Shown piece after piece: positions 1 to 64,000 of a stretch of 64,000 bases of DNA; position 1 is the stretch's first letter; each line of letters opens with the position of its first letter. Source of the stretch: Luminiphilus sp. (GTDB lineage: Bacteria; Pseudomonadota; Gammaproteobacteria; Pseudomonadales; Halieaceae). The position numbers and the translations under genes were made by a program. The stretch spans positions 1 to 64,000 of the forward strand of contig JAQWUD010000051.1 in assembly GCA_029242325.1 (NCBI GenBank), read 5' to 3'. The notes below the pieces were generated by a model. It made no database searches. It was not told where the DNA came from and saw only the letters and a program-made list of their open reading frames with translations.

Positions 1-812
1 GGCGGCGCTGTATATTCGGGGTAGTTTTCCGCGATTTCAGACTTCAGCGCGTCAGCGAGTTGTTCATAATTCAGCAGTTTTCTGCCCATCGCATTAAAGT
101 AGAGCATGCCCGCCCGACCGTTCATCTCCATCCAGGGTAACCACTGCGCCAGTCTTACCCATGAAATAACGGGATAAGCAACGGGCTTCGAAGCATCCAA
201 CAACTCTGCGACGTCACCATTGAAGTCAAAAATCTCGGTCGCGTGGTAACTGCCACCGACGTACTTCTGGTAGTCACCACCCATCGCATTTTTGTAGAAA
301 AGGGGGATTTCATAATTAATAAGATATTGGCCGTTCACGTCACGGTAGGTGAAAGTCTTGTCGGAACCGTCAGCAGCGACGCCGAAGCTAGGACGCCCAT
401 TCACTGGGTCATTGGCAACATGAATCACTTCGTTAGACTCACCCGTCCACGGGTTGTCAAAAGTGCGCATCACCTCCCCCGTTTGGGGGTCCAGGTACAA
501 CATAATTTCTCTCGAAACTAACCGGTAACCAATACCTTTATCGGGATCTTCAACCTGCCCGCACTGACGAACGTTCATACCCAACAAGGCAAAAATTTTG
601 CGGTCGGGTTCTCCGGGCACCCGCGAGTAGCCGAATCCAGACCACTCAAAAACCTGAGGTGAGCCATCCTCGGTAGAGCACTGTATCTTGCGATTCAGGG
701 CGACATACCCCGCAGCTGAATCGGGGTCGACCGTCTCTGCCTGAGCGGGGGCCGCCAGCCACCCAGAAAAAATGAGGCTGGAGGCGAGGGTTGTGAGTGA
801 AAACAGACGCAT
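1..812 (-). CDS. DUF1838 family secreted protein (3' end outside window)
   Basis: The reading frame is open from the ATG to the window edge, about 270 residues, so the C-terminus is missing. The first 25 or so residues form a signal peptide (Met-Arg, hydrophobic core, cleavage near AQA-E). The mature part carries the features I associate with DUF1838: a 'GMNVRQC' segment, a tyrosine-rich 'REIMLYLDPQTGEV' stretch and 'NPWTGE' followed by 'HVANDPVN'. The biochemical role of the family is not known to me. It is transcribed divergently from the amine oxidase gene with about 115 bp between the starts, so the two may share a control region. Exported location is inferred from the signal peptide. The family call rests on remembered motif similarity. 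Confidence 0.72.
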   Translation of the reverse strand, partial: MRLFSLTTLASSLIFSGWLAAPAQAETVDPDSAAGYVALNRKIQCSTEDGSPQVFEWSGFGYSRVPGEPDRKIFALLGMNVRQCGQVEDPDKGIGYRLVSREIMLYLDPQTGEVMRTFDNPWTGESNEVIHVANDPVNGRPSFGVAADGSDKTFTYRDVNGQYLINYEIPLFYKNAMGGDYQKYVGGSYHATEIFDFNGDVAELLDASKPVAYPVISWVRLAQWLPWMEMNGRAGMLYFNAMGRKLLNYEQLADALKSEIAENYPEYTAP

Positions 813-926
813 AATGAGATCTCCTGAATCCGGTGCCTTCACAAAGAGCATAGCCCGTTTGAGAAAAGATATAAACATATGACAATATGCGCTTTCGTGA
901 ACCACACCTCCTGAGATGTTAAGACC

Positions 927-2336
927 GTGACTTCGACATTCTCGCGCAGACGCCTTTTAGAAGGCTCGATTGCCGGGCTTCTGACGGGCATGAGTAGCGG
1001 CTGCTCGCAACCGGGCTCAGGCCGGAGCGTGATAGTGGTGGGTGCCGGGCTCTCTGGCCTCAATGCGGCACTGATATTGGAGCGTTGGGGCTATGAGGTG
1101 CACGTTATCGAGGCCAAAGAGCGTGTCGGGGGTCGGTTGTGGACTCTGGATCACATGCCGGGCTCACCCGAGGGCGGTGGCAACGTCATGGGCGCAAATT
1201 ATGGCCGGGTCTTTCACATGGCCCACGCGCTGAACGTCCCCTTGAGGACACCGCCCCACACTCTTCCCGCGGATTATTTTATTGGCAATCACCGCATTGC
1301 GCGGAATGACTGGGCAACGTCATCAGCAAACCCCCTCTCTGAAGCGTGGCGCGCTATTCCACCGGATCGTTTGATGGGAAAGTTGAACATCACTAATCCG
1401 CTTCTGGAAACCCGGGCCTGGCACGACCCGATACTAATGGCCAGCGACCAATCTGCTGCTTCGGGGCTGAGGGCATTAGGCTTTCCTGACGCGGCCATTG
1501 AATTGATTGGTTCCAACAACAGTTATGGTAACAATCTAAACGAGACTAGCCTGATGACGCTATATCGCATCATGGGCGAATTTGCGCGTCTGTCCGGCCC
1601 CGCACTGTCGGTAAAAGAGGCCGCCGAGGGCAATATGCGCTTGCCCGAGGCAATGGCCATGAATCTGACCCGACCGGTGCGCAAGGGTGAAGCCGTGACC
1701 GCCATCCACCAATCTGCCTCACTGACAACAGTGACGGTGGAATCGGGTAGCGCTCTTGAAGCCGATGCGGTGGTGCTGGCCCTGCCCGTGCCGGCCCTGC
1801 GCCAAATCGAAGTCACACTGCCATCCTCACAACAAGCGCTGCTGGAGAGCATCGATTATCACAAGGTGGTGCAACTGCATTGTATTGTCGAAGAACCCTT
1901 CTGGGAGTCCTCTGGTTGGAGTGGATCGTGGTGGACCGACAGCCTATTGGGCAGAGTCTTTACCCGACCGATATTGGGCACGACCCGCCACAATATGACA
2001 GTCTGGATCAATGGCGATGATTGTGACGCGCTGAATTCGCTGGACGAAGCGACCTGTACCGAGACCCTTACCCAGGCATTATGGAAACTCATGCCAAGTG
2101 CACAGGACCTGACGTCGGTAGGACAGCTGGTGAGATGGAGTGCTGATCGCTATGCTGGTGGCGTGTGGGCGTTGTGGCGACCGGGTCAGGCGGCGACAGC
2201 ACACGAAGCCATCCGTGCCCCAGCAGGAAGGCTATTCTTTGCCGGGGAACACACAGCGGAGGCCTACCGTGGGATGGAAGCAGCAATGGAATCAGGCGAG
2301 CGCGCCGCGCTGGAAGTCATGAGGCTACTGGCATGA
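927..2336 (+). CDS. Tat-exported flavin amine oxidase / amine dehydrogenase
   Basis: FAD-dependent amine oxidase of the monoamine oxidase fold, 469 residues from a GTG start. Residues 6-13 (SRRRLLEG) form a twin-arginine motif followed by a short hydrophobic stretch and Cys26 (SSGC), so the protein is probably exported folded with FAD and may be a lipoprotein. The FAD Rossmann motif is GAGLSG at 39-44, with the ribose-binding Glu62 and GGR at 68-70. The C-terminal 'FFAGEHT..YRGMEAAMESGERAA' block is typical of the family. The stop codon overlaps the start of a c-type cytochrome gene (ATGA). Known homologues of this layout, such as nicotine oxidoreductase NicA2, pass electrons to a cytochrome c rather than O2. 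The substrate here is unknown; an amine is inferred from the family. Confidence 0.85.
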   Translation: MTSTFSRRRLLEGSIAGLLTGMSSGCSQPGSGRSVIVVGAGLSGLNAALILERWGYEVHVIEAKERVGGRLWTLDHMPGSPEGGGNVMGANYGRVFHMAHALNVPLRTPPHTLPADYFIGNHRIARNDWATSSANPLSEAWRAIPPDRLMGKLNITNPLLETRAWHDPILMASDQSAASGLRALGFPDAAIELIGSNNSYGNNLNETSLMTLYRIMGEFARLSGPALSVKEAAEGNMRLPEAMAMNLTRPVRKGEAVTAIHQSASLTTVTVESGSALEADAVVLALPVPALRQIEVTLPSSQQALLESIDYHKVVQLHCIVEEPFWESSGWSGSWWTDSLLGRVFTRPILGTTRHNMTVWINGDDCDALNSLDEATCTETLTQALWKLMPSAQDLTSVGQLVRWSADRYAGGVWALWRPGQAATAHEAIRAPAGRLFFAGEHTAEAYRGMEAAMESGERAALEVMRLLA

Positions 2337-2710
2337 AGCCCTCGGCCTACCTTGCCTACCTCTCCACGGCACTGACCGTCCTGATATGCAATTGTGGTCA
2401 GGCAAATACGCTGTTAGGGGAGGCACTCTATGATGTCGCTTGCCGCGCCTGCCACAGCCTAGGGACCAGTAACGACCATCGTATAGGACCGCCTCTTGGC
2501 GCACTTCTCAACCGCCAGGCAGGCGCTATTCAGGGCTATCGCTATTCCGAAGCTCTGAGCAACTCGGGGTGGACCTGGACGCTACCGACACTGCTCGCGT
2601 GGTTATCGGATCCTGACGCCGCCATGCCGAACAATGCCATGAACTATGTCAATCATTTGACCGCAACAGAGGCCCAGCTTCTCGGCGAGTGGCTTCTGCA
2701 ACAGCCGTGA
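2333..2710 (+). CDS. Small secreted c-type cytochrome, partner of the amine oxidase
   Basis: About 125 residues. The ATG overlaps the amine oxidase stop (ATGA at 2333-2336), which indicates translational coupling; a longer upstream frame exists but runs inside the oxidase gene. The N-terminus is a signal peptide (residues 1-24). The single haem-binding motif is C37-R-A-C40-H41, and Met98 in 'DAAMPNN' is a good candidate for the distal axial ligand. Length and motif order fit a class I monohaem cytochrome c of the periplasm. The coupling to a Tat-exported flavoenzyme suggests it is the electron acceptor for that enzyme, handing electrons on to the respiratory chain. Family is clear; the partnership is inference. 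Confidence 0.85.
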   Translation: MKPSAYLAYLSTALTVLICNCGQANTLLGEALYDVACRACHSLGTSNDHRIGPPLGALLNRQAGAIQGYRYSEALSNSGWTWTLPTLLAWLSDPDAAMPNNAMNYVNHLTATEAQLLGEWLLQQP

Positions 2711-2712
2711 GG

Positions 2713-3480
2713 CTAGAGCCTTTCAATACCGCTCTGCCAACCGCCCAGAAGCGGCATCGATGCGGCCGGCCTTCGCTCCCCCAGATCGATACCTGCCTCC
2801 CGCAAGGTAGCCCAGGCCAGACAAAGATTGGAAGACAACACGGGACCCGGAAGCGTCTCAGAAAGTTGGGCAATGATCCGCAGGGTGGGAAGTCCGGTTC
2901 CGGTTATCAAATAGGCATCTGCCTCCCTATTCTGCCATCGCTCCCCGATTCGCTCCAATGCAGCCTCAGGCGACAGCGCGTAAATGGCGCGGGTGTCTCC
3001 CTGATCAGGGTCCAGCGAGAAATGATCGATGACCTCAAAGCCCCGTGCCTGCCAGTGCTGATCGGCCGCAGCAAGGAGCCACTGGGGATAGGGGCACATC
3101 AGGGCAATAGACTGAGCACCAATATGAGCGAGTGCATGTTCAATCGCTGCCGCCGCCGAGACGACAGGCTGCCCCCGGTGTGCACTCAAATTAGCGAGGC
3201 TCGCCTCTACAGCATCATGGCCGAGGAGATAAGTGGAACCCGTGCATGCCAGCCCTATCGCTTGCATCGCAAGCGTATCGAAGCGAGCCAGTGTTTGAGA
3301 GATATCGAGAAAATAGCTGCGCAGTCGGGCCCCGGGATCAGGTTTTTCACTCACCATGCGGACCGTCGCACAAGCGACACCTTGTGGCATCAATGCGCGA
3401 AATTCGGTTTCCGCAGTGGGGTTAGCTTGGGGAGTCGCGAGGCCCAGCGTACCGTGCCGACCGTAGTTTCCGTCGCCCAT
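2713..3480 (-). CDS. Asp/Glu racemase superfamily enzyme (maleate isomerase / arylmalonate decarboxylase-like)
   Basis: 255 residues. The N-terminus 'YGRHGTLGLATPQANPT' and the two Cys-containing segments, Cys79 in 'LACTGSTY' and Cys220 in 'SSNLCLAWA', match the Asp/Glu racemase superfamily branch that holds maleate cis-trans isomerases and arylmalonate decarboxylases. These use one or two active-site cysteines for enolate-type chemistry on dicarboxylic acids. It lies tail to tail with the cytochrome gene (2 bp apart) and is divergent from the FAD monooxygenase. Next to a ring hydroxylase and an aldehyde dehydrogenase, isomerisation of a maleate-type ring-cleavage product to fumarate is plausible. 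Decarboxylase or racemase activity cannot be excluded from sequence alone. Confidence 0.72.
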   Translation of the reverse strand: MGDGNYGRHGTLGLATPQANPTAETEFRALMPQGVACATVRMVSEKPDPGARLRSYFLDISQTLARFDTLAMQAIGLACTGSTYLLGHDAVEASLANLSAHRGQPVVSAAAAIEHALAHIGAQSIALMCPYPQWLLAAADQHWQARGFEVIDHFSLDPDQGDTRAIYALSPEAALERIGERWQNREADAYLITGTGLPTLRIIAQLSETLPGPVLSSNLCLAWATLREAGIDLGERRPAASMPLLGGWQSGIERL

Positions 3481-3580
3481 GTGCGTTCCCCGATTTTCAC
3501 TTTAACGACACAGTGCAATATAGCATGCGACCCTGCACACACATTGCAGCACGCATCGAAGTTGCGCGGGTTAATGATCC

Positions 3581-4792
3581 ATGAAACAGGCAAGCATTAT
3601 GGGTAATCAGAATGTCACCATTGTCGGCGCCGGGCCATCTGGATTAACCCTAGCGTGGTGGCTGGTGGAAGCCGGAGTGCCGGTAACCGTGCTGGAGCGC
3701 GAGCCTGCTATCCCACGAGATATGCGCGCCTCGACATTTCACCCGGCAACGCTCGACCTGCTCAAAGCATCTGGTCTGGCCAGCACATTAGTCGAGCGCG
3801 GTACGGTGGTGCCACAGTGGCAATACCTCATTCTTGAAACCGGTGAACGCGCGATTTTCGATATGGCCTGCCTCAATGAGGTCACCGCCCATCCCTTTCG
3901 ATTGCAGTGCGAGCAATTCCAACTGACTCAGCTGCTGGCTGACAAATTGGCCGAGCACCCTCTCTGTACGCTGTCTTTCAATGCGTCCTTTCAGGAGGCC
4001 ATCCTTCACTCAGGGGGAGTCAATATCCTCTACCTTTCTCACGGCGAACAGCATCAGCTTGAAAGTCACTGGATGATCGGCGCAGACGGCGCGAGTAGTG
4101 AGGTTCGCAAGTCGCTTGGGCTGGAATTTACAGGGCACGTTTTCCCAAAAACGTCTATCACTTTGGTACTAGAACATCCCTTTGAGGAGGACATCCCCAA
4201 TCTCCTTGGCGTCAATTATGTCTGGCTACCGGACCGGCACTACAGCCTGATGCGACTTCGAGACACGTGGCGATTCACCTACTCTCCTGTGCAGGGTCAG
4301 GAGGTCGAAACCGCTTTGAGCGATGCCGTGGCACGATCACATATTGCCAAAGTGTCCCCGCGTGCCGCGGGCACGACGATTCGCAATCGAAATTTTTACA
4401 CGCTGCACCAGCGTTGCCTGCAACAATTCTGTCACGGTCGTATTTTGTTCATGGGCGACGCAGCTCATCTCAATAGTCCAGCGGGAGGCATGGGTATGAA
4501 CAGTGGTATTCATGACGCCCGTTCATTGGCTGATCATCTGTTGCCGGTATTACGAGGGGACAGCCCCCGCCTGTTGGAGCGCTATGATCGACGGCGTCGT
4601 ACCATCGCACTTGATGAGGTACAACGCCTCTCTGCACAGAACTACGCCAGGCATCGTGAGACTGAACCAGAAAAGCGCCGTGTTATCTGGAACGAACTTC
4701 AGGATACGGTGAATGATCCCCAGCGGCATCGCGCCTATCTCCTAGATGCGGCTATGATTCGCTCACGCGAACGCGAGCAGACTATCGAGTGA
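3581..4792 (+). CDS. FAD-dependent aromatic-type monooxygenase
   Basis: 403 residues of the PheA/TfdB/MhpA/UbiH class A flavoprotein hydroxylases. Visible motifs are the Rossmann 'IVGAGPSG' near the N-terminus, Glu-containing 'VLERE', the 'IGADGASSEVR' DG motif and the 'GRILFMGDAAH' GD motif followed by 'SPAGGMGMNSGIHDA'. Such enzymes use NAD(P)H and O2 to hydroxylate phenolic or quinoid rings. The length is that of a minimal single-component hydroxylase without the thioredoxin-like C-terminal domain of phenol hydroxylase. A second in-frame ATG at 3599 is equally possible because neither start has a strong ribosome site. It is followed after 10 bp by an aldehyde dehydrogenase in the same operon. 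Substrate unknown. Confidence 0.85.
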   Translation: MKQASIMGNQNVTIVGAGPSGLTLAWWLVEAGVPVTVLEREPAIPRDMRASTFHPATLDLLKASGLASTLVERGTVVPQWQYLILETGERAIFDMACLNEVTAHPFRLQCEQFQLTQLLADKLAEHPLCTLSFNASFQEAILHSGGVNILYLSHGEQHQLESHWMIGADGASSEVRKSLGLEFTGHVFPKTSITLVLEHPFEEDIPNLLGVNYVWLPDRHYSLMRLRDTWRFTYSPVQGQEVETALSDAVARSHIAKVSPRAAGTTIRNRNFYTLHQRCLQQFCHGRILFMGDAAHLNSPAGGMGMNSGIHDARSLADHLLPVLRGDSPRLLERYDRRRRTIALDEVQRLSAQNYARHRETEPEKRRVIWNELQDTVNDPQRHRAYLLDAAMIRSREREQTIE

Positions 4793-4802
4793 GGCCAAGC
4801 CT

Positions 4803-6344
4803 ATGACTGAGATCCAACAGCTACTTGCAGATCGGGAAATAGTTTTGCCCGAAGTCATCACCGGTCACGTTGGAGGGGCAGCAGTGGCCATCGATCCACA
4901 CGCCAACCGACATGCTGTGTACTTTCCTGGCACAGGTGAACGGATCGCTTTCCTACAAGAAGATGACATCGCGGCAGTAACCAAAGCTGTCAACTGTGCC
5001 AGAGACCGTTTTGACAATGGCGACTGGTCCAGAGCCCCCACGAGCGGTCGACAGGCTGTCTTCCGCCGCGCTGCAGCACTGATTCGAGAGCACGCTGAGG
5101 AACTGGGCTTGATGGAGTGCCTTTGCGCCGGGCTCCCCGCTTCTCATCTCGCCTCTCGGCAGGTTCCCAGGGCGGCAGACAACCTCGACTTCTTTGCCGA
5201 TTACATTGGCGTCATGGCGGGAGAGACTTTTGAGCAGCTGGCGGGTTATCAGACCAGCGTGACTCGGCAACCTGCGGGAGTGGCGGCGCTGTTCGCTCCG
5301 TGGAATGCACCATTGGCACTGGCAAGTATGCAAATCGCTTCTTGCTTAGCGTTTGGTAACACCTGTGTGCTGAAGCCCTCGGAGTTCACCCCTGTTTCTG
5401 TTCTGAAGATGGTAGACCTGCTCAGCCAAGCAGGCCTCCCGCCGGGCACGATCAATGTTGTTAACGGCAGCGGAACTGTGACCGGCGCAGCGCTTGCCAG
5501 CTCACCCAATATCAATCGAATCGCTTTCACTGGCGGGAGCAACACCGCCCGTCATGTAATGGCAGCCGCCGCCAAGCAGCTCACACCCGTCCATTTCGAA
5601 CTTGGGGGAAAGTCCGCCAACATCATCTTCGATGACGCCGATTTCGATCGAGCAGTGGACGGGTCATTGGTCAATATCTTTAGCAACAGCGGTCAAATTT
5701 GTATTGCCGGGTCGCGAATACTCGTACAACGGGGTATCGCTGCACGGTTCGTTGAGGCATTCGTGAAGAGAACTCAAGCGCTGAAAGTGGGAAACCCTCT
5801 GGACCCCGCAACAGAAGTCGGCCCCATGGCATTCAAAACCCACTGGCAACGCGTTATCGGTCACATTGAACAAGCCAAATTAGAGGGGGCCACGCTACTG
5901 TGTGGTGGCGAACCGCTGACGAAACTCGATGGCGGCTATTTTGTTGCTCCCACAGTCTTTCAGGTCAGCAGCAATCAGCTATCACTTTGTCAGGAGGAGG
6001 TTTTCGGACCAGTAGTGAGCATTCAGATATTTGATGAGGATGAAGAGGCATTTTCGCTCGCCAATGACAGCCGCTTCGGACTCGTCGGCTATTGCTGGAC
6101 CAACAGTCTCAATAGATCGCAAGCATTTCGCCAGAAAGTTAATGCGGGAACACTGTGGGTTAACACACCATTAGCGCGCGATTTGCGAGCGCCTTTTGGC
6201 GGTTTCAAAGAATCGGGTATTGGCCGTGACGGTCCGCGCCAGGCCGCCGAATTTTTTACAGAAGAGAAAGCGACGATCACAGCAATCGACAAAATACCGA
6301 TTCGTAAAATGGGAGAAACGACCAATACCGATGCCGGTAAATAA
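4803..6344 (+). CDS. NAD(P)-dependent aldehyde dehydrogenase
   Basis: 513 residues, the full length of the ALDH superfamily. Catalytic Cys300 lies in 'SGQICIAG' and the general base Glu266 in 'FELGGKSAN'; the cofactor Lys191 is in 'VLKPSE'. It oxidises an aldehyde to an acid with NAD(P)+ in the cytoplasm. The overall pattern resembles the betaine-aldehyde and 2-hydroxymuconic/5-carboxymethyl-2-hydroxymuconic semialdehyde dehydrogenases. With the preceding FAD hydroxylase this supports an aromatic catabolic operon, but the exact aldehyde is not deducible. The start has a GAGG motif upstream and lies 10 bp after the monooxygenase stop. Confidence 0.9.
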   Translation: MTEIQQLLADREIVLPEVITGHVGGAAVAIDPHANRHAVYFPGTGERIAFLQEDDIAAVTKAVNCARDRFDNGDWSRAPTSGRQAVFRRAAALIREHAEELGLMECLCAGLPASHLASRQVPRAADNLDFFADYIGVMAGETFEQLAGYQTSVTRQPAGVAALFAPWNAPLALASMQIASCLAFGNTCVLKPSEFTPVSVLKMVDLLSQAGLPPGTINVVNGSGTVTGAALASSPNINRIAFTGGSNTARHVMAAAAKQLTPVHFELGGKSANIIFDDADFDRAVDGSLVNIFSNSGQICIAGSRILVQRGIAARFVEAFVKRTQALKVGNPLDPATEVGPMAFKTHWQRVIGHIEQAKLEGATLLCGGEPLTKLDGGYFVAPTVFQVSSNQLSLCQEEVFGPVVSIQIFDEDEEAFSLANDSRFGLVGYCWTNSLNRSQAFRQKVNAGTLWVNTPLARDLRAPFGGFKESGIGRDGPRQAAEFFTEEKATITAIDKIPIRKMGETTNTDAGK

Positions 6345-6448
6345 CGGGAGATGTTCACGACACCCATATCTATACATACTGCTTCGGAACCCAGTCACCA
6401 CCGAGCGCCCTCAGCAAATCAAATAGAGCCTTTGGAGAAAATACACCA

Positions 6449-7921
6449 GTGATTCGACGCATTTTACTGACACTGCATCGCTGGCTTGGACTCATTGCGG
6501 GTCTTTGGTTACTGGCGCTCGGTGTCACCGGTATTTTCCTTGACCATGACGAGTGGCGCTGGCTTCGTCAGATAGAAGTGCCTGAAAACTGGCTTTCTCC
6601 CCCGATAAAGCGCTACCTACCTGCAACGGTGATGCGCTACGTTGCCTCTGATCCGGCAGACGAAAATAGATGGATAGGCGGCTCAGAGCGGGGGCTCTGG
6701 ATTACACATAATCGAGGCGCTTCATGGGAGAAACTACTTTTTCCTAACAACCAGCATCCTCAAGTTTTGCGCTTTGCCAAGATAAGTACAGACGGCAAAC
6801 CACTCATCGTTATCGCTACGGATGATGGTCTCTGGGCCATGCGCGGTTTTGGCGGTGCAATTACGCGACTCGCCCTCGAGGGCCACTTCATCAACATGGT
6901 CTCACCGGGCGCGCATCCGGGCTCCCTTATTGGCGTCGACGATTTCACTAGCGTGTTTTCTTTAAATGTAGATCAACCGGAAGTCATAAAGATACATGAC
7001 TTCGATCGCCCACATATAACCGGGCTCCCCGAGACAGTAACCCTATATCAATTCTTGTTTGACCTGCATTTTGGGTACGGGTTGCTGTCGCGAAAATGGT
7101 CAACACGGATTAACGATTTTGGGGGATTCTCATTAGCCATGTTGTCCCTAACAGGGTTCTTGGCTTGGTACCTCAAGCGAAGGTGGCGCCGCACGAAAGC
7201 ACCTCCTCAGCCGACCCACCGTCGACTTTTTCTGACGGGCCTTTACCGCGGTCACGCGCCCGTGATCGGTATTCTTGGCATCGTTCCGATTTTGTATCTG
7301 TCCATAACCGGCATCCTCTTTAATCACATTCTGACTTTTATCGAATGGGGCGAGGCACGAGAGGTACGGAGAGACAGTCTTCCACCTGTGTGGCGGTATC
7401 AGTCGCTAAAAGGTGAAATAGATCAGGCGGTTTCCTTTTCGGGTGAGCCGGAGCGAATGCTCATTTCGACCCGGTTCGGGGTGTTGGAGACACGGGACAG
7501 TGGCGCGACATGGTCAGCCGAAAAGGCCCTTGGAGCACAGAGAGGACAGTTATTTCGTTCCGGCGAACATATTTTTTACAGCACCAATTCGAGACAGTTT
7601 TTTGTGCGACAAGGCAAGCAGGAAAGCTGGGAGACGATGAGTGGCTTACCCAGCATTATTTACGACGCGGAGTTCACTGACACGGGTCTGTTCGTGAAGA
7701 ACAGCAGAGGATTTTTCAAAGATAAAGGACGATATGCCTTCGAAGCTGACTCACTGAAACACCCTGATCTGGAGGCTGCAACACTCTATCTGTTTATGAT
7801 CGAGATACACACCGGCAATCTCTTCAATAAAGAGTTCCGGTGGATAAGTGACGTACTGACAGTGATGGGCATGCTCATGCTCGTGACAGGTCCCATTTTG
7901 TGGTGGCGTCGCAAATGGTAA
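6449..7921 (+). CDS. PepSY-associated membrane protein with Asp-box-like repeats
   Basis: 490 residues from a GTG start preceded by TTTGGAGAA. The N-terminus 'LLTLHRWLGLIAGLWLL' is a typical PepSY-TM first helix. Further membrane segments lie around residues 230-250, 275-295 and at the C-terminus, which ends 'GPILWWRRKW'. Between the first and second helices, and again later, are periplasmic-type loops containing Asp-box/BNR-like motifs, 'THNRGASWEK' near residue 90 and 'TRDSGATWS' near residue 350. PepSY-TM proteins are often linked to iron or flavin reduction beside TonB receptors. Fusion to propeller-like loops is less common. It converges with another PepSY gene 5 bp away. Function unknown; membrane location is clear. 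Confidence 0.75.
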   Translation: MIRRILLTLHRWLGLIAGLWLLALGVTGIFLDHDEWRWLRQIEVPENWLSPPIKRYLPATVMRYVASDPADENRWIGGSERGLWITHNRGASWEKLLFPNNQHPQVLRFAKISTDGKPLIVIATDDGLWAMRGFGGAITRLALEGHFINMVSPGAHPGSLIGVDDFTSVFSLNVDQPEVIKIHDFDRPHITGLPETVTLYQFLFDLHFGYGLLSRKWSTRINDFGGFSLAMLSLTGFLAWYLKRRWRRTKAPPQPTHRRLFLTGLYRGHAPVIGILGIVPILYLSITGILFNHILTFIEWGEAREVRRDSLPPVWRYQSLKGEIDQAVSFSGEPERMLISTRFGVLETRDSGATWSAEKALGAQRGQLFRSGEHIFYSTNSRQFFVRQGKQESWETMSGLPSIIYDAEFTDTGLFVKNSRGFFKDKGRYAFEADSLKHPDLEAATLYLFMIEIHTGNLFNKEFRWISDVLTVMGMLMLVTGPILWWRRKW

Positions 7922-7925
7922 GATT

Positions 7926-8996
7926 TTAAGTGCGCGTCATCCGTTTTGAACGGATGTACATTACGATACCTGAGACCAACCACAGCACGGCAATAAAGCC
8001 GAAAAACGTCATCAAAAAACCGCCAAAGGAACCGAAGTACCTTCCACTATGGATCGGTAGCAGCAGATTCCTGAAGCCGTCACCGCGCTCAGTTTTACCC
8101 GCTGCATAGACACCCTTCACTTCTCCGGTAAAACCGTCTATGACCACATCCTGACGGAATAAACGCGGATCAAAAAAAGCAAACCAGTAATTAGAGGCAT
8201 GCGCGCTTGCATACGAATAAGCGCTTAAATAGTAATCAGACGGCAGCGTTACCCGTGCAATGTTGAAGGCTGTGTCAGGGTCGATCAAGGTGTGGCCGTG
8301 AGCAGTCGGAGTGGGTTCAGCGCCTGACTTCATCGTATTGGCAAATACCGATAGGTTCTCCTCGCGGTCACCCCAATACACAGCACTCATGGCGATGCCG
8401 CTCGTCGATGTCACCACCAGAAAAAGTGATGCCAACACGCCCAAGGTACGGTGGCAACGATTGATGAGCGGCAGTTGTCGGGCTGTTTTTCTTGTCAGGA
8501 CGTAGAGATAACAACCAGACAGCGACATAAGCACCGTCGCCAGACCCAACACGGAAACCACATAAAAACCCGACTTACCAAATACTATCCAACGATGCAG
8601 CACCGTCATCGCTCCAATCCAACCCGATTCAACCAACGGATGCTCACCGATAATCCGCTGCCGATACTGATCAAAGTCCACCATTGTCTTGGACTCATGG
8701 AGGTTATCAGGGTTCCTGCCCCCCATAAGGATGTAGGCCGTACCTGCTCTGCCCGGTGGCGGGACCATCACATGGGCGATATTGAAATCAGGTGCCAGGG
8801 AACGCATCGTTGACTGAATCTGAGTTGGCGTTGCAGGCCCGCCGCTGACCTCTACCTGATATTTCTCTGGATAGAACCACTCCATCAACAATCGGCTCTC
8901 GGCGGCGATGCTTCCAGACATGATCTGGAAAACGACAAATATGCCTAGAACAAATGCCAACCAACGGTGCACAACTTTGACTGTTCTGACATTCAC
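7926..8996 (-). CDS. PepSY domain-containing membrane protein
   Basis: 356 residues. The N-terminal helix 'VVHRWLAFVLGIFVVFQIMSG' with the His-Arg-Trp triad, a central helix pair around residues 140-215 and a C-terminal helix near 320-345 match the PepSY-associated transmembrane family (PiuB-like). Such proteins are often encoded with siderophore or other TonB-dependent receptors and are suspected of reductive metal release; conserved His residues in the helices could bind haem. The upstream neighbour on the same strand is a TonB receptor, but a strong terminator separates them. Role is inferred only from family and context. Confidence 0.78.
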   Translation of the reverse strand: MNVRTVKVVHRWLAFVLGIFVVFQIMSGSIAAESRLLMEWFYPEKYQVEVSGGPATPTQIQSTMRSLAPDFNIAHVMVPPPGRAGTAYILMGGRNPDNLHESKTMVDFDQYRQRIIGEHPLVESGWIGAMTVLHRWIVFGKSGFYVVSVLGLATVLMSLSGCYLYVLTRKTARQLPLINRCHRTLGVLASLFLVVTSTSGIAMSAVYWGDREENLSVFANTMKSGAEPTPTAHGHTLIDPDTAFNIARVTLPSDYYLSAYSYASAHASNYWFAFFDPRLFRQDVVIDGFTGEVKGVYAAGKTERGDGFRNLLLPIHSGRYFGSFGGFLMTFFGFIAVLWLVSGIVMYIRSKRMTRT

Positions 8997-9082
8997 TTTT
9001 TGTCATTTCCTCTGTTTATTTGTCTGCATCAATCTAAAGCCAAAGTTTATGTTGTTGCCGGCGCATCTTCGCGGCTAGCAAA

Positions 9083-9115
9083 TAAAAAGGCAGCCTACAG
9101 GCTGCCTTTTTATTT
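9083..9115. terminator. Strong bidirectional intrinsic terminator
   Basis: A 13-bp perfect inverted repeat (AAAAAGGCAGCCT ... AGGCTGCCTTTTT) separated by two bases, with an A-tract on one side and a T-tract on the other. It lies between the stop of the TonB receptor and the start of the PepSY gene on the minus strand, so it should end receptor transcription. Confidence 0.9.
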
Positions 9116-9162
9116 TTCCACGAAGGAGCATTACTGTGACGCCTTTTATGGATACTTCCGCA

Positions 9163-11682
9163 TCAGAAATCCCAGCGAAGCCTAAACCCAAACTCCCGCT
9201 GATCGCGCAAGTGGATATGCACACTCTCTACCGCAAAGTTATAAGCGAAGGTGTTATCACGGACATACTTACTTGTATCAGCAATATTGTTTCCGCCAGT
9301 AGGCGCATCTTCATCAGTGAGATTGGAAACATACCCTTCCAGACTGATCCCATTGCCCATTCGGACACCTGCCCGGAAATTAATCTCAGTGGCATCCGGA
9401 ATCTCAGTCAGATTGGTAACCTCGTCATAATATGAGCCAGTGTAAAAGAGCTCACCTCTAGCGTAGGCACCGCCGATTGGCGTGTCAAAGTCGTAAGTTG
9501 CAATCAACGAGCCAATCCACTCGGGATATCGCGCTGCCTGCTGACCTACACAAGATAGACCAGGCCCAAATACGTCATTGAAATCTCCGCAGTCGCCGTT
9601 CTCTGGGAAACCCGCTATTTTCGCTTTGGTATAGCCCACTGCAGCCTGCAGCGACAAATTATCCAAAACCCGATAATTCATATCAATCTCGAAGCCATCG
9701 ATATCACTCGAGGTCCCGTTTCCACTGAAGGAAACTGTGCAGGTCTCGGTATTGGGGACACCGTCACCATCATTGTCACCAGAACAGCTGACATCAGCCG
9801 GGATCACGCCAAACCCCGAGTAGACCTGATCGGACCTTTCCATATGGAAGAGCGCAAGATTCATGGCCAACCTTCCGTCATCAGAGGAGTACTTCCAACC
9901 CGCCTCAAAATTCTTGAGTGTCTCTTCCTCAAACGTCTCTCCGATCCCGGGTGTGTCAGCGTTAAAAACCGAAATTTGCTCAGGCGTTGTCAGCTTGGAC
10001 GCAACCTCAGGATTGAAGCCACCCGGCAAAGTTCCCTCACTGTAGTTCGCATAAAACATGTGGTTATCATTAAATTCATACTTCAAAACCACACGGGGTA
10101 GAGTGGACGAGAATTCAGCAGGCGAGAGATTTTTTCCGGCCGCTGCATTCACGCTGGGATCATTGACTTCGTCCTCTTGCCGCCTAACCTCAGCAATTAG
10201 TGTAAGGCTGTCAGTTATCCGAAAGTCTACCGACGCAAAGACCCCAGACGTATCTGCCTCTATAAGAGAAAAGGCAGTGGTGGGATTATAGATATCGGCG
10301 AACCAGTATCCTGGCGTGCCGCCAAACATGTCCCCAAAATACTGGTCATAGAATCCGCCGTGAGCCTTGGAGGACATCTCAACCTGAGTAGCGCCGATCG
10401 ACCAATCAAAGCGATCTGTGGTACCCGATAGCCGGACTTCAAACGTCTCGTCCTCTGTCACTCTCGCATTGTAAACGTGGAATCCAAAACCACCTGCCGC
10501 ATCGAAATCGTGAAAGAGAACATAATCGTCCTCATTCTTGCCGTAGGCCAGATTGAGATTCAGAGAATCAGAGATATCCCACGAGAGTATCGCACCAAAC
10601 CGCTCACCATCGCCCGCCTTACCAAATCCACTGTGTGACAAGTCGTCGAAGGAATGGTCGCCAATCGGTGCATAACCCTGGCCACCAGATGCGCCCGCCC
10701 AGTTGCCGTTAGCGTCTCTCAACCCACCGGTGGCTTTACTGAATACATCAGCTGAAGAAGAAGCACCGATACTGATCGGGGTATTCACCGCGCCCTGATA
10801 CGCGGACTCCAACCCATTCACGAAGAAGCAGCTGAAGCTATTGATAGCTGGGGTCGGTTCGGCACAAAAATTGTGTTCTGCCAAGCCACCCACAACAGCG
10901 TAGGCACCTGGACCATCGTCATCCTCATATGAGGACGCTCTCAACATGATGTTCAGATTATCGGTGGGATTGAAGTCAAGCATGATGCCGTAGGCGAGTG
11001 TCTCCTCATCACCGAGCCGCTGACCTTCTACGAAGGCGTTGTCGTAGTGGCCTTCCTTGTCGGTGTAGCTAAACGTAGCCCTCACACCTAGATTGCTTGT
11101 GATGGGACCCTCAATGTACCCAGTCGTGGAAGACTTACTCTTCGCACCGTAGTCCAGCTCTATACCGCCTTTGAACTCATCACCGGGTTTACGAGTAATA
11201 ATATTGATGGCACCAGAGTAGGTATTTCGTCCAAAAAGTGCGGACTGAGGACCTTTAACTACCTCAATGCGTTCTACCTGCGTTATTGGCAGACTGTGCA
11301 GACCCGATGTCACAATTAACCCGTCTACGAACACCGAGCTGGTCCGCTGAAGCGGGCTGGTGGCATCAAAGGTGACGCCCCGAAACCTCGGCATTAAAAC
11401 AGTTCTGGCATTTTCGTTATTCATCGACTCTATAAATAGGCCAGGTGCAGTCTTCTGTACGTCGACGATGCTCTTAAAGGCCCCCGCCTGAATGTCAGCG
11501 GCAGTAATAGCGGTAATCGCTATCGGCGTCTCAGAGAGCGACTCCTCCCGCTTTCTCGCGGTCACCATGACCTCTTCAAGCGCCATTTCGTTATCTTGCG
11601 ACCAGGCCACCGGCATCTGAATTGTCGCCGCAATAGACGCCGCCACGGCGAAAGTTAGTTGGTTCTTCGTGAATTTAAGCAT
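9163..11682 (-). CDS. TonB-dependent outer-membrane receptor
   Basis: 839 residues. A signal peptide (about 1-29) is followed by a TonB-box/plug start 'EEVMVTARKREESLSETPIAI', the plug motifs 'VFVDGL' and 'VEVVKGPQSALFGRNTYSGAINI', and a long beta-barrel of alternating polar and aromatic strands ending in 'FRLRWDF' with the terminal Phe required for barrel assembly. The start has AAGGGAG upstream. It actively imports a large or scarce ligand with energy from TonB-ExbBD. The 'ARKREES..ETPIAI' type is abundant in marine and sphingomonad genomes and often handles plant, aromatic or sugar compounds. The LysR gene upstream and the duplicated promoter region suggest inducible expression. Ligand unknown. 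Confidence 0.92.
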   Translation of the reverse strand: MLKFTKNQLTFAVAASIAATIQMPVAWSQDNEMALEEVMVTARKREESLSETPIAITAITAADIQAGAFKSIVDVQKTAPGLFIESMNNENARTVLMPRFRGVTFDATSPLQRTSSVFVDGLIVTSGLHSLPITQVERIEVVKGPQSALFGRNTYSGAINIITRKPGDEFKGGIELDYGAKSKSSTTGYIEGPITSNLGVRATFSYTDKEGHYDNAFVEGQRLGDEETLAYGIMLDFNPTDNLNIMLRASSYEDDDGPGAYAVVGGLAEHNFCAEPTPAINSFSCFFVNGLESAYQGAVNTPISIGASSSADVFSKATGGLRDANGNWAGASGGQGYAPIGDHSFDDLSHSGFGKAGDGERFGAILSWDISDSLNLNLAYGKNEDDYVLFHDFDAAGGFGFHVYNARVTEDETFEVRLSGTTDRFDWSIGATQVEMSSKAHGGFYDQYFGDMFGGTPGYWFADIYNPTTAFSLIEADTSGVFASVDFRITDSLTLIAEVRRQEDEVNDPSVNAAAGKNLSPAEFSSTLPRVVLKYEFNDNHMFYANYSEGTLPGGFNPEVASKLTTPEQISVFNADTPGIGETFEEETLKNFEAGWKYSSDDGRLAMNLALFHMERSDQVYSGFGVIPADVSCSGDNDGDGVPNTETCTVSFSGNGTSSDIDGFEIDMNYRVLDNLSLQAAVGYTKAKIAGFPENGDCGDFNDVFGPGLSCVGQQAARYPEWIGSLIATYDFDTPIGGAYARGELFYTGSYYDEVTNLTEIPDATEINFRAGVRMGNGISLEGYVSNLTDEDAPTGGNNIADTSKYVRDNTFAYNFAVESVHIHLRDQREFGFRLRWDF

Positions 11683-11728
11683 GGATAAGGCTCCCTTAAT
11701 TGTTCTCTAGGGCTCGACTGAGCACCCC

Positions 11729-11858
11729 AAAAACGATTTTAGTTATATCTATAGATCTTTTATTAACTGCTGGAGAGGTATGGGTCAAGCCTTAAAAACG
11801 ATTTTAGTTATATCTATAGCTCTTTTGTTAACTGCTGGAGAGGTATGGGTCAAGCCTT
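11729..11858. repeat. Two tandem copies of a 65-bp unit in the receptor promoter region
   Basis: Positions 11729-11793 and 11794-11858 are head-to-tail copies of 65 bp with only two mismatches (at 11755/11820 and 11762/11827). On the minus strand each unit contains TTGACC, a good -35 element, followed at 17 bp by a weak TAATAA or TAACAA -10. Each also contains the AT-rich TCTATAGATATAAC, which in the receptor-proximal copy includes the palindrome ATCTATAGAT. The repeat occupies nearly the whole gap between the LysR stop and the TonB receptor start, so it duplicates promoter or operator sequence of the receptor. Confidence 0.93.
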
Positions 11859-11869
11859 GATTAAAATCT

Positions 11870-12811
11870 TCATGCCACTTTGCTGGGCTGCTCCCCGGTG
11901 GTATCCCATGCGCTAGGCCACTGTTCCTCTAGTGCAGACAGGTGCTTGAACAGCGCGCGAATCCGTGCGGATTGACGCAGATCCTTATGATGAAGAATCC
12001 AGGTGTACCCCCAGTGGGCAGACGGCACGCCTGGCAACAGTATGAGATCGGGATGCTGTCTTGCCAAAAAACAAGGCAATGCGGCCACCCCTAACTTGTT
12101 AGTCGCCGCGACCGTTCTGGGCGTGATGCCATCAATCAGATGGCGACTTTGGAGACCAATTGCTTCGGGTTGAGGTAAATCGCCGAGATCAAGCGCGCGA
12201 TCTGAGGCTCTAATACAAGTCAGTTCTCTGAAACCGCGAGCGGCTTCGCTCAGCAATTCATGATGCACGTAGTAGCCCATTGATACCCGACCCAGCTTAA
12301 TCCCGACAATATCTCTCGGCGGGCGCTTGCTCTTGGCAAGTCCCCTCACAGCGATATCAGCCTCTCGTCGAGCCAGATCGACCGCCCGATCACTTACCGT
12401 AATGTCCATTTCAATACGGGGGTATTGATTCGCGAATGCAGCGACCGTCTCGGCCAGGTGGGTAATCGGCACTGCAGGCAGCGAGAGCTTGATGCGTCCA
12501 CTCAATTCAGAATCCTTACCGGATATCTGCCGCTCTGCCTCCGTGAGCACCTCCTCCACCTCTCTGGCAGTCGGCAATAGTTGATCGCCGAGAGCGGTCG
12601 CTACAACCCCATCCGGAGTCCGGTCAAAAAGCCGGCCGCCTATCTGCTCTTCCAATGATTCGAGCCGTCGCATAACGGTGGTGTTACTGACGGACAGCAG
12701 ATCAGCAGCTTTGCGCGTAGAACCAGCGCGAGAAAGCGCCAGCAGCACCTTGAGGTCATCCCAGTTGATGAATCCACTCCTTTTTCGCGAATGAGGCGCT
12801 ACTAGCTTCAC
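11870..12811 (-). CDS. LysR-family transcriptional regulator
   Basis: 313 residues. The N-terminal winged helix-turn-helix lies at about residues 16-75 ('LALSRAGSTRKAADLL' recognition region, then 'RRLESLEEQIGGRLFDRTPDG'), followed by a linker helix and a LysR substrate-binding domain from about residue 100. The HTH is of the type that begins 'INWDDLKVLLAL'. It lies immediately upstream of the TonB receptor on the same strand and starts 3 bp after the stop of a small secreted protein gene, so these may be co-transcribed. LysR proteins usually act on neighbouring promoters with a small-molecule co-inducer; the 65-bp tandem repeat is the obvious candidate target. Effector unknown. Confidence 0.9.
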   Translation of the reverse strand: MKLVAPHSRKRSGFINWDDLKVLLALSRAGSTRKAADLLSVSNTTVMRRLESLEEQIGGRLFDRTPDGVVATALGDQLLPTAREVEEVLTEAERQISGKDSELSGRIKLSLPAVPITHLAETVAAFANQYPRIEMDITVSDRAVDLARREADIAVRGLAKSKRPPRDIVGIKLGRVSMGYYVHHELLSEAARGFRELTCIRASDRALDLGDLPQPEAIGLQSRHLIDGITPRTVAATNKLGVAALPCFLARQHPDLILLPGVPSAHWGYTWILHHKDLRQSARIRALFKHLSALEEQWPSAWDTTGEQPSKVA

Positions 12812-12814
12812 GCG

Positions 12815-13114
12815 TTACGACGCGAGCGGCTCACCCTCGTTGTTCAGCAACACCACTGCCTCCGGCAAATCGACCTGGCTAGAGCATTCTACAGTCATGC
12901 TACCAGCATCAGAGGGTACCACTTTGAGCTTCAAAGTCGTGACGCCCTTCCGGGATTTCGATTTTTTCAGTGACACCCTTGTATCGTCACCATAAAGGTT
13001 CTTCACCTCAACAATACACAGGTTGTACTGCGCATTGATATCGGCCGCAATAACCGATGGCATCGCCATCATTGATATGGCCGTCGCAAGTAAGGCGGCT
13101 AACAGTTTTTTCAT
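12815..13114 (-). CDS. Small secreted protein, unknown function
   Basis: 99 residues. Residues 1-23 are a classic signal peptide (MKKLLAALLA..., cleavage VIA-A). The mature domain of about 75 residues contains two cysteines (Cys33 and Cys77) that could form a disulphide, a lysine-rich turn 'KKSKSRKG' and alternating beta-type sequence. I do not recognise a family. An upstream GGAGG-like site (minus strand, just above 13114) supports the start. It is the first gene of a possible operon with the LysR regulator, and a perfect 11-bp inverted repeat lies about 60 bp upstream. The protein is probably periplasmic. Confidence 0.7.
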   Translation of the reverse strand: MKKLLAALLATAISMMAMPSVIAADINAQYNLCIVEVKNLYGDDTRVSLKKSKSRKGVTTLKLKVVPSDAGSMTVECSSQVDLPEAVVLLNNEGEPLAS

Positions 13115-13171
13115 TTCGGACCTCCGTAGTGGTTACAAAGCAACACGCTTCGGAGGCACTCTACGCGATAC

Positions 13172-13197
13172 ATTTAAGTTACGACTGTAACTTAAAT
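13172..13197. promoter_or_regulatory. Perfect 11-bp inverted repeat, candidate operator
   Basis: ATTTAAGTTAC, GACT, then GTAACTTAAAT: 11-bp arms with no mismatch and a 4-bp centre. It lies between two divergent genes, the small secreted protein and the serine hydrolase. The arrangement looks like a dimeric repressor site (TetR or MarR type). It lacks a T-tract and lies at a divergent promoter, so a terminator is unlikely. Confidence 0.7.
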
Positions 13198-13248
13198 AAC
13201 ATAACATCGTTTCGAAAATGTTACTCCAGCGGGTGTTTGTGACACCCG

Positions 13249-14646
13249 GTGATTGATCTGATCGAGAGGCTGACGAGTACCACAGCGATGGAAGCCACGT
13301 GTTGCAATCAAAGCAGGGTAAGCGTCAACGCTCCGTCCGCTGCAGCCAAGGTCCTGACACGCGTCACTCGTTTGTTATTGGCCTCGCTCATGACGGCGCT
13401 GATCGCTCCGAACTCGCTGGCGGCGAGCCCAGAACTATTCCGTAGTCTGCTCGATCAATTACAACGATATTTAGCGCCAGTTGCTCAACCCGGCAGTGAC
13501 TCAGACAAAGCAGACTTTGCGAGCATTGATGACCGGATGCAACGCTTCTTGGATGAGAGCCCCGTATTTGATGGCATCAGCTATGTTGTGGTGGACGCTT
13601 CTAGGGTGCTGCATCAGGGCGCCTTTGGGGATCACACGCTGGATACAGTTGTCATGCTGGCATCGACAAGCAAAGTCCCGGCAGTCATGACTCTGTTGGC
13701 CCTAGAGGAGGACCCTGCGTCTCAGTTTCGGATGGATACCCCCGTCAGCCGCCTGATGGGGGCCGACGGCGTCTACGGAGACCGGATACCGAGCGAATTG
13801 GTCAGCAACACCTCGGGTATTCCTGGACTGGACTCGTTACTCCTATACGGCGCCCACCTGTGCCAGTTCCAGTTTGAGGCTGACACAGAGTTCGAAACCT
13901 GCGGCCAGACGTTGCTCGGCACAGAGCTTCTGGGCAGTAAACCCGCCAAACAAATATTTGATTATGGAGGCAGCCAATGGCAGCTGGCGGGCGTCGCAGC
14001 CGCTATCACGGCAAATCGCACCTGGAATCAATTGGTGGATGAGTACTTAACAGAACCCTGTGAGTTAGACGTTTTCACCTTCGGCAACATGTGGCAAGAC
14101 CTCGACCAATGGAACGGTTCGCCCGACAGCCTTGCCGGTCGACACAACCCCAACATCGAAGGCGGTGCTATTACGACGCTTTCGGACTACGCAAAGCTGC
14201 TTCAAGTGCATCTCAATGGCGGCTATTGTGGTGACCAACAAATCCTCTCCGCGGCAGCACTAGCGGAAATGCGAGAGAACCGCGGCAGTCAGGTCGCAGA
14301 GAATCCCACGCCCTATGGCATGGGCTGGTGGATTTCGTCTCAAAACGCAAACGTCTATGATGATCCGGGCGCTTTTGGATCTATAAGCTTTATCGATGTT
14401 GACCGGGGGATTGGGGGCTACGTCGCGATAGATGATTACAGTCGGACTGACCCAGGAGCGCCCGTCGGACTGGTGCGACAAGACATTATTCCCATGATTC
14501 AGAAAATCATTGACGCCAGCGGAATGGCTGCCCCTGCGTTACTCCGCGGCGAGGGTGACAGCAGTGCGGCACTCGGCAGCCACCACTGCATAACGTGCCG
14601 CGACCCTGAATATTTTCCGCAGACACCTGCCGGCAAAGCCCGATAG
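13249..14646 (+). CDS. Beta-lactamase-family serine hydrolase (class C fold), secreted
   Basis: 465 residues. The S-x-x-K motif is Ser139-T-S-Lys142 in 'MLASTSKVPAV'. A tyrosine motif follows as Tyr239-G-G ('FDYGGSQWQLAG'), replacing the usual Y-x-N Asn with Gly. A hydrophobic stretch ending 'NSLAA' (about residues 41-59) is the signal peptide, so the annotated GTG may be too far upstream; GTG at 13318 or ATG at 13288 are alternatives. The mature enzyme should be periplasmic and related to penicillin-binding esterases (EstB) and class C-like hydrolases. The divergent inverted repeat upstream suggests regulated expression. Substrate unknown; antibiotic resistance should not be assumed. Confidence 0.78.
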   Translation: MIDLIERLTSTTAMEATCCNQSRVSVNAPSAAAKVLTRVTRLLLASLMTALIAPNSLAASPELFRSLLDQLQRYLAPVAQPGSDSDKADFASIDDRMQRFLDESPVFDGISYVVVDASRVLHQGAFGDHTLDTVVMLASTSKVPAVMTLLALEEDPASQFRMDTPVSRLMGADGVYGDRIPSELVSNTSGIPGLDSLLLYGAHLCQFQFEADTEFETCGQTLLGTELLGSKPAKQIFDYGGSQWQLAGVAAAITANRTWNQLVDEYLTEPCELDVFTFGNMWQDLDQWNGSPDSLAGRHNPNIEGGAITTLSDYAKLLQVHLNGGYCGDQQILSAAALAEMRENRGSQVAENPTPYGMGWWISSQNANVYDDPGAFGSISFIDVDRGIGGYVAIDDYSRTDPGAPVGLVRQDIIPMIQKIIDASGMAAPALLRGEGDSSAALGSHHCITCRDPEYFPQTPAGKAR

Positions 14647-14854
14647 GTCGTAACCGCCCTCTCACAACGCCCTGTTCGCCACCTTCTCAGACCATCGGGA
14701 GACAACCCGCCCAAGCGGAATGAATCGTCTTCAGCGACTGGATGGCTTGCGGTATTGCAGTGGGTTCAGGCACTCTGGTACTCAAAAAATTGATCTGTGT
14801 AGCGGCGTGCACCCCATCTACGATACGCCGAGTACCAGCACGATAGGAGTCGTT

Positions 14855-16093
14855 ATGAACGGTTCAACTGCCTTGGAAGTTGAGAAATTGCCGCTGGAAT
14901 CCATCGACGTCAGCGATGCCTCCCTCTATCAAAACGATTCCTGGCGCCCCTACTTCGCCCGCCTCAGAAAAGAAGACCCCGTGCACTGGAGTGAAAACGA
15001 ACTATTCGGCGGCTTCTGGTCTGTCACGCGATTTCAGGATATCACCGCCGTCGATGGCAACCATGAAGCGTTTTCGTCAGAGCCGGCCATTACCATCGGC
15101 GATTACGGAGACGACTTGCCCGTGCGCCAATTTATCGCGATGGACCCCCCCGTTCATGATGTTCAGCGCGCCGCCGTTCAAGGGGTGGTGGCGCCCAGAA
15201 ATTTAGCTGACCTCGAGGGACTCATTCGCGAACGCGTGGTTCACATTTTAGAGGCGTTGCCCGTTGGCGAGACATTCGACTGGGTGGAGAAGGTCTCGAT
15301 CAACCTCACAACACAGATGCTGGCGACCATCTTCGACTTTCCTTTTGAGGACCGCCACAAGCTGCCCTATTGGTCAGACATGGCCACCTCGCTGCCAGGT
15401 GCGACGGGGAGTGACGGGGACGTAGATGAGCGCACTGCGGCCCTGCAGGAATGCTTGGCCTATTTCACAAAACTGTGGCAACAGCGCAAGGATAACCCCG
15501 CGGACACGATGGATCTCATCAGTCTATTGGCCACCAATCCCAGGACGCACGACATGGTTGACGACCCGCTGGAGTACTTGGGTAATCTCATACTGCTCAT
15601 CGTAGGCGGCAACGATACAACGAGAAACTCGATCTCTGGCGGCGTGCTAGCGCTCAACGAAAATCCTGACGAGTATGCCAAACTCAAGGCCAACCCTAGT
15701 CTGATTCCCAGCATGGTGTCAGAAATTATTCGCTGGCAAACCCCTCTTATGCATATGCGCCGTATCGCCACACGCGATATCGAGTTGGCGGGCAAGACGA
15801 TCCGCAAGGGGGATAAGGTCGTTATGTGGTATCTGTCTGGCAACCATGACGAGACTGCCATCGACCGGCCCAACGAATTCATTATTGATCGCACCAACCC
15901 GCGCTATCACCTCTCATTCGGTTTTGGCATTCACCGATGCATGGGCAACCGATTGGGTGAGATGCAACTGCGCGTCCTGTGGGAGGAAATCCTCCAGCGA
16001 TTCTCTCGAGTGGAGGTGGTGGGCCAGCCGGAGCGAGTGCTGTCGAACTTTGTTCGCGGCTACTCCTCGCTACCGGTCAAAGTGCATCCTTGA
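14855..16093 (+). CDS. Cytochrome P450, CYP153-like
   Basis: 412 residues from the ATG that has AGGAG five bases upstream; the longer upstream frame lacks a ribosome site. Motifs are the I-helix G251-G-N-D-T-T-R, E290-x-x-R293, and the haem loop 'FGFGIHRCMG' with Cys362 as the thiolate ligand. The segment 'RKGDKVVMWYLSGN' and the C-terminal 'NFVRGYSSLPVKV' resemble bacterial CYP153 alkane/fatty-acid terminal hydroxylases and the neighbouring CYP125/142 families. It is soluble and needs a ferredoxin and reductase; neither gene is adjacent. Terminal hydroxylation of a hydrophobic substrate is the likely role. Subfamily is from remembered motifs only. Confidence 0.85.
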   Translation: MNGSTALEVEKLPLESIDVSDASLYQNDSWRPYFARLRKEDPVHWSENELFGGFWSVTRFQDITAVDGNHEAFSSEPAITIGDYGDDLPVRQFIAMDPPVHDVQRAAVQGVVAPRNLADLEGLIRERVVHILEALPVGETFDWVEKVSINLTTQMLATIFDFPFEDRHKLPYWSDMATSLPGATGSDGDVDERTAALQECLAYFTKLWQQRKDNPADTMDLISLLATNPRTHDMVDDPLEYLGNLILLIVGGNDTTRNSISGGVLALNENPDEYAKLKANPSLIPSMVSEIIRWQTPLMHMRRIATRDIELAGKTIRKGDKVVMWYLSGNHDETAIDRPNEFIIDRTNPRYHLSFGFGIHRCMGNRLGEMQLRVLWEEILQRFSRVEVVGQPERVLSNFVRGYSSLPVKVHP

Positions 16094-16391
16094 TGCGTTA
16101 TCGACAACCGCCATCAACCCGAGGCGCCCGATCCGGTAAAGTGCCGCGCGGTATAGCAACACAAGCCTGATTACCGGATCCCAGAACCTGTCTATCTCAA
16201 ATAGGGTTATCCGTCGTAGGCAATCGTTCAGACTCACCGCAACGCTTGGATTGCATGGATTCAACCGGACTTTGCCCAGCATCGTTTGGAGTGCGTTGCT
16301 CACCCCGGGCGGTATCGCGACCTGACACAGGAACCGAATGTGGAGTCGCACTTGCCATCTCCAGCTGATCAGAAAATGGTCGTTACGTAAA
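16094..16391. other. Intergenic stretch without a recognisable gene
   Basis: About 300 bp between the P450 and the GH3 gene. The short frames on either strand have no ribosome site or protein-like composition. I see no inverted repeat with a T-tract. It presumably contains the promoter of the glycosidase gene. Confidence 0.5.
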
Positions 16392-18917
16392 ATGGAGCAC
16401 ACTTACTCAAATATGCGACTACAGACCAGCATCCTGCTTGCCCTAACTCTCTGTGCCGCATTGCAAGCCAGCGCTGACCCCTCTCAACGCTTTCGCGGAC
16501 TGCTGGCAGCCATCAATGCGGCTACCAACGCCGACGCTGCGCTTAACGAGAATGGCGTGCTGGGTTCCTCTCCCGCTGACATCCTCTCCCGATTATCAAC
16601 CGAACAAAAAGTAGGGCAGTTAATTCAGGCAGAAATATCCAGCATCTCACTGGACGATATCCGCCGCTTTGGCATTGGTAGCGTCTTGAACGGCGGCGGG
16701 TCCTACCCCAACGGGCGCAGGTCAGCGTCTGTTGAAGAGTGGCGAAACTTCGCCACAGCGATCCGGAAGGCTTCTCTGGATACGTCGCTGGGTTCTGCGG
16801 GCATCCCCATTGTTTGGGGAACGGATGCAGTGCACGGACATAACAACGTGAGGGGTGCCGTCTTGTTTCCTCACAACATTGGTCTGGGCGCAGCAAACGA
16901 CGTTGCACTGATTGAGCAAATTGGCGCCGCCACGGCGAGGGCTGTCGCCGCAACGGGCATTGACTGGATCTTTGGGCCTACCGTCGCCCAGGCCCAGGAC
17001 CTGAGGTGGGGCAGGAGCTACGAGAGCTACAGCAACGATTCTGATCTTGTCCGCTCCTACGCACATGCCATGGTTTCAGCCATCCAACGAGAAGGGATCG
17101 CCGCGACCGCCAAACATTTTATCGGGGACGGAGGTACAGAGCGGGGCATCGATCAGGGGAATACGACCGTCGACGACGCTCAATTGCTCACACATCATGC
17201 CTCCGGATATGAGGGCGCCATTGATGCTCAGGTGCTCTCCGTCATGGCTAGCTTCAACAGCATCCGCGGGGAAAAAATTCACGGAAATCGAGCCGTTCTG
17301 ACAGATATATTACGCGCGCAATTAGGCTTTCGAGGACTTGTGGTCGGTGATTGGAACGGCATCGCGCAAGTGCCCGGATGCACCGCTGCCAGTTGTCCCA
17401 GAGCGTTCAACGCAGGTATCGACCTAAGCATGACACCCTACGATTGGAAAGCCTTGCGGACCAATTTACTTGAGGAAATACGACGCGGTGATATCAGTAC
17501 GGAGAGATTAGACGAGGCAGTATTACGCGTTCTCGAGTTCAAACATCAGCTAGGTCTGTTAGATGCAGACCACTCCGTTAATCGAGGCGTGCCTGCCTCC
17601 ACATTGGGTAGCCCGACACACCGGTCGCTGGCTCGTGCCGCTGTGCACAAATCGCTGGTACTGCTGAAAAATAACAAGCAGGCGCTGCCCGTATCGGCTG
17701 CTGGCCACATTGCTCTGGCCGGCTCAGCGGCGGACAGTATTCCCCATCAAGCTGGGGGGTGGTCGGTCACCTGGCAAGGTACGGGAACCAGCAACGATGA
17801 TTTCCCTGGCGCGACGACGATTCGGACCGCATTTTCTTCCGCAATACAAGCAGCTGGAGGTTCATTGCACTTTTCCGCGTCCGGTAATTTTGCTGAGGAG
17901 CTCGACCTAGACGCTATTTTTGTAGTGCTGGCAGAAGACCCTTACGCAGAAGGGCAGGGAGACCTGAACAACCTTGACTGGCCTGCCTCCAGATCGCGAC
18001 CACTGTCCAACCTGCAGTCCTTCAGGGAGAGAAATATACCCGTGATCACCGTGCTGATGTCGGGGCGTCCCCTGTGGGTCAACCCCGAAATCAACCAGTC
18101 AGACGCAGTTGTCGCCGCTTGGTTACCCGGCACCGAGGGGCAAGGAATCGTCGACGTGCTGCTCACACGCGCAGACGGAACAGCTTCCGATTTTTCGGGC
18201 ACCCTCCCCTTTGCCTGGCCCGGGGCCGCCACCAACGCGCTGGGGGCTGACAAACCGGTCAACGCGGAGCTGTTTCCACCAGGCTATGGGCTGACCTACG
18301 CTGATCCGTCCGACATCGGCACACTCTGCGAGAGCCCCGCGCACACCGAAAATGGGCTGCCAGAAGCAGGGGAGTGCGAGCATTCCGCCGGATCGAATAC
18401 TGCGGCGGAAACTATTTGGATTTTTCGAAACGGCGAGCTTACTTCACTGATGGATCGAGGCATCGGCGCTTTTGATGAAGCGATCGGCTGGGGGGTGTGT
18501 GAAAACGATGGCGGGGACGCGTGCCCCAGTATCGACTGGGTGATGACGGATGATGTGGAGCGGGGAAAAGTACTGGAGGCCTACTATCCGTATGGAGCCG
18601 CCTTTGCCGGCTTATTCATGGAGAGTTACTCAGGATTAGACCTATCCCACTATGAGTCACTCAATTTTGACATCAAACATGTCAGTGGCTCGCGTCAATA
18701 CGCCATCAAACTGGACTGCTTTTACCCCTGCACTTCCGGGGACTACTTTTTCGATATCAGCAACGAGGAATGGACCACGATTTCCGTCCCTATCAGCACA
18801 CTTGAAGCACAGGGCCTCGACATTTCGAATGTAAATACCGGCCTGGTAATCTGGTCTCAAGTCCACGACGGCGATCGCTTCCGAATCGACAATGTCCGCT
18901 TCACACCTATCCGCTAA
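16392..18917 (+). CDS. Glycoside hydrolase family 3, exo-beta-glucosidase type, secreted
   Basis: About 840 residues. The GH3 N-terminal (alpha/beta)8 domain contains 'GADAVHGHNN'-like substrate residues ('WGTDAVHGHNNV'), 'KHFIGDGGT' and the catalytic nucleophile Asp320 in 'LVVGDWNG'. The alpha/beta sandwich domain follows ('LVLLKNNKQALPV', 'VAAWLPGTEGQGIVDVLL'). A C-terminal beta-rich domain of about 170 residues ('DISNEEWTTISVPIS') resembles the extra domain of ExoP-type marine GH3 enzymes acting on beta-1,3/1,4-glucans. A signal peptide ('TSILLALTLCAALQASA') is near the N-terminus; ATG at 16413 would give the tidier signal. It releases glucose from beta-glucan oligosaccharides in the periplasm or outside. 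Linkage preference is inference. Confidence 0.88.
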   Translation: MEHTYSNMRLQTSILLALTLCAALQASADPSQRFRGLLAAINAATNADAALNENGVLGSSPADILSRLSTEQKVGQLIQAEISSISLDDIRRFGIGSVLNGGGSYPNGRRSASVEEWRNFATAIRKASLDTSLGSAGIPIVWGTDAVHGHNNVRGAVLFPHNIGLGAANDVALIEQIGAATARAVAATGIDWIFGPTVAQAQDLRWGRSYESYSNDSDLVRSYAHAMVSAIQREGIAATAKHFIGDGGTERGIDQGNTTVDDAQLLTHHASGYEGAIDAQVLSVMASFNSIRGEKIHGNRAVLTDILRAQLGFRGLVVGDWNGIAQVPGCTAASCPRAFNAGIDLSMTPYDWKALRTNLLEEIRRGDISTERLDEAVLRVLEFKHQLGLLDADHSVNRGVPASTLGSPTHRSLARAAVHKSLVLLKNNKQALPVSAAGHIALAGSAADSIPHQAGGWSVTWQGTGTSNDDFPGATTIRTAFSSAIQAAGGSLHFSASGNFAEELDLDAIFVVLAEDPYAEGQGDLNNLDWPASRSRPLSNLQSFRERNIPVITVLMSGRPLWVNPEINQSDAVVAAWLPGTEGQGIVDVLLTRADGTASDFSGTLPFAWPGAATNALGADKPVNAELFPPGYGLTYADPSDIGTLCESPAHTENGLPEAGECEHSAGSNTAAETIWIFRNGELTSLMDRGIGAFDEAIGWGVCENDGGDACPSIDWVMTDDVERGKVLEAYYPYGAAFAGLFMESYSGLDLSHYESLNFDIKHVSGSRQYAIKLDCFYPCTSGDYFFDISNEEWTTISVPISTLEAQGLDISNVNTGLVIWSQVHDGDRFRIDNVRFTPIR

Positions 18918-18936
18918 GCAACATCTTTCCCAACGC

Positions 18937-19374
18937 TCAGATTTCCAGCAGGAACGTCACCGGACCATCGTTGACCAGACTGACTTGCATATCTGCGCCA
19001 AAAACTCCGGTCTCCACGGGAGCAGGACTACCGAGCAGCGCTGCCGTCAGATCGCCGAATAATTGACTTGCTTGCTCCGGCGATGCTGCCGTGGAGAAGC
19101 CGGGTCTATTACCACTGAAGGTGTCGGCGGCCAGCGTGAACTGGGATACCAGCAGGATCGACCCCTCTGCCTGAACCACATTCAGATTCATTTTTCCCAT
19201 CGCATCTGAGAAGACACGGTAATTTAGCAACCGCTCTGCGGTTCGCTCGACGATCAGTGCGTCGTCGGATGGCTGGATCCCCACGAAGACCAAGAGACCC
19301 TTACCGATCTCACCCACCACCGCGCCCTCCACCATCACAGCGGCTTCAGTCACTCGCTGGAGTAGACATCTCAT
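18937..19374 (-). CDS. dtd: D-aminoacyl-tRNA deacylase
   Basis: 145 residues, the exact usual length of Dtd. It begins 'MRCLLQRVTEAAVMVEG', carries the 'SQFTLAAD' motif and ends with 'NDGPVTFLLE', which contains the Gly-cisPro element that selects D-amino acids or glycine. It hydrolyses D-aminoacyl-tRNAs and mischarged Gly-tRNA(Ala) in the cytoplasm. It is the last gene of a minus-strand run after a low-molecular-weight phosphatase and a HIT protein, and lies tail to tail with the glycosidase gene (19 bp). Confidence 0.96.
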   Translation of the reverse strand: MRCLLQRVTEAAVMVEGAVVGEIGKGLLVFVGIQPSDDALIVERTAERLLNYRVFSDAMGKMNLNVVQAEGSILLVSQFTLAADTFSGNRPGFSTAASPEQASQLFGDLTAALLGSPAPVETGVFGADMQVSLVNDGPVTFLLEI

Positions 19375-19393
19375 GGCCGCAACGATGCCGTCA

Positions 19394-19891
19394 TCAGTCT
19401 ATTTGCCCGATATCTGGAAGCGCGTGGTCAGTGACAATCTGCTCAAGCAAACCGCGGCAGGCATCCGCCAACATATCGAAGACACGCTCAAATCCCTCGT
19501 CCCCCCCATAGTAGGGGTCCGGCACTTCCTTGCCCCACCCCGAGGTCCAGTCCAGCATCAGTGACAGCCGCGGGCGCTCAGCAGCAGGGCATAATGTCTC
19601 CATTGCGCTCAGATTGTCACTGTCCATTGCCAGAATGTAGTCGAAACAGGTGAAGTCATCGAGAGCGATCTGGCGGGCACGCAAATCAGTCATGTCGATA
19701 CCCCGCCTGAGTGCTGTCGAGGTGGCTCTTGCATCAGGTGCATTGCCCACGTGATAGGCATGGGTGCCTGCGGAATCAATTGTCATGCTGTCGCCGAGGC
19801 CCGCCTCATCAACTTGTTGCCGAAATAACGCATGCGCCGTGGGTGAGCGACAGATATTCCCCATGCATACAAACAAGACGCGCACACTCAT
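19394..19891 (-). CDS. Low-molecular-weight protein tyrosine phosphatase
   Basis: About 165 residues from the ATG that overlaps the HIT gene stop (ATGA at 19888-19891); a longer frame upstream runs into that gene. The signature C-x5-R-S is 'CMGNICRS' (Cys9, Arg15), and the general-acid Asp is in 'VPDPYYGG' near the C-terminus. It dephosphorylates phosphotyrosine or small phosphate esters in the cytosol. In bacteria the family often counters BY-kinases, but no kinase or exopolysaccharide gene is nearby, so a housekeeping role beside dtd is as likely. Confidence 0.92.
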   Translation of the reverse strand: MSVRVLFVCMGNICRSPTAHALFRQQVDEAGLGDSMTIDSAGTHAYHVGNAPDARATSTALRRGIDMTDLRARQIALDDFTCFDYILAMDSDNLSAMETLCPAAERPRLSLMLDWTSGWGKEVPDPYYGGDEGFERVFDMLADACRGLLEQIVTDHALPDIGQID

Positions 19892-20322
19892 GACTGAATC
19901 GGCGATAAGAGTGGCAGTTCGTGCGCCAACGCTTCGCGCAAGGCCGAGAGGCACCTTTCAGCCTCAGCCTCGGCATACGGTACGGCAACCCCAATACCCC
20001 AGACAGGACCTGGCCAGGCCAGATCATGATGAAATCGCACGATGTGATGAATGTGAAGTTGAGCGACCTGGTTACCCAATGAAGCAATGTTGAGCTTATC
20101 TGCTCTGAAATGGCGCTTCATGAACGCGCCAAGCCGCATGGATTCCTGCCACAATGCCGCCTGATCCGCCTCCAGCAAATCGAAAGCCTCAGTAACAGAT
20201 TGCCGCTCTGGGACCAGTATCAGCCACGGGTAGCGGGCATCATTCATCAGCAATACGCTGCTAAGGGCTGTACTGCCTACAAAATAAGTATCCGCGCTCA
20301 GTCGTGGGTCGAGCTCAAACAT
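19888..20322 (-). CDS. HIT-family nucleotide hydrolase/transferase
   Basis: 144 residues from the second in-frame ATG, which has GAGGAG upstream; the ATG six codons earlier has no site. The histidine triad region is 'QLHIHHIVRF' (His90, His92, His93), followed by the 'AWPGPVWG' tail typical of the proteobacterial HIT proteins of about 140 residues. These hydrolyse AMP-linked or dinucleoside polyphosphate substrates. It is translationally coupled to the downstream phosphatase and follows the phospholipase-like gene closely. Cellular substrate unknown. Confidence 0.88.
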   Translation of the reverse strand: MFELDPRLSADTYFVGSTALSSVLLMNDARYPWLILVPERQSVTEAFDLLEADQAALWQESMRLGAFMKRHFRADKLNIASLGNQVAQLHIHHIVRFHHDLAWPGPVWGIGVAVPYAEAEAERCLSALREALAHELPLLSPIQS

Positions 20323-20346
20323 ATCCTTTGCGCTCCTCATGGAAAA

Positions 20347-21702
20347 TCAGGGTTGGCCATCGTCTTTACGCGGAGTAATCACACCGCCCCGGGCAATCCA
20401 GCGGCTCGCCACCTCGGAGAACCTTCGAAGCTGAGACACTACGGCCGTATCCAGGCCAGCAATACCTGCCTTACCACTGTAATCTCGTACCCGTGACACG
20501 ATCTCAGGCTCCATCCCGGATCCGGTCCACTCAAATCTGGGGTCTGTCACAAAGCGAGGCGGCACAAACATCGCTATGGCTTGATCAAAGTCAGCCGCGG
20601 CAGCAACCGAGTCCGCCGTCAACGCCATGATAAATGGCTCGTAATCCAGTGGCTCATCGTCGGCGTGATCAGCAATCGCACTCAAGATCGGATCTGTCCA
20701 GTCTTCCTCCCTAAGGGCGCGCATCAATCGTTGATATTGATAAGACTCAATCACGCCATGCCGGTTCGATACTCGCTGTACCATATCTCCCGTCCTGCCG
20801 AGAATGACCGACCACAACGCCCCGGCAGTATCTACACCGGGGAGCGGAATAGCATGATAAGGCTGAGTGAGATCACCCACATAGTGCAGACCCCATCCCA
20901 AAAAGCGCCAACCCCAGTAGGGGTGGCCGGTGCGAAAAGCTAACTCTGCCAACTCACCATATAGCGCGACTCGCCAGAGGGGATAAGTTCGGAGCAAATC
21001 GGGTTGGGCCGCCCGGGTAAGCCAGTCGAGGTGGTAAAAACCCATATGAAAGGGCGCCTGTGAACCGTAATCGAGATTGGGATTTCCAAACGGCTGGCTG
21101 CCAAAACCATAGCGTTCACCAAAATCAGTCCCGTTGTCCTCAAATAACCCAATGTCCATACCTAAGTCCGGCTCATCGCTTGCACTCGCCAGCACCTCTG
21201 CAATGCCGACCGCCTCGGCTTCCTTGAGCTGTCTGTAACGGGACACCTGTTGCGAGGCGCCGCCTCGCAAAAAACTGAGCGATGTCCAGGGCAGGAGATC
21301 TGTCGTTAACGCAGGTTGATCAGGTGACAGGCTCACAAAAAGTGGATAGGGCAAGCTTGGATTGACCCTGATTGCCGCGAAAAAATGCGCGCGTGTTGGC
21401 TCGGTGTCCTCGTGCCACCGCAAATCCTCAGGCGTAGGAGGGTAGTGGTGTACGGTTTGCAAAGCCCAGGACTCAACCTCAGACAAGGTCCGCGCTATCG
21501 AAGCCCTCTCAGCCCTCAGAAACGCCTCGAGAGGCTCTGCGATCACATCACCGCGCGCAATGTCTGGCTGGCTCCTCAGCAGTGGCCAAACCAGGCTCGC
21601 ATGGTCCGACCATGTCCAGGCGGGCAGCGGCGCCAGCAAAAGCAGGATGAGTATCATCCCATGGCGCGCCGAGTGAATTTTCCCTGCTACTTTCGAAGGC
21701 AT
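20347..21702 (-). CDS. Zinc-dependent phospholipase C / S1-P1 nuclease-like secreted protein
   Basis: About 451 residues. I chose the ATG at 21702, which has GGAG eight bases upstream. The signal peptide ends 'PLPAWTWSDHASLVW', and a Trp at or near the mature N-terminus is the hallmark of this family, where its amino group ligates zinc. The metal site 'GLHYVGDLTQPYH' (H-x3-D-x5-H type, about residues 270-282) is clear, as is an upstream 'FHMGFYHLDWL'. Such proteins are secreted phosphodiesterases. At more than 400 residues it is longer than classical 245-residue phospholipase C. Substrate, phospholipid or nucleic acid, cannot be told. Confidence 0.72.
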   Translation of the reverse strand: MPSKVAGKIHSARHGMILILLLLAPLPAWTWSDHASLVWPLLRSQPDIARGDVIAEPLEAFLRAERASIARTLSEVESWALQTVHHYPPTPEDLRWHEDTEPTRAHFFAAIRVNPSLPYPLFVSLSPDQPALTTDLLPWTSLSFLRGGASQQVSRYRQLKEAEAVGIAEVLASASDEPDLGMDIGLFEDNGTDFGERYGFGSQPFGNPNLDYGSQAPFHMGFYHLDWLTRAAQPDLLRTYPLWRVALYGELAELAFRTGHPYWGWRFLGWGLHYVGDLTQPYHAIPLPGVDTAGALWSVILGRTGDMVQRVSNRHGVIESYQYQRLMRALREEDWTDPILSAIADHADDEPLDYEPFIMALTADSVAAAADFDQAIAMFVPPRFVTDPRFEWTGSGMEPEIVSRVRDYSGKAGIAGLDTAVVSQLRRFSEVASRWIARGGVITPRKDDGQP

Positions 21703-22027
21703 GCTCATCGCTCCAATCAACCTTGACCAAGGCAACCGCCTGAATCATACCTCCATCGCTGAGGGCGCGTTATGCGACCAACACGTTAACAGACAGAGGA
21801 GATTGAGAAGCCGGGCATGCCGAGCGCAGCTTGAAGGCCATCTATAAGAGAGATCAGGTGTTGGTAATCCAGAGTGTTTGGTAGGGGACTAATGTCCTTT
21901 CAACCAGATCCTCCGCTAATGGAGTGTCAGTAATCGGCTCCCGCCAGCTGTGATTGACGACAAGATTAAAGCGGCTGAGCGAGAGTAACTGTTCCTTTCC
22001 AGCTCCTCCGTCGACCTTTCTCCCGGG
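21703..22027. other. Intergenic region, no gene recognised
   Basis: About 320 bp between two minus-strand operons. No frame with a plausible ribosome site and no clear stem-loop terminator are visible. It must hold the promoter of the phospholipase/HIT/phosphatase/dtd run on the minus strand. Confidence 0.5.
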
Positions 22028-22906
22028 TTATGCAGCGTTGTGATCGTGCCGTTGTGATAAAAGTCGGCCACGGTCTTCCTCCTCTTCCAAGCGCTCTATC
22101 AGCATCTCAATTCCCTCAGCCCAGCCGGCGGGCCCAATTTGATCACTGATCACGATGCCCCCTGCTCTCTTTGGGTTTGGGAGCTCAAAAACGGGGGAGC
22201 GCACCAGCAGCGCGAGGTCCGTCACCTCCAGCATTGCCACATCATTTTCGGCGTCACCTGCTGACACACTCACAGCACCTCGAAACGCCGGCCACTCTGC
22301 TCGAATCTTATGGTGCAGCCATCTCACCGCCTCTGCCTTACCGCCCGACGCGAGAACGTGCACAAAACGCCCTCCCTGAACACACCGCATATCCAAAGCC
22401 TCGACCTGCTCTGCAAAGGCGATTCGATCGGCGGGCGTTCCCAGCCACACCAGGGTCTCGCAGTAATGACGCTCCCGGGCTCGTGGCGCGCTTGCGGCGT
22501 CGAGACCAGTGATCGACATCACCTGTCGATCAGACAGGTCACAGAGTGACTGATAACGGTTGCCCCATTCGATACTGAGGATGGCCAATTGGCGGCGGAT
22601 CATGCCCCGCGAGAGTCCGAAACTGTGGCACCAGGCAGATTCATCTGAAAGCGCGCCGTCGGTCCGTGACAATTTCCAATGCTCGGGGATCCAGACCGCG
22701 GCACCGTTCTCCACGATCATGGGACCATCCAACCCCAACTCAGCGGCGATGTGCACCGTCTCTGCCCGGGTTTTACTCGTACAGGGGATAACAGGCACAC
22801 CTCGCTTGCGAAGCGCCGCCAGCGCTGGTTTGGCTGCATCCGCCGAATAGGTGTGATGGTCCAACAGCGTGCCGTCCAAATCCGTATAGATCACAGCCAC
22901 GCTCAT
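22028..22906 (-). CDS. HAD-IIB glycosyl-3-phosphoglycerate phosphatase (MPGP-like)
   Basis: About 292 residues from the ATG that overlaps the upstream kinase stop (ATGA at 22903-22906). HAD motif I is D9-L-D11-G-T; motif II is 'PCTSKTRAE'; motif IV is 'SAGDAENDVAML'. The 'SKTRAE..' segment and 'GPMIVENGAAV' are characteristic of mannosyl-3-phosphoglycerate phosphatase and its glucosyl relatives. The reaction is removal of phosphate from glycosyl-3-phosphoglycerate to give the compatible solute mannosyl- or glucosylglycerate. The cognate synthase is not in the window. Pairing with D-glycerate kinase supports a glycerate/glycosylglycerate theme. Confidence 0.85.
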   Translation of the reverse strand: MSVAVIYTDLDGTLLDHHTYSADAAKPALAALRKRGVPVIPCTSKTRAETVHIAAELGLDGPMIVENGAAVWIPEHWKLSRTDGALSDESAWCHSFGLSRGMIRRQLAILSIEWGNRYQSLCDLSDRQVMSITGLDAASAPRARERHYCETLVWLGTPADRIAFAEQVEALDMRCVQGGRFVHVLASGGKAEAVRWLHHKIRAEWPAFRGAVSVSAGDAENDVAMLEVTDLALLVRSPVFELPNPKRAGGIVISDQIGPAGWAEGIEMLIERLEEEEDRGRLLSQRHDHNAA

Positions 22907-23862
22907 GCCGCTACCGCCATCATCTGCATTTGGCGCACCGACCGATCTCTCTGCAACGCCCACACGACGTCTGATCGCTTGGCGAGTGTTGACAGGGCGT
23001 GCTCAGTGAGACGTTGATAGTGCAGAACAAAGTCGGCCACCTGCTCTCGACTCATGGTCGTATCGACAGCATCGCGCCGTGCTGCTCGTAGCGCGTCAGA
23101 TAACTTTCGCTCCTGCTCCCAGCGCCACTCAAACACGGCGTTAAAGCTGGGTGCTCGCAGAAATAGGAGTGCATCCAATGTCTCAAAGAGCGCGCTATAG
23201 CCCCCTGCCAGTTGCCGATTCACCTCCCGACGCCAGACTTGATCTGGGTCCCATTCGGCTTCGATCTCATTCACGGGCTGATCCAGCTCAGCCTCCGCCT
23301 GAGGTGGTATACCCACACACCACCCTTCCAGGAAAATCAATCGAACTGGCGCACCAACTTGGCGCCAGTGCACCATGCCAGTGCGATCATCGCGCGCTTT
23401 ATCAAAGGCAGGCAGGGCCACCCCGTCATGGCATTCAGCCAACTGTCCGAGGGTTTCAGCGAGTAATTCGAGGTCATGTGTGCCCGGAACGCCGCGCGTC
23501 CCAAACAATGGGTGCACCCGCTCGGCGAGTATCCGGCGGGCAGCCCGAGTCAGATAAAAATCATCCAGAGACAGGGCAATCGCCGGCACTCCATAGGCAG
23601 ATGTCGCCACCTCCGCCATCGCTTTGGCCAAGGTGCTTTTCCCGGAGCCCTGGCAACCACTGACGCCTACCAAAAGGGCTCCATTACTCGCTTCAACCCT
23701 CTTAGCAAAGTGCGCCACGGCACCGGCATACCAGTCGAAAAATCCGACTTCAAAAGACTCCGGCAACCGCTGCTCTCGAGCAAACGCCACGACTGCCGAG
23801 CGGGCGTGACTAGTGTGACGTTGATCACGCTCCATGGGCCGACACGCCGCTATTCCTGCCAT
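22903..23862 (-). CDS. D-glycerate 3-kinase (plant-type GLYK, P-loop)
   Basis: 319 residues. Walker A is 'GCQGSGKST' (69-77), followed by 'ALSLDDFYLTR', 'HPLFGTRGVPGTHDLELL' and 'FDKARDDR', all typical of the P-loop GLYK/uridine-kinase-like family of plants, cyanobacteria and proteobacteria. It phosphorylates D-glycerate to 3-phosphoglycerate with ATP. Translational coupling to the HAD phosphatase means glycerate freed from glycosylglycerate could re-enter glycolysis. A second in-frame ATG at codon 10 is possible. Family call is firm. Confidence 0.9.
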   Translation of the reverse strand: MAGIAACRPMERDQRHTSHARSAVVAFAREQRLPESFEVGFFDWYAGAVAHFAKRVEASNGALLVGVSGCQGSGKSTLAKAMAEVATSAYGVPAIALSLDDFYLTRAARRILAERVHPLFGTRGVPGTHDLELLAETLGQLAECHDGVALPAFDKARDDRTGMVHWRQVGAPVRLIFLEGWCVGIPPQAEAELDQPVNEIEAEWDPDQVWRREVNRQLAGGYSALFETLDALLFLRAPSFNAVFEWRWEQERKLSDALRAARRDAVDTTMSREQVADFVLHYQRLTEHALSTLAKRSDVVWALQRDRSVRQMQMMAVAA

Positions 23863-24139
23863 AAGCCTGCGGCTTCATCCTGATTACCATACTGCTTTTC
23901 CTCATTTGCCCACTGAACCGGTTTATTTATCGCAGGCCGACAGCAAGGCACCATTACCCTACTCACGCTGCCCTCGACATTGATTGCAGGCCCAAACAAA
24001 ACGATGCAAATACCGTGCCGGTTTTATCCGGACATCCTAGACACGCACCTTATCCTGCACACCCACCATTTAGGTACACTGGTCTAGTGGAGATGATGAC
24101 GTCCCTCATCGCGGACGCAACGGTAGAACAGCCAGAGAA

Positions 24140-25198
24140 ATGGACCAGCCGCTATCGATTTTTATGGGCAGCGCCGCTGCTGAACAGATCCGCTCAGCAG
24201 GTTGGAAGCGGGCGCCTTTCCGCACCCTAGTGGGAGCCTCTGGCGGTCCTAAATGGCTCATTCTGTCAGAGTTGGATCAGGTCCTCGCGGCAGATTTGCT
24301 AGCTGATGTGCCACAACTCACTTTGCTGGGCTCCTCGATCGGGACCTGGCGACACGCCTGCCTGAGTCAACCGAACGCCGTCGCCGCAATCCAGCGTCTA
24401 CAGAAGTCTTATCTTTATCAGGAATACAGCGTTGCGCGCCCAACACCACAAGAGGTCAGCGGCGTCGCGGAGCAGATGCTGCGCGAGGCGTTGGGAGCGC
24501 GCGGGATAGAGCACCTGGTAGATCATCCACGATGGCACAATGCCATCGTTACCGCTCGCGCTAAGCGCACGGTCAGAGGCCGGGACGGACTTTCGCTGAT
24601 TGCGGGGATGAGTGGCGCAACGCTGGCCAATGCGGTGAATCGCTCAGGCCTCGCTACTTTTTTTCAGCGAGTGGTTTTTTGCCAGCGAATGCTGAAAGCA
24701 CCACCTTTCGCTGACGGCTTCAACACCGAAACCGTACCACTGACCCATGACAATGTGATCCCCGCGCTGAAAGCGAGTGGCGCCATCCCCTTTCTGATGG
24801 AGTGTGAGGAGCGTATTCCGGGAGCTGGGGACGGTCCTTTCTGGGACGGAGGCATCATTGACTATCACTTTTCTCTGAGGGGCAAACAGCCACAGGGCTT
24901 AGTGCTCTACCCGCATTTCAATGCCACGCTAACACCGGGATGGTTCGATAAGATGCTGCGCTGGCGGCGGGCTTACGTCCCGAAAATGGACAATCTGGTG
25001 CTGCTGTGCCCCAGTGACTCATTTCTCGCTGGCTTGCCTCGCGGAAAGATTCCTGACAGAGGAGATTTCCGCTCAATGAAACCCGATGAGCGGGTGGCGT
25101 ATTGGGAAATCTGTGTGCGTGAAAGCCAGCGATTAGCCGAGGCATTCCACACCTTGATCCATGGGGACGACCCGCTCAAACATGTCACCTTGATTTAG
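24140..25198 (+). CDS. Patatin-like phospholipase family protein
   Basis: 352 residues. An oxyanion loop 'GASGGPKWL' (32-40) precedes the nucleophile elbow G64-S-S66-I-G68, and the catalytic Asp is in 'FWDGGIIDYH'. This is the Ser-Asp dyad of patatins. No signal peptide is visible, so it is probably a cytoplasmic or membrane-associated lipase/acyl hydrolase. It is monocistronic, with about 280 bp upstream that hold no gene, and converges with the LhgO-like gene 3 bp away. Substrate unknown. Confidence 0.85.
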   Translation: MDQPLSIFMGSAAAEQIRSAGWKRAPFRTLVGASGGPKWLILSELDQVLAADLLADVPQLTLLGSSIGTWRHACLSQPNAVAAIQRLQKSYLYQEYSVARPTPQEVSGVAEQMLREALGARGIEHLVDHPRWHNAIVTARAKRTVRGRDGLSLIAGMSGATLANAVNRSGLATFFQRVVFCQRMLKAPPFADGFNTETVPLTHDNVIPALKASGAIPFLMECEERIPGAGDGPFWDGGIIDYHFSLRGKQPQGLVLYPHFNATLTPGWFDKMLRWRRAYVPKMDNLVLLCPSDSFLAGLPRGKIPDRGDFRSMKPDERVAYWEICVRESQRLAEAFHTLIHGDDPLKHVTLI

Positions 25199-25201
25199 GG
25201 T

Positions 25202-26287
25202 TCATTGCGCCAACTCAAAGACTTGGTCGGCGATAGCAAGACAACACGTCAGTCCTGGTGAATCGATACCCAGTAGCGACAGCACCGGAAATTTCGGATC
25301 AATTTCTTTCCCCCAAAAAATAAAATCGTTTACCACGCCATCTCTGCCGATGATTTGGGGCCGGACTCCGGAGTAAGCGGGGCTCAGTTTACTGGGGTCG
25401 CAATTCGGCCAGTAGTGCACTATCGCGTTGACGAATGCATGCACATCAGATTCAGCTACAGAAAACTCAGGAGCACCCACCGGTTCTGTATTGGGTCCAA
25501 ATGTGGCTGCACCCGATAGGTCAAAGGTCAGATGAATACCTAGCCCACCCGCCGCAGGGAGCGGATACACAAGGCGCCTGAATGGAACACCACCCGAGTA
25601 GGAGAAATAACTCCCTTTTAAATAGTAGTTTTCCAAGTCAGGCGACATAGGGTCTGGCAATAGTTCTAGAGCGTTGAGTCCAGCCGCATTAATTGCCAAG
25701 TCGGCCACTATGGTAGTGCCGTCTTCAATCGTCAAAATGGCTTTGCGGCCATCCACTGCCAGCGATGTTGCTCGAGCTCGGCAATGGACCAAGCCACCTG
25801 CCTCTTCAAAATCCAGAGAGAGAGAGTGAACTAATTGCTGCACATCGACGATGCCCGTAGAAGTACTCTCTAACGCAGCCGAGCACGCTAATTCGGCCGC
25901 CTCCCTTCGCATCTCCGCAGCGGAAAGTCGACTAATTGGCACATCATTGCTCAGCGCTCGCTGATAGATCTCCTCCAGCCTGGACTCTTGCCCCGGGGCT
26001 GAGACAATCCATTTCCCAATCGCGCTATGTGGAATGTCTTTATCTGCGCAGTACTGGTATAAAAGTTCCTTCCCTACTAGGCACAACTTCTCTTTCAAGG
26101 AATATTCGGTGTAATAAAGACCTGCGTGAATCACCCCACTGTTGCGCGCACTCGTGCAAGAACCCAAGCTGGATTCCTTTTCGATCAAAATAACTTGGGC
26201 GCCCCGCATCGCGAACTGTCTGGCAACAGCCACCCCGACGACACCACCACCTACCACAACCACTTCTGTATTGACGGTATCCATCAT
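25202..26287 (-). CDS. FAD-dependent oxidoreductase, L-2-hydroxyglutarate dehydrogenase-like
   Basis: 361 residues of the DAO/GlpD superfamily. The FAD motif is 'VVVVGGGVVGVAVARQ' near the N-terminus, followed by 'SARNSGVIHAGLYY', the signature of the L-2-hydroxyglutarate oxidase (LhgO) branch, and 'GIVDVQQLVHSL'. LhgO oxidises L-2-hydroxyglutarate to 2-oxoglutarate, feeding electrons to quinone. At this length it is slightly shorter than E. coli LhgO. It is monocistronic. Activity on another 2-hydroxy acid remains possible. Confidence 0.85.
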   Translation of the reverse strand: MMDTVNTEVVVVGGGVVGVAVARQFAMRGAQVILIEKESSLGSCTSARNSGVIHAGLYYTEYSLKEKLCLVGKELLYQYCADKDIPHSAIGKWIVSAPGQESRLEEIYQRALSNDVPISRLSAAEMRREAAELACSAALESTSTGIVDVQQLVHSLSLDFEEAGGLVHCRARATSLAVDGRKAILTIEDGTTIVADLAINAAGLNALELLPDPMSPDLENYYLKGSYFSYSGGVPFRRLVYPLPAAGGLGIHLTFDLSGAATFGPNTEPVGAPEFSVAESDVHAFVNAIVHYWPNCDPSKLSPAYSGVRPQIIGRDGVVNDFIFWGKEIDPKFPVLSLLGIDSPGLTCCLAIADQVFELAQ

Positions 26288-26485
26288 CGTAACCCCCTAA
26301 CATATTGTTCGTTCCTGAGCGCCCCCATCCAGGGTTGATGATAACGAAGTCAAGTCTGCGGATAACAAGCGAAAGAAAAGCGCGGGGATGATCCTGGATA
26401 GGATTCCTCTACCCGGGCCGAGATATTCCCTCTAGCCCTAAATTCCCAAGGCAAAGGAGGACGACGTGAGAGCGGGGTCTGGATA

Positions 26486-27568
26486 TTAGGTGTGCTTTAT
26501 CAAATCGCTTATCGCCTTGCTGATTTCGATGTGTCGCGCCTCCTGCAAAAAATGACCGCCTCTGTCAAAGACCTGATGCGGGAGTCCTGCCGCTCCGGGC
26601 ACACGCTGGATGAAGATTCGCTCCATTCCCCTCGTCACTGGGTCGTCTCCGGTAAATAGGCACAGAAAAGGTTGGTCGAACCGATCAAAGAACTCCCAAG
26701 CCCTTGCCTGCGCCTCAACCGAGGGATCGGTTGGTAGCGTCGGAACCTGACTGGGCATGGCTCGTGGGCCCATCTTAAAGGTCGGGTCAGGAAAAGGAGC
26801 CTCGTAGGCCCGGCCCAGTGGACTGAGAGGGGGTAAAGAGGTTCCGAAAATGTGATTCAGCAGGACACGGGGAGCGACCTTCCAGGTCGCAGGACGACTG
26901 ACCATCATCTCCATCAGAAACCCAGCAGGCATATCTGGCGTTTCCCAGCAGAATTTCTGCCAGTGGGCAAACCCCATCGGAAAGGCGCTGGGGTCAGCTT
27001 TCATGCCTCGCAGCCGTGATAGCGCCCTTGCCATCTGTGGGAAGCTCAATCTCTGTCCGTCTGTGCGAAATTGCATTACCTTTTCGACAATGGCGAGATC
27101 AAGGTCAGGATTGATGGGGAGCGCGGTATTACCCACAACCACTCGAGAAAAACGATGGGGCTGATCGACGACCATGCGCAACCCGATCAGCCCTCCCCAA
27201 TCCTGACCAAACACGGTGATGTCACCAAAATCGTTGGTCGCAAGCCATTGGCCCATCCAATCGACCTGACGCTGATAGCTAAAGTCTTCGCGAGCAGCAG
27301 GTTTGTCTGATTTTCCATAACCCGGCAAATCTGGGGCGATAACGCGCAGGCCCAACTCGACCAAAAGCGGTACCATTTTTCGATATAAATAGCTCCAACT
27401 GGGCTGCCCATGAAGACACAAAACGATGGGGGCATGCGGGTCACCCTCATCAATATGGTGGATGCGAAGTGCTTCGCCCTCACCCGAGTCAATCTCGGTG
27501 TAATGTGCCTCGAAAGGGTATTCGGGCAAGCCCTCGAATCTAGAATCTGGCGTCCGGAGGAGATGCAT
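26486..27568 (-). CDS. Haloalkane dehalogenase (alpha/beta hydrolase, DhlA-like)
   Basis: 360 residues. The oxyanion motif is 'HGQPSWSYLYR' (53-63), matching HGEPTWSYLYR of haloalkane dehalogenases; the nucleophile Asp123 is followed by halide-binding Trp124 in 'GQDWGG'; His339 in 'RGGHFLQE' is the base and an Asp in 'FTGDDPVTRG' the probable acid. An Asp nucleophile in this setting separates dehalogenases from esterases (Ser). The reaction is hydrolysis of a halogenated alkane to alcohol plus halide. The protein is about 50 residues longer than DhlA, mainly in the cap and the proline-rich stretch at about 235-280. It is divergent from a DUF1330 gene across a palindrome. The natural halogenated substrate is unknown; epoxide hydrolase is the main alternative. 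Confidence 0.82.
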   Translation of the reverse strand: MHLLRTPDSRFEGLPEYPFEAHYTEIDSGEGEALRIHHIDEGDPHAPIVLCLHGQPSWSYLYRKMVPLLVELGLRVIAPDLPGYGKSDKPAAREDFSYQRQVDWMGQWLATNDFGDITVFGQDWGGLIGLRMVVDQPHRFSRVVVGNTALPINPDLDLAIVEKVMQFRTDGQRLSFPQMARALSRLRGMKADPSAFPMGFAHWQKFCWETPDMPAGFLMEMMVSRPATWKVAPRVLLNHIFGTSLPPLSPLGRAYEAPFPDPTFKMGPRAMPSQVPTLPTDPSVEAQARAWEFFDRFDQPFLCLFTGDDPVTRGMERIFIQRVPGAAGLPHQVFDRGGHFLQEARHIEISKAISDLIKHT

Positions 27569-27602
27569 GGCGCTACCCTTGGCAGTTAAGCTTTACTACT
27601 TT

Positions 27603-27619
27603 TGGCATATTTTATGCCA
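27603..27619. promoter_or_regulatory. Inverted repeat TGGCATA-TTT-TATGCCA, candidate operator
   Basis: Perfect 7-bp arms around 3 bases, between the divergent haloalkane dehalogenase and DUF1330 genes, 35 bp upstream of the dehalogenase start. The position suits a repressor controlling the dehalogenase promoter. No candidate regulator gene is adjacent. Confidence 0.55.
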
Positions 27620-27775
27620 TAATAAGGGTAAGAGCAATCCGCGCCGGAGTTTTTAGGTCGATGCAGGTGGGGGGGTGTCCAAAGCCAATACCAGCAAGTG
27701 CGGGCCTTACGGAGCCATAGTCACCCTATTCCCAGCAAGCCGAAGAAGATTCCCCAAGTCAGCTGTCAGGAGTAC

Positions 27776-28198
27776 ATGATGGAAGTACACAACGCCGTTA
27801 TACCGAATCCGGAACAAATCGAGGGATTTCTCGCCCCGGGCGCAGAAGGACCGATATTCATGGTTAACCTGCTCAAATTTAAAGATCACGCGGAGTATGA
27901 AGACGGCCGCAAAACGCAATTAACCGGACGCGAGGCCTACCAAATCTATGCCGGGGGCGTTGCCAAGGTGATCACTCAGGTAGGAGGAAAACTGATTTTT
28001 GGCGCGGATGTTGCGCGCCTCATGCTGGGTGAGGTGGAAGATCTGTGGGATCAGGTCGCGATCGCCATGTACCCCTCCCGCACCGCTATGTTTGAGATGA
28101 TTCAACTGCCAGCGTACGGTGAGATCAGCGTGCACCGCACCGCCGGACTTGCCGGCCAGCTCAATATCGAAACCGTGAACGCTGATAAGGCGGCCTGA
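27776..28198 (+). CDS. DUF1330 family protein
   Basis: About 140 residues from an ATG preceded by AGGAG; the longer upstream frame lacks a site. The pattern 'MVNLLKFK', 'GREAYQIYAGGVAKVITQVGGKLIFG', 'WDQVAIAMYPSRTAMFEMI' and 'ISVHRTAGLAGQLNI' is that of DUF1330, a ferredoxin-like dimeric alpha/beta barrel related to ABM monooxygenases. No catalytic role is established. A shorter DUF1330 protein is encoded at 48.0 kb. It is divergent from the dehalogenase gene. Confidence 0.82.
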   Translation: MMEVHNAVIPNPEQIEGFLAPGAEGPIFMVNLLKFKDHAEYEDGRKTQLTGREAYQIYAGGVAKVITQVGGKLIFGADVARLMLGEVEDLWDQVAIAMYPSRTAMFEMIQLPAYGEISVHRTAGLAGQLNIETVNADKAA

Positions 28199-28290
28199 AT
28201 CCACCTCCCTTACTTCAAGGCGGGAGCCCAATACCTGCGCGCATTGAATTAGCCGCCATTGGCATACAATACATGTTTTGATGTGACAGG

Positions 28291-30111
28291 ATGCTGGCGA
28301 TGAGATGGTTGAAACGAGGCATTGTTGGCCTTTTGGGGGCGTTGGTCCTTGGGGTAGCCGGTGCTTCGATGTGGTTCTGGTTTACGCCGGTTGGCGTCAA
28401 CAATTACATCAACAAAGTCACCTTTGAGTTGGCCATTGATTCGCCCGAGCTGCTCACTTATCTCGGTGTCATCGACAACACGCCACTCGACTTTCACAGC
28501 GGCAAGCTGGCGGACTATACTCGGGAAGAGGAAGAGCGCAGCATTGCAGCATTGCAGAAAGCGCGAACGGGGTTAACTACCTACGGGCCAGAGGGCCTCT
28601 CCGGGCAGGAATTGCTCACCTGGAAAATTGCGGCATGGTTTTTTGACGACTTGTTGCGCAAAGCAGAACTCCGGTATCGCGGCTATCGGGTGAATCAGAT
28701 TTCGGGTGTCACCGTAAACATGCCGCAGTTTTTAACCGACACCCACGTAATCAAGAACGAGAAAAGTGTCCGCCGATATCTATCTCGTCTGGCAGAGTTT
28801 GGTCGAGTACTTCGCGAGACCCACGCCCGGGTAATCGATGATCGCACCAACGGCGTGATCCCTCCTGATTTTGTGATCGAAAAAGCGCTGGTGGGGATGA
28901 ACAAATTTATCGAGGCGGGCGCTGACCAGAACCCATTAGTCACAACCTTGCAACCGAAACTCGAGACACTTGACGACGTCAACGAGGCGACGGCCGCTAC
29001 GATGATGGCGGAAGCAACGCGACTGGTTGCTACCGAGGTCATTCCCGGGTACGAGGCTATGATTACCTTGTTTGAATCCATGCTGCCAGAAGCCACCCAT
29101 GATGCGGGAATCTGGCGACTGCCCGATGGCGAGGCCATCTACGCAACGAATCTGCGGTCCAACACCACCACACAGTACTCTGCCGATCAGATTCATCAGA
29201 CAGGCCTTGCAGAAGTAGACCGCATAGAAGGAGAAATGCTCGACATCCTGGATAGCCAGGGTATTGGCGGAGAGGACTTTGCCAGCCGCATTCGGATGCT
29301 AATGACCGACCCTGCTCACCAGTTCCCGAATACTGACGAGGGTCGCGACGAAATGATTGCCTACCTCGAAGCATTTGACCAAAAGGTCATCGCCATTGCG
29401 GCGGACTACTTTATTACCATCCCGCCGCAACCCCTGGAGATCGTAAGAGTGCCCGAATACTCTCAGGATTCATCTCCCGGCGGTTACTACAATGGTCCGG
29501 CACTGGATGGCTCGAGACCGGGCCGCTTTTACATCAACCAAAAAAATACGGCTGACAATCCCCGCTGGACACTTCCGACCCTCATGATTCACGAGGGCTC
29601 ACCCGGTCATCATTTCCAGATTTCGACCTCGCAGCTCATCGAGGGCGTGCCGCTCCTCAGACGACTGTCCCCCTTTAATGCTTTCTCGGAAGGGTGGGCG
29701 CTCTACTCCGAACGCATCGCCAAAACCGATATGGGCCTTTACGACGACGACCCACTGGGCGATCTGGGCAGATTGCAGGCAGAGATGTTTCGCGCGGTTC
29801 GATTGGTGGTCGATACCGGCATGCATGCAAAGCGCTGGAGCCGTGAACAGGCGATCCAATACATGATCTCCAAAACCGGCATGACAGATCAGGAGGTGAC
29901 TCGAGAGATAGAACGCTACGTGGTCTGGCCAGGGCAAGCCACAGCCTACAAAACCGGCCAGCTCGCCTTGCTGGCCATGCGCGAGGATGCCGAGAAGACG
30001 CTGGGGGAACGGTTCAACCTCCGGGACTTCCATGAAGCAGTGCTGATGAACGGGGCGATGCCTCTCGATATACTCAAAGACACCATGGCTGAGTGGGCCA
30101 GCACACAATAA
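28291..30111 (+). CDS. DUF885 family membrane-anchored peptidase-like protein
   Basis: 606 residues. An N-terminal hydrophobic segment at about 10-31 is probably a signal anchor, placing the domain in the periplasm. The motif 'MIHEGSPGHHFQ' (His434, Glu435, His440, His441) followed by Glu467 in 'AFSEGWALY' is the conserved metal-site signature of DUF885, which resembles gluzincin carboxypeptidases. The reading frame is full length for the family. Zinc peptidase activity is a reasonable expectation but rests on motif similarity. A hairpin after the stop probably ends transcription. Confidence 0.85.
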   Translation: MLAMRWLKRGIVGLLGALVLGVAGASMWFWFTPVGVNNYINKVTFELAIDSPELLTYLGVIDNTPLDFHSGKLADYTREEEERSIAALQKARTGLTTYGPEGLSGQELLTWKIAAWFFDDLLRKAELRYRGYRVNQISGVTVNMPQFLTDTHVIKNEKSVRRYLSRLAEFGRVLRETHARVIDDRTNGVIPPDFVIEKALVGMNKFIEAGADQNPLVTTLQPKLETLDDVNEATAATMMAEATRLVATEVIPGYEAMITLFESMLPEATHDAGIWRLPDGEAIYATNLRSNTTTQYSADQIHQTGLAEVDRIEGEMLDILDSQGIGGEDFASRIRMLMTDPAHQFPNTDEGRDEMIAYLEAFDQKVIAIAADYFITIPPQPLEIVRVPEYSQDSSPGGYYNGPALDGSRPGRFYINQKNTADNPRWTLPTLMIHEGSPGHHFQISTSQLIEGVPLLRRLSPFNAFSEGWALYSERIAKTDMGLYDDDPLGDLGRLQAEMFRAVRLVVDTGMHAKRWSREQAIQYMISKTGMTDQEVTREIERYVVWPGQATAYKTGQLALLAMREDAEKTLGERFNLRDFHEAVLMNGAMPLDILKDTMAEWASTQ

Positions 30112-30144
30112 ACCGCGCGCAATCAGCAAGCGCGCGCAGATGGT

Positions 30145-30175
30145 GATGGGTAGCGCTGCCGTCATGCTACCCATC
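30145..30175. terminator. Hairpin between convergent genes
   Basis: GATGGGTAGC and GCTACCCATC form a perfect 10-bp stem with an 11-base loop between two gene 3' ends. There is no T-tract on either side, so it is either a Rho-assisted or mRNA-protecting hairpin and not a classical intrinsic terminator. Confidence 0.5.
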
Positions 30176-30191
30176 GCTCCTGACCCAAAGG

Positions 30192-30938
30192 TTAGAAATC
30201 AGCCCCGTCCAACTCGGTAAGCTGGTGGGAAATGCGGCCATCAGTAACCCTAAAAGTATCGGTACCCGAGGCGGTAGCAGCAGCGCCTTGCGCGATCTCC
30301 CAGCTCACTTTTGCGCTACCGGGCTCTGGTGACTCAATCATGCCGACAGATAAGATCCGGGTACCCAGACGGGAGGGCATAGATCCAAAATAGTCCGCGA
30401 TGGCATACCAGCCGCAATATCGCGCGTTGGCACGTTGCAGCGTGGCGTCGAGGTGGTAATCAGCGGCCATTTTAACGGGGTCCCTCTGTTTGACGGCTTC
30501 AAGGTGACGCGCCACCACTGCTTCAGCATCGCGATTAGCCAATGCGTTAAGCGCCGGTTCCACTCTGCTTCGCCATTCGCCCACATCAGCATAATCGCGC
30601 ATTGACAGCACCGTCTGAGATACCGGATCCACCGTGAGCACGCCATTGCAAGGCACGGCGTACTCGGTCCCCGCCAACCAGAACCGATCCAATCGCTCAT
30701 ACCAGCCCATTGTGCCGCTCACGCTCGAGGACAATACGTCCCACTGAACTCGATCCGACCAGCACAAGATAGGGTGCAGCAAATGCATGATGGCGTCGCG
30801 ATCCCCGGCCGGTAGATGGGGTACGTTCTGCCACGTCGCGTCAGGATGCAGTGCTTCACGGACAGCTCGCAGATCGCGCATTTCGATGGACGTCAGTAGG
30901 CGCTGGATGGCAGCCCGCGTTATAGACTCGTTGCTCAT
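30192..30938 (-). CDS. Tandem SnoaL/NTF2-like protein (limonene-epoxide-hydrolase-like)
   Basis: About 248 residues with two successive cone-shaped NTF2-like domains. The first half includes 'VREALHPDATWQNVPHLPAGDRDAI' and 'VLSMRDYADVGEW', which recalls the limonene-1,2-epoxide hydrolase/SnoaL group; the second half repeats the fold ('AADYHLDATLQRANARYCGWYAIADYF'). I chose the ATG at codon 20 of the longest frame because the protein fold begins there; neither start has a strong site. Such proteins are hydrolases, isomerases or ligand binders. Monocistronic. Function unknown. Confidence 0.7.
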   Translation of the reverse strand: MSNESITRAAIQRLLTSIEMRDLRAVREALHPDATWQNVPHLPAGDRDAIMHLLHPILCWSDRVQWDVLSSSVSGTMGWYERLDRFWLAGTEYAVPCNGVLTVDPVSQTVLSMRDYADVGEWRSRVEPALNALANRDAEAVVARHLEAVKQRDPVKMAADYHLDATLQRANARYCGWYAIADYFGSMPSRLGTRILSVGMIESPEPGSAKVSWEIAQGAAATASGTDTFRVTDGRISHQLTELDGADF

Positions 30939-31190
30939 GCCCGTATCATAAGCGCGGTCGATGACTCCTCGGTAATTTTCGCCCAAACCTTGCATCCTGT
31001 TTTGACAACACAGTTCAAGGATGAAGCATGACCCCTCTCGCCCCGAGTGCAGATAGGCGCCGGGGGCTACTGTCTGACCAACCGGCAGCGACTCTCTGGC
31101 TCTCTGGTAAGCACCGGTAGATCATTTCCACAGAAGTGATGTAGGGGTTACCCTTGCTTTCCCTAACTCATAGCAAAGAGCGACCGCCCC

Positions 31191-32369
31191 ATGTCTGTCT
31201 CCAACCAATCCTTCGATATCATTGTATTCGGTGCCTCGGGCTATACCGGCCGCCTCGTAGCGGAATACCTTGCCCGCCAATATGGCGACTCAGCACTGAA
31301 ATGGGCCATGGCAGGGCGTTCCCTGGAAAAACTCACCGCGGTGCGCGAAGAGCTGAGCATCAGTGAGCACGTCGCTCTTTTGGCAGTCGATGTGGACGAT
31401 CCAGTCTCCATCACCCAAATGGTCGACGCGTGCAAGGTTGTTATCACCACAGTGGGACCCTATCAGTTGTATGGTGAAGAACTCGTCAAGCAGTGTGCAG
31501 AGCGGGGAACAGATTATGTGGATCTCACCGGTGAGCCCAGTTGGATGCACGGCACCATTGCGGCCTATGGCGAATTAGCCAAGCGATCGGGGGCGCGTAT
31601 CGTGCACAGCTGTGGTTTCGACTCTATACCGTTTGATCTTGGCGTATTCCTTCTGCAGCAGCATGCCATCAAAGTCACGGGGAACCCCATCGCAACCGTT
31701 AAGGGCCGCATGCGCGCCATGAGCGGCACCTTTTCAGGAGGCACGATTGCTTCGATGCGCGCCACAATGGCCGCGGCAAAGGCAAACCCAGAAATTATCG
31801 GTATCCTCACTAACCCCTTTGCACTGACGGAAGGTTTTGCCGGCCCCGAGCAACCCGCAGGCATGACGCCTCAGTACGATTCTGAACTCCAGAGCTGGAG
31901 CGCGCCGTTCTTCATGGCACCGATCAATACCAAGAACGTGCATCGATCCAACTTCTTACTCAATCATCAGTATGGCGAGGATTTTCGCTACGACGAGATG
32001 ATGCTCACTGGGGATGGCGAAGAAGGTAAGGCCGTAGCTGAGCACATCGCCAAGGACGACTCGATTTCCAAGAGCGATTTAAAGCCTGGTGAAGGTCCCA
32101 GCTCAGAGGAACGCGAAAATGGCTTTTATGACGCGATTTTTCTCGGCGAGAATTGCGAGGGCGAGCTGATGATCAGCAGCGTTCAGGGTGACCGAGATCC
32201 CGGTTACGGCTCGACATCAAAAATGCTGGCTGAAGCTGCCATCTGCCTCTTGAAAAACCCAGGTCTTGCCTCCGGTGGATTGTGGACACCGGCAGCCGCT
32301 CTCGGCGAGGCGCTGATAGCACGCCTGGGTGACCATGCAGGCCTCACGTTCCAGATTGAAAAAGGCTGA
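31191..32369 (+). CDS. Saccharopine dehydrogenase-like NAD(P)-binding oxidoreductase
   Basis: 392 residues. The Rossmann motif is GASGYTG (14-20) with 'VVITTVGPYQLYGEELVKQCAERGTDYVDLTGE', characteristic of the saccharopine-dehydrogenase-like/trans-acting enoyl reductase family, and 'HSCGFDSIPFDLG'. Members reduce enoyl groups on polyketide or lipid intermediates, but most bacterial ones are uncharacterised. It is followed by the LvaABC-like genes on the same strand, with 25 bp to the next start, suggesting an operon. The substrate may be a CoA ester or lipid; this is inference. Confidence 0.82.
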   Translation: MSVSNQSFDIIVFGASGYTGRLVAEYLARQYGDSALKWAMAGRSLEKLTAVREELSISEHVALLAVDVDDPVSITQMVDACKVVITTVGPYQLYGEELVKQCAERGTDYVDLTGEPSWMHGTIAAYGELAKRSGARIVHSCGFDSIPFDLGVFLLQQHAIKVTGNPIATVKGRMRAMSGTFSGGTIASMRATMAAAKANPEIIGILTNPFALTEGFAGPEQPAGMTPQYDSELQSWSAPFFMAPINTKNVHRSNFLLNHQYGEDFRYDEMMLTGDGEEGKAVAEHIAKDDSISKSDLKPGEGPSSEERENGFYDAIFLGENCEGELMISSVQGDRDPGYGSTSKMLAEAAICLLKNPGLASGGLWTPAAALGEALIARLGDHAGLTFQIEKG

Positions 32370-32394
32370 TGTTGCCCACTGAGCGCAAGCATTC

Positions 32395-33411
32395 ATGACA
32401 TCTCCCGAGGGCCTTAAGCAATTACTGAATCGTGCGCTACGAGAGCAACTAGCGGCGACGATTCCCGGCGAAAGCGTCGCTCAGCTGACACGATTATCCG
32501 GTGGTGCCAATAATGAAACCTGGCGCTTAATGTGGGGGGAAACACCGCTGATCCTCAGGCGACGGCCTTTTTCGACCGACGCGGTGGCCGACCTGGAAGG
32601 CAATATTCTGGGGCTGTCACTTGTTGACGAGGCAGCTGTGATCGGTCTCGCTAATGAAACTGATGTGCCTGCTCCCCAAGTGCACGCCGTTTTCGATTCG
32701 GCGCACCCGATTGGCGAAGCTTTTCTGATGGGCTTCATACCGGGGGAAAGCATTCCGCAGCGATGGTTGGCAGATGAGGACTATGCCGATGCGCGCAATC
32801 AATTAGCGTATCAGTGCGGCGAGGCACTCGCGCGCATTCACACCATTGACTGTTCGCAACTGCCAAAGACGATTGGCCCGACCACGTTGGAAAAACGGTT
32901 CGATGCCGCGCAGAAACGGCTTCACACCTTTGGCGACATTTCGCCTGTTATGCAGTTTGGGCTTAACTGGCTAATGGACCATGCTCCGAGTGAGGCACCC
33001 TGTGTACTCCTGCATGGCGACTTCAGGACGGGAAATTTACTCATAGATAAAAACGGTCTTGCGGGGGTACTGGATTGGGAACTGACTCATCAGGGACCGG
33101 CGGAAGAGGATCTGGGTTACCTTTGCACCAATGTTTGGCGATTCGGGCAGCTCGACAAGCCTGTAGGTGGGTTCGGACACTACGCGGACCTCATTGCCGG
33201 CTATGAGTCGATTGCTGGCTGGACGCCCGCGCTGGAGGCCATCCGCTACTGGGAAATCTTTGCCGCGCTCAGCTGGGGCCTCGTATGCCAAACCATGGGG
33301 GCACTTTGGCATAGTGGGCAGGGCGACGTTGAGCGGGCCGCGGTAGCGCGCCGGCGTTCCGAAGCTGAGCTGGATATATTACTGCTGATAGAAGAATGGA
33401 ACGCGTCATGA
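32395..33411 (+). CDS. Phosphotransferase, LvaA/ACAD10-APH-like
   Basis: 338 residues of the aminoglycoside-phosphotransferase/kinase fold. The catalytic loop is H207-G-D209-F-R-T-G-N214 and the metal-binding D227-W-E replaces DFG. The 'HGDFRTGNLLID' form is typical of the APH domain of ACAD10/11 and of LvaA. In Pseudomonas putida levulinate catabolism LvaA phosphorylates a 4-hydroxyacyl-CoA with the help of small protein LvaB; an acyl-CoA dehydrogenase homologue then completes conversion to the 3-hydroxyacyl-CoA. The two following genes match LvaB and LvaC, supporting that role. Antibiotic phosphorylation is unlikely. Confidence 0.85.
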   Translation: MTSPEGLKQLLNRALREQLAATIPGESVAQLTRLSGGANNETWRLMWGETPLILRRRPFSTDAVADLEGNILGLSLVDEAAVIGLANETDVPAPQVHAVFDSAHPIGEAFLMGFIPGESIPQRWLADEDYADARNQLAYQCGEALARIHTIDCSQLPKTIGPTTLEKRFDAAQKRLHTFGDISPVMQFGLNWLMDHAPSEAPCVLLHGDFRTGNLLIDKNGLAGVLDWELTHQGPAEEDLGYLCTNVWRFGQLDKPVGGFGHYADLIAGYESIAGWTPALEAIRYWEIFAALSWGLVCQTMGALWHSGQGDVERAAVARRRSEAELDILLLIEEWNAS

Positions 33412-33824
33412 AGCAAGACACCGAGGCAGACGTACAATCCGATGTATCAGCCGACGAGTTACTGCGCGCGGTAAAACAGTTTCTCAGAGAGAGCGCGATA
33501 CCTGCGCTATCCGGCCGCGACCAGTTCAATGCCCGGGTAGCGGCAAACGTTCTCGGAATCATTGAGCGAGAGCAGGCCCTAAGACCCGAATTGACCATGC
33601 TGGACCAGGACGCGGCAGAAAAGTGGCTGCCTCGGGGTGCGGCGGAGCAGGATGTCGGCGTTGAGATTGCTCGTGCCTTGGCAAACAGACAGATCGCGAC
33701 AGATGAACTTTTCGTAAATTACTTGAAGGCCCGCCAACTGCTCGTCACTGCCATTAACAACCCGCGTTACCCCAGCCGAATGATCGCAGAGCGTCGTTGG
33801 CGCAATTCAGTGGACGGCGGCTAG
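33408..33824 (+). CDS. DUF6285 protein, LvaB-like kinase partner
   Basis: 138 residues from the ATG overlapping the kinase stop (ATGA at 33408-33411). Helical, with no signal peptide; the segments 'LLRAVKQFLRESAIPALSGRDQFNARVAANVL' and 'RYPSRMIAERRW' recall DUF6285. Proteins of this type are encoded directly after ACAD10-type phosphotransferases; LvaB is needed for LvaA activity. Translational coupling here implies equimolar synthesis and complex formation with the kinase. The family name is from memory of this neighbourhood. Confidence 0.75.
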   Translation: MKQDTEADVQSDVSADELLRAVKQFLRESAIPALSGRDQFNARVAANVLGIIEREQALRPELTMLDQDAAEKWLPRGAAEQDVGVEIARALANRQIATDELFVNYLKARQLLVTAINNPRYPSRMIAERRWRNSVDGG

Positions 33825-33898
33825 GCTGAAACGTGCCTGAACACACTCTTGTGAGCGCATCGTTCTCATACAAATACTAAAACAGGCGTTACCCATTC

Positions 33899-35176
33899 AT
33901 GGCTGAATCATTCCTCTTCGATATTCCTCAGTGCATAGAGGGCTACCTACTTGTCCTTGACGATTTCATTGAACGCGAAATCAAGCCGCTCGAAACGCAG
34001 GATGACAATATACGATTCTTCGATCATCGCCGCGAACATGCGCGCACCGACTGGAACAACAACGGCCTACCAGAGGAAGAGTGGGAGGCGCTACTGATGG
34101 AGATGCGCAGACGCGCAGATACGGCGGGCCACTTTCGCTATGCCCTGCCAGAGGAATTTGGGGGGCAAGGCGGAAGCAATCTGGCCATGGCGAGAATCAG
34201 GGAGCACCTTGCCAGCAAAGGTCTTGGACTGCATAACGACCTGCAAAACGAAAGCTCGATTGTCGGCAATCTGATGACGCCTTTAATGCTGCGGGATTTC
34301 GGAACTGCTGAGCAACAGTCCCGATGGATGGAGCCCCTGTTACAAGGAGCACTCGGCTGGTGTTTCGGTTTAACTGAGGCCGCGCATGGCTCTGACGCAA
34401 CGTGGATGGAAACCAGAGCGGAGCGAACCCATCGCGATGGCATGGACGGCTGGATGATCACCGGCGAGAAGATGTGGACAACAGGCCTGCATAAAGCGAG
34501 CCACGTGCTGGTTTTTGCACGACATGCCGGTAAGGACGGCAGCTCGCAGGGTATTGGCTGCTTCGTCGTATCGACTGAAGCTTCGGGATTTGAGGTCGGA
34601 GATTACCTCTGGACCTTCAATATGCCTACAGACCATCCGCGCTGTGCCTTAACCGAAGTCTTTGTGCCCGACGAGGATGTGTTGGGTGATGTCGATCAGG
34701 GCCTCAAGGTGGCCATGCATTTCGTTCACGAGAGCCGGATTCGGCAGGCGGCCTCGTCGCTGGGTGCAGCGCAATACTGCCTGGACGAAACCTTCGCCTA
34801 CACAAAAGAGCGTGCCCCCTTTGGCAAACCATTGTCGGCCAATCAGGGGATTCAGTTTCCACTGGTGGAACTACAGACCGAAGCTGAGATGCTGAGGCTA
34901 CTGATCTATAAAACGGCGGCGCAGATGGACCGAATGGACAAAGTCGACGTAGCCAAAGAGCTCACTGATAAAGTTTCGATGTGTAACTACCGAGCCAATC
35001 GACTGGTTTGCAATGCGGCTGACACCGCCATGCAGTTCCACGGCGGCCTAGGTTACTCACGACACAAACCATTTGAGCACATTTACCGACACCACCGCCG
35101 CTACCGGATTACTGAGGGGGCTGAGGAAATTCAGCTGAGGAAAATCGCCGGCGTCCTTTACGGCTTTATCTCCTGA
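33899..35176 (+). CDS. Acyl-CoA dehydrogenase, LvaC/ACAD10-11-like
   Basis: 425 residues of the acyl-CoA dehydrogenase fold: an N-terminal helical domain, the middle beta-domain with 'WCFGLTEAAHGSDATWMETRAER' and 'ITGEKMWTTG', and a C-terminal FAD-binding helical domain with 'ERAPFGKPLSANQGIQF' and 'AMQFHGGLGYSR'. Glu406 in 'RITEGAEEIQ' is at the usual catalytic base position. In the ACAD10/11-LvaC group the enzyme processes a 4-phosphoacyl-CoA to the 3-hydroxyacyl-CoA. Context directly after the kinase and DUF6285 gene supports this; a plain acyl-CoA dehydrogenase is the alternative. About 75 bp separates it from DUF6285. Confidence 0.87.
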   Translation: MAESFLFDIPQCIEGYLLVLDDFIEREIKPLETQDDNIRFFDHRREHARTDWNNNGLPEEEWEALLMEMRRRADTAGHFRYALPEEFGGQGGSNLAMARIREHLASKGLGLHNDLQNESSIVGNLMTPLMLRDFGTAEQQSRWMEPLLQGALGWCFGLTEAAHGSDATWMETRAERTHRDGMDGWMITGEKMWTTGLHKASHVLVFARHAGKDGSSQGIGCFVVSTEASGFEVGDYLWTFNMPTDHPRCALTEVFVPDEDVLGDVDQGLKVAMHFVHESRIRQAASSLGAAQYCLDETFAYTKERAPFGKPLSANQGIQFPLVELQTEAEMLRLLIYKTAAQMDRMDKVDVAKELTDKVSMCNYRANRLVCNAADTAMQFHGGLGYSRHKPFEHIYRHHRRYRITEGAEEIQLRKIAGVLYGFIS

Positions 35177-35283
35177 TCCACCAAGAATAGAGCGCGGGGG
35201 CGCGGCGATAACCTGTGGTTCATCCTCGGCAACCCACTAGCCGAGAACACTCACACCTCAGCTTGAGGCATCGCACAACAGCT

Positions 35284-35834
35284 TTACCGAAACTGAGACG
35301 CCCTCAACATCTCAAGCTCTCTTTGCAGGGCACCCAGCAGCAGGTTTTCGTAATAGCCCGCCACCGCGTGATCAACGTAGGCGATTCGTGCAGATTTCAA
35401 GCCCGCCTCTGCAGCCCTGCGCATCCAGGGTCCCGCTTCGCATCGCCGTGACTCCCGAGACAACATCAAACCGTAAACGAACATAGCCTGAGTGTGTCCT
35501 GCTCTGGCAGATTGAGAGAGATAAGTCATGCCCTCGTCATAAGCGGTGTCGTACCGATCCGCGTGGTAAACCATGGCGCGCGCAAGTTGGTATTGCAGGC
35601 GGGCATTGTCAGGGTCTGCCGCCAGATGCGTCGGCAGGCGGCCATCGCTCGTAACGTATCAACCTCTGAAGAAGACACCCCAGGCCCAACCCGGTCTGGA
35701 TCCGACGGGTGTGCAACTTCCCAGTAGCATCCGGTAATCGCTTGTGCGGATAACTGCTGTACGGCGGTTGCTGAGAGCAAACACAGCAGAATAAACCCCC
35801 CGCATCGCGCTCGCTGCGACCCAGCACACGCCAT
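35284..35834 (-). pseudogene. Sel1/TPR-like secreted protein, apparent single-base frameshift
   Basis: Two overlapping minus-strand frames make one protein. The 5' frame (start 35834, just after the ABM gene stop) gives a signal peptide and 'CYWEVAHPSDPDRVGPGVSSSEV..LRAMAACRR'. The 3' frame gives 'LAADPDNARLQYQLARAM..', followed by Sel1-type helices to the stop. The switch lies near 35625-35637 and needs one extra base; the total of 551 bp is one short of a multiple of three. The protein would be about 183 residues, exported, with TPR/Sel1-type scaffold repeats. It is the last gene of the minus-strand operon. It could be a true mutation or a sequencing error. Confidence 0.75.
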
Positions 35835-35835
35835 G

Positions 35836-36123
35836 TCAGACTCCCGAGTCCTCGGTAACACGAATCACCGGTGGCGCCGCCAGCAAGTCAACCAATTGAT
35901 TCAGGACACCTGTCTCCGTTCGCCAATCGAGGTAGCGCTGATAATGTGCGGCACTATCCCAATATTCGATAAAGACGATAGCCTCACCATCACCTTCGAT
36001 GTACACGCGTAAGTCCTGACAACCATCAAACGCACGAGTATCTGGCAAGATGCTACTGAGAAAATTAAGTATGGGTTGGCAACCACCATCGCCGGGTTTG
36101 AGATCCACCAATACCATTGTCAT
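35836..36123 (-). CDS. ABM (antibiotic biosynthesis monooxygenase) domain protein
   Basis: 95 residues forming one dimeric alpha/beta-barrel domain: an N-terminal strand 'VLVDLKPG', 'LPDTRAFDGCQDLRVY', 'AIVFIEYWDSAAHYQRYLDWR'. ABM proteins act as cofactor-free monooxygenases on quinones or polyketides, or as small isomerase-like helpers. The start overlaps the aldehyde dehydrogenase stop (ATGA at 36120-36123), so it belongs to that operon and its role is probably in the same pathway. Confidence 0.82.
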   Translation of the reverse strand: MTMVLVDLKPGDGGCQPILNFLSSILPDTRAFDGCQDLRVYIEGDGEAIVFIEYWDSAAHYQRYLDWRTETGVLNQLVDLLAAPPVIRVTEDSGV

Positions 36124-37565
36124 TGCGACACCTCCCGTGCCTGATCAGAAAAAAGCTGGATTGCAGCAGGCTCAGCCGTCTGGATCAGTAGCGCCCGCTT
36201 GCGCAGAAATCGTGTGAGCCCAGCGGGCCCCATTCTCGAACCACCCATCCCCGAAGCACGGAAGCTGTTCTTTTCCACATCGTTCACGATGCCAGTAAGA
36301 GAGGCATCGTTAATGCTGATTGCTCCCACTTCCAGACGCTCCGCCACAGCCATGGCGGCCATCTCATCAGCAGAGAATACCGCGGCAGACAGTCCAAATG
36401 TCGAGTCATTGGCCAGGGTGATCGCCTGCTCGAGATCGCGGAACGTGATGATCGGAATGACCGGACCAAATGTCTCTTCCTGCATTATCAACATATCGTG
36501 AGTGACGCCACTGATCACTGTTGGGGGATACCAGATACCACCCGCCCGCACTGCCTCCCCTCCCAACAGGCAGGTCGCACCTCGCGCGAGGGCATCATCC
36601 ACCTGAGCCTGAATAGTGTCGACCTGGCGCTCGAAAATGAGCGGTGCGATGTCACCCGAGCCATTCTCGGAGCAGGTCAGGGTTAACTCCTTGAGCAGAG
36701 CCACCAACTCACCGGTAAAAGACTCGGACACGGCCTCGTGACAGTAGATTCGCTCCAAAGATTGGCACGCTTGCCCGGTCATACCGATCGCACTGCGGAT
36801 GATCGCTCTTGCCGCAAACGATAAATCTGCGTCTCGCAAAATCACCGCCGGGTCCTTACCGCCCAGTTCGAGAAAGGCCGGTATGAAACATGCTGCCGCC
36901 TGCTGGCTAACCTGCCTTCCCGTCCGCACGCTGCCTGTAAAACAGACAGCATCAACCTCATCGATCATCGCCCTCCCAGTGTCTGGACCCCCAGTGACGA
37001 TATGGATCACCGCAGCGAGTTCCGGGACGCGATCCAATGCGCGTTGCAGGGGCACAATGAATCGGGGCGTCACCTCAGAAGGTTTCAGTATTACCGCGCA
37101 ACCCGCCGATAGCGCGGCGATGCTGTCAATCATTGCGAGCAACAAAGGGACATTCCACGGGCTGATCACAGCGACCACGCTGTAGGGGATCAATCTGTGC
37201 TGGTAATGAACTGTCGGAACCTGCCCTGACTGTCCACTGCAAGCGGCGTCGGAAAGAATCGGCCCGGCCCGCTCAGCCCACATTCGAATGAGCTCTATCG
37301 ACTTAATCGCTTCAAACTGCGCGAAGGTGGTGCGACCGGTGTCAATTGCCAAGGCATCACCAATGGCGCCGACTTCGGCCATCATTTCATCGGCAAAACG
37401 ACGCAAGCAGTCCGCTCTCTCCTCTGCACCACGAGCTTGCCATTGAACTTGTTCGTCCCGGAGTGACCTCACAATATGTTGGATATCCCCGGCAGAGGTA
37501 ACCGAAATCTCGTAATCCCACTCACCGGTTCGAGGGTTGCGAACCGACAACTTTCCCGCGGTCAT
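36120..37565 (-). CDS. Aldehyde dehydrogenase
   Basis: 481 residues from the ATG one base after the HMG-CoA-lyase-like stop; the longer frame upstream runs inside that gene. Catalytic Cys is in 'GMTGQACQSLERIY' and Glu in 'FLELGGKDPAVIL'; 'ISPWNVPLLLAM' and 'AVILKPSEVTP' line the NAD site. It fits the general ALDH class (succinate-semialdehyde/benzaldehyde-like). It is third in an operon of MDR reductase, lyase, ALDH, ABM and Sel1 genes. Substrate unknown; an aldehyde formed in the same pathway is implied. Confidence 0.9.
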   Translation of the reverse strand: MTAGKLSVRNPRTGEWDYEISVTSAGDIQHIVRSLRDEQVQWQARGAEERADCLRRFADEMMAEVGAIGDALAIDTGRTTFAQFEAIKSIELIRMWAERAGPILSDAACSGQSGQVPTVHYQHRLIPYSVVAVISPWNVPLLLAMIDSIAALSAGCAVILKPSEVTPRFIVPLQRALDRVPELAAVIHIVTGGPDTGRAMIDEVDAVCFTGSVRTGRQVSQQAAACFIPAFLELGGKDPAVILRDADLSFAARAIIRSAIGMTGQACQSLERIYCHEAVSESFTGELVALLKELTLTCSENGSGDIAPLIFERQVDTIQAQVDDALARGATCLLGGEAVRAGGIWYPPTVISGVTHDMLIMQEETFGPVIPIITFRDLEQAITLANDSTFGLSAAVFSADEMAAMAVAERLEVGAISINDASLTGIVNDVEKNSFRASGMGGSRMGPAGLTRFLRKRALLIQTAEPAAIQLFSDQAREVSQ

Positions 37566-37566
37566 C

Positions 37567-38508
37567 TCAGCTCGCTTCCTTGAATGTCGTTCCGTGAAAA
37601 TGCTTCGGTAAGCCGGCCGCAGCGGTAAAACCAAACCATTCCTCAGTAGGAAGCAATTGCGCCACCTCATGGCGAGCCCGGAGCAGTGCGGGTAAATCAA
37701 TTCCTGTTGAGTAACCCATCGAGTCGAGCATAAACACAAGATCTTCGGTCACGATATTACCGCTGGCCCCCGGTGCGAATGGGCATCCACCCAATCCGCC
37801 AAGAGAACTGTCGAGCGTGGTAATGCCCAGCTCAACAGCGCGCAGCGCATTAGCGAGGCCCTGGCCTCGCGTGTTATGCAGATGCACCCCCGTCAACCGA
37901 GGCTCACCACAGCGGCGCCAAATACCGGTGACCAATCGCTCAAGCTGGGCAGGGTTACCCATACCCGTCGTATCTGAAAGGCCCACTTCGGCGACACCCA
38001 AATCAAGCACTCTCGCTGCCATATCAATGACAAAAGCTTCCTCTACAGCTCCTTCAATCGTGCAGCCAAAAGCCGTGGACAAACCGACTTCAAAGTCGGG
38101 GCGGGCCGCTCCTGGGACCTGGTCCACCAGCGCCTGGCAGGCAGCAATTTCCTCGAGCATTTGGGGGTGGTTGCGGCGAACATTTTTGAGACTGTGGGTT
38201 TCGCTTAGAGAGAGTGGAATCGAAATTTTATGGGCGCCTGCTTCGAGTGCCGCCTCACAGCCTCTGGCGTTAGGTACTAAAACAGCGATCACTAATTCCT
38301 TATGGCAACGCGCACCCTCTACGACGGCCGCAGTATCAGCCATCTGCGGTAAAAGTTTTGCAGAGACAAATGAACCGACTTCGATCTCGCGCACGCCAGC
38401 GACATACTCAGCGTCGATCCAGGCCAGCTTTCCCTCGGTAGACAAGATGCTCGCAACGCTCTGCAGACCGTCGCGCGGACCCACTTCGCTAATAGTGATG
38501 TGCTTCAT
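37567..38508 (-). CDS. HMG-CoA lyase family enzyme
   Basis: 313 residues of the HMGL-like TIM-barrel family. The N-terminus is 'ISEVGPRDGLQS', with 'GLSTAFGCTIEG', 'GLSDTTGMGNP', the metal-binding 'HLHNTRGQGLAN' and the Cys-containing flexible loop 'GGLGGCPFAPGASGN'. AAGGAA lies upstream of the start. The canonical reaction is cleavage of 3-hydroxy-3-methylglutaryl-CoA to acetoacetate and acetyl-CoA. With a class III CoA-transferase and LeuCD-like hydro-lyase nearby, a related tertiary 3-hydroxyacyl-CoA is also plausible. Whether this is the leucine enzyme or a pathway-specific paralogue cannot be settled here. Confidence 0.88.
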   Translation of the reverse strand: MKHITISEVGPRDGLQSVASILSTEGKLAWIDAEYVAGVREIEVGSFVSAKLLPQMADTAAVVEGARCHKELVIAVLVPNARGCEAALEAGAHKISIPLSLSETHSLKNVRRNHPQMLEEIAACQALVDQVPGAARPDFEVGLSTAFGCTIEGAVEEAFVIDMAARVLDLGVAEVGLSDTTGMGNPAQLERLVTGIWRRCGEPRLTGVHLHNTRGQGLANALRAVELGITTLDSSLGGLGGCPFAPGASGNIVTEDLVFMLDSMGYSTGIDLPALLRARHEVAQLLPTEEWFGFTAAAGLPKHFHGTTFKEAS

Positions 38509-38529
38509 AGTGGTTCCTTTAGTCGTTCA

Positions 38530-39525
38530 CTACTGTTCTAAGCTGATGACCACTTTGCCAGTGTTTTGCCCCCGCATAAGCTGGCAAAAAGCGTCTGGCG
38601 CGGCAGCTAGCCCCTCATGGATTTCCTCATTGGCAATGAGCTCACCCGCTTCAACCAGCGGCACAAATTCCGACTCGAACTGATCGCGCAGTGGCTCATA
38701 GTCGTAAACGACCAAGCCGCTCACGATCGCGCGTTTGGTGATCCATAGACCGGGATGGGGACCAGTAGTCTTGTGGTCACCGTTGTAATCCTTGATCAAA
38801 CCACACAGCACCACGCGGCCACCGATTGCGAGCTGCTGCGCGACGGTCGTCAAGGTCGGATCTCCCACGAGATCAAAATAGACGGAGACCCCCTTTGGTG
38901 CCACGCGTGCCAAGGCCTCCGACAGATCCTGGTCTACGCGATCAATACAGTGGGCATAGCCGAGCATCTCCAGGGCGATACGTTGTTTCTCTGCCCCGCT
39001 GGTGATGGCAATGGTAGTGGCACCGGCTCGGCGGGCAAGCTGCGCTGCCATAGCACCGACGCCTCCCACAGCCGCGGGGATGACCACCACGTCACCCTGT
39101 CGCACCTTGGCCTGTTGGACCATGCCCGCCCAGGCAGTCAGTCCAGGCATGCCGAGGATTGATAACGATAGTGACGGTCGACTCAACCCCGACGGCACGC
39201 GCGACAAGGCGGCGGGATCATGATCACTAAACTGCTGCCAGCCGCCCTGGCATCGCACCAGCGTACCGGACGGCCAGTCGGGGGCGTCGCTCTCCGTGAC
39301 GCGCGCCACCACCTCACCCGGCACCACGTCACCCGGATCCACACCATGCCCCATATGGTTACCGGCAATCACAGAGCGCATGTAGGGATCCAATGAAAGA
39401 TAGAGGGTCTGGCAGCGGATGGCGCCCTGCGCAAGTTCCGGGAGGGGCAGAGTTTCCAGTGCAAAATCATCGGCATTGGGGAGGCCTTGGGGCCGTTGAG
39501 CTAATATGACAGCTGTGTTGTCCAA
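38530..39525 (-). CDS. MDR-family NADP-dependent oxidoreductase
   Basis: 331 residues of the zinc-free medium-chain reductases (leukotriene B4 12-hydroxydehydrogenase/CurA type). The start region has 'SLDPYMRSVI', the nucleotide site is 'VVIPAAVGGVGAMAAQLARR', and 'YFDLVGDPTLTTV' follows. These reduce alpha,beta-unsaturated ketones or enones with NADPH. First gene of the minus-strand operon. The promoter region shares the 16-bp motif described at 39562. A related reductase is at the right end of the window. Confidence 0.88.
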   Translation of the reverse strand: MDNTAVILAQRPQGLPNADDFALETLPLPELAQGAIRCQTLYLSLDPYMRSVIAGNHMGHGVDPGDVVPGEVVARVTESDAPDWPSGTLVRCQGGWQQFSDHDPAALSRVPSGLSRPSLSLSILGMPGLTAWAGMVQQAKVRQGDVVVIPAAVGGVGAMAAQLARRAGATTIAITSGAEKQRIALEMLGYAHCIDRVDQDLSEALARVAPKGVSVYFDLVGDPTLTTVAQQLAIGGRVVLCGLIKDYNGDHKTTGPHPGLWITKRAIVSGLVVYDYEPLRDQFESEFVPLVEAGELIANEEIHEGLAAAPDAFCQLMRGQNTGKVVISLEQ

Positions 39526-39561
39526 TTATTTCTTCACCCTTGGGCTTTGCGGCCCTAAACA

Positions 39562-39577
39562 GCTTAATGATATAACA
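39562..39577. promoter_or_regulatory. Candidate GntR operator, 16 bp identical to the regulator's own promoter site
   Basis: GCTTAATGATATAACA lies in the 77-bp divergent gap between the MDR and CoA-transferase genes. The same 16 bases occur at 50173-50188 upstream of the GntR gene, in the same orientation relative to the minus-strand gene. On the minus strand it reads TGTTATATCATTAAGC, which could also contain an extended -10 (TGT-TATATC). Confidence 0.65.
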
Positions 39578-39602
39578 TCATAACAAATCATCCAGAGAGA
39601 TC

Positions 39603-40820
39603 ATGATGACGGATGCCCGGGGGGCAGAGGGGCAAGCGGCACCTCTGCAGGGAATAAAAGTAGTCGAATTTACCCACATGGTGATGGGGCCCACCGCAGG
39701 CGTCATCCTCGGAGATTTGGGCGCCGATGTGATTAAAGTCGAACCGCTCAAAGGAGACAACACCCGCCGATTGAAAGGCTCCGGGGCCGGCTACTTCCCG
39801 ATGTACAACCGCAATAAGCGTTCGATCGCATTAGATCTCAAGCACCCGAAAGGACGTGAAGTTGCACTGGAACTCATCGCGTCTGCCGATATCGTGCTCG
39901 AGAACTTCCGCACCGGAACCATGGCCAACCTCGGACTCGACTACGACTCGCTGAAAGCAGCGCAGCCAAGACTCATCTACTGCTCACTGAAAGGATTCCT
40001 ATCAGGCCCCTACGAAAACCGAGTTGCGTTGGACGAGGTGACCCAAATGATGGGTGGCCTAGCCTACATGACGGGGCTCCCAGAGCGCCCTCTGCGCGCC
40101 GGCTCCTCGGTAATAGACATCACTGGAGGCATGTTTGGTGTCATCGCAATACTTTCTGCGCTACACCAACGCGCAGCAACGGGTGAAGGAAGCCATGTCA
40201 CCAGTGCACTGTTTGAAACAACGGCGTTTTTAGTAGGGCAGCACATGGCCCAACAGGCGGTCAGCGGTGAGACTCCGCCTCCCATGTCGGTGCGCCAATC
40301 AGCCTGGGCAATATACGATATTTTTGATCTCGACTCAGGCGAGCGCGTATTTGTCGGCATCGTCAGCGACACACTGTGGCAACGATTCTGCGAAGAATTT
40401 AGCCTCGATGAATGGGCCGCAAACGCCACCTTAGCCAGCAATGCAGGCAGGGTGGCGGCGAGAGCCGAATTGCTTCTGGCTATCCGCGCCCTCTTCGCCC
40501 CCTTAGCGCTGGAGGCACTGAGTGAACGCCTTGATCGTGCTGGACTTCCTTTCTCACCCATCAATACCCCGGGAGACTTATTTGACGACCCTCATCTGAC
40601 GGCCTCGGGCGGCTTGTTACCGATCCATCTCACCGACGGCGACAATGCGGGTCAAGCCACTACCTTGCCGCGCCTGCCAATCGAGTTTGGGCATACCAAA
40701 CCCCCCTTACACAGAGACCTCCCAAAGACGGGCGCCCACAATCACGAAGTGCTGTCTGAGCTGGGTTTTGATCAAGAGGTGATCGCCACGATGGTCAAAG
40801 ACCGCGTCTTGAGTGGCTAG
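39603..40820 (+). CDS. Class III CoA-transferase (CaiB/BaiF)
   Basis: 405 residues. The N-terminal 'GIKVVEFTHMVMGPTAGVILGDLGADVIKVE' is the family signature, and catalytic Asp144 is in 'ALDEVTQMMGG'. It transfers CoA between acids through a glutamyl/aspartyl thioester; it activates a carboxylic acid at low energy cost. A start with AGAGAGATC upstream lies close to the shared operator. It is divergent from the MDR/lyase operon and convergent with the LeuD-like gene (adjacent stops). Together these suggest activation of a hydroxy- or dicarboxylic acid before lyase cleavage. Donor and acceptor unknown. Confidence 0.9.
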   Translation: MMTDARGAEGQAAPLQGIKVVEFTHMVMGPTAGVILGDLGADVIKVEPLKGDNTRRLKGSGAGYFPMYNRNKRSIALDLKHPKGREVALELIASADIVLENFRTGTMANLGLDYDSLKAAQPRLIYCSLKGFLSGPYENRVALDEVTQMMGGLAYMTGLPERPLRAGSSVIDITGGMFGVIAILSALHQRAATGEGSHVTSALFETTAFLVGQHMAQQAVSGETPPPMSVRQSAWAIYDIFDLDSGERVFVGIVSDTLWQRFCEEFSLDEWAANATLASNAGRVAARAELLLAIRALFAPLALEALSERLDRAGLPFSPINTPGDLFDDPHLTASGGLLPIHLTDGDNAGQATTLPRLPIEFGHTKPPLHRDLPKTGAHNHEVLSELGFDQEVIATMVKDRVLSG

Positions 40821-41450
40821 TCAGTCAGCCAAATAGACCCACGGCCGCGATACGCGATCGCGCGCTTCAAACGCAGCAATCCCCTCGAAGTACTTTTCAG
40901 TGAGTCCGATTTCATCGAGTCCCTGAAGTAACATTTCGCGCGCACTAGGGTTTACTGTGAACGTGTCTTGCGCAGACGTTGCATCACTGTGTAAGACGCA
41001 AGTCTCGAGATCAATGTGCAATCGGTTATTTTGCGGGTCAATCTGGACCCATGCGGCCAGCTCATCGATACGCTTACGTGGCAGTTCTACCGGCAACAGT
41101 CCGTTGCGTAAGGCGTTGTTCTGAAAGATCGTGGCGAAAGACGGCGCGAGCACAGCACGAAACCCACTTTCCATCAGCGCCCAGACGGCATGCTCCCGCG
41201 AGGATCCACAGCCAAAATTTCCTCCCGCAATTAAAATCGACGCCCCCGAAAACGCGGGCGTATTGAGCAAGAAATCGGTATCTGGAACGCGTGCATCCGG
41301 GTCGGTGTAACGCCACGGGGCGAACAGCCCGGCGGCCAATCCTGAGCGGGAAACCGTCCGCATTTCTCGCGAGGGAATAATCGTATCCGTATCGATATTG
41401 TCGCGCAGCAGTGGTGCTGCAATGCCTTGATGATGCCTAAAGGGAGTCAC
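40821..41450 (-). CDS. LeuD-like small subunit of an aconitase-family hydro-lyase
   Basis: 209 residues. The swivelling-domain signature 'GGNFGCGSSREHAVWAL' and 'LRNGLLPVELP' match the small subunit of 3-isopropylmalate dehydratase and its relatives (homoaconitase, dimethylmaleate hydratase, citraconase). The start overlaps the large-subunit stop (ATGA at 41447-41450). The subunit completes the active site for stereospecific hydration/dehydration of a 2- or 3-alkylmalate. No leuA or leuB is nearby, so a catabolic paralogue is more likely than leucine synthesis. Confidence 0.9.
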   Translation of the reverse strand: MTPFRHHQGIAAPLLRDNIDTDTIIPSREMRTVSRSGLAAGLFAPWRYTDPDARVPDTDFLLNTPAFSGASILIAGGNFGCGSSREHAVWALMESGFRAVLAPSFATIFQNNALRNGLLPVELPRKRIDELAAWVQIDPQNNRLHIDLETCVLHSDATSAQDTFTVNPSAREMLLQGLDEIGLTEKYFEGIAAFEARDRVSRPWVYLAD

Positions 41451-42883
41451 GCCGCCGTCTCTACCATTGGAGCATCTGCAACTAGATAACCAGCACAGGC
41501 ACTGGAAACCACAGTGACTGGACTAGCGAGGTGGGTGCGAACACCCAAGCCCTGCCGGCCCTCGAAATTACGATTGGTCGTGGAGGCGACCCGCACGCCC
41601 TTGCCGAAACTCTCACCACCTGCAAAAAAGCACATGGAACAGCCAGGCTCTCGCCACTCAAAGCCAGCGCTGCGAAAAATCTCGTCGAGGCCTTCCGCTT
41701 CAGCCGCCCGTTTCACCTGCCCACTACCTGGAACGCAGAGCGCCGCTACGCCTTTAGCCACCCGATGACCAGTACGCCTCAGGTAATCTGCTGCCAAGCG
41801 CAAATCCGACAACCGGCTGTTGGTACAGGAACCGATGAAAACAGCATCCAGCGGGTAGTCTGACAACCGACTGCCGCCACTCACTCCCATGTAATCCTGC
41901 GCTCGCTGCCAGGCTGAAGCCGATGCTTCGTCGGGGGCGCCGGCAATCCGGGGCACGACGCCATCCCAATCGATACAATGTTGTGGACTGGTTCCCCAGC
42001 TGATTTGCGGCTGTAAACCGTCAATACTCAAGTTGCGCTCATAGTCGAAGGTCGCGCTCGGATCAGTCCGCAACCGACGCCAGTGCTCAACCGCAGATTC
42101 CCATGCGGCACCTTCCGGCGCAAAGCGACGACCCTGACAGTATTCCGCGACTTTTTCATCCGGCGCGATCAGACCGGTAAAGGCTGATAGCTCTGTGGAC
42201 ATATTGCAAAGCGTCAGGCGGGACTCAACCGACAAATCAGAGATCGCCGATCCCGAGAACTCGATCGCACAGCCAGCTCCGCCCGCTGCTGAAAGCTCGC
42301 GGATCGCAAAAAGGATCAGATCCTTGGCAGTGCTGTGACTCGGCAATGCTCCCGTGAAAGTCACTCGCATGCTTTGAGGACGATTCACGCGCAGAGTGCT
42401 AGTCGCCAGAGCATGCTCCGCCTCAGTCGAACCGACACCCCACGCCAACGCACCCAGACCACCCAGCGTGCAGGTATGGCTGTCGGGACAGACTAAAGAC
42501 ATTCCGGGCAACACAATTCCCAGTTCAGGTGAAATCACATGGACAATCCCCTGATCAGGATCTTGAACATCAAATAGCTGAATGCCGGTATCCTGAGCGG
42601 CACCCCGCGTCGCAACAATGAAGTCACGACCACTCGGCATCTGCGTATCATCTCCACGCCCTGGCAAAGTATCTACGATGTGATCCATGGTGCAGAAGGT
42701 ATGCTCGCGCCGTCGCACCCCCCGATTGCCCTCAATCAGACTGTTGAGCGCAACACTGCCGGTACGTTCATGCAGAAAAATACGATCCACGTACAGCAAA
42801 GACTGACCCTCGGCAAGGATCTGCACCTCGTGCAACTGCCAAAGCTTGTCAAATAGTGTTTGGCCCACAGTAAAAGTCGCCAT
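41447..42883 (-). CDS. LeuC-like large subunit of an aconitase-family hydro-lyase
   Basis: 478 residues. The 4Fe-4S ligands are Cys in 'FIGSCTNSR' and the pair in 'EPGCSMC'; 'CPDSHTCTLGGLGALAWGVG' and 'STTNRNFEGRQG' are standard LeuC features. It forms a heterodimer with the coupled LeuD-like subunit. The canonical reaction is isomerisation of 2- to 3-isopropylmalate; relatives hydrate citraconate, dimethylmaleate or similar. Its surroundings (CoA-transferase, HMG-CoA-lyase-like enzyme, VOC proteins, GntR) point to a substituted malate in catabolism. Confidence 0.9.
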   Translation of the reverse strand: MATFTVGQTLFDKLWQLHEVQILAEGQSLLYVDRIFLHERTGSVALNSLIEGNRGVRRREHTFCTMDHIVDTLPGRGDDTQMPSGRDFIVATRGAAQDTGIQLFDVQDPDQGIVHVISPELGIVLPGMSLVCPDSHTCTLGGLGALAWGVGSTEAEHALATSTLRVNRPQSMRVTFTGALPSHSTAKDLILFAIRELSAAGGAGCAIEFSGSAISDLSVESRLTLCNMSTELSAFTGLIAPDEKVAEYCQGRRFAPEGAAWESAVEHWRRLRTDPSATFDYERNLSIDGLQPQISWGTSPQHCIDWDGVVPRIAGAPDEASASAWQRAQDYMGVSGGSRLSDYPLDAVFIGSCTNSRLSDLRLAADYLRRTGHRVAKGVAALCVPGSGQVKRAAEAEGLDEIFRSAGFEWREPGCSMCFFAGGESFGKGVRVASTTNRNFEGRQGLGVRTHLASPVTVVSSACAGYLVADAPMVETAA

Positions 42884-42918
42884 CCTCAGGGCCCATGCGC
42901 AAGTAGGCCATAAAAGCT

Positions 42919-42939
42919 ATATCAACATAACAATAAGCC
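42919..42939. promoter_or_regulatory. AT-rich site resembling the GntR operator candidates
   Basis: ATATCAACATAACAATAAGCC in the 55-bp gap before the LeuC-like gene. Its right part (ATAACAATAAGC) nearly matches ATAACAAAATAAGC of the palindrome upstream of the GntR gene. Weaker than the 39562/50173 pair; it overlaps the stop codon of the preceding VOC gene. Confidence 0.4.
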
Positions 42940-43838
42940 TAATTGATGGAGGCTGGCAACTCAGCCTCAACAAAATAGAGCTCCAGCGGGGTGCCTGAAG
43001 GCAAAGTCACTATGCCGCCGACAATCGCACCTTGCTCACTCAAATAAGGCAGCGTCCACGGCAATGCCTGCTTCAGCTTGCCAGCATCAACCTTCAGACT
43101 CACGAGAAACACGCCCCCTCTGCCGCCCGCTTTGGCAGGTACCGCATCAGCTTCCCTAGGATACTGATCAATCTCGATGCCGTACCCCTCAGACATCGAC
43201 ACCAGCGCCAGTGGATGCTCTGTCTCCAGAGGCAAGCCATACGCTTCAGACAACACCCCTATACGATAGGGAATAGGGCCGACAACGCCGTTATCAAAAT
43301 ACCGATCGAAGAACGCGACACTGGATGTCAGGTCCGGACTCCCCATCACCATGATAAAAGTATGACCAACGGGTGCTGGGCTCGGCTCAGGCTGCAAGAA
43401 GGACAGTGAGGGATCAATCATGTGAGTCAGGTACAAAAGCTCTTGGTCGGGGCCCATGACCTGCATTGCCAGAATATTCTTTTGCTCGGTGAGGTAATCA
43501 GGACCCTGAAGGTGCGTAAACCCGGTCCCGTGCAGGTCTTGCCGCAACCGTTCTGGATCCTTAACCAGCAGTTCAATCGCACTCCAACCTACTCGCTTCA
43601 TCGACCGATAATCGGGGTCGCCTCCCTCTACGAGCCGGATGCCGACCTGTGGCCCGGAGCTCGGCATCAAAGTGATGAACCGCCTCCCCGATAACTCGGG
43701 CCGCTGAATCGCCGATGCCAGTGCTTCAGCAATCACTCCCTCTTCAATGACGCGATACCCGAGATACGCCTGATAGGCTTCCTCAGTCACCGCCAAGTTG
43801 GTCGCCAGCACCCACACCATCATTATCGATTTCAGCAT
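42939..43838 (-). CDS. VOC-like two-part protein, exported (paralogue of the 54.4-kb gene)
   Basis: About 299 residues from the ATG ten bases after the upstream VOC gene stop; the longer frame starts inside that gene. The N-terminal 'KSIMMVWVLATNLAVTEE' may be a signal peptide. Two repeated halves resemble the beta-alpha-beta-beta-beta modules of the vicinal oxygen chelate fold: 'GWSAIELLVKD', 'ILAMQVMGPDQELLYLT', 'TFIMVMGSPDLTSSVAFFDRYFDN'. The same blocks recur in the protein at 54370 ('GWSAMEVLVKD', 'AMQVAGPAAELIYFT'). Canonical metal ligands are not obvious. Possible binding protein or atypical isomerase/dioxygenase-like enzyme; function unknown. Confidence 0.7.
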   Translation of the reverse strand: MLKSIMMVWVLATNLAVTEEAYQAYLGYRVIEEGVIAEALASAIQRPELSGRRFITLMPSSGPQVGIRLVEGGDPDYRSMKRVGWSAIELLVKDPERLRQDLHGTGFTHLQGPDYLTEQKNILAMQVMGPDQELLYLTHMIDPSLSFLQPEPSPAPVGHTFIMVMGSPDLTSSVAFFDRYFDNGVVGPIPYRIGVLSEAYGLPLETEHPLALVSMSEGYGIEIDQYPREADAVPAKAGGRGGVFLVSLKVDAGKLKQALPWTLPYLSEQGAIVGGIVTLPSGTPLELYFVEAELPASIN

Positions 43839-43848
43839 ACTTGCTCGC

Positions 43849-44787
43849 TCATTCAGAACACTGATACAGATCGAGTCGCCCGCCATCTGGTGCGATGACC
43901 GAAAAGCCATGGGTACCCAACACACCGGGCAGGTCACGATGTGCTAGTTGATTCAACACCTGCCCTGACCATGGACTGCTCAGCCAACGAGCGTAGCAGT
44001 CTTCGATGCTGCCGATGGGGATGCACAGCGATCTTAAACCGCGACCTCCCGTGGTCGGCACCTGCAGCGGTGGTAGGGGGTGCTGGGGAACATTGATCAA
44101 CTCGATCGACCCAGACATTGAGGCCTGAGGATGAGCAATACTTAAATGAATACCCGCGGTGTCCGGAGGATGATCCTCTAGTTGCAACACTTTGGGACCC
44201 TCACCTGGCAGCGGGCCGAGATGGTCGATGAATCGCTGGAAGCCCGCCAGCTCGAGGAATGCCAAAGTACCCTCAACGCTGCTGACCATTTGCGTGCTGT
44301 TGAAAATACTGCTCATGCGGTCAAATTGGACATCCACTAGAGGTGGATGCAGTCGCTCCATGACCGCCAGGACAATGCCATCGTCCTGAATAAAAAGCCC
44401 TTCCTTGGTTTCGATCTCCCCAAAGCGCCACGCGACAGACGGAACCAGTTCCCGCCATCCATGTTCAAGCAGAAAAGCGCGAGCCCAGTCACTATCGGCA
44501 GTGCGCATGTTGATATCAAAAAGACCACCTGGCGTGGTCACCGGACACTCTGGCGGCCGCAGCATTGGGGCATCAATCGACTCAGAAAAGAGCAGCACCT
44601 CACAGGCCGCCTCGGGTGAAACCCAGCGAGTGAGGCCAGACTCGCTCGCCTTCACACCCCAGAAAGTGGCACAAAGCTCATCGACTGACTGGGTCTCCGA
44701 GGACCAGCCCAGCGCCTTGAAGAAATCACCGAGCACTGCGGCATAAGCAGTGATAATCACCACATGGGAAAAACCCGTCTGTCGCAA
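43849..44787 (-). CDS. VOC-like two-part protein
   Basis: 312 residues. It begins 'TGFSHVVIITAYAAVLGDFFKALGW', a glyoxalase/VOC first module with His8 at the usual first ligand position, and a second module begins near residue 165 ('FNSTQMVSSVEGTLAFLELAGFQRF') and ends 'GRLDLYQCSE', where Glu/Asp ligands usually lie. This is the size of two-module extradiol-type or glyoxalase-like proteins. First gene of a minus-strand operon with the second VOC gene and perhaps LeuCD; divergent from the symporter gene with 60 bp between. Reaction unknown. Confidence 0.72.
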   Translation of the reverse strand: MRQTGFSHVVIITAYAAVLGDFFKALGWSSETQSVDELCATFWGVKASESGLTRWVSPEAACEVLLFSESIDAPMLRPPECPVTTPGGLFDINMRTADSDWARAFLLEHGWRELVPSVAWRFGEIETKEGLFIQDDGIVLAVMERLHPPLVDVQFDRMSSIFNSTQMVSSVEGTLAFLELAGFQRFIDHLGPLPGEGPKVLQLEDHPPDTAGIHLSIAHPQASMSGSIELINVPQHPLPPLQVPTTGGRGLRSLCIPIGSIEDCYARWLSSPWSGQVLNQLAHRDLPGVLGTHGFSVIAPDGGRLDLYQCSE

Positions 44788-44846
44788 GCAGCTCCCTCCT
44801 CTATCGCTCCAGTGGCATCATACAGCGGAAGAAAAGGGAGTGCGGT

Positions 44847-46244
44847 GTGGACGTAACAACTGTGGTGTTGTTCAGCGTGCTGGGTTACCAGAGTCTTTTG
44901 TTGGGTATCGGCCTATGGGCCTCACGCAGAACCAAATCGGATTCAGACTACTTTATCGGCAATCGTCAGATGGGGCCCTGGATTACCGGTATTTCCTACA
45001 GCGCCAGTGCCTCGTCAGCGTGGACGTTACTCGGGGTCAGCGGCGCTGCCTTCACTTTAGGACCTGCTGTAGTGTGGGTTGCGCTGGGGAGCTTCTCGGG
45101 GATGCTTGTTGCGTGGACATGGGTTGCGCCGCGCCTGCTCGAGGCCAGCCATCGCCGTGAACTGACCACCTTCACAGAGTATTTAACGTCCGATGTCAGG
45201 CCCACTGACCGGACTGCTATCGTGCGCTCGATCGCAGCCGTCACTTTAATCGCCTTCGTCTTTTACATCGCCGCTCAATTCCAGGGTGCGGGCTTTGCGT
45301 TATCCGAGTCATTCGCCATCAGCAACGGACTCGCTATTATCGTCGGGGCGACTGTCATCCTGATTTACACTTGGCTAGGAGGTTATTGGGCAGTCAGTGT
45401 GACCGATGCAGTGCAAGGCGTGGTGATGGGTATCGCTGCGCTTGCACTGCCCATCAGCATTTCGCTGCATCTCGGCAGCCCTGAAGCGTTGTTGGAAGCG
45501 GTGGCGACCCACCGCGGTCCGCTCTCGAATCTCTCCCCCATCACGCTGTCTACGGTGGGCTTTGTAATCGGCTCGCTGAGCATCGGGCTGGGCACCTTTG
45601 GCCAGCCACACCTCATGGTCCGGTTCATGGCGCTCAAGGATCACGGTGCACGCCAGACAGCGGCTAGGATCACGCTGGTTTGGTATCTGATTGTCTTTTC
45701 TGGAATGGTATTCACTGGTCTCAGCGGCCGGGCACTGGTGACCGAAATCGACAACGCCGAGCAGATTTTCTTTGCGCTGGCGAACGTCGTGCTCCCCCCG
45801 GTTGCGGCCGGGTTACTTGTAGCAGCGGTGCTGTCTGCGATTATGTCGACCGCCGATAGTCAACTACTGGTTTGCGCAAGCACCCTTTCCCACGATCTCG
45901 CTCGCGACACTTATCAGGAAAGCGGCGCGCGCATCGCAACGGGTCGCGTGGCAGTGCTTGGCGTCGTTTTGCTCGCAATCGCCGTGGCCCTGTGGTTACC
46001 CGCGCCGATTTTCTCGCGGGTGTTGTTTGCCTGGAGCGCGCTGGGTGCTGCATTGGGTCCCACTCTGTTTGCGCGACTGCTACAGTGGGAGATATCGCCA
46101 CGGCATACCGTTTTGGGTATTTGGCTGGGATTTCTGCTCACAGTGGGCTTTTCGTTTCTGCCCAATACTGCGGGCGATATCCTCGAACGTCTGCTACCAT
46201 TTTTCCTTCACGGGTTGTTTTTGACGTTAGTCGGGAGGCGCTGA
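44847..46244 (+). CDS. Sodium:solute symporter (SSS family)
   Basis: 465 residues from a GTG with AGGGAG upstream. About 13 membrane helices are visible. Characteristic features are 'SDSDYFIGNRQMGPWITGISYSASASSAWTLLG' in the first helices and 'AAVLSAIMSTADSQLL' in helix 8-9, the sodium-binding region of PutP/PanF-type symporters. It imports a small organic solute with Na+. The next gene starts directly after the stop, so it is co-transcribed with the VAO-type flavoprotein. Substrate is probably the small acid, amide or amine degraded by this operon. Confidence 0.9.
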   Translation: MDVTTVVLFSVLGYQSLLLGIGLWASRRTKSDSDYFIGNRQMGPWITGISYSASASSAWTLLGVSGAAFTLGPAVVWVALGSFSGMLVAWTWVAPRLLEASHRRELTTFTEYLTSDVRPTDRTAIVRSIAAVTLIAFVFYIAAQFQGAGFALSESFAISNGLAIIVGATVILIYTWLGGYWAVSVTDAVQGVVMGIAALALPISISLHLGSPEALLEAVATHRGPLSNLSPITLSTVGFVIGSLSIGLGTFGQPHLMVRFMALKDHGARQTAARITLVWYLIVFSGMVFTGLSGRALVTEIDNAEQIFFALANVVLPPVAAGLLVAAVLSAIMSTADSQLLVCASTLSHDLARDTYQESGARIATGRVAVLGVVLLAIAVALWLPAPIFSRVLFAWSALGAALGPTLFARLLQWEISPRHTVLGIWLGFLLTVGFSFLPNTAGDILERLLPFFLHGLFLTLVGRR

Positions 46245-47807
46245 ATGAATGCAATCGTATCGAATATCACCACATTACTCCCCGCGGAAATCATTGATAC
46301 GGATCCTGAGAAGATCCATCTCTATTCTCAGGATGTCTTCACGATAGGGCCCACTATTTGTGCGATCGTCCGGCCGCGCAACATTGACGAAGTAGCTGCA
46401 CTGGTGCGAGCGTGTCGCGAGAGCGGCACTGCTATCGTGACGCGCGGTGGCGGCATGAGCTACACAAGCGGGTATCTCGCTACCGCGGCAGACAGCATCC
46501 TCATTGATATGGCGAGCATGGATGACATCGTCGAGGTCAATCTTGAAGATAGGTATGTCACGGTTGAGGTGGGTTGTACCTGGCAGAAACTCTACGAGCG
46601 GCTCTCTCCGTTGGGTGTACGAACCCCCTACTGGGGCACTCTATCCGGTCGATTTGCGACCGTGGGCGGCGGGCTGTCACAAAACAGCATCTTTTGGGGC
46701 AGTGGTCAGCGCGGCACGGCTGCAGACAACGTGTTGTCTGTCAGCGTCATGACCGGTAAGGGCGAGCTGATCGAAACCGGTTCTGCGAGCCAACAACGAG
46801 CTACGCCATTTATGCGACATTTTGGCCCGGATCTCACCGGTCTGTTCCTCGGTGACTGCGGCGCGCTGGGCATAAAAGTACGGGCCACTTTGCCGTTGAT
46901 CCCGGTAGCGGGCGCCAAGGGCTACACCAGCTTCGCCTTTGATGAATCGGGACCAATGCTGCGCGCCATGGCCCACATTTCACGGGAGTCGATCAGTACG
47001 GAGTGTTTCGGTTTCGACCCCTATTTACAGCACCAAAGAATGAAACGAGCCAGCCTAGCGGCAGACGCCCAGCAATTATCAGGGGTGGTTCAAGCTGAAT
47101 CGGGCGTAATCAACAAGATCAAGCAGGGCGCCAAAATTGCGCTGTCGGGGCGCCGCTTCATGGATAACGTGGAATGGGCCATGTTCACCATTAGCGAGGG
47201 ACGCACTGGACCTGAAGCGATCCATCAGGAGAACCGCATCAAGGCAATTTGCGAGGCCGAGGGCGGCACGGAACTGCCTGACAGTATCCCCAGAATTCTG
47301 GCGGCCAATCCATTTGGTCCTGTGAACAACATGGTAGGTGCTGCCGGTGAGCGCTGGCTACCGGTGCACGGCTTGGTGCCGCATTCCCGCAGCGAGGCGG
47401 TGTTGGCCGCAGTGGAAGCGGTGTACGACCAAAACCGCGCCCTGCTCGACCAATTCAACATCGAGACGGGATACCTCATCGCTGTCGTGAGCGAGCAAAT
47501 TACGGTTCTGGAGCCCGTGTTCTTCTGGCCGGATGAACTCAATGCCCTGCACAAACACAGCTTGGAACCTGAACACCTTGCGCGACTGAATCAGTTCGCG
47601 GCCGTCCCCGACGCATGGAGTGCGGTCCACGAGGTAAAAACCAAGGTGATTGATGTTTTATCGCAAGAAGGCGCCAGTCATCTTCAATTAGGCAAGGCCT
47701 ACCACTACCAGTCGGCCCTAAAGGCGCCCGCCTTGGACTTGATCACGGGCATTAAAGCCACACTGGATCCGGCTGGCATTATGAACCCCGGTGCGCTGGG
47801 CCTATAA
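46245..47807 (+). CDS. FAD-linked oxidase/dehydrogenase (VAO/PCMH family)
   Basis: 520 residues. The PCMH FAD-binding domain shows 'AIVRPRNIDEVAALVRAC', 'IVTRGGGMSYTSG' and 'ATVGGGLSQNSIFWGSGQRG'; the C-terminal cap ends 'KATLDPAGIMNPGALGL', typical of the GlcD/4-cresol dehydrogenase/alkyl-DHAP synthase type. Such enzymes oxidise 2-hydroxy acids, phenols or alcohols. It starts one base after the symporter stop, so the imported solute may be its substrate. No signal peptide is seen. Substrate unknown. Confidence 0.85.
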   Translation: MNAIVSNITTLLPAEIIDTDPEKIHLYSQDVFTIGPTICAIVRPRNIDEVAALVRACRESGTAIVTRGGGMSYTSGYLATAADSILIDMASMDDIVEVNLEDRYVTVEVGCTWQKLYERLSPLGVRTPYWGTLSGRFATVGGGLSQNSIFWGSGQRGTAADNVLSVSVMTGKGELIETGSASQQRATPFMRHFGPDLTGLFLGDCGALGIKVRATLPLIPVAGAKGYTSFAFDESGPMLRAMAHISRESISTECFGFDPYLQHQRMKRASLAADAQQLSGVVQAESGVINKIKQGAKIALSGRRFMDNVEWAMFTISEGRTGPEAIHQENRIKAICEAEGGTELPDSIPRILAANPFGPVNNMVGAAGERWLPVHGLVPHSRSEAVLAAVEAVYDQNRALLDQFNIETGYLIAVVSEQITVLEPVFFWPDELNALHKHSLEPEHLARLNQFAAVPDAWSAVHEVKTKVIDVLSQEGASHLQLGKAYHYQSALKAPALDLITGIKATLDPAGIMNPGALGL

Positions 47808-47937
47808 CGAGGTTGCTTCCGGCAGGCTCCTGGCAATGCCTGAAGCCAGCATCAGAAAATGAGACGGGCGGCGCAGCCTTGGCTGCACCGTACCACCTCA
47901 ATGCAGTGCGCAGGCACTCTCATAGCGGGGCTCATGT

Positions 47938-47963
47938 CCACCAGCATGCTATATTGCTGGTGG
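47938..47963. promoter_or_regulatory. Inverted repeat CCACCAGCA-N8-TGCTGGTGG
   Basis: Perfect 9-bp arms with an 8-base centre (TGCTATAT), 38 bp before the GTG start of the DUF1330 gene. No T-tract follows. It could be an operator, or an mRNA hairpin setting expression of the downstream genes relative to the flavoprotein. Confidence 0.5.
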
Positions 47964-48001
47964 CACCCATAACGCCCCAACCACCTGGCCGGAGGCACCC
48001 T

Positions 48002-48307
48002 GTGACTGCCTACATCATTGTGGAAGCTGTTATTCACAACCCCGAACAATTCGGTGCCTATGCGCAAGCCGTTCCCGGCATCGTCGCAGAATTTGGCGGC
48101 GAATACTTGGTGCTGGGCGGTCAGCAAGAGCCGCTTGAGGGCGAGTGGGGACACACCCGATTAGTCATGCACCGTTGGCCCTCAGCAGAACAGGCACGCG
48201 CTTTCTGGTCCAGCGACGCCTATGCCGCTGCCAAGCCCCTGCGCGAGGGAACCGGTGAGTTCAGGGTAATGTTAGTCGACGGCCTGCAACAAACGCCTCT
48301 GGAGTAA
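48002..48307 (+). CDS. Short DUF1330 family protein
   Basis: 101 residues from a GTG preceded by GGAGG at six bases; the longer frame upstream has no comparable site and crosses the inverted repeat. 'YIIVEAVIHNPEQFGAYAQAVPGIVAEFGGEYLVLGG' and 'WPSAEQARAFWSSDAYAAAKPLREGTGEFRVMLVDG' are the complete DUF1330 pattern. A dimeric ferredoxin-like fold; no catalytic function established. It lies between the flavoprotein and the nitrilase-like gene in the same operon (6 bp to the next start). Confidence 0.85.
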   Translation: MTAYIIVEAVIHNPEQFGAYAQAVPGIVAEFGGEYLVLGGQQEPLEGEWGHTRLVMHRWPSAEQARAFWSSDAYAAAKPLREGTGEFRVMLVDGLQQTPLE

Positions 48308-48313
48308 TGCAGG

Positions 48314-49363
48314 ATGACGCCCTATTCCGCTCTAGCACTGCAAATGGACTGCGTCGCAGTCAATGGCTTGAAAGATCGCGCTGCGGTCGAACAAGCCATG
48401 GCCAAAACACTTGAGAAAGTCGACAAGCTGATTGCCGGGAGCAAAGGTTTCATCAGCACTTTCAGCGGCGACAGCTTGAGGCTGGTGGTACTGCCGGAGT
48501 ATTTCCTGACCAGCTTTCCCATGGGCGAGACTATTGACCAATGGCGGGACAAGGCGTGCATCTCTTCAGATGGCCCCGAGTACCAGCGACTGGCAGCAAT
48601 CGCCCAACAGCGGAGTGTCTACTTGTCGGGTAATGCCTATGAACTCGACCCGCATTTCCCAGAGCTGTATTTTCAAACCAGCTTCATCATTAGCGATGAG
48701 GGCGAGATCATTCTGCGCTACCGCCGCCTGATCTCAATGTTTGCTGCCACGCCCCACGATGTGCTGTCCCGATATCTCGAGATATACGGAGAAGAGGGGT
48801 TATTCCCGGTTGCCGATACTCCACTTGGGCGACTGGCCTGCGTGGCTTCAGAAGAAATTCTCTATCCAGAAATAGCGCGCGCACTGGCAACGCGCGGAGC
48901 GGAAGTACTACTGCATTCGTCGAGTGAAGTGGGCAGCCCAAGGCCCACGCCCAAGAACATCGCCAAGTGTGCGCGGGCATACGAAAACATGTGTTACGTC
49001 ATTTCGAGCAATACCTCTGCGATTCACGAATCGCCGGTCCCGCAAAATTCAACGCAAGGTCACTCCCAAGTGGTGGACTATAAGGGTCAAGTCATGTCAG
49101 AGGCGTATACGGGCGAGTCTATGGTGGCACATGCGATCATCGATATTGAGCGACTCCGCGACGCGCGTTCCAAGCCGGCGATGACCAATCTGCTGGCGCG
49201 ACAAAGGCTTTCACTGTTTCAATCCACCTACGCGCAGACAGGTTTTTACCCAGAGGACACCCTCATCAGCGAGCACGGGACGACTCTGGCCGCAGATCGA
49301 TCACATTTTATGCAGCAGCAGGCGGAAGTCATCAAGCGGCTGAAAAAGAACGGGATAATCTGA
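48314..49363 (+). CDS. Nitrilase-superfamily protein with altered catalytic triad
   Basis: 349 residues of the carbon-nitrogen hydrolase fold, comparable in length to aliphatic amidases and nitrilases. Glu62 in 'VVLPEYF' is the expected base. The expected Lys (in Y-R-K) is Arg138 in 'LRYRRLIS', and the residue aligned with the catalytic Cys in C-x-(D/E)-x3-PE is Ser179 in 'CVASEEILYPE'; a Cys lies three residues earlier (Cys176). The E-K-C triad is therefore E-R-S. It may be non-catalytic, use other chemistry, or bind an amide ligand. It ends the symporter operon and converges with gntR. Confidence 0.8.
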   Translation: MTPYSALALQMDCVAVNGLKDRAAVEQAMAKTLEKVDKLIAGSKGFISTFSGDSLRLVVLPEYFLTSFPMGETIDQWRDKACISSDGPEYQRLAAIAQQRSVYLSGNAYELDPHFPELYFQTSFIISDEGEIILRYRRLISMFAATPHDVLSRYLEIYGEEGLFPVADTPLGRLACVASEEILYPEIARALATRGAEVLLHSSSEVGSPRPTPKNIAKCARAYENMCYVISSNTSAIHESPVPQNSTQGHSQVVDYKGQVMSEAYTGESMVAHAIIDIERLRDARSKPAMTNLLARQRLSLFQSTYAQTGFYPEDTLISEHGTTLAADRSHFMQQQAEVIKRLKKNGII

Positions 49364-49367
49364 ACGG

Positions 49368-50138
49368 TCAGTCGAGCGTGAGATCCATCGAGTACTGAAA
49401 GTGCTCCGGGTTATAGAGCACCTTCAGAAAATCCATAACCTGCTCGCTCTCTGTGCCCGTTTTCTTATAGGAACGTCGCGTCAGACTTAACAGAGGCGCT
49501 CCCTCCACTACCCCCAGCGCCTTGGCCACGGCGGAATCAGCGGATACCGCTGTCAGTGTCTGCGTCACATGGCTCACCTCAAGCCCCTGTTCTCGGAAAT
49601 AGCTGAGGCGGGGGGTGTTTTCAAAAATTGTGGTATCCGAGGGCATGTCCACGCCGGCCGTCCAACTGGTGTAGTGACCAAACTTCATGCCATCCCGTTC
49701 TCGCACCCTGAGCAGATGCAATGCGGCTTCTCCGTCCGACAATTTTAGATCCTCTCTTATCGCCTGCGGCGGAATACGCATACCGTAATCGAGGATCTCG
49801 GCAGAGGAATTTCGCGCCATGCTCTCGATTTCCTGCAGCATGCCCGTGAGCGGGGCATGAACCGGCCGGGGCGAATACTGGTAAATAATATGGGTGCCAC
49901 GGCCACGTCTTCGCTCGACCAACCCTTCCTTGGACAAATCATCCATGGCACGCTTGGCGGTGATTCGAGAGACCTTAAACAAATCCGCCAACTGCTCCTC
50001 GGCCGGCAAGCGCATCCCGTAAGCGAGCGTGCCATCGAGGATGCGGGCCTTCAGCAAAGCGAACAGCTGGTGGTAGAGCGGCGTAGGCGATTGCTTGGAC
50101 AGCTGCTCCACCATATGAGGGCTAAAGAATTCTTCCAT
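49368..50138 (-). CDS. GntR/HutC-family transcriptional regulator with UTRA domain
   Basis: 256 residues. The N-terminal winged helix (about 20-88) contains 'PLYHQLFALLKARILDGTLAYGMRLPAEEQLADLFKVSRITAKRAMDDLSKEGLVERRRGRGT'-type features: 'LPAEEQLADLF' and 'SRITAKRAMDDL' form the HTH and 'RRRGRGT' the wing. The UTRA ligand-binding domain follows from about 105, with 'LLRVRERDG' and 'ALGVVEGAPLLSLTRRSY'. Such proteins are mostly repressors released by a pathway metabolite. The palindrome directly upstream and its partial copies across the island suggest autoregulation and control of several operons. Confidence 0.92.
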   Translation of the reverse strand: MEEFFSPHMVEQLSKQSPTPLYHQLFALLKARILDGTLAYGMRLPAEEQLADLFKVSRITAKRAMDDLSKEGLVERRRGRGTHIIYQYSPRPVHAPLTGMLQEIESMARNSSAEILDYGMRIPPQAIREDLKLSDGEAALHLLRVRERDGMKFGHYTSWTAGVDMPSDTTIFENTPRLSYFREQGLEVSHVTQTLTAVSADSAVAKALGVVEGAPLLSLTRRSYKKTGTESEQVMDFLKVLYNPEHFQYSMDLTLD

Positions 50139-50169
50139 GATGTGGCAGTCAACTTACAGGAGTTCGGAT

Positions 50170-50199
50170 AACGCTTAATGATATAACAAAATAAGCGTT
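50170..50199. promoter_or_regulatory. Palindromic operator candidate upstream of gntR
   Basis: AACGCTTA and TAAGCGTT form 8-bp perfect arms around a 14-bp AT-rich centre containing ATGATATAACA. The left part, 50173-50188, is identical to 39562-39577. On the minus strand TGTTATATC could be the -10 of gntR, so binding would repress its own transcription. Confidence 0.7.
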
Positions 50200-50275
50200 T
50201 TAGATATTCTGCGCGCCAACCTCCCCCGCTTTGCGCCAGATAAAACTGGTGCACATCACCGCTACGCGGGCATTT

Positions 50276-50284
50276 TGGTATAAT
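50276..50284 (+). promoter_or_regulatory. Extended -10 promoter (TGG-TATAAT) for the membrane protein gene
   Basis: A perfect TATAAT at 50279-50284 preceded by TGG. Transcription would begin near 50291, about 24 bases before the ATG at 50315. This argues against the upstream ATG at 50231 as translation start. The -35 region is weak, as is common with extended -10 promoters. Confidence 0.6.
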
Positions 50285-50314
50285 GGTATATCTTTAGTCT
50301 TCGAGAGCAGAAGG

Positions 50315-50995
50315 ATGGGCGTTACCGAACTGGCTGTGCTGCGTTGGCTACACATCATCGCCATGGTGTATTGGCTTGGAGGGGAATGGGGCGTTTTCAA
50401 CACCTCTACCCATGTGATTAACCGTAAGCTCTCGATGGAAGAGCGGCGACGCCACATGCAGACCGCCTATCACATCGATATTCTCGCCCGCATTGGCATC
50501 ATCAGTTTGTTACCTCTCGGACTTCACATGGGGCACCTGTGGGGCGTGCAACCCTTCGGCGGAAACTTCCTGGTGGCGGTATGGTTATTGGCGATTGGCT
50601 GGTTGACGCTGTGTATTTCCGCTTATGTATACCGCGAAACTGATCGCGGCATGCAGCTCACGCTTTGGGACGAAAAAGTACGCTTCATCCTGATCCCGCT
50701 ATTGGTGATTTCGTCGATCAGTTCACTTCTTGGCTACGGACCCTTCAATGTGGGTCCGATGCAATACTGGTTCTCGATCAAAATCCTGCTGTACAGCGTG
50801 ACCCTGATGATTGGCCTGAAATTACGATTTATTATGCGCGAGTGGACGACCCTCTTTCGCGTATTGGCGGAGGGGCCCGATCAGGAAGCGGAAAATCAGT
50901 TGGAAAAAAGCCTCGCCCTGGGCAAGCGTCTGGCTTACTTCTATTGGGTAACCATTGCCTCGGTAGCCTTCTTCGGGGCAACCAAAGCGGTCTGA
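50315..50995 (+). CDS. Small polytopic membrane protein, WLGG(D/E) family, copy 1
   Basis: 226 residues from the ATG downstream of an extended -10 promoter, with AGAAGG just before it. About six helices. The first carries 'WLHIIAMVYWLGGEWGVF': a His, then Y-W-L-G-G-E-x-G-x-F. The second starts near 'ILARIGIISLLPLGLHMG'. Two further copies are encoded at 55.3 and 62.0 kb. The architecture recalls CopD/DUF2269-type proteins, but I cannot name the family. The intramembrane His and acidic residue could bind haem or metal. It is the only plus-strand gene between gntR and the deacetylase-like genes. Confidence 0.78.
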   Translation: MGVTELAVLRWLHIIAMVYWLGGEWGVFNTSTHVINRKLSMEERRRHMQTAYHIDILARIGIISLLPLGLHMGHLWGVQPFGGNFLVAVWLLAIGWLTLCISAYVYRETDRGMQLTLWDEKVRFILIPLLVISSISSLLGYGPFNVGPMQYWFSIKILLYSVTLMIGLKLRFIMREWTTLFRVLAEGPDQEAENQLEKSLALGKRLAYFYWVTIASVAFFGATKAV

Positions 50996-50997
50996 TA

Positions 50998-51918
50998 TTA
51001 CTGCACAGCAGCAGCGGCGATGATGTGGCTGGGTGGCGCGTGCCAGATAGCGCCCGCTCGCTCCACCAGTAAGGCATCGAGAATCTCTCGCACCGTGCGA
51101 ATGCGGTGCGGCTGACCCACCAACCATGGGTGGAAGTTGAGTGACAGCAGCCTACCGCCGTGCTCGCCACCCTCTTTGATCAGAAAATCTGCAGCATCCA
51201 CAACCTGCTGCACAAAACTGTCCTCACTGTGAAGGTTCTGAGTCAGTACAAAGACGTCGTCTAATTCCAAACACGAGGGGAGACAAGTCATGTTACCCGC
51301 GCGGGTTTTAAAGGCGTAGGGCAACTCATCGTTAACCCAATCACTTTGATAAGTGAAGCCATTGCTGACCAGTAGCTCCGGCGTGTTCTCGGTCTGAATC
51401 CGCCCGGGGCTCAACCATCCAGCCAAGGTTTGATCGGTAAACCCCTCCAGCGCAGCCCGGGTTTGACTAATCCAGTTCGACTCCACCTCCAGATCAACCT
51501 TGCCCGCATGCATGGCCAACATATTCCAGCCATGGCCGAGCCACTCGTAAGGTGTTCTTGCGAGGCGCTCGAGCAACTTGGGATAACGTTGTGCGAGTGC
51601 GCCAGAGATGGCTAGCGACGGCTGTGCCTCGCATTCAGCCATCACCTTCAGCAACCGATAAATCCCCACCCTATTGCCGTAGTCTCTGAGGGTATAGTGC
51701 CTGAGATCGGGGTAAGGCATCGTGAGTGCGCCCGGGGGAGCGACCTCCGGTTTCTCACCGGAAAGAGGAAAATGCTGCACTGCAATATTGATCCACAGCG
51801 CCAAAGGCTTGTCTTCTGGCCAGGCAACAGGAGCCCGGTCCTGTAGCATCGACCACTCGTAACGCTCGTGGTCCATCCCATAATGGCGGTGGGAGTAGCT
51901 CAGTAACTCATCACTCAT
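50998..51918 (-). CDS. Polysaccharide deacetylase/PuuE-like protein A
   Basis: 306 residues of the NodB-type (alpha/beta) barrel. 'RHYTLRDYGNRVGIYRLLKVMAE' is shared with its neighbour; 'YEWLGHGWNM' is the His motif and 'LAGWLSPGRIQTENTPELLVSNGFTYQSDW' the later barrel strands. The canonical DD metal pair is not visible ('INIAVQHFPLS'), as in PuuE allantoinase-like members. It probably acts on a C-N bond of a small cyclic amide or imide. Its start overlaps the stop of protein B (ATGA at 51915-51918). Substrate unknown. Confidence 0.82.
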   Translation of the reverse strand: MSDELLSYSHRHYGMDHERYEWSMLQDRAPVAWPEDKPLALWINIAVQHFPLSGEKPEVAPPGALTMPYPDLRHYTLRDYGNRVGIYRLLKVMAECEAQPSLAISGALAQRYPKLLERLARTPYEWLGHGWNMLAMHAGKVDLEVESNWISQTRAALEGFTDQTLAGWLSPGRIQTENTPELLVSNGFTYQSDWVNDELPYAFKTRAGNMTCLPSCLELDDVFVLTQNLHSEDSFVQQVVDAADFLIKEGGEHGGRLLSLNFHPWLVGQPHRIRTVREILDALLVERAGAIWHAPPSHIIAAAAVQ

Positions 51919-52838
51919 CCCGCCACCGCCCCATCAGCGCCGACCTGATCCTCCAGATAAGTGAGCGTATATTCGGCAATTTCCCTGCCCGTGGTCACCC
52001 ATACATCCGAATGGCCCGTGATGTACTCCAGCGCTTCTTCAAAAGCGCGCAGGCGATGCGGGCAGCTGACCTGATAATTGTGGGTGGGGATACACATCAC
52101 CGTGCCACTCTCGGCGCCCTCCGCATACAGCTGATCAAAGGCTCGGCGAATAATCTCGCCATACCGGCGCGGTTCCATCTTCTGCACAACATAGGCAATC
52201 GTGTCATTGAGTTCGAGCGAGTAGGGAATCGAGACGAAGGGTTTACCGCTTCGCGTTTTCACCCAGGTGGGTTGGTCATCGTGGAACAGATCACAGGTGT
52301 ACAGTCCTCCGGCCTCGGCGAACAAATCAATCGTATGATTTGAATGTGATAACGCAGGGGCAAGGTACCCCGCAGGACGCAGCCCCACCGCGCGCTCGAT
52401 CGTTGCCATGGCATCTTCGATCATCTCGCGCTCCTGTTGCTCGGTCAGACCGTAGGTATAGCGCGTGTTATAAATGCCGTGGCTAAAAAACTCCCAGTCA
52501 CGCTCGGCACAGAGCGCAATGATCTCGGGATGATGTTCGCACAATGCCGCGGAGAGGCTAATGGAGCCGCGCACGCCATACTTATCCAGCACGGCCATCT
52601 GACGCTGATGTCCCACCCTATTGCCGTAGTCACGAATACTGTATCCCGGAATGGCGGGATAAGGTTGTGGCCACGGTTTACGATAAGGATTGACAGGCGG
52701 ATTGAGCTCATAAAACTCGATATTGGGAGCAAGCCAAAAAGCCAGTCGAGCGCCGTTGGGCCACTCAATCTTGGGTCGATGCTCGTAAGGATTGTAATCG
52801 TAAAGTGCGAGCTCGGCGTGTTGTGTTGCAGAGGTCAT
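51915..52838 (-). CDS. Polysaccharide deacetylase/PuuE-like protein B
   Basis: 307 residues, paralogous to protein A: 'GYSIRDYGNRVGHQRQMAVLDKYG', 'WEFFSHGIYNTRY', 'PAGYLAPALSHSNHTIDLFAEAGGLYTCDLFHDDQPTWV' and 'CIPTHNYQVSCPHRLRAFEEAL'. The metal-type acidic position is 'NIEFYE'. More His residues suitable for catalysis remain than in A, so B may be the catalytic subunit and A a partner. Overlap with the isochorismatase-like gene stop (ATGA at 52835-52838) puts all three in one operon. Confidence 0.83.
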   Translation of the reverse strand: MTSATQHAELALYDYNPYEHRPKIEWPNGARLAFWLAPNIEFYELNPPVNPYRKPWPQPYPAIPGYSIRDYGNRVGHQRQMAVLDKYGVRGSISLSAALCEHHPEIIALCAERDWEFFSHGIYNTRYTYGLTEQQEREMIEDAMATIERAVGLRPAGYLAPALSHSNHTIDLFAEAGGLYTCDLFHDDQPTWVKTRSGKPFVSIPYSLELNDTIAYVVQKMEPRRYGEIIRRAFDQLYAEGAESGTVMCIPTHNYQVSCPHRLRAFEEALEYITGHSDVWVTTGREIAEYTLTYLEDQVGADGAVAG

Positions 52839-53506
52839 TCAGCACCCTGTTGAAACAGCCAGTCGAGGACATCCTGAGTCTCGAGTACATCAGCATATTT
52901 AATGGCGAGATCGGTCAGGTTCGCAAAATGATAGCTCTCATGTTTGTCCGCGACACATTCCTCCGGAACAATCGTACGATAACCGCGCGATAGCGAGTCA
53001 ACGGCTGTGGCGCGAATACAACCACTCGTCGAACCTCCCGTCACAACCAGCGTGTCGATCTTGTGCCATACGCAAAGGGATTGCAAAGCCGTCTCAAAAA
53101 ACGCTGAAGGCATTTTCTTGCAGTAAATCACATCGCGCTTTTGATCAATGTCGAGACGCTCGTCAAACTCAGCGCGCTCTGATCCAAATTTAATATTTTG
53201 CAGAGAGTCAGGAGTATCGGTCCGCGTACCCCATATGCCACAGTCTTCCCCCGACTCCATAAAAGCAACGGAGGTCCACACAACCGGCCAGCCCAAAGAC
53301 CGGAATGCAGTGGCCAGCCGGTTTACCCATTCGAGCTGATTGGGATCTGTCTCGTAAGCCGTTTTGAACAGATCCGTTCGGGTATACGCCTTCTGCAAAT
53401 CCACATTCACAAGAATGGCTTTCTTGCCAAAGCCAAATCGGGCGCGGCTGGGATTGTCTTTTATCTGTTGGTATATCTGCCGCGCAGTTAGATCACTGGT
53501 TTCCAT
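52835..53506 (-). CDS. Isochorismatase-family cysteine hydrolase
   Basis: About 223 residues from the ATG with AGGA seven bases upstream; the longer frame begins in the operator region. The triad is Asp36 ('LVNVDLQKAY'), Lys131 ('CKKMPSAFF') and Cys163 ('GGSTSGCIRATAVD'), with a cis-peptide region 'TGGST'. This is the N-carbamoylsarcosine/ureidoacrylate amidohydrolase and nicotinamidase group that releases ammonia, often with CO2, from amides or carbamates. It heads the operon with two PuuE-like proteins, consistent with sequential C-N hydrolysis. Confidence 0.88.
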   Translation of the reverse strand: METSDLTARQIYQQIKDNPSRARFGFGKKAILVNVDLQKAYTRTDLFKTAYETDPNQLEWVNRLATAFRSLGWPVVWTSVAFMESGEDCGIWGTRTDTPDSLQNIKFGSERAEFDERLDIDQKRDVIYCKKMPSAFFETALQSLCVWHKIDTLVVTGGSTSGCIRATAVDSLSRGYRTIVPEECVADKHESYHFANLTDLAIKYADVLETQDVLDWLFQQGAE

Positions 53507-53539
53507 TTTTATTCCTGTTTTGCTGGAGCCCGAGCCCTC

Positions 53540-53562
53540 ATGATATAAAAACATATCATTAA
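53540..53562. promoter_or_regulatory. Dyad ATGATAT-N6-ATATCAT, candidate GntR site
   Basis: ATGATAT and ATATCAT are perfect 7-bp arms around AAAAAC, in the 109-bp divergent gap between the isochorismatase operon and the plus-strand operon. The 9-mer ATGATATAA is shared with the 39562 and 50173 sites, and ATATCATTAA with the complement of both. Confidence 0.6.
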
Positions 53563-53615
53563 TACATAGCCAGATCTGGCCTTCTGCATAGGGCCAATAT
53601 CAGCCGGGAGGCACA

Positions 53616-54344
53616 ATGGGTCACAGGGTCATTCAAGGCAGAATCGATTACACCAGTCGGAAACCTGAGCGCTTGGGACAGATCCGCGGACGCGAAATGT
53701 TCACGCTCACCTGCCAACCCGATGGCACCGACGTGCTGCTTGCGCACTGCGAGATTGATGATACACCCAAGGTGACGCGAGATGTCTGTCTCGCACTTCG
53801 CCATGTGGATTCAAGCCCAATTGACTGTTCCGTCAGGCTCTCGGTTGGAGGCCGATTTGAGGGCTCCGGGTGGATGCGCTTTGCCAAGGGTTACGCGGAA
53901 TGCGAGACCTTTAACGCCAGAGACGGTCGTATCACCCAAGAATTGGAGACCGATGAGCCGGTAGGCTGGCTCCAAAGCCACCCTATCGTGGGTGATGCCC
54001 TGCTCATGCGGCTTTACCCGCTCGAGCAGGGTCCCGGCGTGCATTCACTGAAGAACGTGTTCCTGACGTCACCCGATCACCGTGGAGCAACCGGCCCGTT
54101 CTTTTTTGTGACGAGTTTCGACCTCGTTTACGTCGGAGAAGAAGAGATCCAGGTCGCAGCCGGGACATTTCCCGCCAGACACTTTCAGGTCACTGGTACA
54201 GCCGGTAATTTACCGGAAGAACATCCTCCCTACGACGTTTGGTGCACTGCGGACGACGACTATCTACTTCTCAAGGCAAGTGCAGAAGGCTACATGCAAA
54301 CCCACTATGAACTGACTGATATCTCGATCGAGCAAACGCCATGA
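53616..54344 (+). CDS. Conserved-looking protein of unknown function
   Basis: 242 residues, no signal peptide or membrane segment. Predominantly beta-type sequence with alternating polar and hydrophobic residues, and aromatic-rich strands such as 'GPFFFVTSFDLVYVGEEEIQVAAGTFPARHFQV' in the last third, which recalls DUF3108-type beta-barrels ('AGTFPARHF', 'YDVWCTADDDYLLLKA'). First gene of the plus-strand operon that continues with a VOC-like protein, a membrane protein, an MFS transporter and an SDR. I do not recognise a catalytic motif. A lipid- or ligand-binding barrel is possible. Confidence 0.65.
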   Translation: MGHRVIQGRIDYTSRKPERLGQIRGREMFTLTCQPDGTDVLLAHCEIDDTPKVTRDVCLALRHVDSSPIDCSVRLSVGGRFEGSGWMRFAKGYAECETFNARDGRITQELETDEPVGWLQSHPIVGDALLMRLYPLEQGPGVHSLKNVFLTSPDHRGATGPFFFVTSFDLVYVGEEEIQVAAGTFPARHFQVTGTAGNLPEEHPPYDVWCTADDDYLLLKASAEGYMQTHYELTDISIEQTP

Positions 54345-54369
54345 ACGCTCTGGGGGAGAAGGCTAAAAC

Positions 54370-55212
54370 ATGATCGAGAATATGACCTTACGTGTTCCCA
54401 GGCTGGGCGATGCAGTAGCGGCCTATGAGGCGTTGGGTTACGGGACAGCAGCCACTAATGTGACTCAGGCCGCGGCGATCGCACTATCGGACCCTGCTCT
54501 GGAAGGGTGTGCGCATCACTGTATTCTCATGTCTGCCGAGCCCCTACAAACGCTGACCCTGGTTGAGTGGACCGGCGCGCTCCCCACGCCCTTTGCCACG
54601 CCCGGATGGTCTGCCATGGAGGTGTTGGTCAAGGACCTCGATGCGCTTCACAAGGTGCTACCCGCCGGCTTTACCGTGTTGAACCCTCCTGCGGCCCTAT
54701 CATTCTCTGATCAAATTCGTGCCATGCAGGTGGCTGGACCCGCCGCTGAACTGATCTACTTCACAGAGGTGGCAGGAGAAGTACCGGGCTTTGAACTGCC
54801 CTCCGCGACGCATCAGGTGAATCAGTGCTTCGTCATGATCAATGCAGTGACCCGCATCGAACGATCAGTTGCGTTCTATGCTCACTTGCTGAATTGCGAG
54901 CCCCCGACACCCATGCCAGCGCGGGTATCCATTTTGTCGCGGACCAATGGGCTCGACGAGGATTATCGGCACGACATCGCGCCCATCGAGTTGGGGCCCG
55001 GTCAGCTCTTTGAGCTCGATCAATGGGTGGAGCGCCCCATTAGCCCTCCGGAGAGCCTGCCTTGCGGTTGGCATTCACTCTCTCTGCGGAGAGAGACACC
55101 TCCCCCTGTGGGTATTCCTGCAGAGCGACAGCAAGTAGATGACTCTACTGAGTGCTTCCACATATCCTGTCCTGACCATGAGCACATTGAATGGCTGTGC
55201 CCGGCAACATGA
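54370..55212 (+). CDS. VOC-like two-part protein, paralogue of the 42.9-kb gene
   Basis: 280 residues. The first module starts 'MIENMTLRVPRLGDAVAAYEALGYG', where Asn takes the place of the usual metal-binding His. 'GWSAMEVLVKD', 'AMQVAGPAAELIYFT', 'NQCFVMINAVTRIERSVAFYAHLL' and 'FELDQW' match blocks of the protein encoded at 42939. No signal peptide, unlike that paralogue. The two-module fold is typical of VOC proteins, but the ligand set looks degenerate. Located between an unknown protein and a WLGGD membrane protein in one operon. Function unknown. Confidence 0.7.
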   Translation: MIENMTLRVPRLGDAVAAYEALGYGTAATNVTQAAAIALSDPALEGCAHHCILMSAEPLQTLTLVEWTGALPTPFATPGWSAMEVLVKDLDALHKVLPAGFTVLNPPAALSFSDQIRAMQVAGPAAELIYFTEVAGEVPGFELPSATHQVNQCFVMINAVTRIERSVAFYAHLLNCEPPTPMPARVSILSRTNGLDEDYRHDIAPIELGPGQLFELDQWVERPISPPESLPCGWHSLSLRRETPPPVGIPAERQQVDDSTECFHISCPDHEHIEWLCPAT

Positions 55213-55250
55213 CGCGAAACACCGTCACCAGCCCCCACTGAGAGAGACCT

Positions 55251-55901
55251 ATGTACAACGCGATGCTTTACTTACACGTACTGTCGCTTGTTTACTGGCT
55301 GGGCGGGGACCTTGGAACCTTTCTTTCTAGCAGATATGTGCTGCGCACAGATCTTGGCGTTGAGTCGCGTCAAACAGCCTTTAACATACTGATGGAGTGC
55401 GACATGGGCCCTCGCCTGGCGATGCCGATTATTCTGGGATCCGGCTGTCATTTGGCGATGTTGTATTGGCCGAATCTGCTACCAGACTACACCGCGCTGA
55501 CAGGGTGGCTGGTCGTCGCAATCTGGGTGGGTTTGGTGGCAGCAATTCATAGCCCGCTTGGGCATCGCACGCCCTCTCTGGCCCAGTGGGATCTCTGCCT
55601 CCGATTCGTCATCGTTGTCGGCCTGTTGGCAGTGGCCATGGCGGGCCTGAACGTTGGCTTACCCGCCTGGATCGCTCTCAAGCTTGGCATCTTCGCCTTA
55701 TTGGTTGCCAGTGGCATCGCGGTGCGCTTTGCACTCAAACCCTTTGCTATCGCGTACGCCACGATGCTCAGAGAAGGGGCCAGTGACGCGGGCAACGACA
55801 CCATGGTCAATCACATGCGCGTGGTCCGTCGGTATGTTTGGGTAATCTGGATAGGGCTTTTCGTGAACGCCGCGCTCGGCCTTCGCGTCATCATCGTTTG
55901 A
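55251..55901 (+). CDS. Small polytopic membrane protein, WLGG(D/E) family, copy 2
   Basis: 216 residues, about six helices. The first helix carries 'LYLHVLSLVYWLGGDLGTFLSS', followed by 'RTDLGVESRQTAFNILMECDMGPRLAMPIILGSGCHLAML'. The 62.0-kb copy has the same order: H, W-x-G-x-D-x-G-x-F, R-T-x-L, RQT, PR, SGC. It overlaps the MFS gene by TTGA and follows the VOC gene closely. Conserved His, Asp and a Cys in the second helix may form a cofactor or metal site. Unnamed family. Confidence 0.78.
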   Translation: MYNAMLYLHVLSLVYWLGGDLGTFLSSRYVLRTDLGVESRQTAFNILMECDMGPRLAMPIILGSGCHLAMLYWPNLLPDYTALTGWLVVAIWVGLVAAIHSPLGHRTPSLAQWDLCLRFVIVVGLLAVAMAGLNVGLPAWIALKLGIFALLVASGIAVRFALKPFAIAYATMLREGASDAGNDTMVNHMRVVRRYVWVIWIGLFVNAALGLRVIIV

Positions 55902-57097
55902 CTCACGCGCAAGGGTCCCCGCCCACCCTGTCGATCTCCCGCTGGTTGCTCGCGGCCATCAGCAGCCTTTCGCCATTCGGTATATCAATCATGGTGCCGC
56001 TGGTGCCCGCGCTCAGCTTGTCGCTCGGGCACAACGTCAGTGAACTGCAATATCTTTTTTCGGCATATGTGATCGGCCTAGCCGTGAGCCAACCCATCTT
56101 CGGTATCGTCGCTGACCGAATTGGCCGGCGCCCCATCTTGCTGACCGGGTTCACGGTATTCATCGTAGCAAGCGTACTCTTGGTCTTTACCGAAACGCTG
56201 AACGCGATGATCTTTCTGCGCTTTCTGCAGGCAGTTGGCGTCGGTGTGGGCACGGTGGTTGCACGGGGTATTATCAGGGATCATTTACCGCCGGCTGAGG
56301 CACTGAAGACTTTTGCCATTCTGACCGCCGCAATGGGCTTTACGCCCGTGATCGCACCGGTTGCGGGTGGGTTGCTCGCCACATTTTTTGGAATGAAATC
56401 GGTCTTCATCGTGCTGGCATTACTAGGTTCGGGCATGCTGGCACTGTGCTTTCGCTCAATCCCGAGCGACCCACCACGGGAACACGCTGGCGAAAAAGGC
56501 GCGTCGTTGAAAGGCTATCTGTCTCTTCTGAGATCCATCGGATTTTGGGGCCATGCAGGCGCGTTTGGCTTTCTTCAAGGCATGGTATTCACCTTGCTCG
56601 CTACGGGGAGCGTCCTGTTCCAAGATGAGTTTGGCCTCTCCATGCAAAGTTTCAGTTTCGTGTGGGGGAGCTCTGCCTTGGTATATGTCTCGGGATCATT
56701 TTTGCTGAGTCATACGTCTTATCTGAGCACCAAGAAATGGCAAAACCGTGCGGTGATGGGCATGCTCATTGTGTCACTGTCTGCCCCCGCATTGATCCTG
56801 GCACAAGGACTCACTCTGGTAGCCGTAACCTTACCGTTATTCGCTTCAATGCTGTTGTCAGGCATCCTCACACCCACCACGATGTATGGCGCGGTCAATG
56901 CGGTACCGCGCTGGAGTGGAAGTGCTGCTGGACTTTCAAGTTCAATCGGGATGACCATGGCGGGAATTTTTTCGTGGCTTGGCGCATCACTTTATGAGCA
57001 TCATCCAGCACTGATCATGGTGTGTTTTGGCGGAGCAGGGGTCGGCTTCGTCTGCTGTTGGCTATTGGCTCATCGGGGCCAGCAGTCATCGGGTTGA
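55898..57097 (+). CDS. MFS transporter, Bcr/CflA-like
   Basis: 399 residues if translation begins at the TTG that overlaps the preceding stop (TTGA at 55898-55901); an ATG at 55838 would add a charged, unlikely N-terminus inside the previous gene. Twelve helices. MFS motif A is 'GIVADRIGRRPILLTGF' and motif C-like 'TAAMGFTPVIAPVAGGLL'; the latter is typical of Bcr/CflA drug:H+ antiporters. It may export a pathway intermediate or import the substrate. Translational coupling with the WLGGD membrane protein is notable. Confidence 0.85.
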   Translation: MTHAQGSPPTLSISRWLLAAISSLSPFGISIMVPLVPALSLSLGHNVSELQYLFSAYVIGLAVSQPIFGIVADRIGRRPILLTGFTVFIVASVLLVFTETLNAMIFLRFLQAVGVGVGTVVARGIIRDHLPPAEALKTFAILTAAMGFTPVIAPVAGGLLATFFGMKSVFIVLALLGSGMLALCFRSIPSDPPREHAGEKGASLKGYLSLLRSIGFWGHAGAFGFLQGMVFTLLATGSVLFQDEFGLSMQSFSFVWGSSALVYVSGSFLLSHTSYLSTKKWQNRAVMGMLIVSLSAPALILAQGLTLVAVTLPLFASMLLSGILTPTTMYGAVNAVPRWSGSAAGLSSSIGMTMAGIFSWLGASLYEHHPALIMVCFGGAGVGFVCCWLLAHRGQQSSG

Positions 57098-57186
57098 GCC
57101 CTCGGCAACCAGCAGCGCCTCTCCATTGACGGCAGCCCACGATTCATGGGCGGGAACGGATACTTTAACAAGCGAAGGAGATCATT

Positions 57187-57999
57187 ATGACGGGTGCAAA
57201 GGTAGCAGTGTGCACGGGCTCGGGCAGGCATGGCGGGTTGGGTGAGGCCATCCTGAGCCGTTTGGGGAAAGAGGGCTACCGCCTCGTCGTGACGGATATT
57301 GACGGCGAGGGCGCCTCGCAGCTGGCGAATACCAGCGAGATGGAGTCCGTTGCCAAAGCATTGAGCGCCGAGGGATATGAAGTGCTGTGTCATCCCTGCG
57401 ATGTACGCTCACCCGATTCAGTAACCGCACTTTTTGATCACATCATCCAACAGTTTGGTCGCGTTGATGTGTTGGTAAACAATGCGGGCATCGGGTTTGT
57501 CATGAAACATTCCCGCGAAGTATCGCCCCAAGAGTGGGCACTGGTCATCGATGTGACCTTGAGTGGCGTATTTTTCTGCACCCAAACAGCGGCTAAATAT
57601 ATGGAAAAATCGGGCCATGGGGGGCGAATTATCAATATCGCCAGTCAAGCCGCCAAATCAGGTTTTCCGCATATGGCGCCCTACTGTGCCGCCAAGCACG
57701 GTGTTATTGGTCTAACGCGAACCGCCGCAATCGACTATGGTGCCGCGGGCATCACCGTGAATGCGGTGTGCCCGAATCATGTGACCACCGGATTGGGTAG
57801 CGCGCAAAATGCGTATTTTTCTGCCTTCAAAGGCATGACCGAGGAAGCGTACCTTGAAGAAATGGCCGCGCGTATTCCTATGCAGCGGATCGGTCAGGCC
57901 GGTGACACCGCCGCGATGTGCGCTTTCTTAGCCTCCGATGATGCCAGCTTCATTACCGGAGAGGCGATCAACGTCAGTGGCGGTGAGGAGATGCACTAG
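57187..57999 (+). CDS. Short-chain dehydrogenase/reductase
   Basis: 270 residues. The cofactor loop is 'CTGSGRHGGLGEAI' (an unusually long Gly-rich turn), Asp37 follows the second strand and suggests NAD(H), NNAG is at 98-101, and the catalytic Ser153, Tyr166 and Lys170 are present ('APYCAAK'). 'FITGEAINVSGGEEMH' closes the fold. AAGGAG lies upstream. It oxidises a secondary alcohol or reduces a ketone. Last gene of the operon; a terminator hairpin lies downstream. Substrate unknown. Confidence 0.9.
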   Translation: MTGAKVAVCTGSGRHGGLGEAILSRLGKEGYRLVVTDIDGEGASQLANTSEMESVAKALSAEGYEVLCHPCDVRSPDSVTALFDHIIQQFGRVDVLVNNAGIGFVMKHSREVSPQEWALVIDVTLSGVFFCTQTAAKYMEKSGHGGRIINIASQAAKSGFPHMAPYCAAKHGVIGLTRTAAIDYGAAGITVNAVCPNHVTTGLGSAQNAYFSAFKGMTEEAYLEEMAARIPMQRIGQAGDTAAMCAFLASDDASFITGEAINVSGGEEMH

Positions 58000-58122
58000 G
58001 CCTCTGTTTACACCTGCAATGTCGCACTATAAGGCGCGGCCAGCGCTGTCGATGAAGCCGAGATCCTGCACTCCAGAACACGCTTTCTCTCGCCCGTTTA
58101 TGCAACCCAAATGATGCAAAGC

Positions 58123-58160
58123 AAAAAACCCCGTTCGAGTCACACTCGCCGGGGTTTCTT
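58123..58160. terminator. Bidirectional intrinsic terminator
   Basis: AAACCCCG ... CGGGGTTT stem with inner CGAGT/ACTCG pairing, flanked by A6 on the left and a T-rich tail on the right. It lies between the 3' ends of the SDR gene and the second TonB receptor gene and can serve both. Confidence 0.85.
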
Positions 58161-58163
58161 TAG

Positions 58164-58182
58164 TGACCACAGTCTGTGGTCA
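58164..58182. repeat. Inverted repeat TGACCACA-GTC-TGTGGTCA
   Basis: Perfect 8-bp arms with a 3-base loop immediately beyond the terminator, 12 bp from the receptor stop. It is probably part of the same transcription end for the minus-strand receptor; it has no T-tract of its own. Confidence 0.6.
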
Positions 58183-58193
58183 GGTCAAGCGAA

Positions 58194-60350
58194 TCAACCG
58201 CCGAAGCGATACTTCAGCGTCGCCAGATACGTCATGGGAAGGTTGTAATAACGCGTAAACAGGAAGGACTGGGTATAGGTTTTATCGCCACAGTTCTTGC
58301 ATTCCAAATTCAGCTCCCAACGTGAATCCGCCGCTGCCAGCTTGATCCCCGCGTTGAGGAGAGTCACTGACTCGTTATAGCCACGGTTGATCGTTCCCGG
58401 GTATTGCGAGCCTAAGTAACGCACCATGACGTTAGGTGTAAGGGTTAGCGAGCCAATAGTGAAATCAGCTGAAGTCCCAACGGTGTAAGTTTGATGTGGG
58501 CTTCGCTTGGGTTCAGCGACATTACAGTTCGCGTCGTAAGCAGCTAGGTCTGCATTGGGAGTGACACAGCCACCGGGTAAACTCTGATATTCGGCGTTCT
58601 GCCAACCCAGCGCGGCAAAGATCTGCCAGTTATCGGTGGGCAGCGCCGTAATCTCAGCTTCAATCCCGGGCACCTCTAAACCACCGGCATTGGTGGTAAG
58701 AAACGACCCCTCAGGGGTTGCCGCTGTGGTTTGAAGATCCTCAAGGTCAGAGTAAAACGCGGTGACGTTGGTCCTCAATCGTCCCTCCATCCAGTCAGCG
58801 CGCATACCCAATTCATACGACCAAATCGTCTCTGGCGCAAACGCTTGTAGTTCATCGGAGCTAGATGCACGCGCATTCCAACCCCCTGACTTAAAGCCAT
58901 TGGTAGCCGATGCATACATCATCATGTTTTCAGTGAATTTGTGCGCGTAAGCAATGCGTGGCGTGATTTCCTGCTCGCTCTGCTCCAGCGGAATACCAGC
59001 GGCCACCATCCCAGCAGAGTTCACCGTCCCCTGAAAATCCACTGTCTTTTCTTCGTCAGTGTAACGAGCACCCAATGTCAGCGTGCCATTCTCACCGACT
59101 TGGATATCAGCTTGAGCATAGATCGCAAAACTCTCTGTGGTATTGGTCAGGATACGATCTGCTAGCGTCAGAAATGCTGTGGAGGGTGGTACAGGAACAC
59201 CCACCGCAGCAAGGTCAAGGTAATCAACGAAATCGACTTCGTTGTCCTCATCCATGTAGTACACACCAGTCTGTAAAAAACCCCGGCCGTCCATAATATC
59301 GCCCGACCACTTCAACTCCGCCGAGAACATATCGTGCTCGCCCTCATTATCGATAATGAAAAAGTCCGGAATGAAATCGAGGCTGAAGGGAAAGTTCAGC
59401 AGGAAATCCTGCTCAATAGAGCGTGCGCCCAGTATCAGATTCGCGGTGCCGCCCATCGCATCCCACGCCAGATTAGACGTGATATTCAAGGTCTCGACCT
59501 CGTTACCGTAATCTGACATGCCGCCGCCCATTGGCAGGCCGTCGCCCAGCACAGAGAGAGAATAACGATCGTCGCCATCTAAAAAGCCATGAATGTTGGA
59601 CACTTCTGATTTACCGCCATCTATCGCGATATCCCAGGTCATGGAATCAGAGATGAGCCAGCGCAAGGCTGCCCTGACGCCCGTTAAATCTGCCTCGTTA
59701 TAGTCCTTGCCGTCGGTTCGGTTCTCAAGATAGCCATCGTCATCCACGTAATAGGCAGAAAATTTAGTCAGCACAGTGTCACTAAGGGGAAGGTCGATAC
59801 TACCTCGGAGCAACGTCTTTCCGAATCGACCGGCACCTGCCTCAACGTAACCTTGCATCGTGTCGGAGGGCTTCTTCATCACGACACTGATTGCGCCACC
59901 CGTGGTGTTACGGCCGTACAGCGTGCCCTGCGGACCTCGCAATACCTCAATACGCTCCACATCAAACAACGCCACATTGTTGACGTTCTGTCGTGTGATG
60001 TAGACGTCATCGACGTACGTGCCTACGGGTGGATCAAAAGTCGAAATGGATTCGTCATTACCTTGCGCTCGCAGGTAGTACATATTGGCGGTACCCAACC
60101 CGGTGTTGTTGCCGCCAAACATATTGGGAACGACATTAATCAAATCCAGCGTGTCATCAATTTGTAATTTGTCGATCATATCTTCGTTATAGGCACTCAC
60201 TGCAATGGGGACGTCCTGCACAGACGCCTCGCGGCGCTCGGCAGTGACCAATACTTCCTCTAATTGGGCTGAGGCTGCTGTTGATAACGTTGCCGAGACA
60301 GCTGCCGAGAGCACGGCCGGCAAATAGACTTTGTGACTGATCATTTTCAT
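58194..60350 (-). CDS. TonB-dependent outer-membrane receptor
   Basis: 718 residues. Signal peptide at about 1-28 (ends 'STAASAQ'), then 'LEEVLVTAERREASVQDVPIAVSA', plug motifs 'YVDDVYITRQNV', 'IEVLRGPQGTLYGRNTTGGAISV', and a beta-barrel ending 'ATLKYRFGG'. The 'AERREASVQDVPIAV' subtype is common in sphingomonads and marine gammaproteobacteria, often beside terpenoid, sterol or aromatic degradation genes. The start region opens into a 167-bp divergent promoter shared with the methyltransferase operon, where part of the GntR site motif occurs. Ligand unknown; probably the substrate of the island. Confidence 0.92.
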   Translation of the reverse strand: MKMISHKVYLPAVLSAAVSATLSTAASAQLEEVLVTAERREASVQDVPIAVSAYNEDMIDKLQIDDTLDLINVVPNMFGGNNTGLGTANMYYLRAQGNDESISTFDPPVGTYVDDVYITRQNVNNVALFDVERIEVLRGPQGTLYGRNTTGGAISVVMKKPSDTMQGYVEAGAGRFGKTLLRGSIDLPLSDTVLTKFSAYYVDDDGYLENRTDGKDYNEADLTGVRAALRWLISDSMTWDIAIDGGKSEVSNIHGFLDGDDRYSLSVLGDGLPMGGGMSDYGNEVETLNITSNLAWDAMGGTANLILGARSIEQDFLLNFPFSLDFIPDFFIIDNEGEHDMFSAELKWSGDIMDGRGFLQTGVYYMDEDNEVDFVDYLDLAAVGVPVPPSTAFLTLADRILTNTTESFAIYAQADIQVGENGTLTLGARYTDEEKTVDFQGTVNSAGMVAAGIPLEQSEQEITPRIAYAHKFTENMMMYASATNGFKSGGWNARASSSDELQAFAPETIWSYELGMRADWMEGRLRTNVTAFYSDLEDLQTTAATPEGSFLTTNAGGLEVPGIEAEITALPTDNWQIFAALGWQNAEYQSLPGGCVTPNADLAAYDANCNVAEPKRSPHQTYTVGTSADFTIGSLTLTPNVMVRYLGSQYPGTINRGYNESVTLLNAGIKLAAADSRWELNLECKNCGDKTYTQSFLFTRYYNLPMTYLATLKYRFGG

Positions 60351-60418
60351 CGAATTGATTCCCTCTAAACCTTATCTTTATGGCGCCCAAAGAAAGTGCC
60401 TACGTATTGACAGATCCG

Positions 60419-60428
60419 TATATCATTA
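60419..60428. promoter_or_regulatory. Partial GntR-type site in the receptor/methyltransferase promoter
   Basis: TATATCATTA is identical to a 10-base part of the complement of the 39562 and 50173 sites. It lies midway in the divergent gap. A 10-base AT-rich match can occur by chance, so this is weaker than the 16-base pair. Confidence 0.35.
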
Positions 60429-60517
60429 TAGGTATCGATCAATCAAGGAAGCTCGCGCGGCGACAACCTCTGTCGCCCTCGCGGACACAGGAAAACTGAT
60501 CAGAGAGGAGGCTAATA

Positions 60518-61696
60518 ATGGCTGGACTGCAACACAGTTTGGCACTCAGTAAAAATTTGGATCAGCGAGCGCGCGAGCGATTCACTTCCTCGATGCGATC
60601 ATGGGTATTGACCGACCTCGCAGGGCAAATGCAGACTGATTACGACACCGCGAGTAAGTCGGCGGGTGTCACGCACGACACGGGCGAAGCGGTACACCAG
60701 TTCCTGAAAGATCGCGGGCTCTTTAAATGGTATTCCAGTTTACGGTGCGCAACGCAGGAGCTGGTATGGCAATCGGTGCTGCGCGCTATCGAGACTGATC
60801 CGACCTCGGTGGCGAGCATTCAGTGCGGGTCTCCCGCTGCGCAGGGTGGTTCACTCTCGTTAGATCCCGCTATTCGCCTGCCAGACTATGCAGACATCAT
60901 GGACGTACATTTGATGCCGGGTAACTACCAAGGATCCCATAGCCCAGGCGCCGAGGCTGGCGTGGTGTATGACAATGGGTTGGATGTATTTTCGTTCGGC
61001 GTCATGGGCGAGAATCTGGATGACATTGGTCATTCCATGGCGAATTTCACACGCTTGAGGTGGCCGGATCTCGATCCGGAGTTAATTGTGGATGTGGGGT
61101 GCACCATTGGCCACAACACAGTGCCCTGGAAGCAAGCCTTCCCGTCAGCCGAAGTGCATGGCCTGGATGCAGCGTCCCCCTGTTTGCAATACGGCCACGC
61201 GCGTGCAGAGGCGATGGGCGTGGCGATTCAATTCAAACAAGCGCTATGCGACGCGCTGCCTTATGACAACAACAGCGTGGATGTAGTGTTCTCGTCCATG
61301 TTCCTACACGAGTTGCCGACTGCACAAATCAAAGCTTTCTTTGATGAAGCCCATCGCGTTCTCAAGCCGGGCGGCGTGCTGATCAATATGGAGCTGCCAC
61401 CGAATGATGTGCTGGAAGCTTACGACGCATTTTATCTAGATTGGGACTGCTTCTATAACAACGAGCCGTTCTATAAAGGCTTTCGCGACCTGAGCTACCC
61501 CAAGCTCTGCACGGATGCTGGGTTTGGCGATACAGACTTTTTTCAGGCCACAATGCCGCGCTACACCTATGTCAGCGAAGCCGAGTTTGCTCAGGCATCG
61601 GGCGCCGATGCCACATTTGACGCAGACACGGGCCGCCTCTCCGACACCATCACCTGGTACGCCTTTGGCGCCCAAAAAAGTGGCGCCACGACATGA
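60518..61696 (+). CDS. Class I SAM-dependent methyltransferase
   Basis: 392 residues from an ATG with GAGGAGG six bases upstream. The first 170 residues form a separate N-terminal region. The SAM domain starts with motif I 'ELIVDVGCTIGHNT' near residue 190, an Asp in 'VHGLDAASPCL', motif 'ALCDALPYDNNSVDVVFSSMFLHELP' and 'AHRVLKPGGVLINME'. It methylates a small molecule or lipid (UbiE-like core). The N-terminal extension may dimerise or bind substrate. The next gene overlaps by ATGA. Divergent from the TonB receptor, so it probably belongs to the same pathway. Confidence 0.85.
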   Translation: MAGLQHSLALSKNLDQRARERFTSSMRSWVLTDLAGQMQTDYDTASKSAGVTHDTGEAVHQFLKDRGLFKWYSSLRCATQELVWQSVLRAIETDPTSVASIQCGSPAAQGGSLSLDPAIRLPDYADIMDVHLMPGNYQGSHSPGAEAGVVYDNGLDVFSFGVMGENLDDIGHSMANFTRLRWPDLDPELIVDVGCTIGHNTVPWKQAFPSAEVHGLDAASPCLQYGHARAEAMGVAIQFKQALCDALPYDNNSVDVVFSSMFLHELPTAQIKAFFDEAHRVLKPGGVLINMELPPNDVLEAYDAFYLDWDCFYNNEPFYKGFRDLSYPKLCTDAGFGDTDFFQATMPRYTYVSEAEFAQASGADATFDADTGRLSDTITWYAFGAQKSGATT

Positions 61697-61977
61697 GCGA
61701 TAAAAAGGCGGTGAAGGCGGGCCGGCCGGCCTTTTTTTCTGATCCCGAGATTGATCGCCTACTGGCCATTATTGTCCGGCTGATGACCGAGCACTCTGTA
61801 TTAAGTGAGCGCGTCAAATCACTGGAGACGCTCCTGATTGAATCGGGCACGATTACTCGAGAAGCTCTAGACGCATTCGAAGCCGACGAGGAGCAGGAGG
61901 CAGAGTGGGCGCAGGCACGGTTTCAGCTCATCAAAGATGTGTTGGAATCCGGGGCGAACATCACAAAACAGGAATAA
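61693..61977 (+). CDS. Small helical protein of unknown function
   Basis: 94 residues starting in an ATGA overlap with the methyltransferase stop. A basic N-terminus ('KKAVKAGRPAFFSDPEID') is followed by heptad-rich helices ('RLLAIIVRLMTEHSVLSERVKSLETLL') likely to form a coiled coil, and an acidic tail. The translational coupling suggests a small partner subunit of the methyltransferase or a regulator. No family recognised. Confidence 0.65.
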   Translation: MSDKKAVKAGRPAFFSDPEIDRLLAIIVRLMTEHSVLSERVKSLETLLIESGTITREALDAFEADEEQEAEWAQARFQLIKDVLESGANITKQE

Positions 61978-61989
61978 AGAGGGCACCGC

Positions 61990-62637
61990 ATGGAAGGTTT
62001 ATGGCTCTACGTTCATATTCTGCTGCTGGTTTTTTGGGTCGGCACCGATGTGGGGGTTTTTATTGCCGCAAAGTGGTCAGAACGTACCGAGCTCAGCATT
62101 GAAACACGCCAAACCGTTTTACAGCTCGGCATGGTGCTGGACCGGTTACCTCGCTCCGCACTCACATTGATTATCCCCTCCGGCTGCCAGTTGGCGGTGG
62201 TGAGTGGCTGGTTGGACTTATCGGGAGCGGCTCTCGGCGGCCTGTGGGCAATCGCGGCCATTTGGCTGGCTATTCTCTGGCGCGGTTTTCTCTCGACTGA
62301 TCCCAAGACTCAGGAACAGTCTGCGAAAATCAATTGGGTGCTGAATCTTGTTGGCGCCTTGATCGTGAGCAGCACTGGTATATATCTGTTCACCCAAAAC
62401 ACTGTGCCCGACTGGCTGGCGCTCAAGATCCTCGCCGTTGGTGCCATTTTTTGTGCAGGAGTGTTACTGGATTTACTGTTCAAGCCGGCTGTAGATCTTT
62501 TTATCGCGCTGGGTTCAACGCCTGATAACGCGGAGCTCAACGGTGCTTATTCGCGAGCGCTGTCGCCCGTCTACATTGCCGTGCTCGCGATTTACGCTTT
62601 TGCGCTCATTGCCGCGGCGCTGGGGATCTTCAAATAA
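61990..62637 (+). CDS. Small polytopic membrane protein, WLGG(D/E) family, copy 3
   Basis: 215 residues, about six helices. 'LYVHILLLVFWVGTDVGVFIAA' in helix 1 and 'RTELSIETRQTVLQLGMVLDRLPRSALTLIIPSGCQLAVV' in the next segment align closely with the 55.3-kb copy. Here the motif is W-V-G-T-D. 'WLALKILAVGAIFCAGVLLD' matches the fifth helix of copy 2 ('WIALKLGIFALLVASG'). It overlaps the next start by one base (TAATG). Conserved His and Asp in helix 1 suggest a shared cofactor. Unnamed family. Confidence 0.78.
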   Translation: MEGLWLYVHILLLVFWVGTDVGVFIAAKWSERTELSIETRQTVLQLGMVLDRLPRSALTLIIPSGCQLAVVSGWLDLSGAALGGLWAIAAIWLAILWRGFLSTDPKTQEQSAKINWVLNLVGALIVSSTGIYLFTQNTVPDWLALKILAVGAIFCAGVLLDLLFKPAVDLFIALGSTPDNAELNGAYSRALSPVYIAVLAIYAFALIAAALGIFK

Positions 62638-63140
62638 TGCGATCACCCCGTACCAGCAAAGGCAAAAAGATCCACCTATACCGTCTGCTGTTCTTGTGTG
62701 GCATCCTGACCACTTCGTTCTCATGGGCTGATTTCGAAACCGAAATTGCGGCCGAGGGCGGCAAGTGGGCAAACTATTACGAGCAGGCAGATCTGGAGGG
62801 CCTCATGACCCTCTATGTAGACGACGCCATTGTGGCGCTCCATGGGCAGCCCGCACTGTTCGGGATCGATGCGATCAGGGAATACTTTTCCACCCGCATC
62901 GGCCAAGCGGAGTCAATTTTCGAACTGGACTATGAGCTGCGGGAAACCCACGGCGATATTGCCTACATCATTAGCAAGTACTGGCTAAAAGCGACCGACA
63001 AGACAACCGGTAAAGTATATCTGGACGCCGGCCGGTCGCTGCTGGTCTATAAGCGGCATGACGGCCAGTGGAAGATCGCCGCTGACATTGATCAGGCCAC
63101 CCCCGACGTCACTTGGCCGGCACCCTCAGGCCTCAATTGA
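62637..63140 (+). CDS. SnoaL/DUF4440-like NTF2-fold protein, exported
   Basis: 167 residues. A basic N-terminus plus 'LYRLLFLCGILTTSFSWA' is a probable signal peptide. The NTF2-like domain shows 'WANYYEQADLEGLMTLYVDDAIVALHGQPALFGIDAIREYFSTRI' and ends 'SLLVYKRHDGQWKIAADIDQA', the DUF4440/SnoaL pattern. These act as small isomerases, hydrolases or ligand pockets. Translationally coupled to the WLGGD membrane protein, so the pair may work at the inner membrane or periplasm. Confidence 0.78.
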   Translation: MRSPRTSKGKKIHLYRLLFLCGILTTSFSWADFETEIAAEGGKWANYYEQADLEGLMTLYVDDAIVALHGQPALFGIDAIREYFSTRIGQAESIFELDYELRETHGDIAYIISKYWLKATDKTTGKVYLDAGRSLLVYKRHDGQWKIAADIDQATPDVTWPAPSGLN

Positions 63141-63206
63141 GGTAGTAACCATTTTCATTTGATCAGCAATGCAATACCGGTCCGCACGAAACATGAGGAC
63201 GGCCCA

Positions 63207-64000
63207 ATGACGCATGCACAGACGCAAAGGCAGTGGCGCCTTGCAGCGAGGCCAGAGGGCATACCCGACCGCTCCCATTTCGACCTGGTAGAGGTGCCCC
63301 TCCCCGCACTTGAGCCAGGAAAGGCCGTCGTCAAAACGCTGTATTTAGGCGTGGCGCCTGTGATGCTGCGCTACATGCGTAACGAGACCGAGTTCGAGTC
63401 ACCGATGGCGCTGGGTGCTGTCATGGCCGGGCGTGGTGTGGCGCAGGTAGTGGAGAGTGACTGTAAAGACCTGTCCGTTGGCGCCATCGTGCAAGCAAGA
63501 CTGGGCTGGCAGGAATATGCCCTTATCGATACGTCGCATCGCCCCGCGCCCTTCCTACTGCCAACAGACTTGCCACTCTCTCACGGTATCGGCGCAGTCT
63601 CGCTATCGGGTATTACTGCACTGGTCGGCGTGCGCGATATCGGCCTGGTACAACCGACAGATCGTATTCTTGTTTCGGGTGCGGCTGGCGGCGTTGGCAG
63701 CCATGTCGCCGACATTGCGAAAGCGCTCGGCGCTCGAGAGGTCGTGGGTATTGCCGGCGGGCCAGAAAAGTGCCGCAGGCTTCAGGCAGATATGCGCTAC
63801 AACCGTGTCATCGATTATAAAAACGAGAATATGAACCAGGCCCTCGATGCGGCCTTTCCCGATGGCATTGATCTCTACTTTGACAACGTAGGTGGACCAC
63901 TCTTGGACAATGTGCTGGCGCGACTAAGGCGCCGTGCACGGATCGTGATCTGTGGCTCCATCTCGGAATACTTAGTTGAAAAAGAAGATAAACACCGCTT
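63207..64000 (+). CDS. MDR-family NADP-dependent oxidoreductase (3' end outside window)
   Basis: The frame is open from the ATG (GAGGAC six bases upstream) to the window edge, about 264 residues of an expected 335. 'LYLGVAPVMLRYM', 'GIGAVSLSGITALVGV', the nucleotide site 'LVSGAAGGVGSHVADIAKALG' and 'DLYFDNVGGPLLDNVLARL' identify a zinc-free MDR reductase of the same group as the 38.5-kb gene. It reduces an enone or enoyl double bond with NADPH. Last visible gene of the methyltransferase operon; the C-terminus is not in view. Confidence 0.85.
   Translation, partial: MTHAQTQRQWRLAARPEGIPDRSHFDLVEVPLPALEPGKAVVKTLYLGVAPVMLRYMRNETEFESPMALGAVMAGRGVAQVVESDCKDLSVGAIVQARLGWQEYALIDTSHRPAPFLLPTDLPLSHGIGAVSLSGITALVGVRDIGLVQPTDRILVSGAAGGVGSHVADIAKALGAREVVGIAGGPEKCRRLQADMRYNRVIDYKNENMNQALDAAFPDGIDLYFDNVGGPLLDNVLARLRRRARIVICGSISEYLVEKEDKHR

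Follow-up and report, generated by a model that had tools for sequence, protein, structure and literature searches.

Gene content and promoters of the island

The window, i.e. the whole 64 kb stretch of DNA analysed here, contains three genes for related membrane proteins (MEM1, MEM2 and MEM3) within an island of enzyme, transporter and regulator genes. Its main features were the following (coordinates, strand, description):

927..2710, plus, flavin amine oxidase, then a cytochrome c ORF
37567..38508, minus, HMG-CoA-lyase-like protein
39565..39573, plus, operator-like half site in the divergent promoter between an oxidoreductase and the CoA-transferase
39603..40820, plus, class III CoA-transferase
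40821..42883, minus, LeuD-like and LeuC-like hydratase subunits
46245..47807, plus, FAD-linked oxidase, GlcD-like (Pfam FAD_binding_4; NCBIfam GlcD 2.8e-27, below cut-off)
48314..49363, plus, carbon-nitrogen hydrolase of the amidase/nitrilase family
49368..50138, minus, GntR/UTRA regulator (Pfam GntR 2e-19, UTRA 2e-18), divergent from MEM1
50176..50184, plus, operator-like half site TAATGATAT in the GntR/MEM1 promoter
50315..50995, plus, MEM1, six-helix membrane protein of 226 aa, from the main, slow-evolving and widespread clade
50998..51918, minus, PuuE-like hydrolase a, PuuEa (NCBIfam PuuE 7.1e-25, below cut-off)
51915..52838, minus, PuuE-like hydrolase b, PuuEb (NCBIfam PuuE 6.3e-36, below cut-off)
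52835..53554, minus, isochorismatase-type amidohydrolase (Pfam 7.1e-29)
53553..53561, minus, operator-like half site in the divergent region between the isochorismatase/PuuE operon and the h53616-VOC-MEM2-MFS-SDR operon
53616..54344, plus, h53616 (weak DUF3108 match, 0.012)
54370..55212, plus, VOC-like protein (label of the preliminary description)
55251..55901, plus, MEM2, paralogue of 216 aa in the h53616-VOC-MEM2-MFS-SDR operon
55838..57097, plus, MFS transporter (true start uncertain)
57187..57999, plus, SDR dehydrogenase
60420..60428, minus, operator-like half site in the divergent promoter between a TonB receptor and the MT-h61693-MEM3-SnoaL operon
60518..61696, plus, methyltransferase (MT)
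61693..61977, plus, h61693, small protein between MT and MEM3
61990..62637, plus, MEM3, paralogue of 215 aa in the MT-h61693-MEM3-SnoaL operon
62637..63140, plus, SnoaL/NTF2-like protein

The preliminary description of this DNA had presented MEM1 to MEM3 as paralogues of an unnamed membrane family, each in a different operon. Positions and sizes of the three ORFs, all on the plus strand, agreed with that account (the ORF list gives an upstream TTG start for MEM1), and their homology was borne out when the genome itself was searched with MEM3: MEM2 was retrieved at E 3.8e-19 (32%) and MEM1 at E 1.5e-11 (27%), with nothing beyond these two at E ≤ 0.001. Likewise, the motif described for the first helix was present in all three proteins as H-x5-(Y/F)-W-(L/V)-G-x-(D/E)-x-G-x-F, and RTxL, RQT, PR and SGC were found in MEM2 and MEM3. 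The separate operons were also recognised: MEM1 is divergent from the GntR gene (176 bp gap), MEM2 lies between the VOC-like and MFS genes, and the end of MEM3 overlaps the start codon of the SnoaL-like gene (TAATG, 62635-62639). No CxxCH motif occurred in any of the three window proteins.

Several enzymes of the island could be described more closely. PuuEb matched the PuuE allantoinase of PDB entry 3cl6 at 2.5e-30, and PDB matches of the isochorismatase-type protein included N-carbamoylsarcosine amidohydrolases. To judge from an orthologue, the latter may start downstream of its listed ATG; the half site at 53553..53561 overlaps that listed start codon. No VOC model from Pfam or NCBIfam exceeded its cut-off for the protein at 54370..55212. 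From its enzyme types (PuuE-like hydrolases, amidases, LeuCD-like subunits, CoA-transferase and HMG-CoA-lyase-like protein), the island reads as a putative ring-opening and CoA-cleavage pathway. Its genes recurred in alpha-, beta- and gammaproteobacteria, with a patchy distribution of the island; environmental carriers include Alteromonas, Paraglaciecola and Novosphingobium strains. No paper on this island was found in the open-licence literature, nor any on plasmid pJE1, on bacterial cyclic imide hydrolase together with maleimide, or on this set of enzymes. A family without a Pfam name accompanies, in three proteobacterial classes, a coherent and apparently undescribed catabolic pathway.

The window contains four copies of TAATGATAT. 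They lie in four promoters of the island, among them those of the three paralogue operons; none of 100 shuffles reached four copies. TAATGATATA occurred four times in the whole genome, three of them in this window. The TAATGATAT motif also recurred in the matching promoters of related genomes. The single regulon proposed earlier is consistent with this motif, common to the promoters of all three paralogue operons, and the arrangement supports placing the three genes under a shared GntR regulator, the GntR/UTRA protein being the presumed owner of the operator-like site.

Conserved residues, clades and neighbourhoods

Conservation was examined in 68 aligned members (numbering of MEM1). Residues H13, W20, G22, R44, G69, W96 and K156 were invariant and position 24 was E or D in all 68, in line with the fixed membrane histidine and acidic position that had been noted from the window proteins; the histidine is kept in the homologues. 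A second histidine, H71, was present in 45/45 main-clade rows versus 7/23 other rows. Since it is fixed in one clade only, a bis-His haem as a family-wide trait was ruled out. The positive-inside rule gave an N-out/C-out topology for each of the 68 members. By helix count, H13 and K156 would lie some 8-12 Å from the outer face, with R59, R123, D55, R171 and E24 placed mid to inner.

Two predicted six-helix models were confident (pLDDT 95.0 and 96.5). Foldseek returned no PDB match at E ≤ 0.001 for either of them, and the family profile hit no PDB sequence. The Foldseek null says little, because one HemJ and one CopD protein likewise had no PDB sequence match. Most of the Foldseek entries listed were helical bundles or chains of GPCRs and rhodopsins.

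The tree placed MEM1, MEM2 and MEM3 in three separate clades with good support, and the neighbouring genes differ between these clades. Judged from tree and gene order, the copies are old, which supports their being anciently separated paralogues. A fourth clade, sister to that of MEM1, exists elsewhere. Recurring neighbours were GntR and PuuEa for MEM1, h53616 for MEM2, and SnoaL with MT-h61693 for MEM3. Homologues of h53616 adjoined both MEM2-clade and fourth-clade members, and in 6/80 distinct MEM1 copies, five of which were Novosphingobium loci, h61693 was a same-strand neighbour at no more than 400 bp. PuuEa lay within 400 bp and on the opposite strand in 22 of the 80 distinct MEM1-clade copies; 49 of the 80 loci showed no PuuEa homologue in the available sequence, which was often truncated by a contig end. 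The suggested co-occurrence with a PuuE-like gene was clear genome-wide when counted with PuuEb: among 140 genomes, 29 had both genes, 11 had MEM only, one had PuuE only and 99 had neither.

The FAD oxidase was within 400 bp and on the same strand in 3/7 distinct members of the fourth clade, and divergent from the family gene in 2/7 members of the MEM2 sister group. None was found within 400 bp in any of the three window clades, and in the window itself the amidase and GntR genes separate it from MEM1, some 2.5 kb away. An assignment of the FAD-oxidase operons to the MEM2 clade proved wrong, their best match to the tree rows being the fourth clade. The flavin amine oxidase and cytochrome c pair also recurred in related loci.

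Possible relationship to the DUF2269/CopD/DUF4149/HemJ group

Pfam and NCBIfam scans of MEM1, MEM2 and MEM3 gave noise only, so that the term "unnamed" still holds insofar as no model names them. As a description of an isolated family it has to be qualified, since our profile comparisons suggest that they are probably distant relatives, forming an unnamed branch within the DUF2269/CopD/DUF4149/HemJ group, with matches below cut-offs. At E ≤ 10, matches among 69 members were to DUF2269 (33, best 2.2e-5), CopD (15), UPF0093/HemJ (14, best 0.068) and DUF4149 (6), and no Pfam family exceeded its cut-off wherever a score was given. MEM1 scored 9.5 bits with DUF2269 (PF10027, cut-off 28 bits), with which MEM2 and MEM3 had no match at E ≤ 1 and 20 divergent members none at E ≤ 0.1; assignment to PF03653 (HemJ/UPF0093) was not reached either. 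When these 20 were scanned singly, one match to the group was recorded (DUF4149, 0.0045), and unrelated membrane families scored equally well or better (ASTER, 1.3e-4). A search of 398 genomes uncovered clear relatives in four and weak matches in seven more. Five distinct weak matches were read: one was HemJ and four weakly matched UPF0093, DUF4149 or CopD.

With hhalign, DUF2269 reached probabilities of 87 and 90 and the cross-hit set 83 and 47, where reversed controls gave 32 and 9 and MFS and SSS stayed below 1. CopD (44 and 22) was a little above the reversed control and HemJ (22 and 3) below it. Alignments with HemJ and CopD had a gap at helices 3-4; those with DUF2269 and the cross-hits covered helices 1-4 without a gap. 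The former pattern would suit helices 3-4 being inserted between core helices of HemJ type, the latter would not. The HemJ value and the equal or better scores of unrelated families argue against the superfamily link. A histidine in helix 1 with G or A nine positions further (H13 and G22) was present in 68/68 members and was recognised on visual inspection in HemJ, in CopD and in the majority of DUF2269 proteins read; we regard it as the defining trait of the group.

DUF2269 proteins, of four helices and to our knowledge without known function, share this histidine with a glycine nine residues on and gave the best profile-profile match, mainly over helices 1-4. They differ in that, in the proteins read, Leu, Phe or Val mostly takes the place of the Trp in H-x6-W, and in a model of 150 positions. 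HemJ (UPF0093, PF03653), the four-helix protoporphyrinogen oxidase, shares the helix-1 H-x6-W and, later in the sequence, a W-x3-K segment, but is about 140 aa long and near-universal in the order (53/56 genomes), while the present family is accessory. CopD (PF05425), named from copper resistance, and DUF4149 (PF13664) are linked through the weak matches (15/69 and 6/69) and the genome-search cross-hits, yet their matches were below cut-off where scores were given. The title of the HemJ paper describes it as a b-type haem oxidase, and HemJ likely uses plastoquinone; a 2020 review gives the cofactors of HemJ as not known.

Possible roles of the membrane proteins

We tentatively favour MEM1 to MEM3 being co-regulated membrane redox proteins from a branch of the above group, serving a pathway that opens nitrogen rings; this is a plausible reading, held at somewhat less than even confidence. 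An inducible pathway would open the nitrogen-containing rings of cyclic imides or ureides, and the products would pass through LeuCD-type hydration, CoA transfer and a CoA-lyase step, each MEM copy serving one oxidation. Electrons would enter at the charged inner half, donated either by the substrate itself or by an island flavoenzyme, e.g. the GlcD-like FAD oxidase. They would then reach cytochrome c or a quinone through a cofactor, most likely haem b, that His13 would bind close to the outer face. Cofactor, electron path, partners and substrate are all inferred here. The reading rests on invariant H13 and K156 with E/D24, on the profile links to DUF2269 and HemJ together with the haem assignment of the latter, on the FAD oxidase beside fourth-clade members and the recurring amine oxidase and cytochrome c pair, as well as on the confident models, the topology and the shared operator. 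Against it stand the lack of H71 conservation outside the main clade, the absence of an FAD oxidase within 400 bp in the window clades, the weak HemJ and CopD profile values and the review statement on HemJ cofactors; placement of the FAD-oxidase operons in the fourth clade rather than the MEM2 clade makes it slightly less likely.

CopD relatives are thought to move copper across the membrane, and the MEM proteins might accordingly be transporters or channels through which a metal or a compound of the pathway crosses the inner membrane. Six helices with conserved Arg, Asp and Lys inside them would suit such a role, as would the MFS gene next to MEM2 in the window and the weak matches to CopD (15/69) and to the nickel transporter NicO (2/69, best 0.0062). 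We nevertheless consider it unlikely: the island already has MFS and TonB transporters of its own and, by eye, an SSS-type gene, and the recurring neighbours are mostly enzymes and a regulator. Clear membership of a known transporter family, which would have spoken against the preliminary description, was not found for the three window proteins, no transporter model in Pfam or NCBIfam exceeding its cut-off. Quite improbable, in our view, is that they are anchors or assembly factors without redox function for soluble island enzymes. The change of neighbours between clades (GntR/PuuEa, h53616, SnoaL with MT-h61693) would fit, but a set of invariant His, Lys and acidic residues within the membrane exceeds what an anchor would require.

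The proteins could also be oxidases themselves, like the membrane urate oxidase PuuD (Urate_ox_N, PF06181), oxidising the ring that PuuE-like enzymes then open. PuuD shares helix-1 H-x6-W-x-G and PuuE-type company with the family, and the proximity of PuuEa to 22/80 MEM1-clade copies and the genome-wide association with PuuEb point the same way. PMC4562309 reports for PuuD the N-out/C-out topology also predicted here and a weak DUF2269 link, but eight helices and a cytochrome c domain, for which the MEM proteins have no fused counterpart. Profile comparison with the N-domains of three PuuD proteins, the only ones used, was null (hhalign probability 1.7 and 0.4), and a derivation of the family as PuuD minus its cytochrome was rejected at the sequence level. 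Together with the 49/80 loci showing no PuuEa in the available, often truncated sequence, this leaves a PuuD-like role rather doubtful.

If the cofactor of the favoured redox proteins is haem, they would form a new family of membrane oxidases near HemJ, itself of poorly known chemistry. With an operator that can be read, a patchily distributed island and an invariant histidine, a vague "hypothetical membrane protein" becomes testable. On enzyme types and general chemistry, one very speculative extension, to which we give little credence, is that the family represents a further haem-bearing membrane oxidase in an island that dismantles ring-cleaved tetrapyrroles. PuuE-like enzymes would open substituted maleimides from chlorophyll or bilins, and the LeuCD-like pair would hydrate the resulting maleates, which would be cleaved in the form of CoA esters. 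In that case the family would mark a marine microbial sink for the nitrogen and carbon of pigments.

MEM proteins and their conserved residues

The MEM genes lie in a gene cluster of the window, hereafter the island, which also contains amidase, LeuCD-like, CoA-transferase and HMG-CoA-lyase-like genes. Features referred to by name are:
46245..47807 (+), FAD oxidase, GlcD-like
49368..50138 (-), GntR, GntR/UTRA regulator
50315..50995 (+), MEM1, membrane protein, 226 aa
50998..51918 (-), PuuEa, PuuE-like hydrolase
51915..52838 (-), PuuEb, PuuE-like hydrolase
53616..54344 (+), h53616, weak DUF3108 match
54370..55212 (+), VOC54370, putative VOC-like protein
55251..55901 (+), MEM2, membrane protein, 216 aa
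60518..61696 (+), MT, methyltransferase
61693..61977 (+), h61693
61990..62637 (+), MEM3, membrane protein, 215 aa

Places and lengths of the three MEM ORFs agreed with the preliminary description, and their proposed homology was borne out when MEM3 was searched against its own genome (2.76 Mb, 51 contigs): it matched MEM2 (E 3.8e-19), MEM1 (E 1.5e-11) and nothing further at E<=0.001. The helix-1 motif announced for all three was present in each, His and (Y/F)W being separated by exactly five residues, while RTxL, RQT, PR and SGC, ascribed to two proteins, were found in MEM2 and MEM3. This observation is real and more than chance. Scans of both Pfam and NCBIfam yielded no naming model for MEM1-3, as expected of a family said to be unnamed, and the proteins corresponded to no recognised transporter, the identity named beforehand as speaking against the description.

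In an alignment of 68 members (45 of MEM1 type), H13, W20, G22, R44, G69, W96 and K156 were invariant (68/68), so that the His, whose absence from homologues had also been held to count against the description, was always kept. Position 24 was Glu or Asp in every aligned member. A second His, H71, was fixed in the main clade (45/45 rows) and occurred in 7/23 other rows; MEM2 has His and MEM3 has Gln at this position. AlphaFold2 confidently predicted six helices for both MEM1 (pLDDT 95.0) and MEM3 (pLDDT 96.5, helix 2 listed as two pieces). In 68/68 members Lys and Arg were enriched at the membrane face that bears loops 1-2, 3-4 and 5-6 (helix bounds taken from MEM1); by the positive-inside rule, the N and C ends would both be outside. 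Helix counting would place H13, G69, H71 and K156 close to the outer side of the membrane, with R59, W96 and R123 at its middle and E24, D55 and R171 deeper inward.

Superfamily placement and possible role

Single scans of 69 members (E<=10) matched DUF2269 in 33 cases (best 2.2e-5), DUF2207_C in 21 (0.034), CopD in 15 (0.0011), UPF0093/HemJ in 14 (0.068) and DUF4149 in 6 (0.0045); unrelated membrane families reached 1e-4 in the same scans (ASTER, 1.3e-4). Twenty divergent members scanned separately gave one DUF4149 match (0.0045), the rest being noise. Profile-profile comparison, with all rows and then with divergent rows only, gave 87 and 90 for DUF2269, 44 and 22 for CopD, and 22 and 3 for HemJ, against 32 and 9 for the reversed self; values were 1.7 and 0.4 for the PuuD N-domain, and under 1 for MFS and SSS. 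The family profile found weak matches only (E 1e-5 to 5e-4) in seven of 398 genomes. Proteins were readable in six of these, two being identical: one was HemJ (UPF0093, 6e-42), and four, of 157-170 aa, were weakly similar to UPF0093, DUF4149 or CopD. The CopD model also matched HemJ genes, at the same places as the HemJ search, in the genomes examined. Judging from these profiles, the MEM family likely belongs, distantly, to the DUF2269/CopD/DUF4149/HemJ group.

PDB fold searches with the MEM1 and MEM3 models were empty at E<=0.001, which says little because a PDB sequence search with one HemJ and one CopD protein found no relative of those either. HemJ is reportedly a b-type haem protein, according to the title of one paper. 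A passage of a 2020 JBC review gives its cofactors as not known. Excerpts of PMC4562309 describe the membrane domain of the urate oxidase PuuD as N-out/C-out and distantly similar to DUF2269 (E 0.15). The best single reading of the MEM proteins is a redox role, which we regard as possible but somewhat short of probable; within it, haem would be the likely, putative cofactor. Besides a HemJ gene, the own genome contains a second, sub-threshold UPF0093 match (C48:77524-77838, 31.2 bits for a cut-off of 34.2).

Operator-like motif of the island

Promoter comparison revealed a 16-mer, GCTTAATGATATAACA, common to the promoter regions of GntR|MEM1 and of oxidoreductase|CoA-transferase. The operator-like half site TAATGATAT occurred four times in the window (39565, 50176, 53553 and 60420; 0.20 expected, four reached in 0/100 shuffles), always in divergent promoter regions of the island, and the operon of each MEM gene had one site in its promoter region. 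Checks outside the window matter, since the motif was picked after the promoters had been seen. In 107 related loci (1.5 Mb), which are not independent, many being close kin and some contigs being present twice (e.g. L042/L257, L070/L242), 52 of 67 occurrences fell in the -350/+20 region of genes homologous to those of the window; for 60 9-mers with the letters shuffled, the mean was 2.1 (maximum 9) at such positions and 8.0 (maximum 24) in all. Sites in these loci were upstream of GntR, MEM1, MEM2-type|FAD oxidase, MEM3, LeuC, CoA-transferase|HMG-CoA lyase, isochorismatase|h53616 and a TonB receptor, and the fullest form of the motif was the palindrome TAATGATATATCATTA in locus L242. In the own genome, TAATGATATA occurred four times, three within the island and one inside an ORF of contig C40 (SDR-like by eye). 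The window's VOC|SSS promoter, on which the LeuCD genes also depend, had no exact site, and this counts against the regulon. The claim of one regulon was strengthened, beyond its original evidence, by the motif shared across window, related loci and own genome. GntR is the putative binding protein of this motif because the GntR gene adjoins the most constant site.

As listed, the isochorismatase ORF (52835-53554) begins within the site at 53553, so that site and start overlap; this start is probably too early, and an orthologue in L049 suggests the true one about 16 codons downstream.

Clades, distribution and island genes

In a tree of 72 rows (root arbitrary, some long branches, bootstrap not settled), MEM1, MEM2 and MEM3 fell into separate supported groups (100/97, 100/99 and 100/99), each including rows from other genomes; they are three old paralogues. 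A fourth clade, sister of MEM1 (97/87), has no copy in the window. Neighbours within 400 bp varied with clade (counted over distinct copies, each placed in a clade by its best-matching tree row, at loci often cut by contig ends). MEM1 had GntR and PuuEa on the opposite strand, each in 22/80 copies; MEM2 had h53616 on the same (6/16) or opposite strand (5/16); MEM3 had SnoaL on the same strand (3/4) and MT and h61693 (2/4); the fourth clade had h53616 and FAD oxidase on the same strand (3/7 each), and the MEM2 sister group FAD oxidase on the opposite one (2/7). Gene order in L232 and L240 was h53616, fourth-clade MEM, FAD oxidase. In six loci, five of them from Novosphingobium, h61693 was also a same-strand neighbour of MEM1 within 400 bp. 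The fourth-clade MEM genes of L229, L232, L238 and L240 stood beside h53616 and/or the FAD oxidase. Two more h53616 paralogues flank a GlcD-like FAD oxidase on a different contig of the own genome (C45:38900-39625 and 46434-47117), a stretch devoid of MEM genes that is perhaps a sister pathway.

A pattern scan of a species-level genome collection gave at least 591 stretches, at least 452 encoding relatives, of which the best 80 were retained, biasing the sample to near relatives of MEM1. Relatives among the matches listed came from Halieaceae, Porticoccaceae, Alteromonadaceae, Shewanella, Novosphingobium, Burkholderiales and others. The family is rare in even draws of the class (8/369 genomes, own included, one being a weak partial match) and phylum (11/398; clear members in 4, own included, weak matches only in 7), and 40/140 Halieaceae genomes matched: it is an accessory trait. 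Among 21 matching genomes of the genus (own included), three matches were recorded in 13, four in 1, two in 3 and one in 4, some matches being contig-end fragments and many genomes incomplete.

Across 80 loci of MEM1 type, with flanks of at most 8 kb, the homologues of window genes numbered as follows: CoA-transferase 38, FAD oxidase 37, GntR 35, isochorismatase 32, PuuEa 31, carbon-nitrogen hydrolase 30, LeuC 29, PuuEb 29, DUF1330 24, LeuD 23, h53616 22 and VOC54370 19. Co-occurrence with a PuuE-like gene, proposed as a check, was evident in 140 Halieaceae genomes (close PuuEb orthologues, 74% identity or more): 29 genomes had both genes and 99 had neither, with MEM alone in 11 and PuuEb alone in 1 (Fisher p 7e-20, uncorrected for kinship). 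A similar gene set was present on two sphingomonad plasmids (pJE1 1-38042 and pTomTYG65b 270000-319631), of which one is predicted mobilizable and the other conjugative. Besides HMG-CoA lyase and a TonB receptor, this set comprised two LeuCD pairs and a gene of isocitrate-lyase/PEP-mutase type.

The nearest PDB match of PuuEb was PuuE allantoinase; those of the isochorismatase were unnamed isochorismatase-family hydrolases, then N-carbamoylsarcosine amidohydrolases. Cyclic imide hydrolases occur among PuuE relatives, and maleate-type hydratases among LeuCD relatives. The enzyme types of the island suggest a pathway that would run from ring opening through amide hydrolysis, hydration and CoA transfer to C-C cleavage, with a cyclic imide or a ureide as possible substrate. 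A hydantoinase/oxoprolinase A gene near MEM1 in eight loci (L050:14241-16673 and seven others; grouped, one member scanned) would be consistent with a ureide or lactam substrate.

A flavin amine oxidase gene, in the window within 927-2710, recurred in L032, L056, L070, L097, L251 and L253; its N-terminus has RR in several copies, and a small CxxCH ORF follows it in 8/9 homologues outside the window (6/7 without duplicate stretches). The group of a DUF1838 gene (window 3-905, minus strand, 8.7e-60) recurred in 18 stretches, window included.
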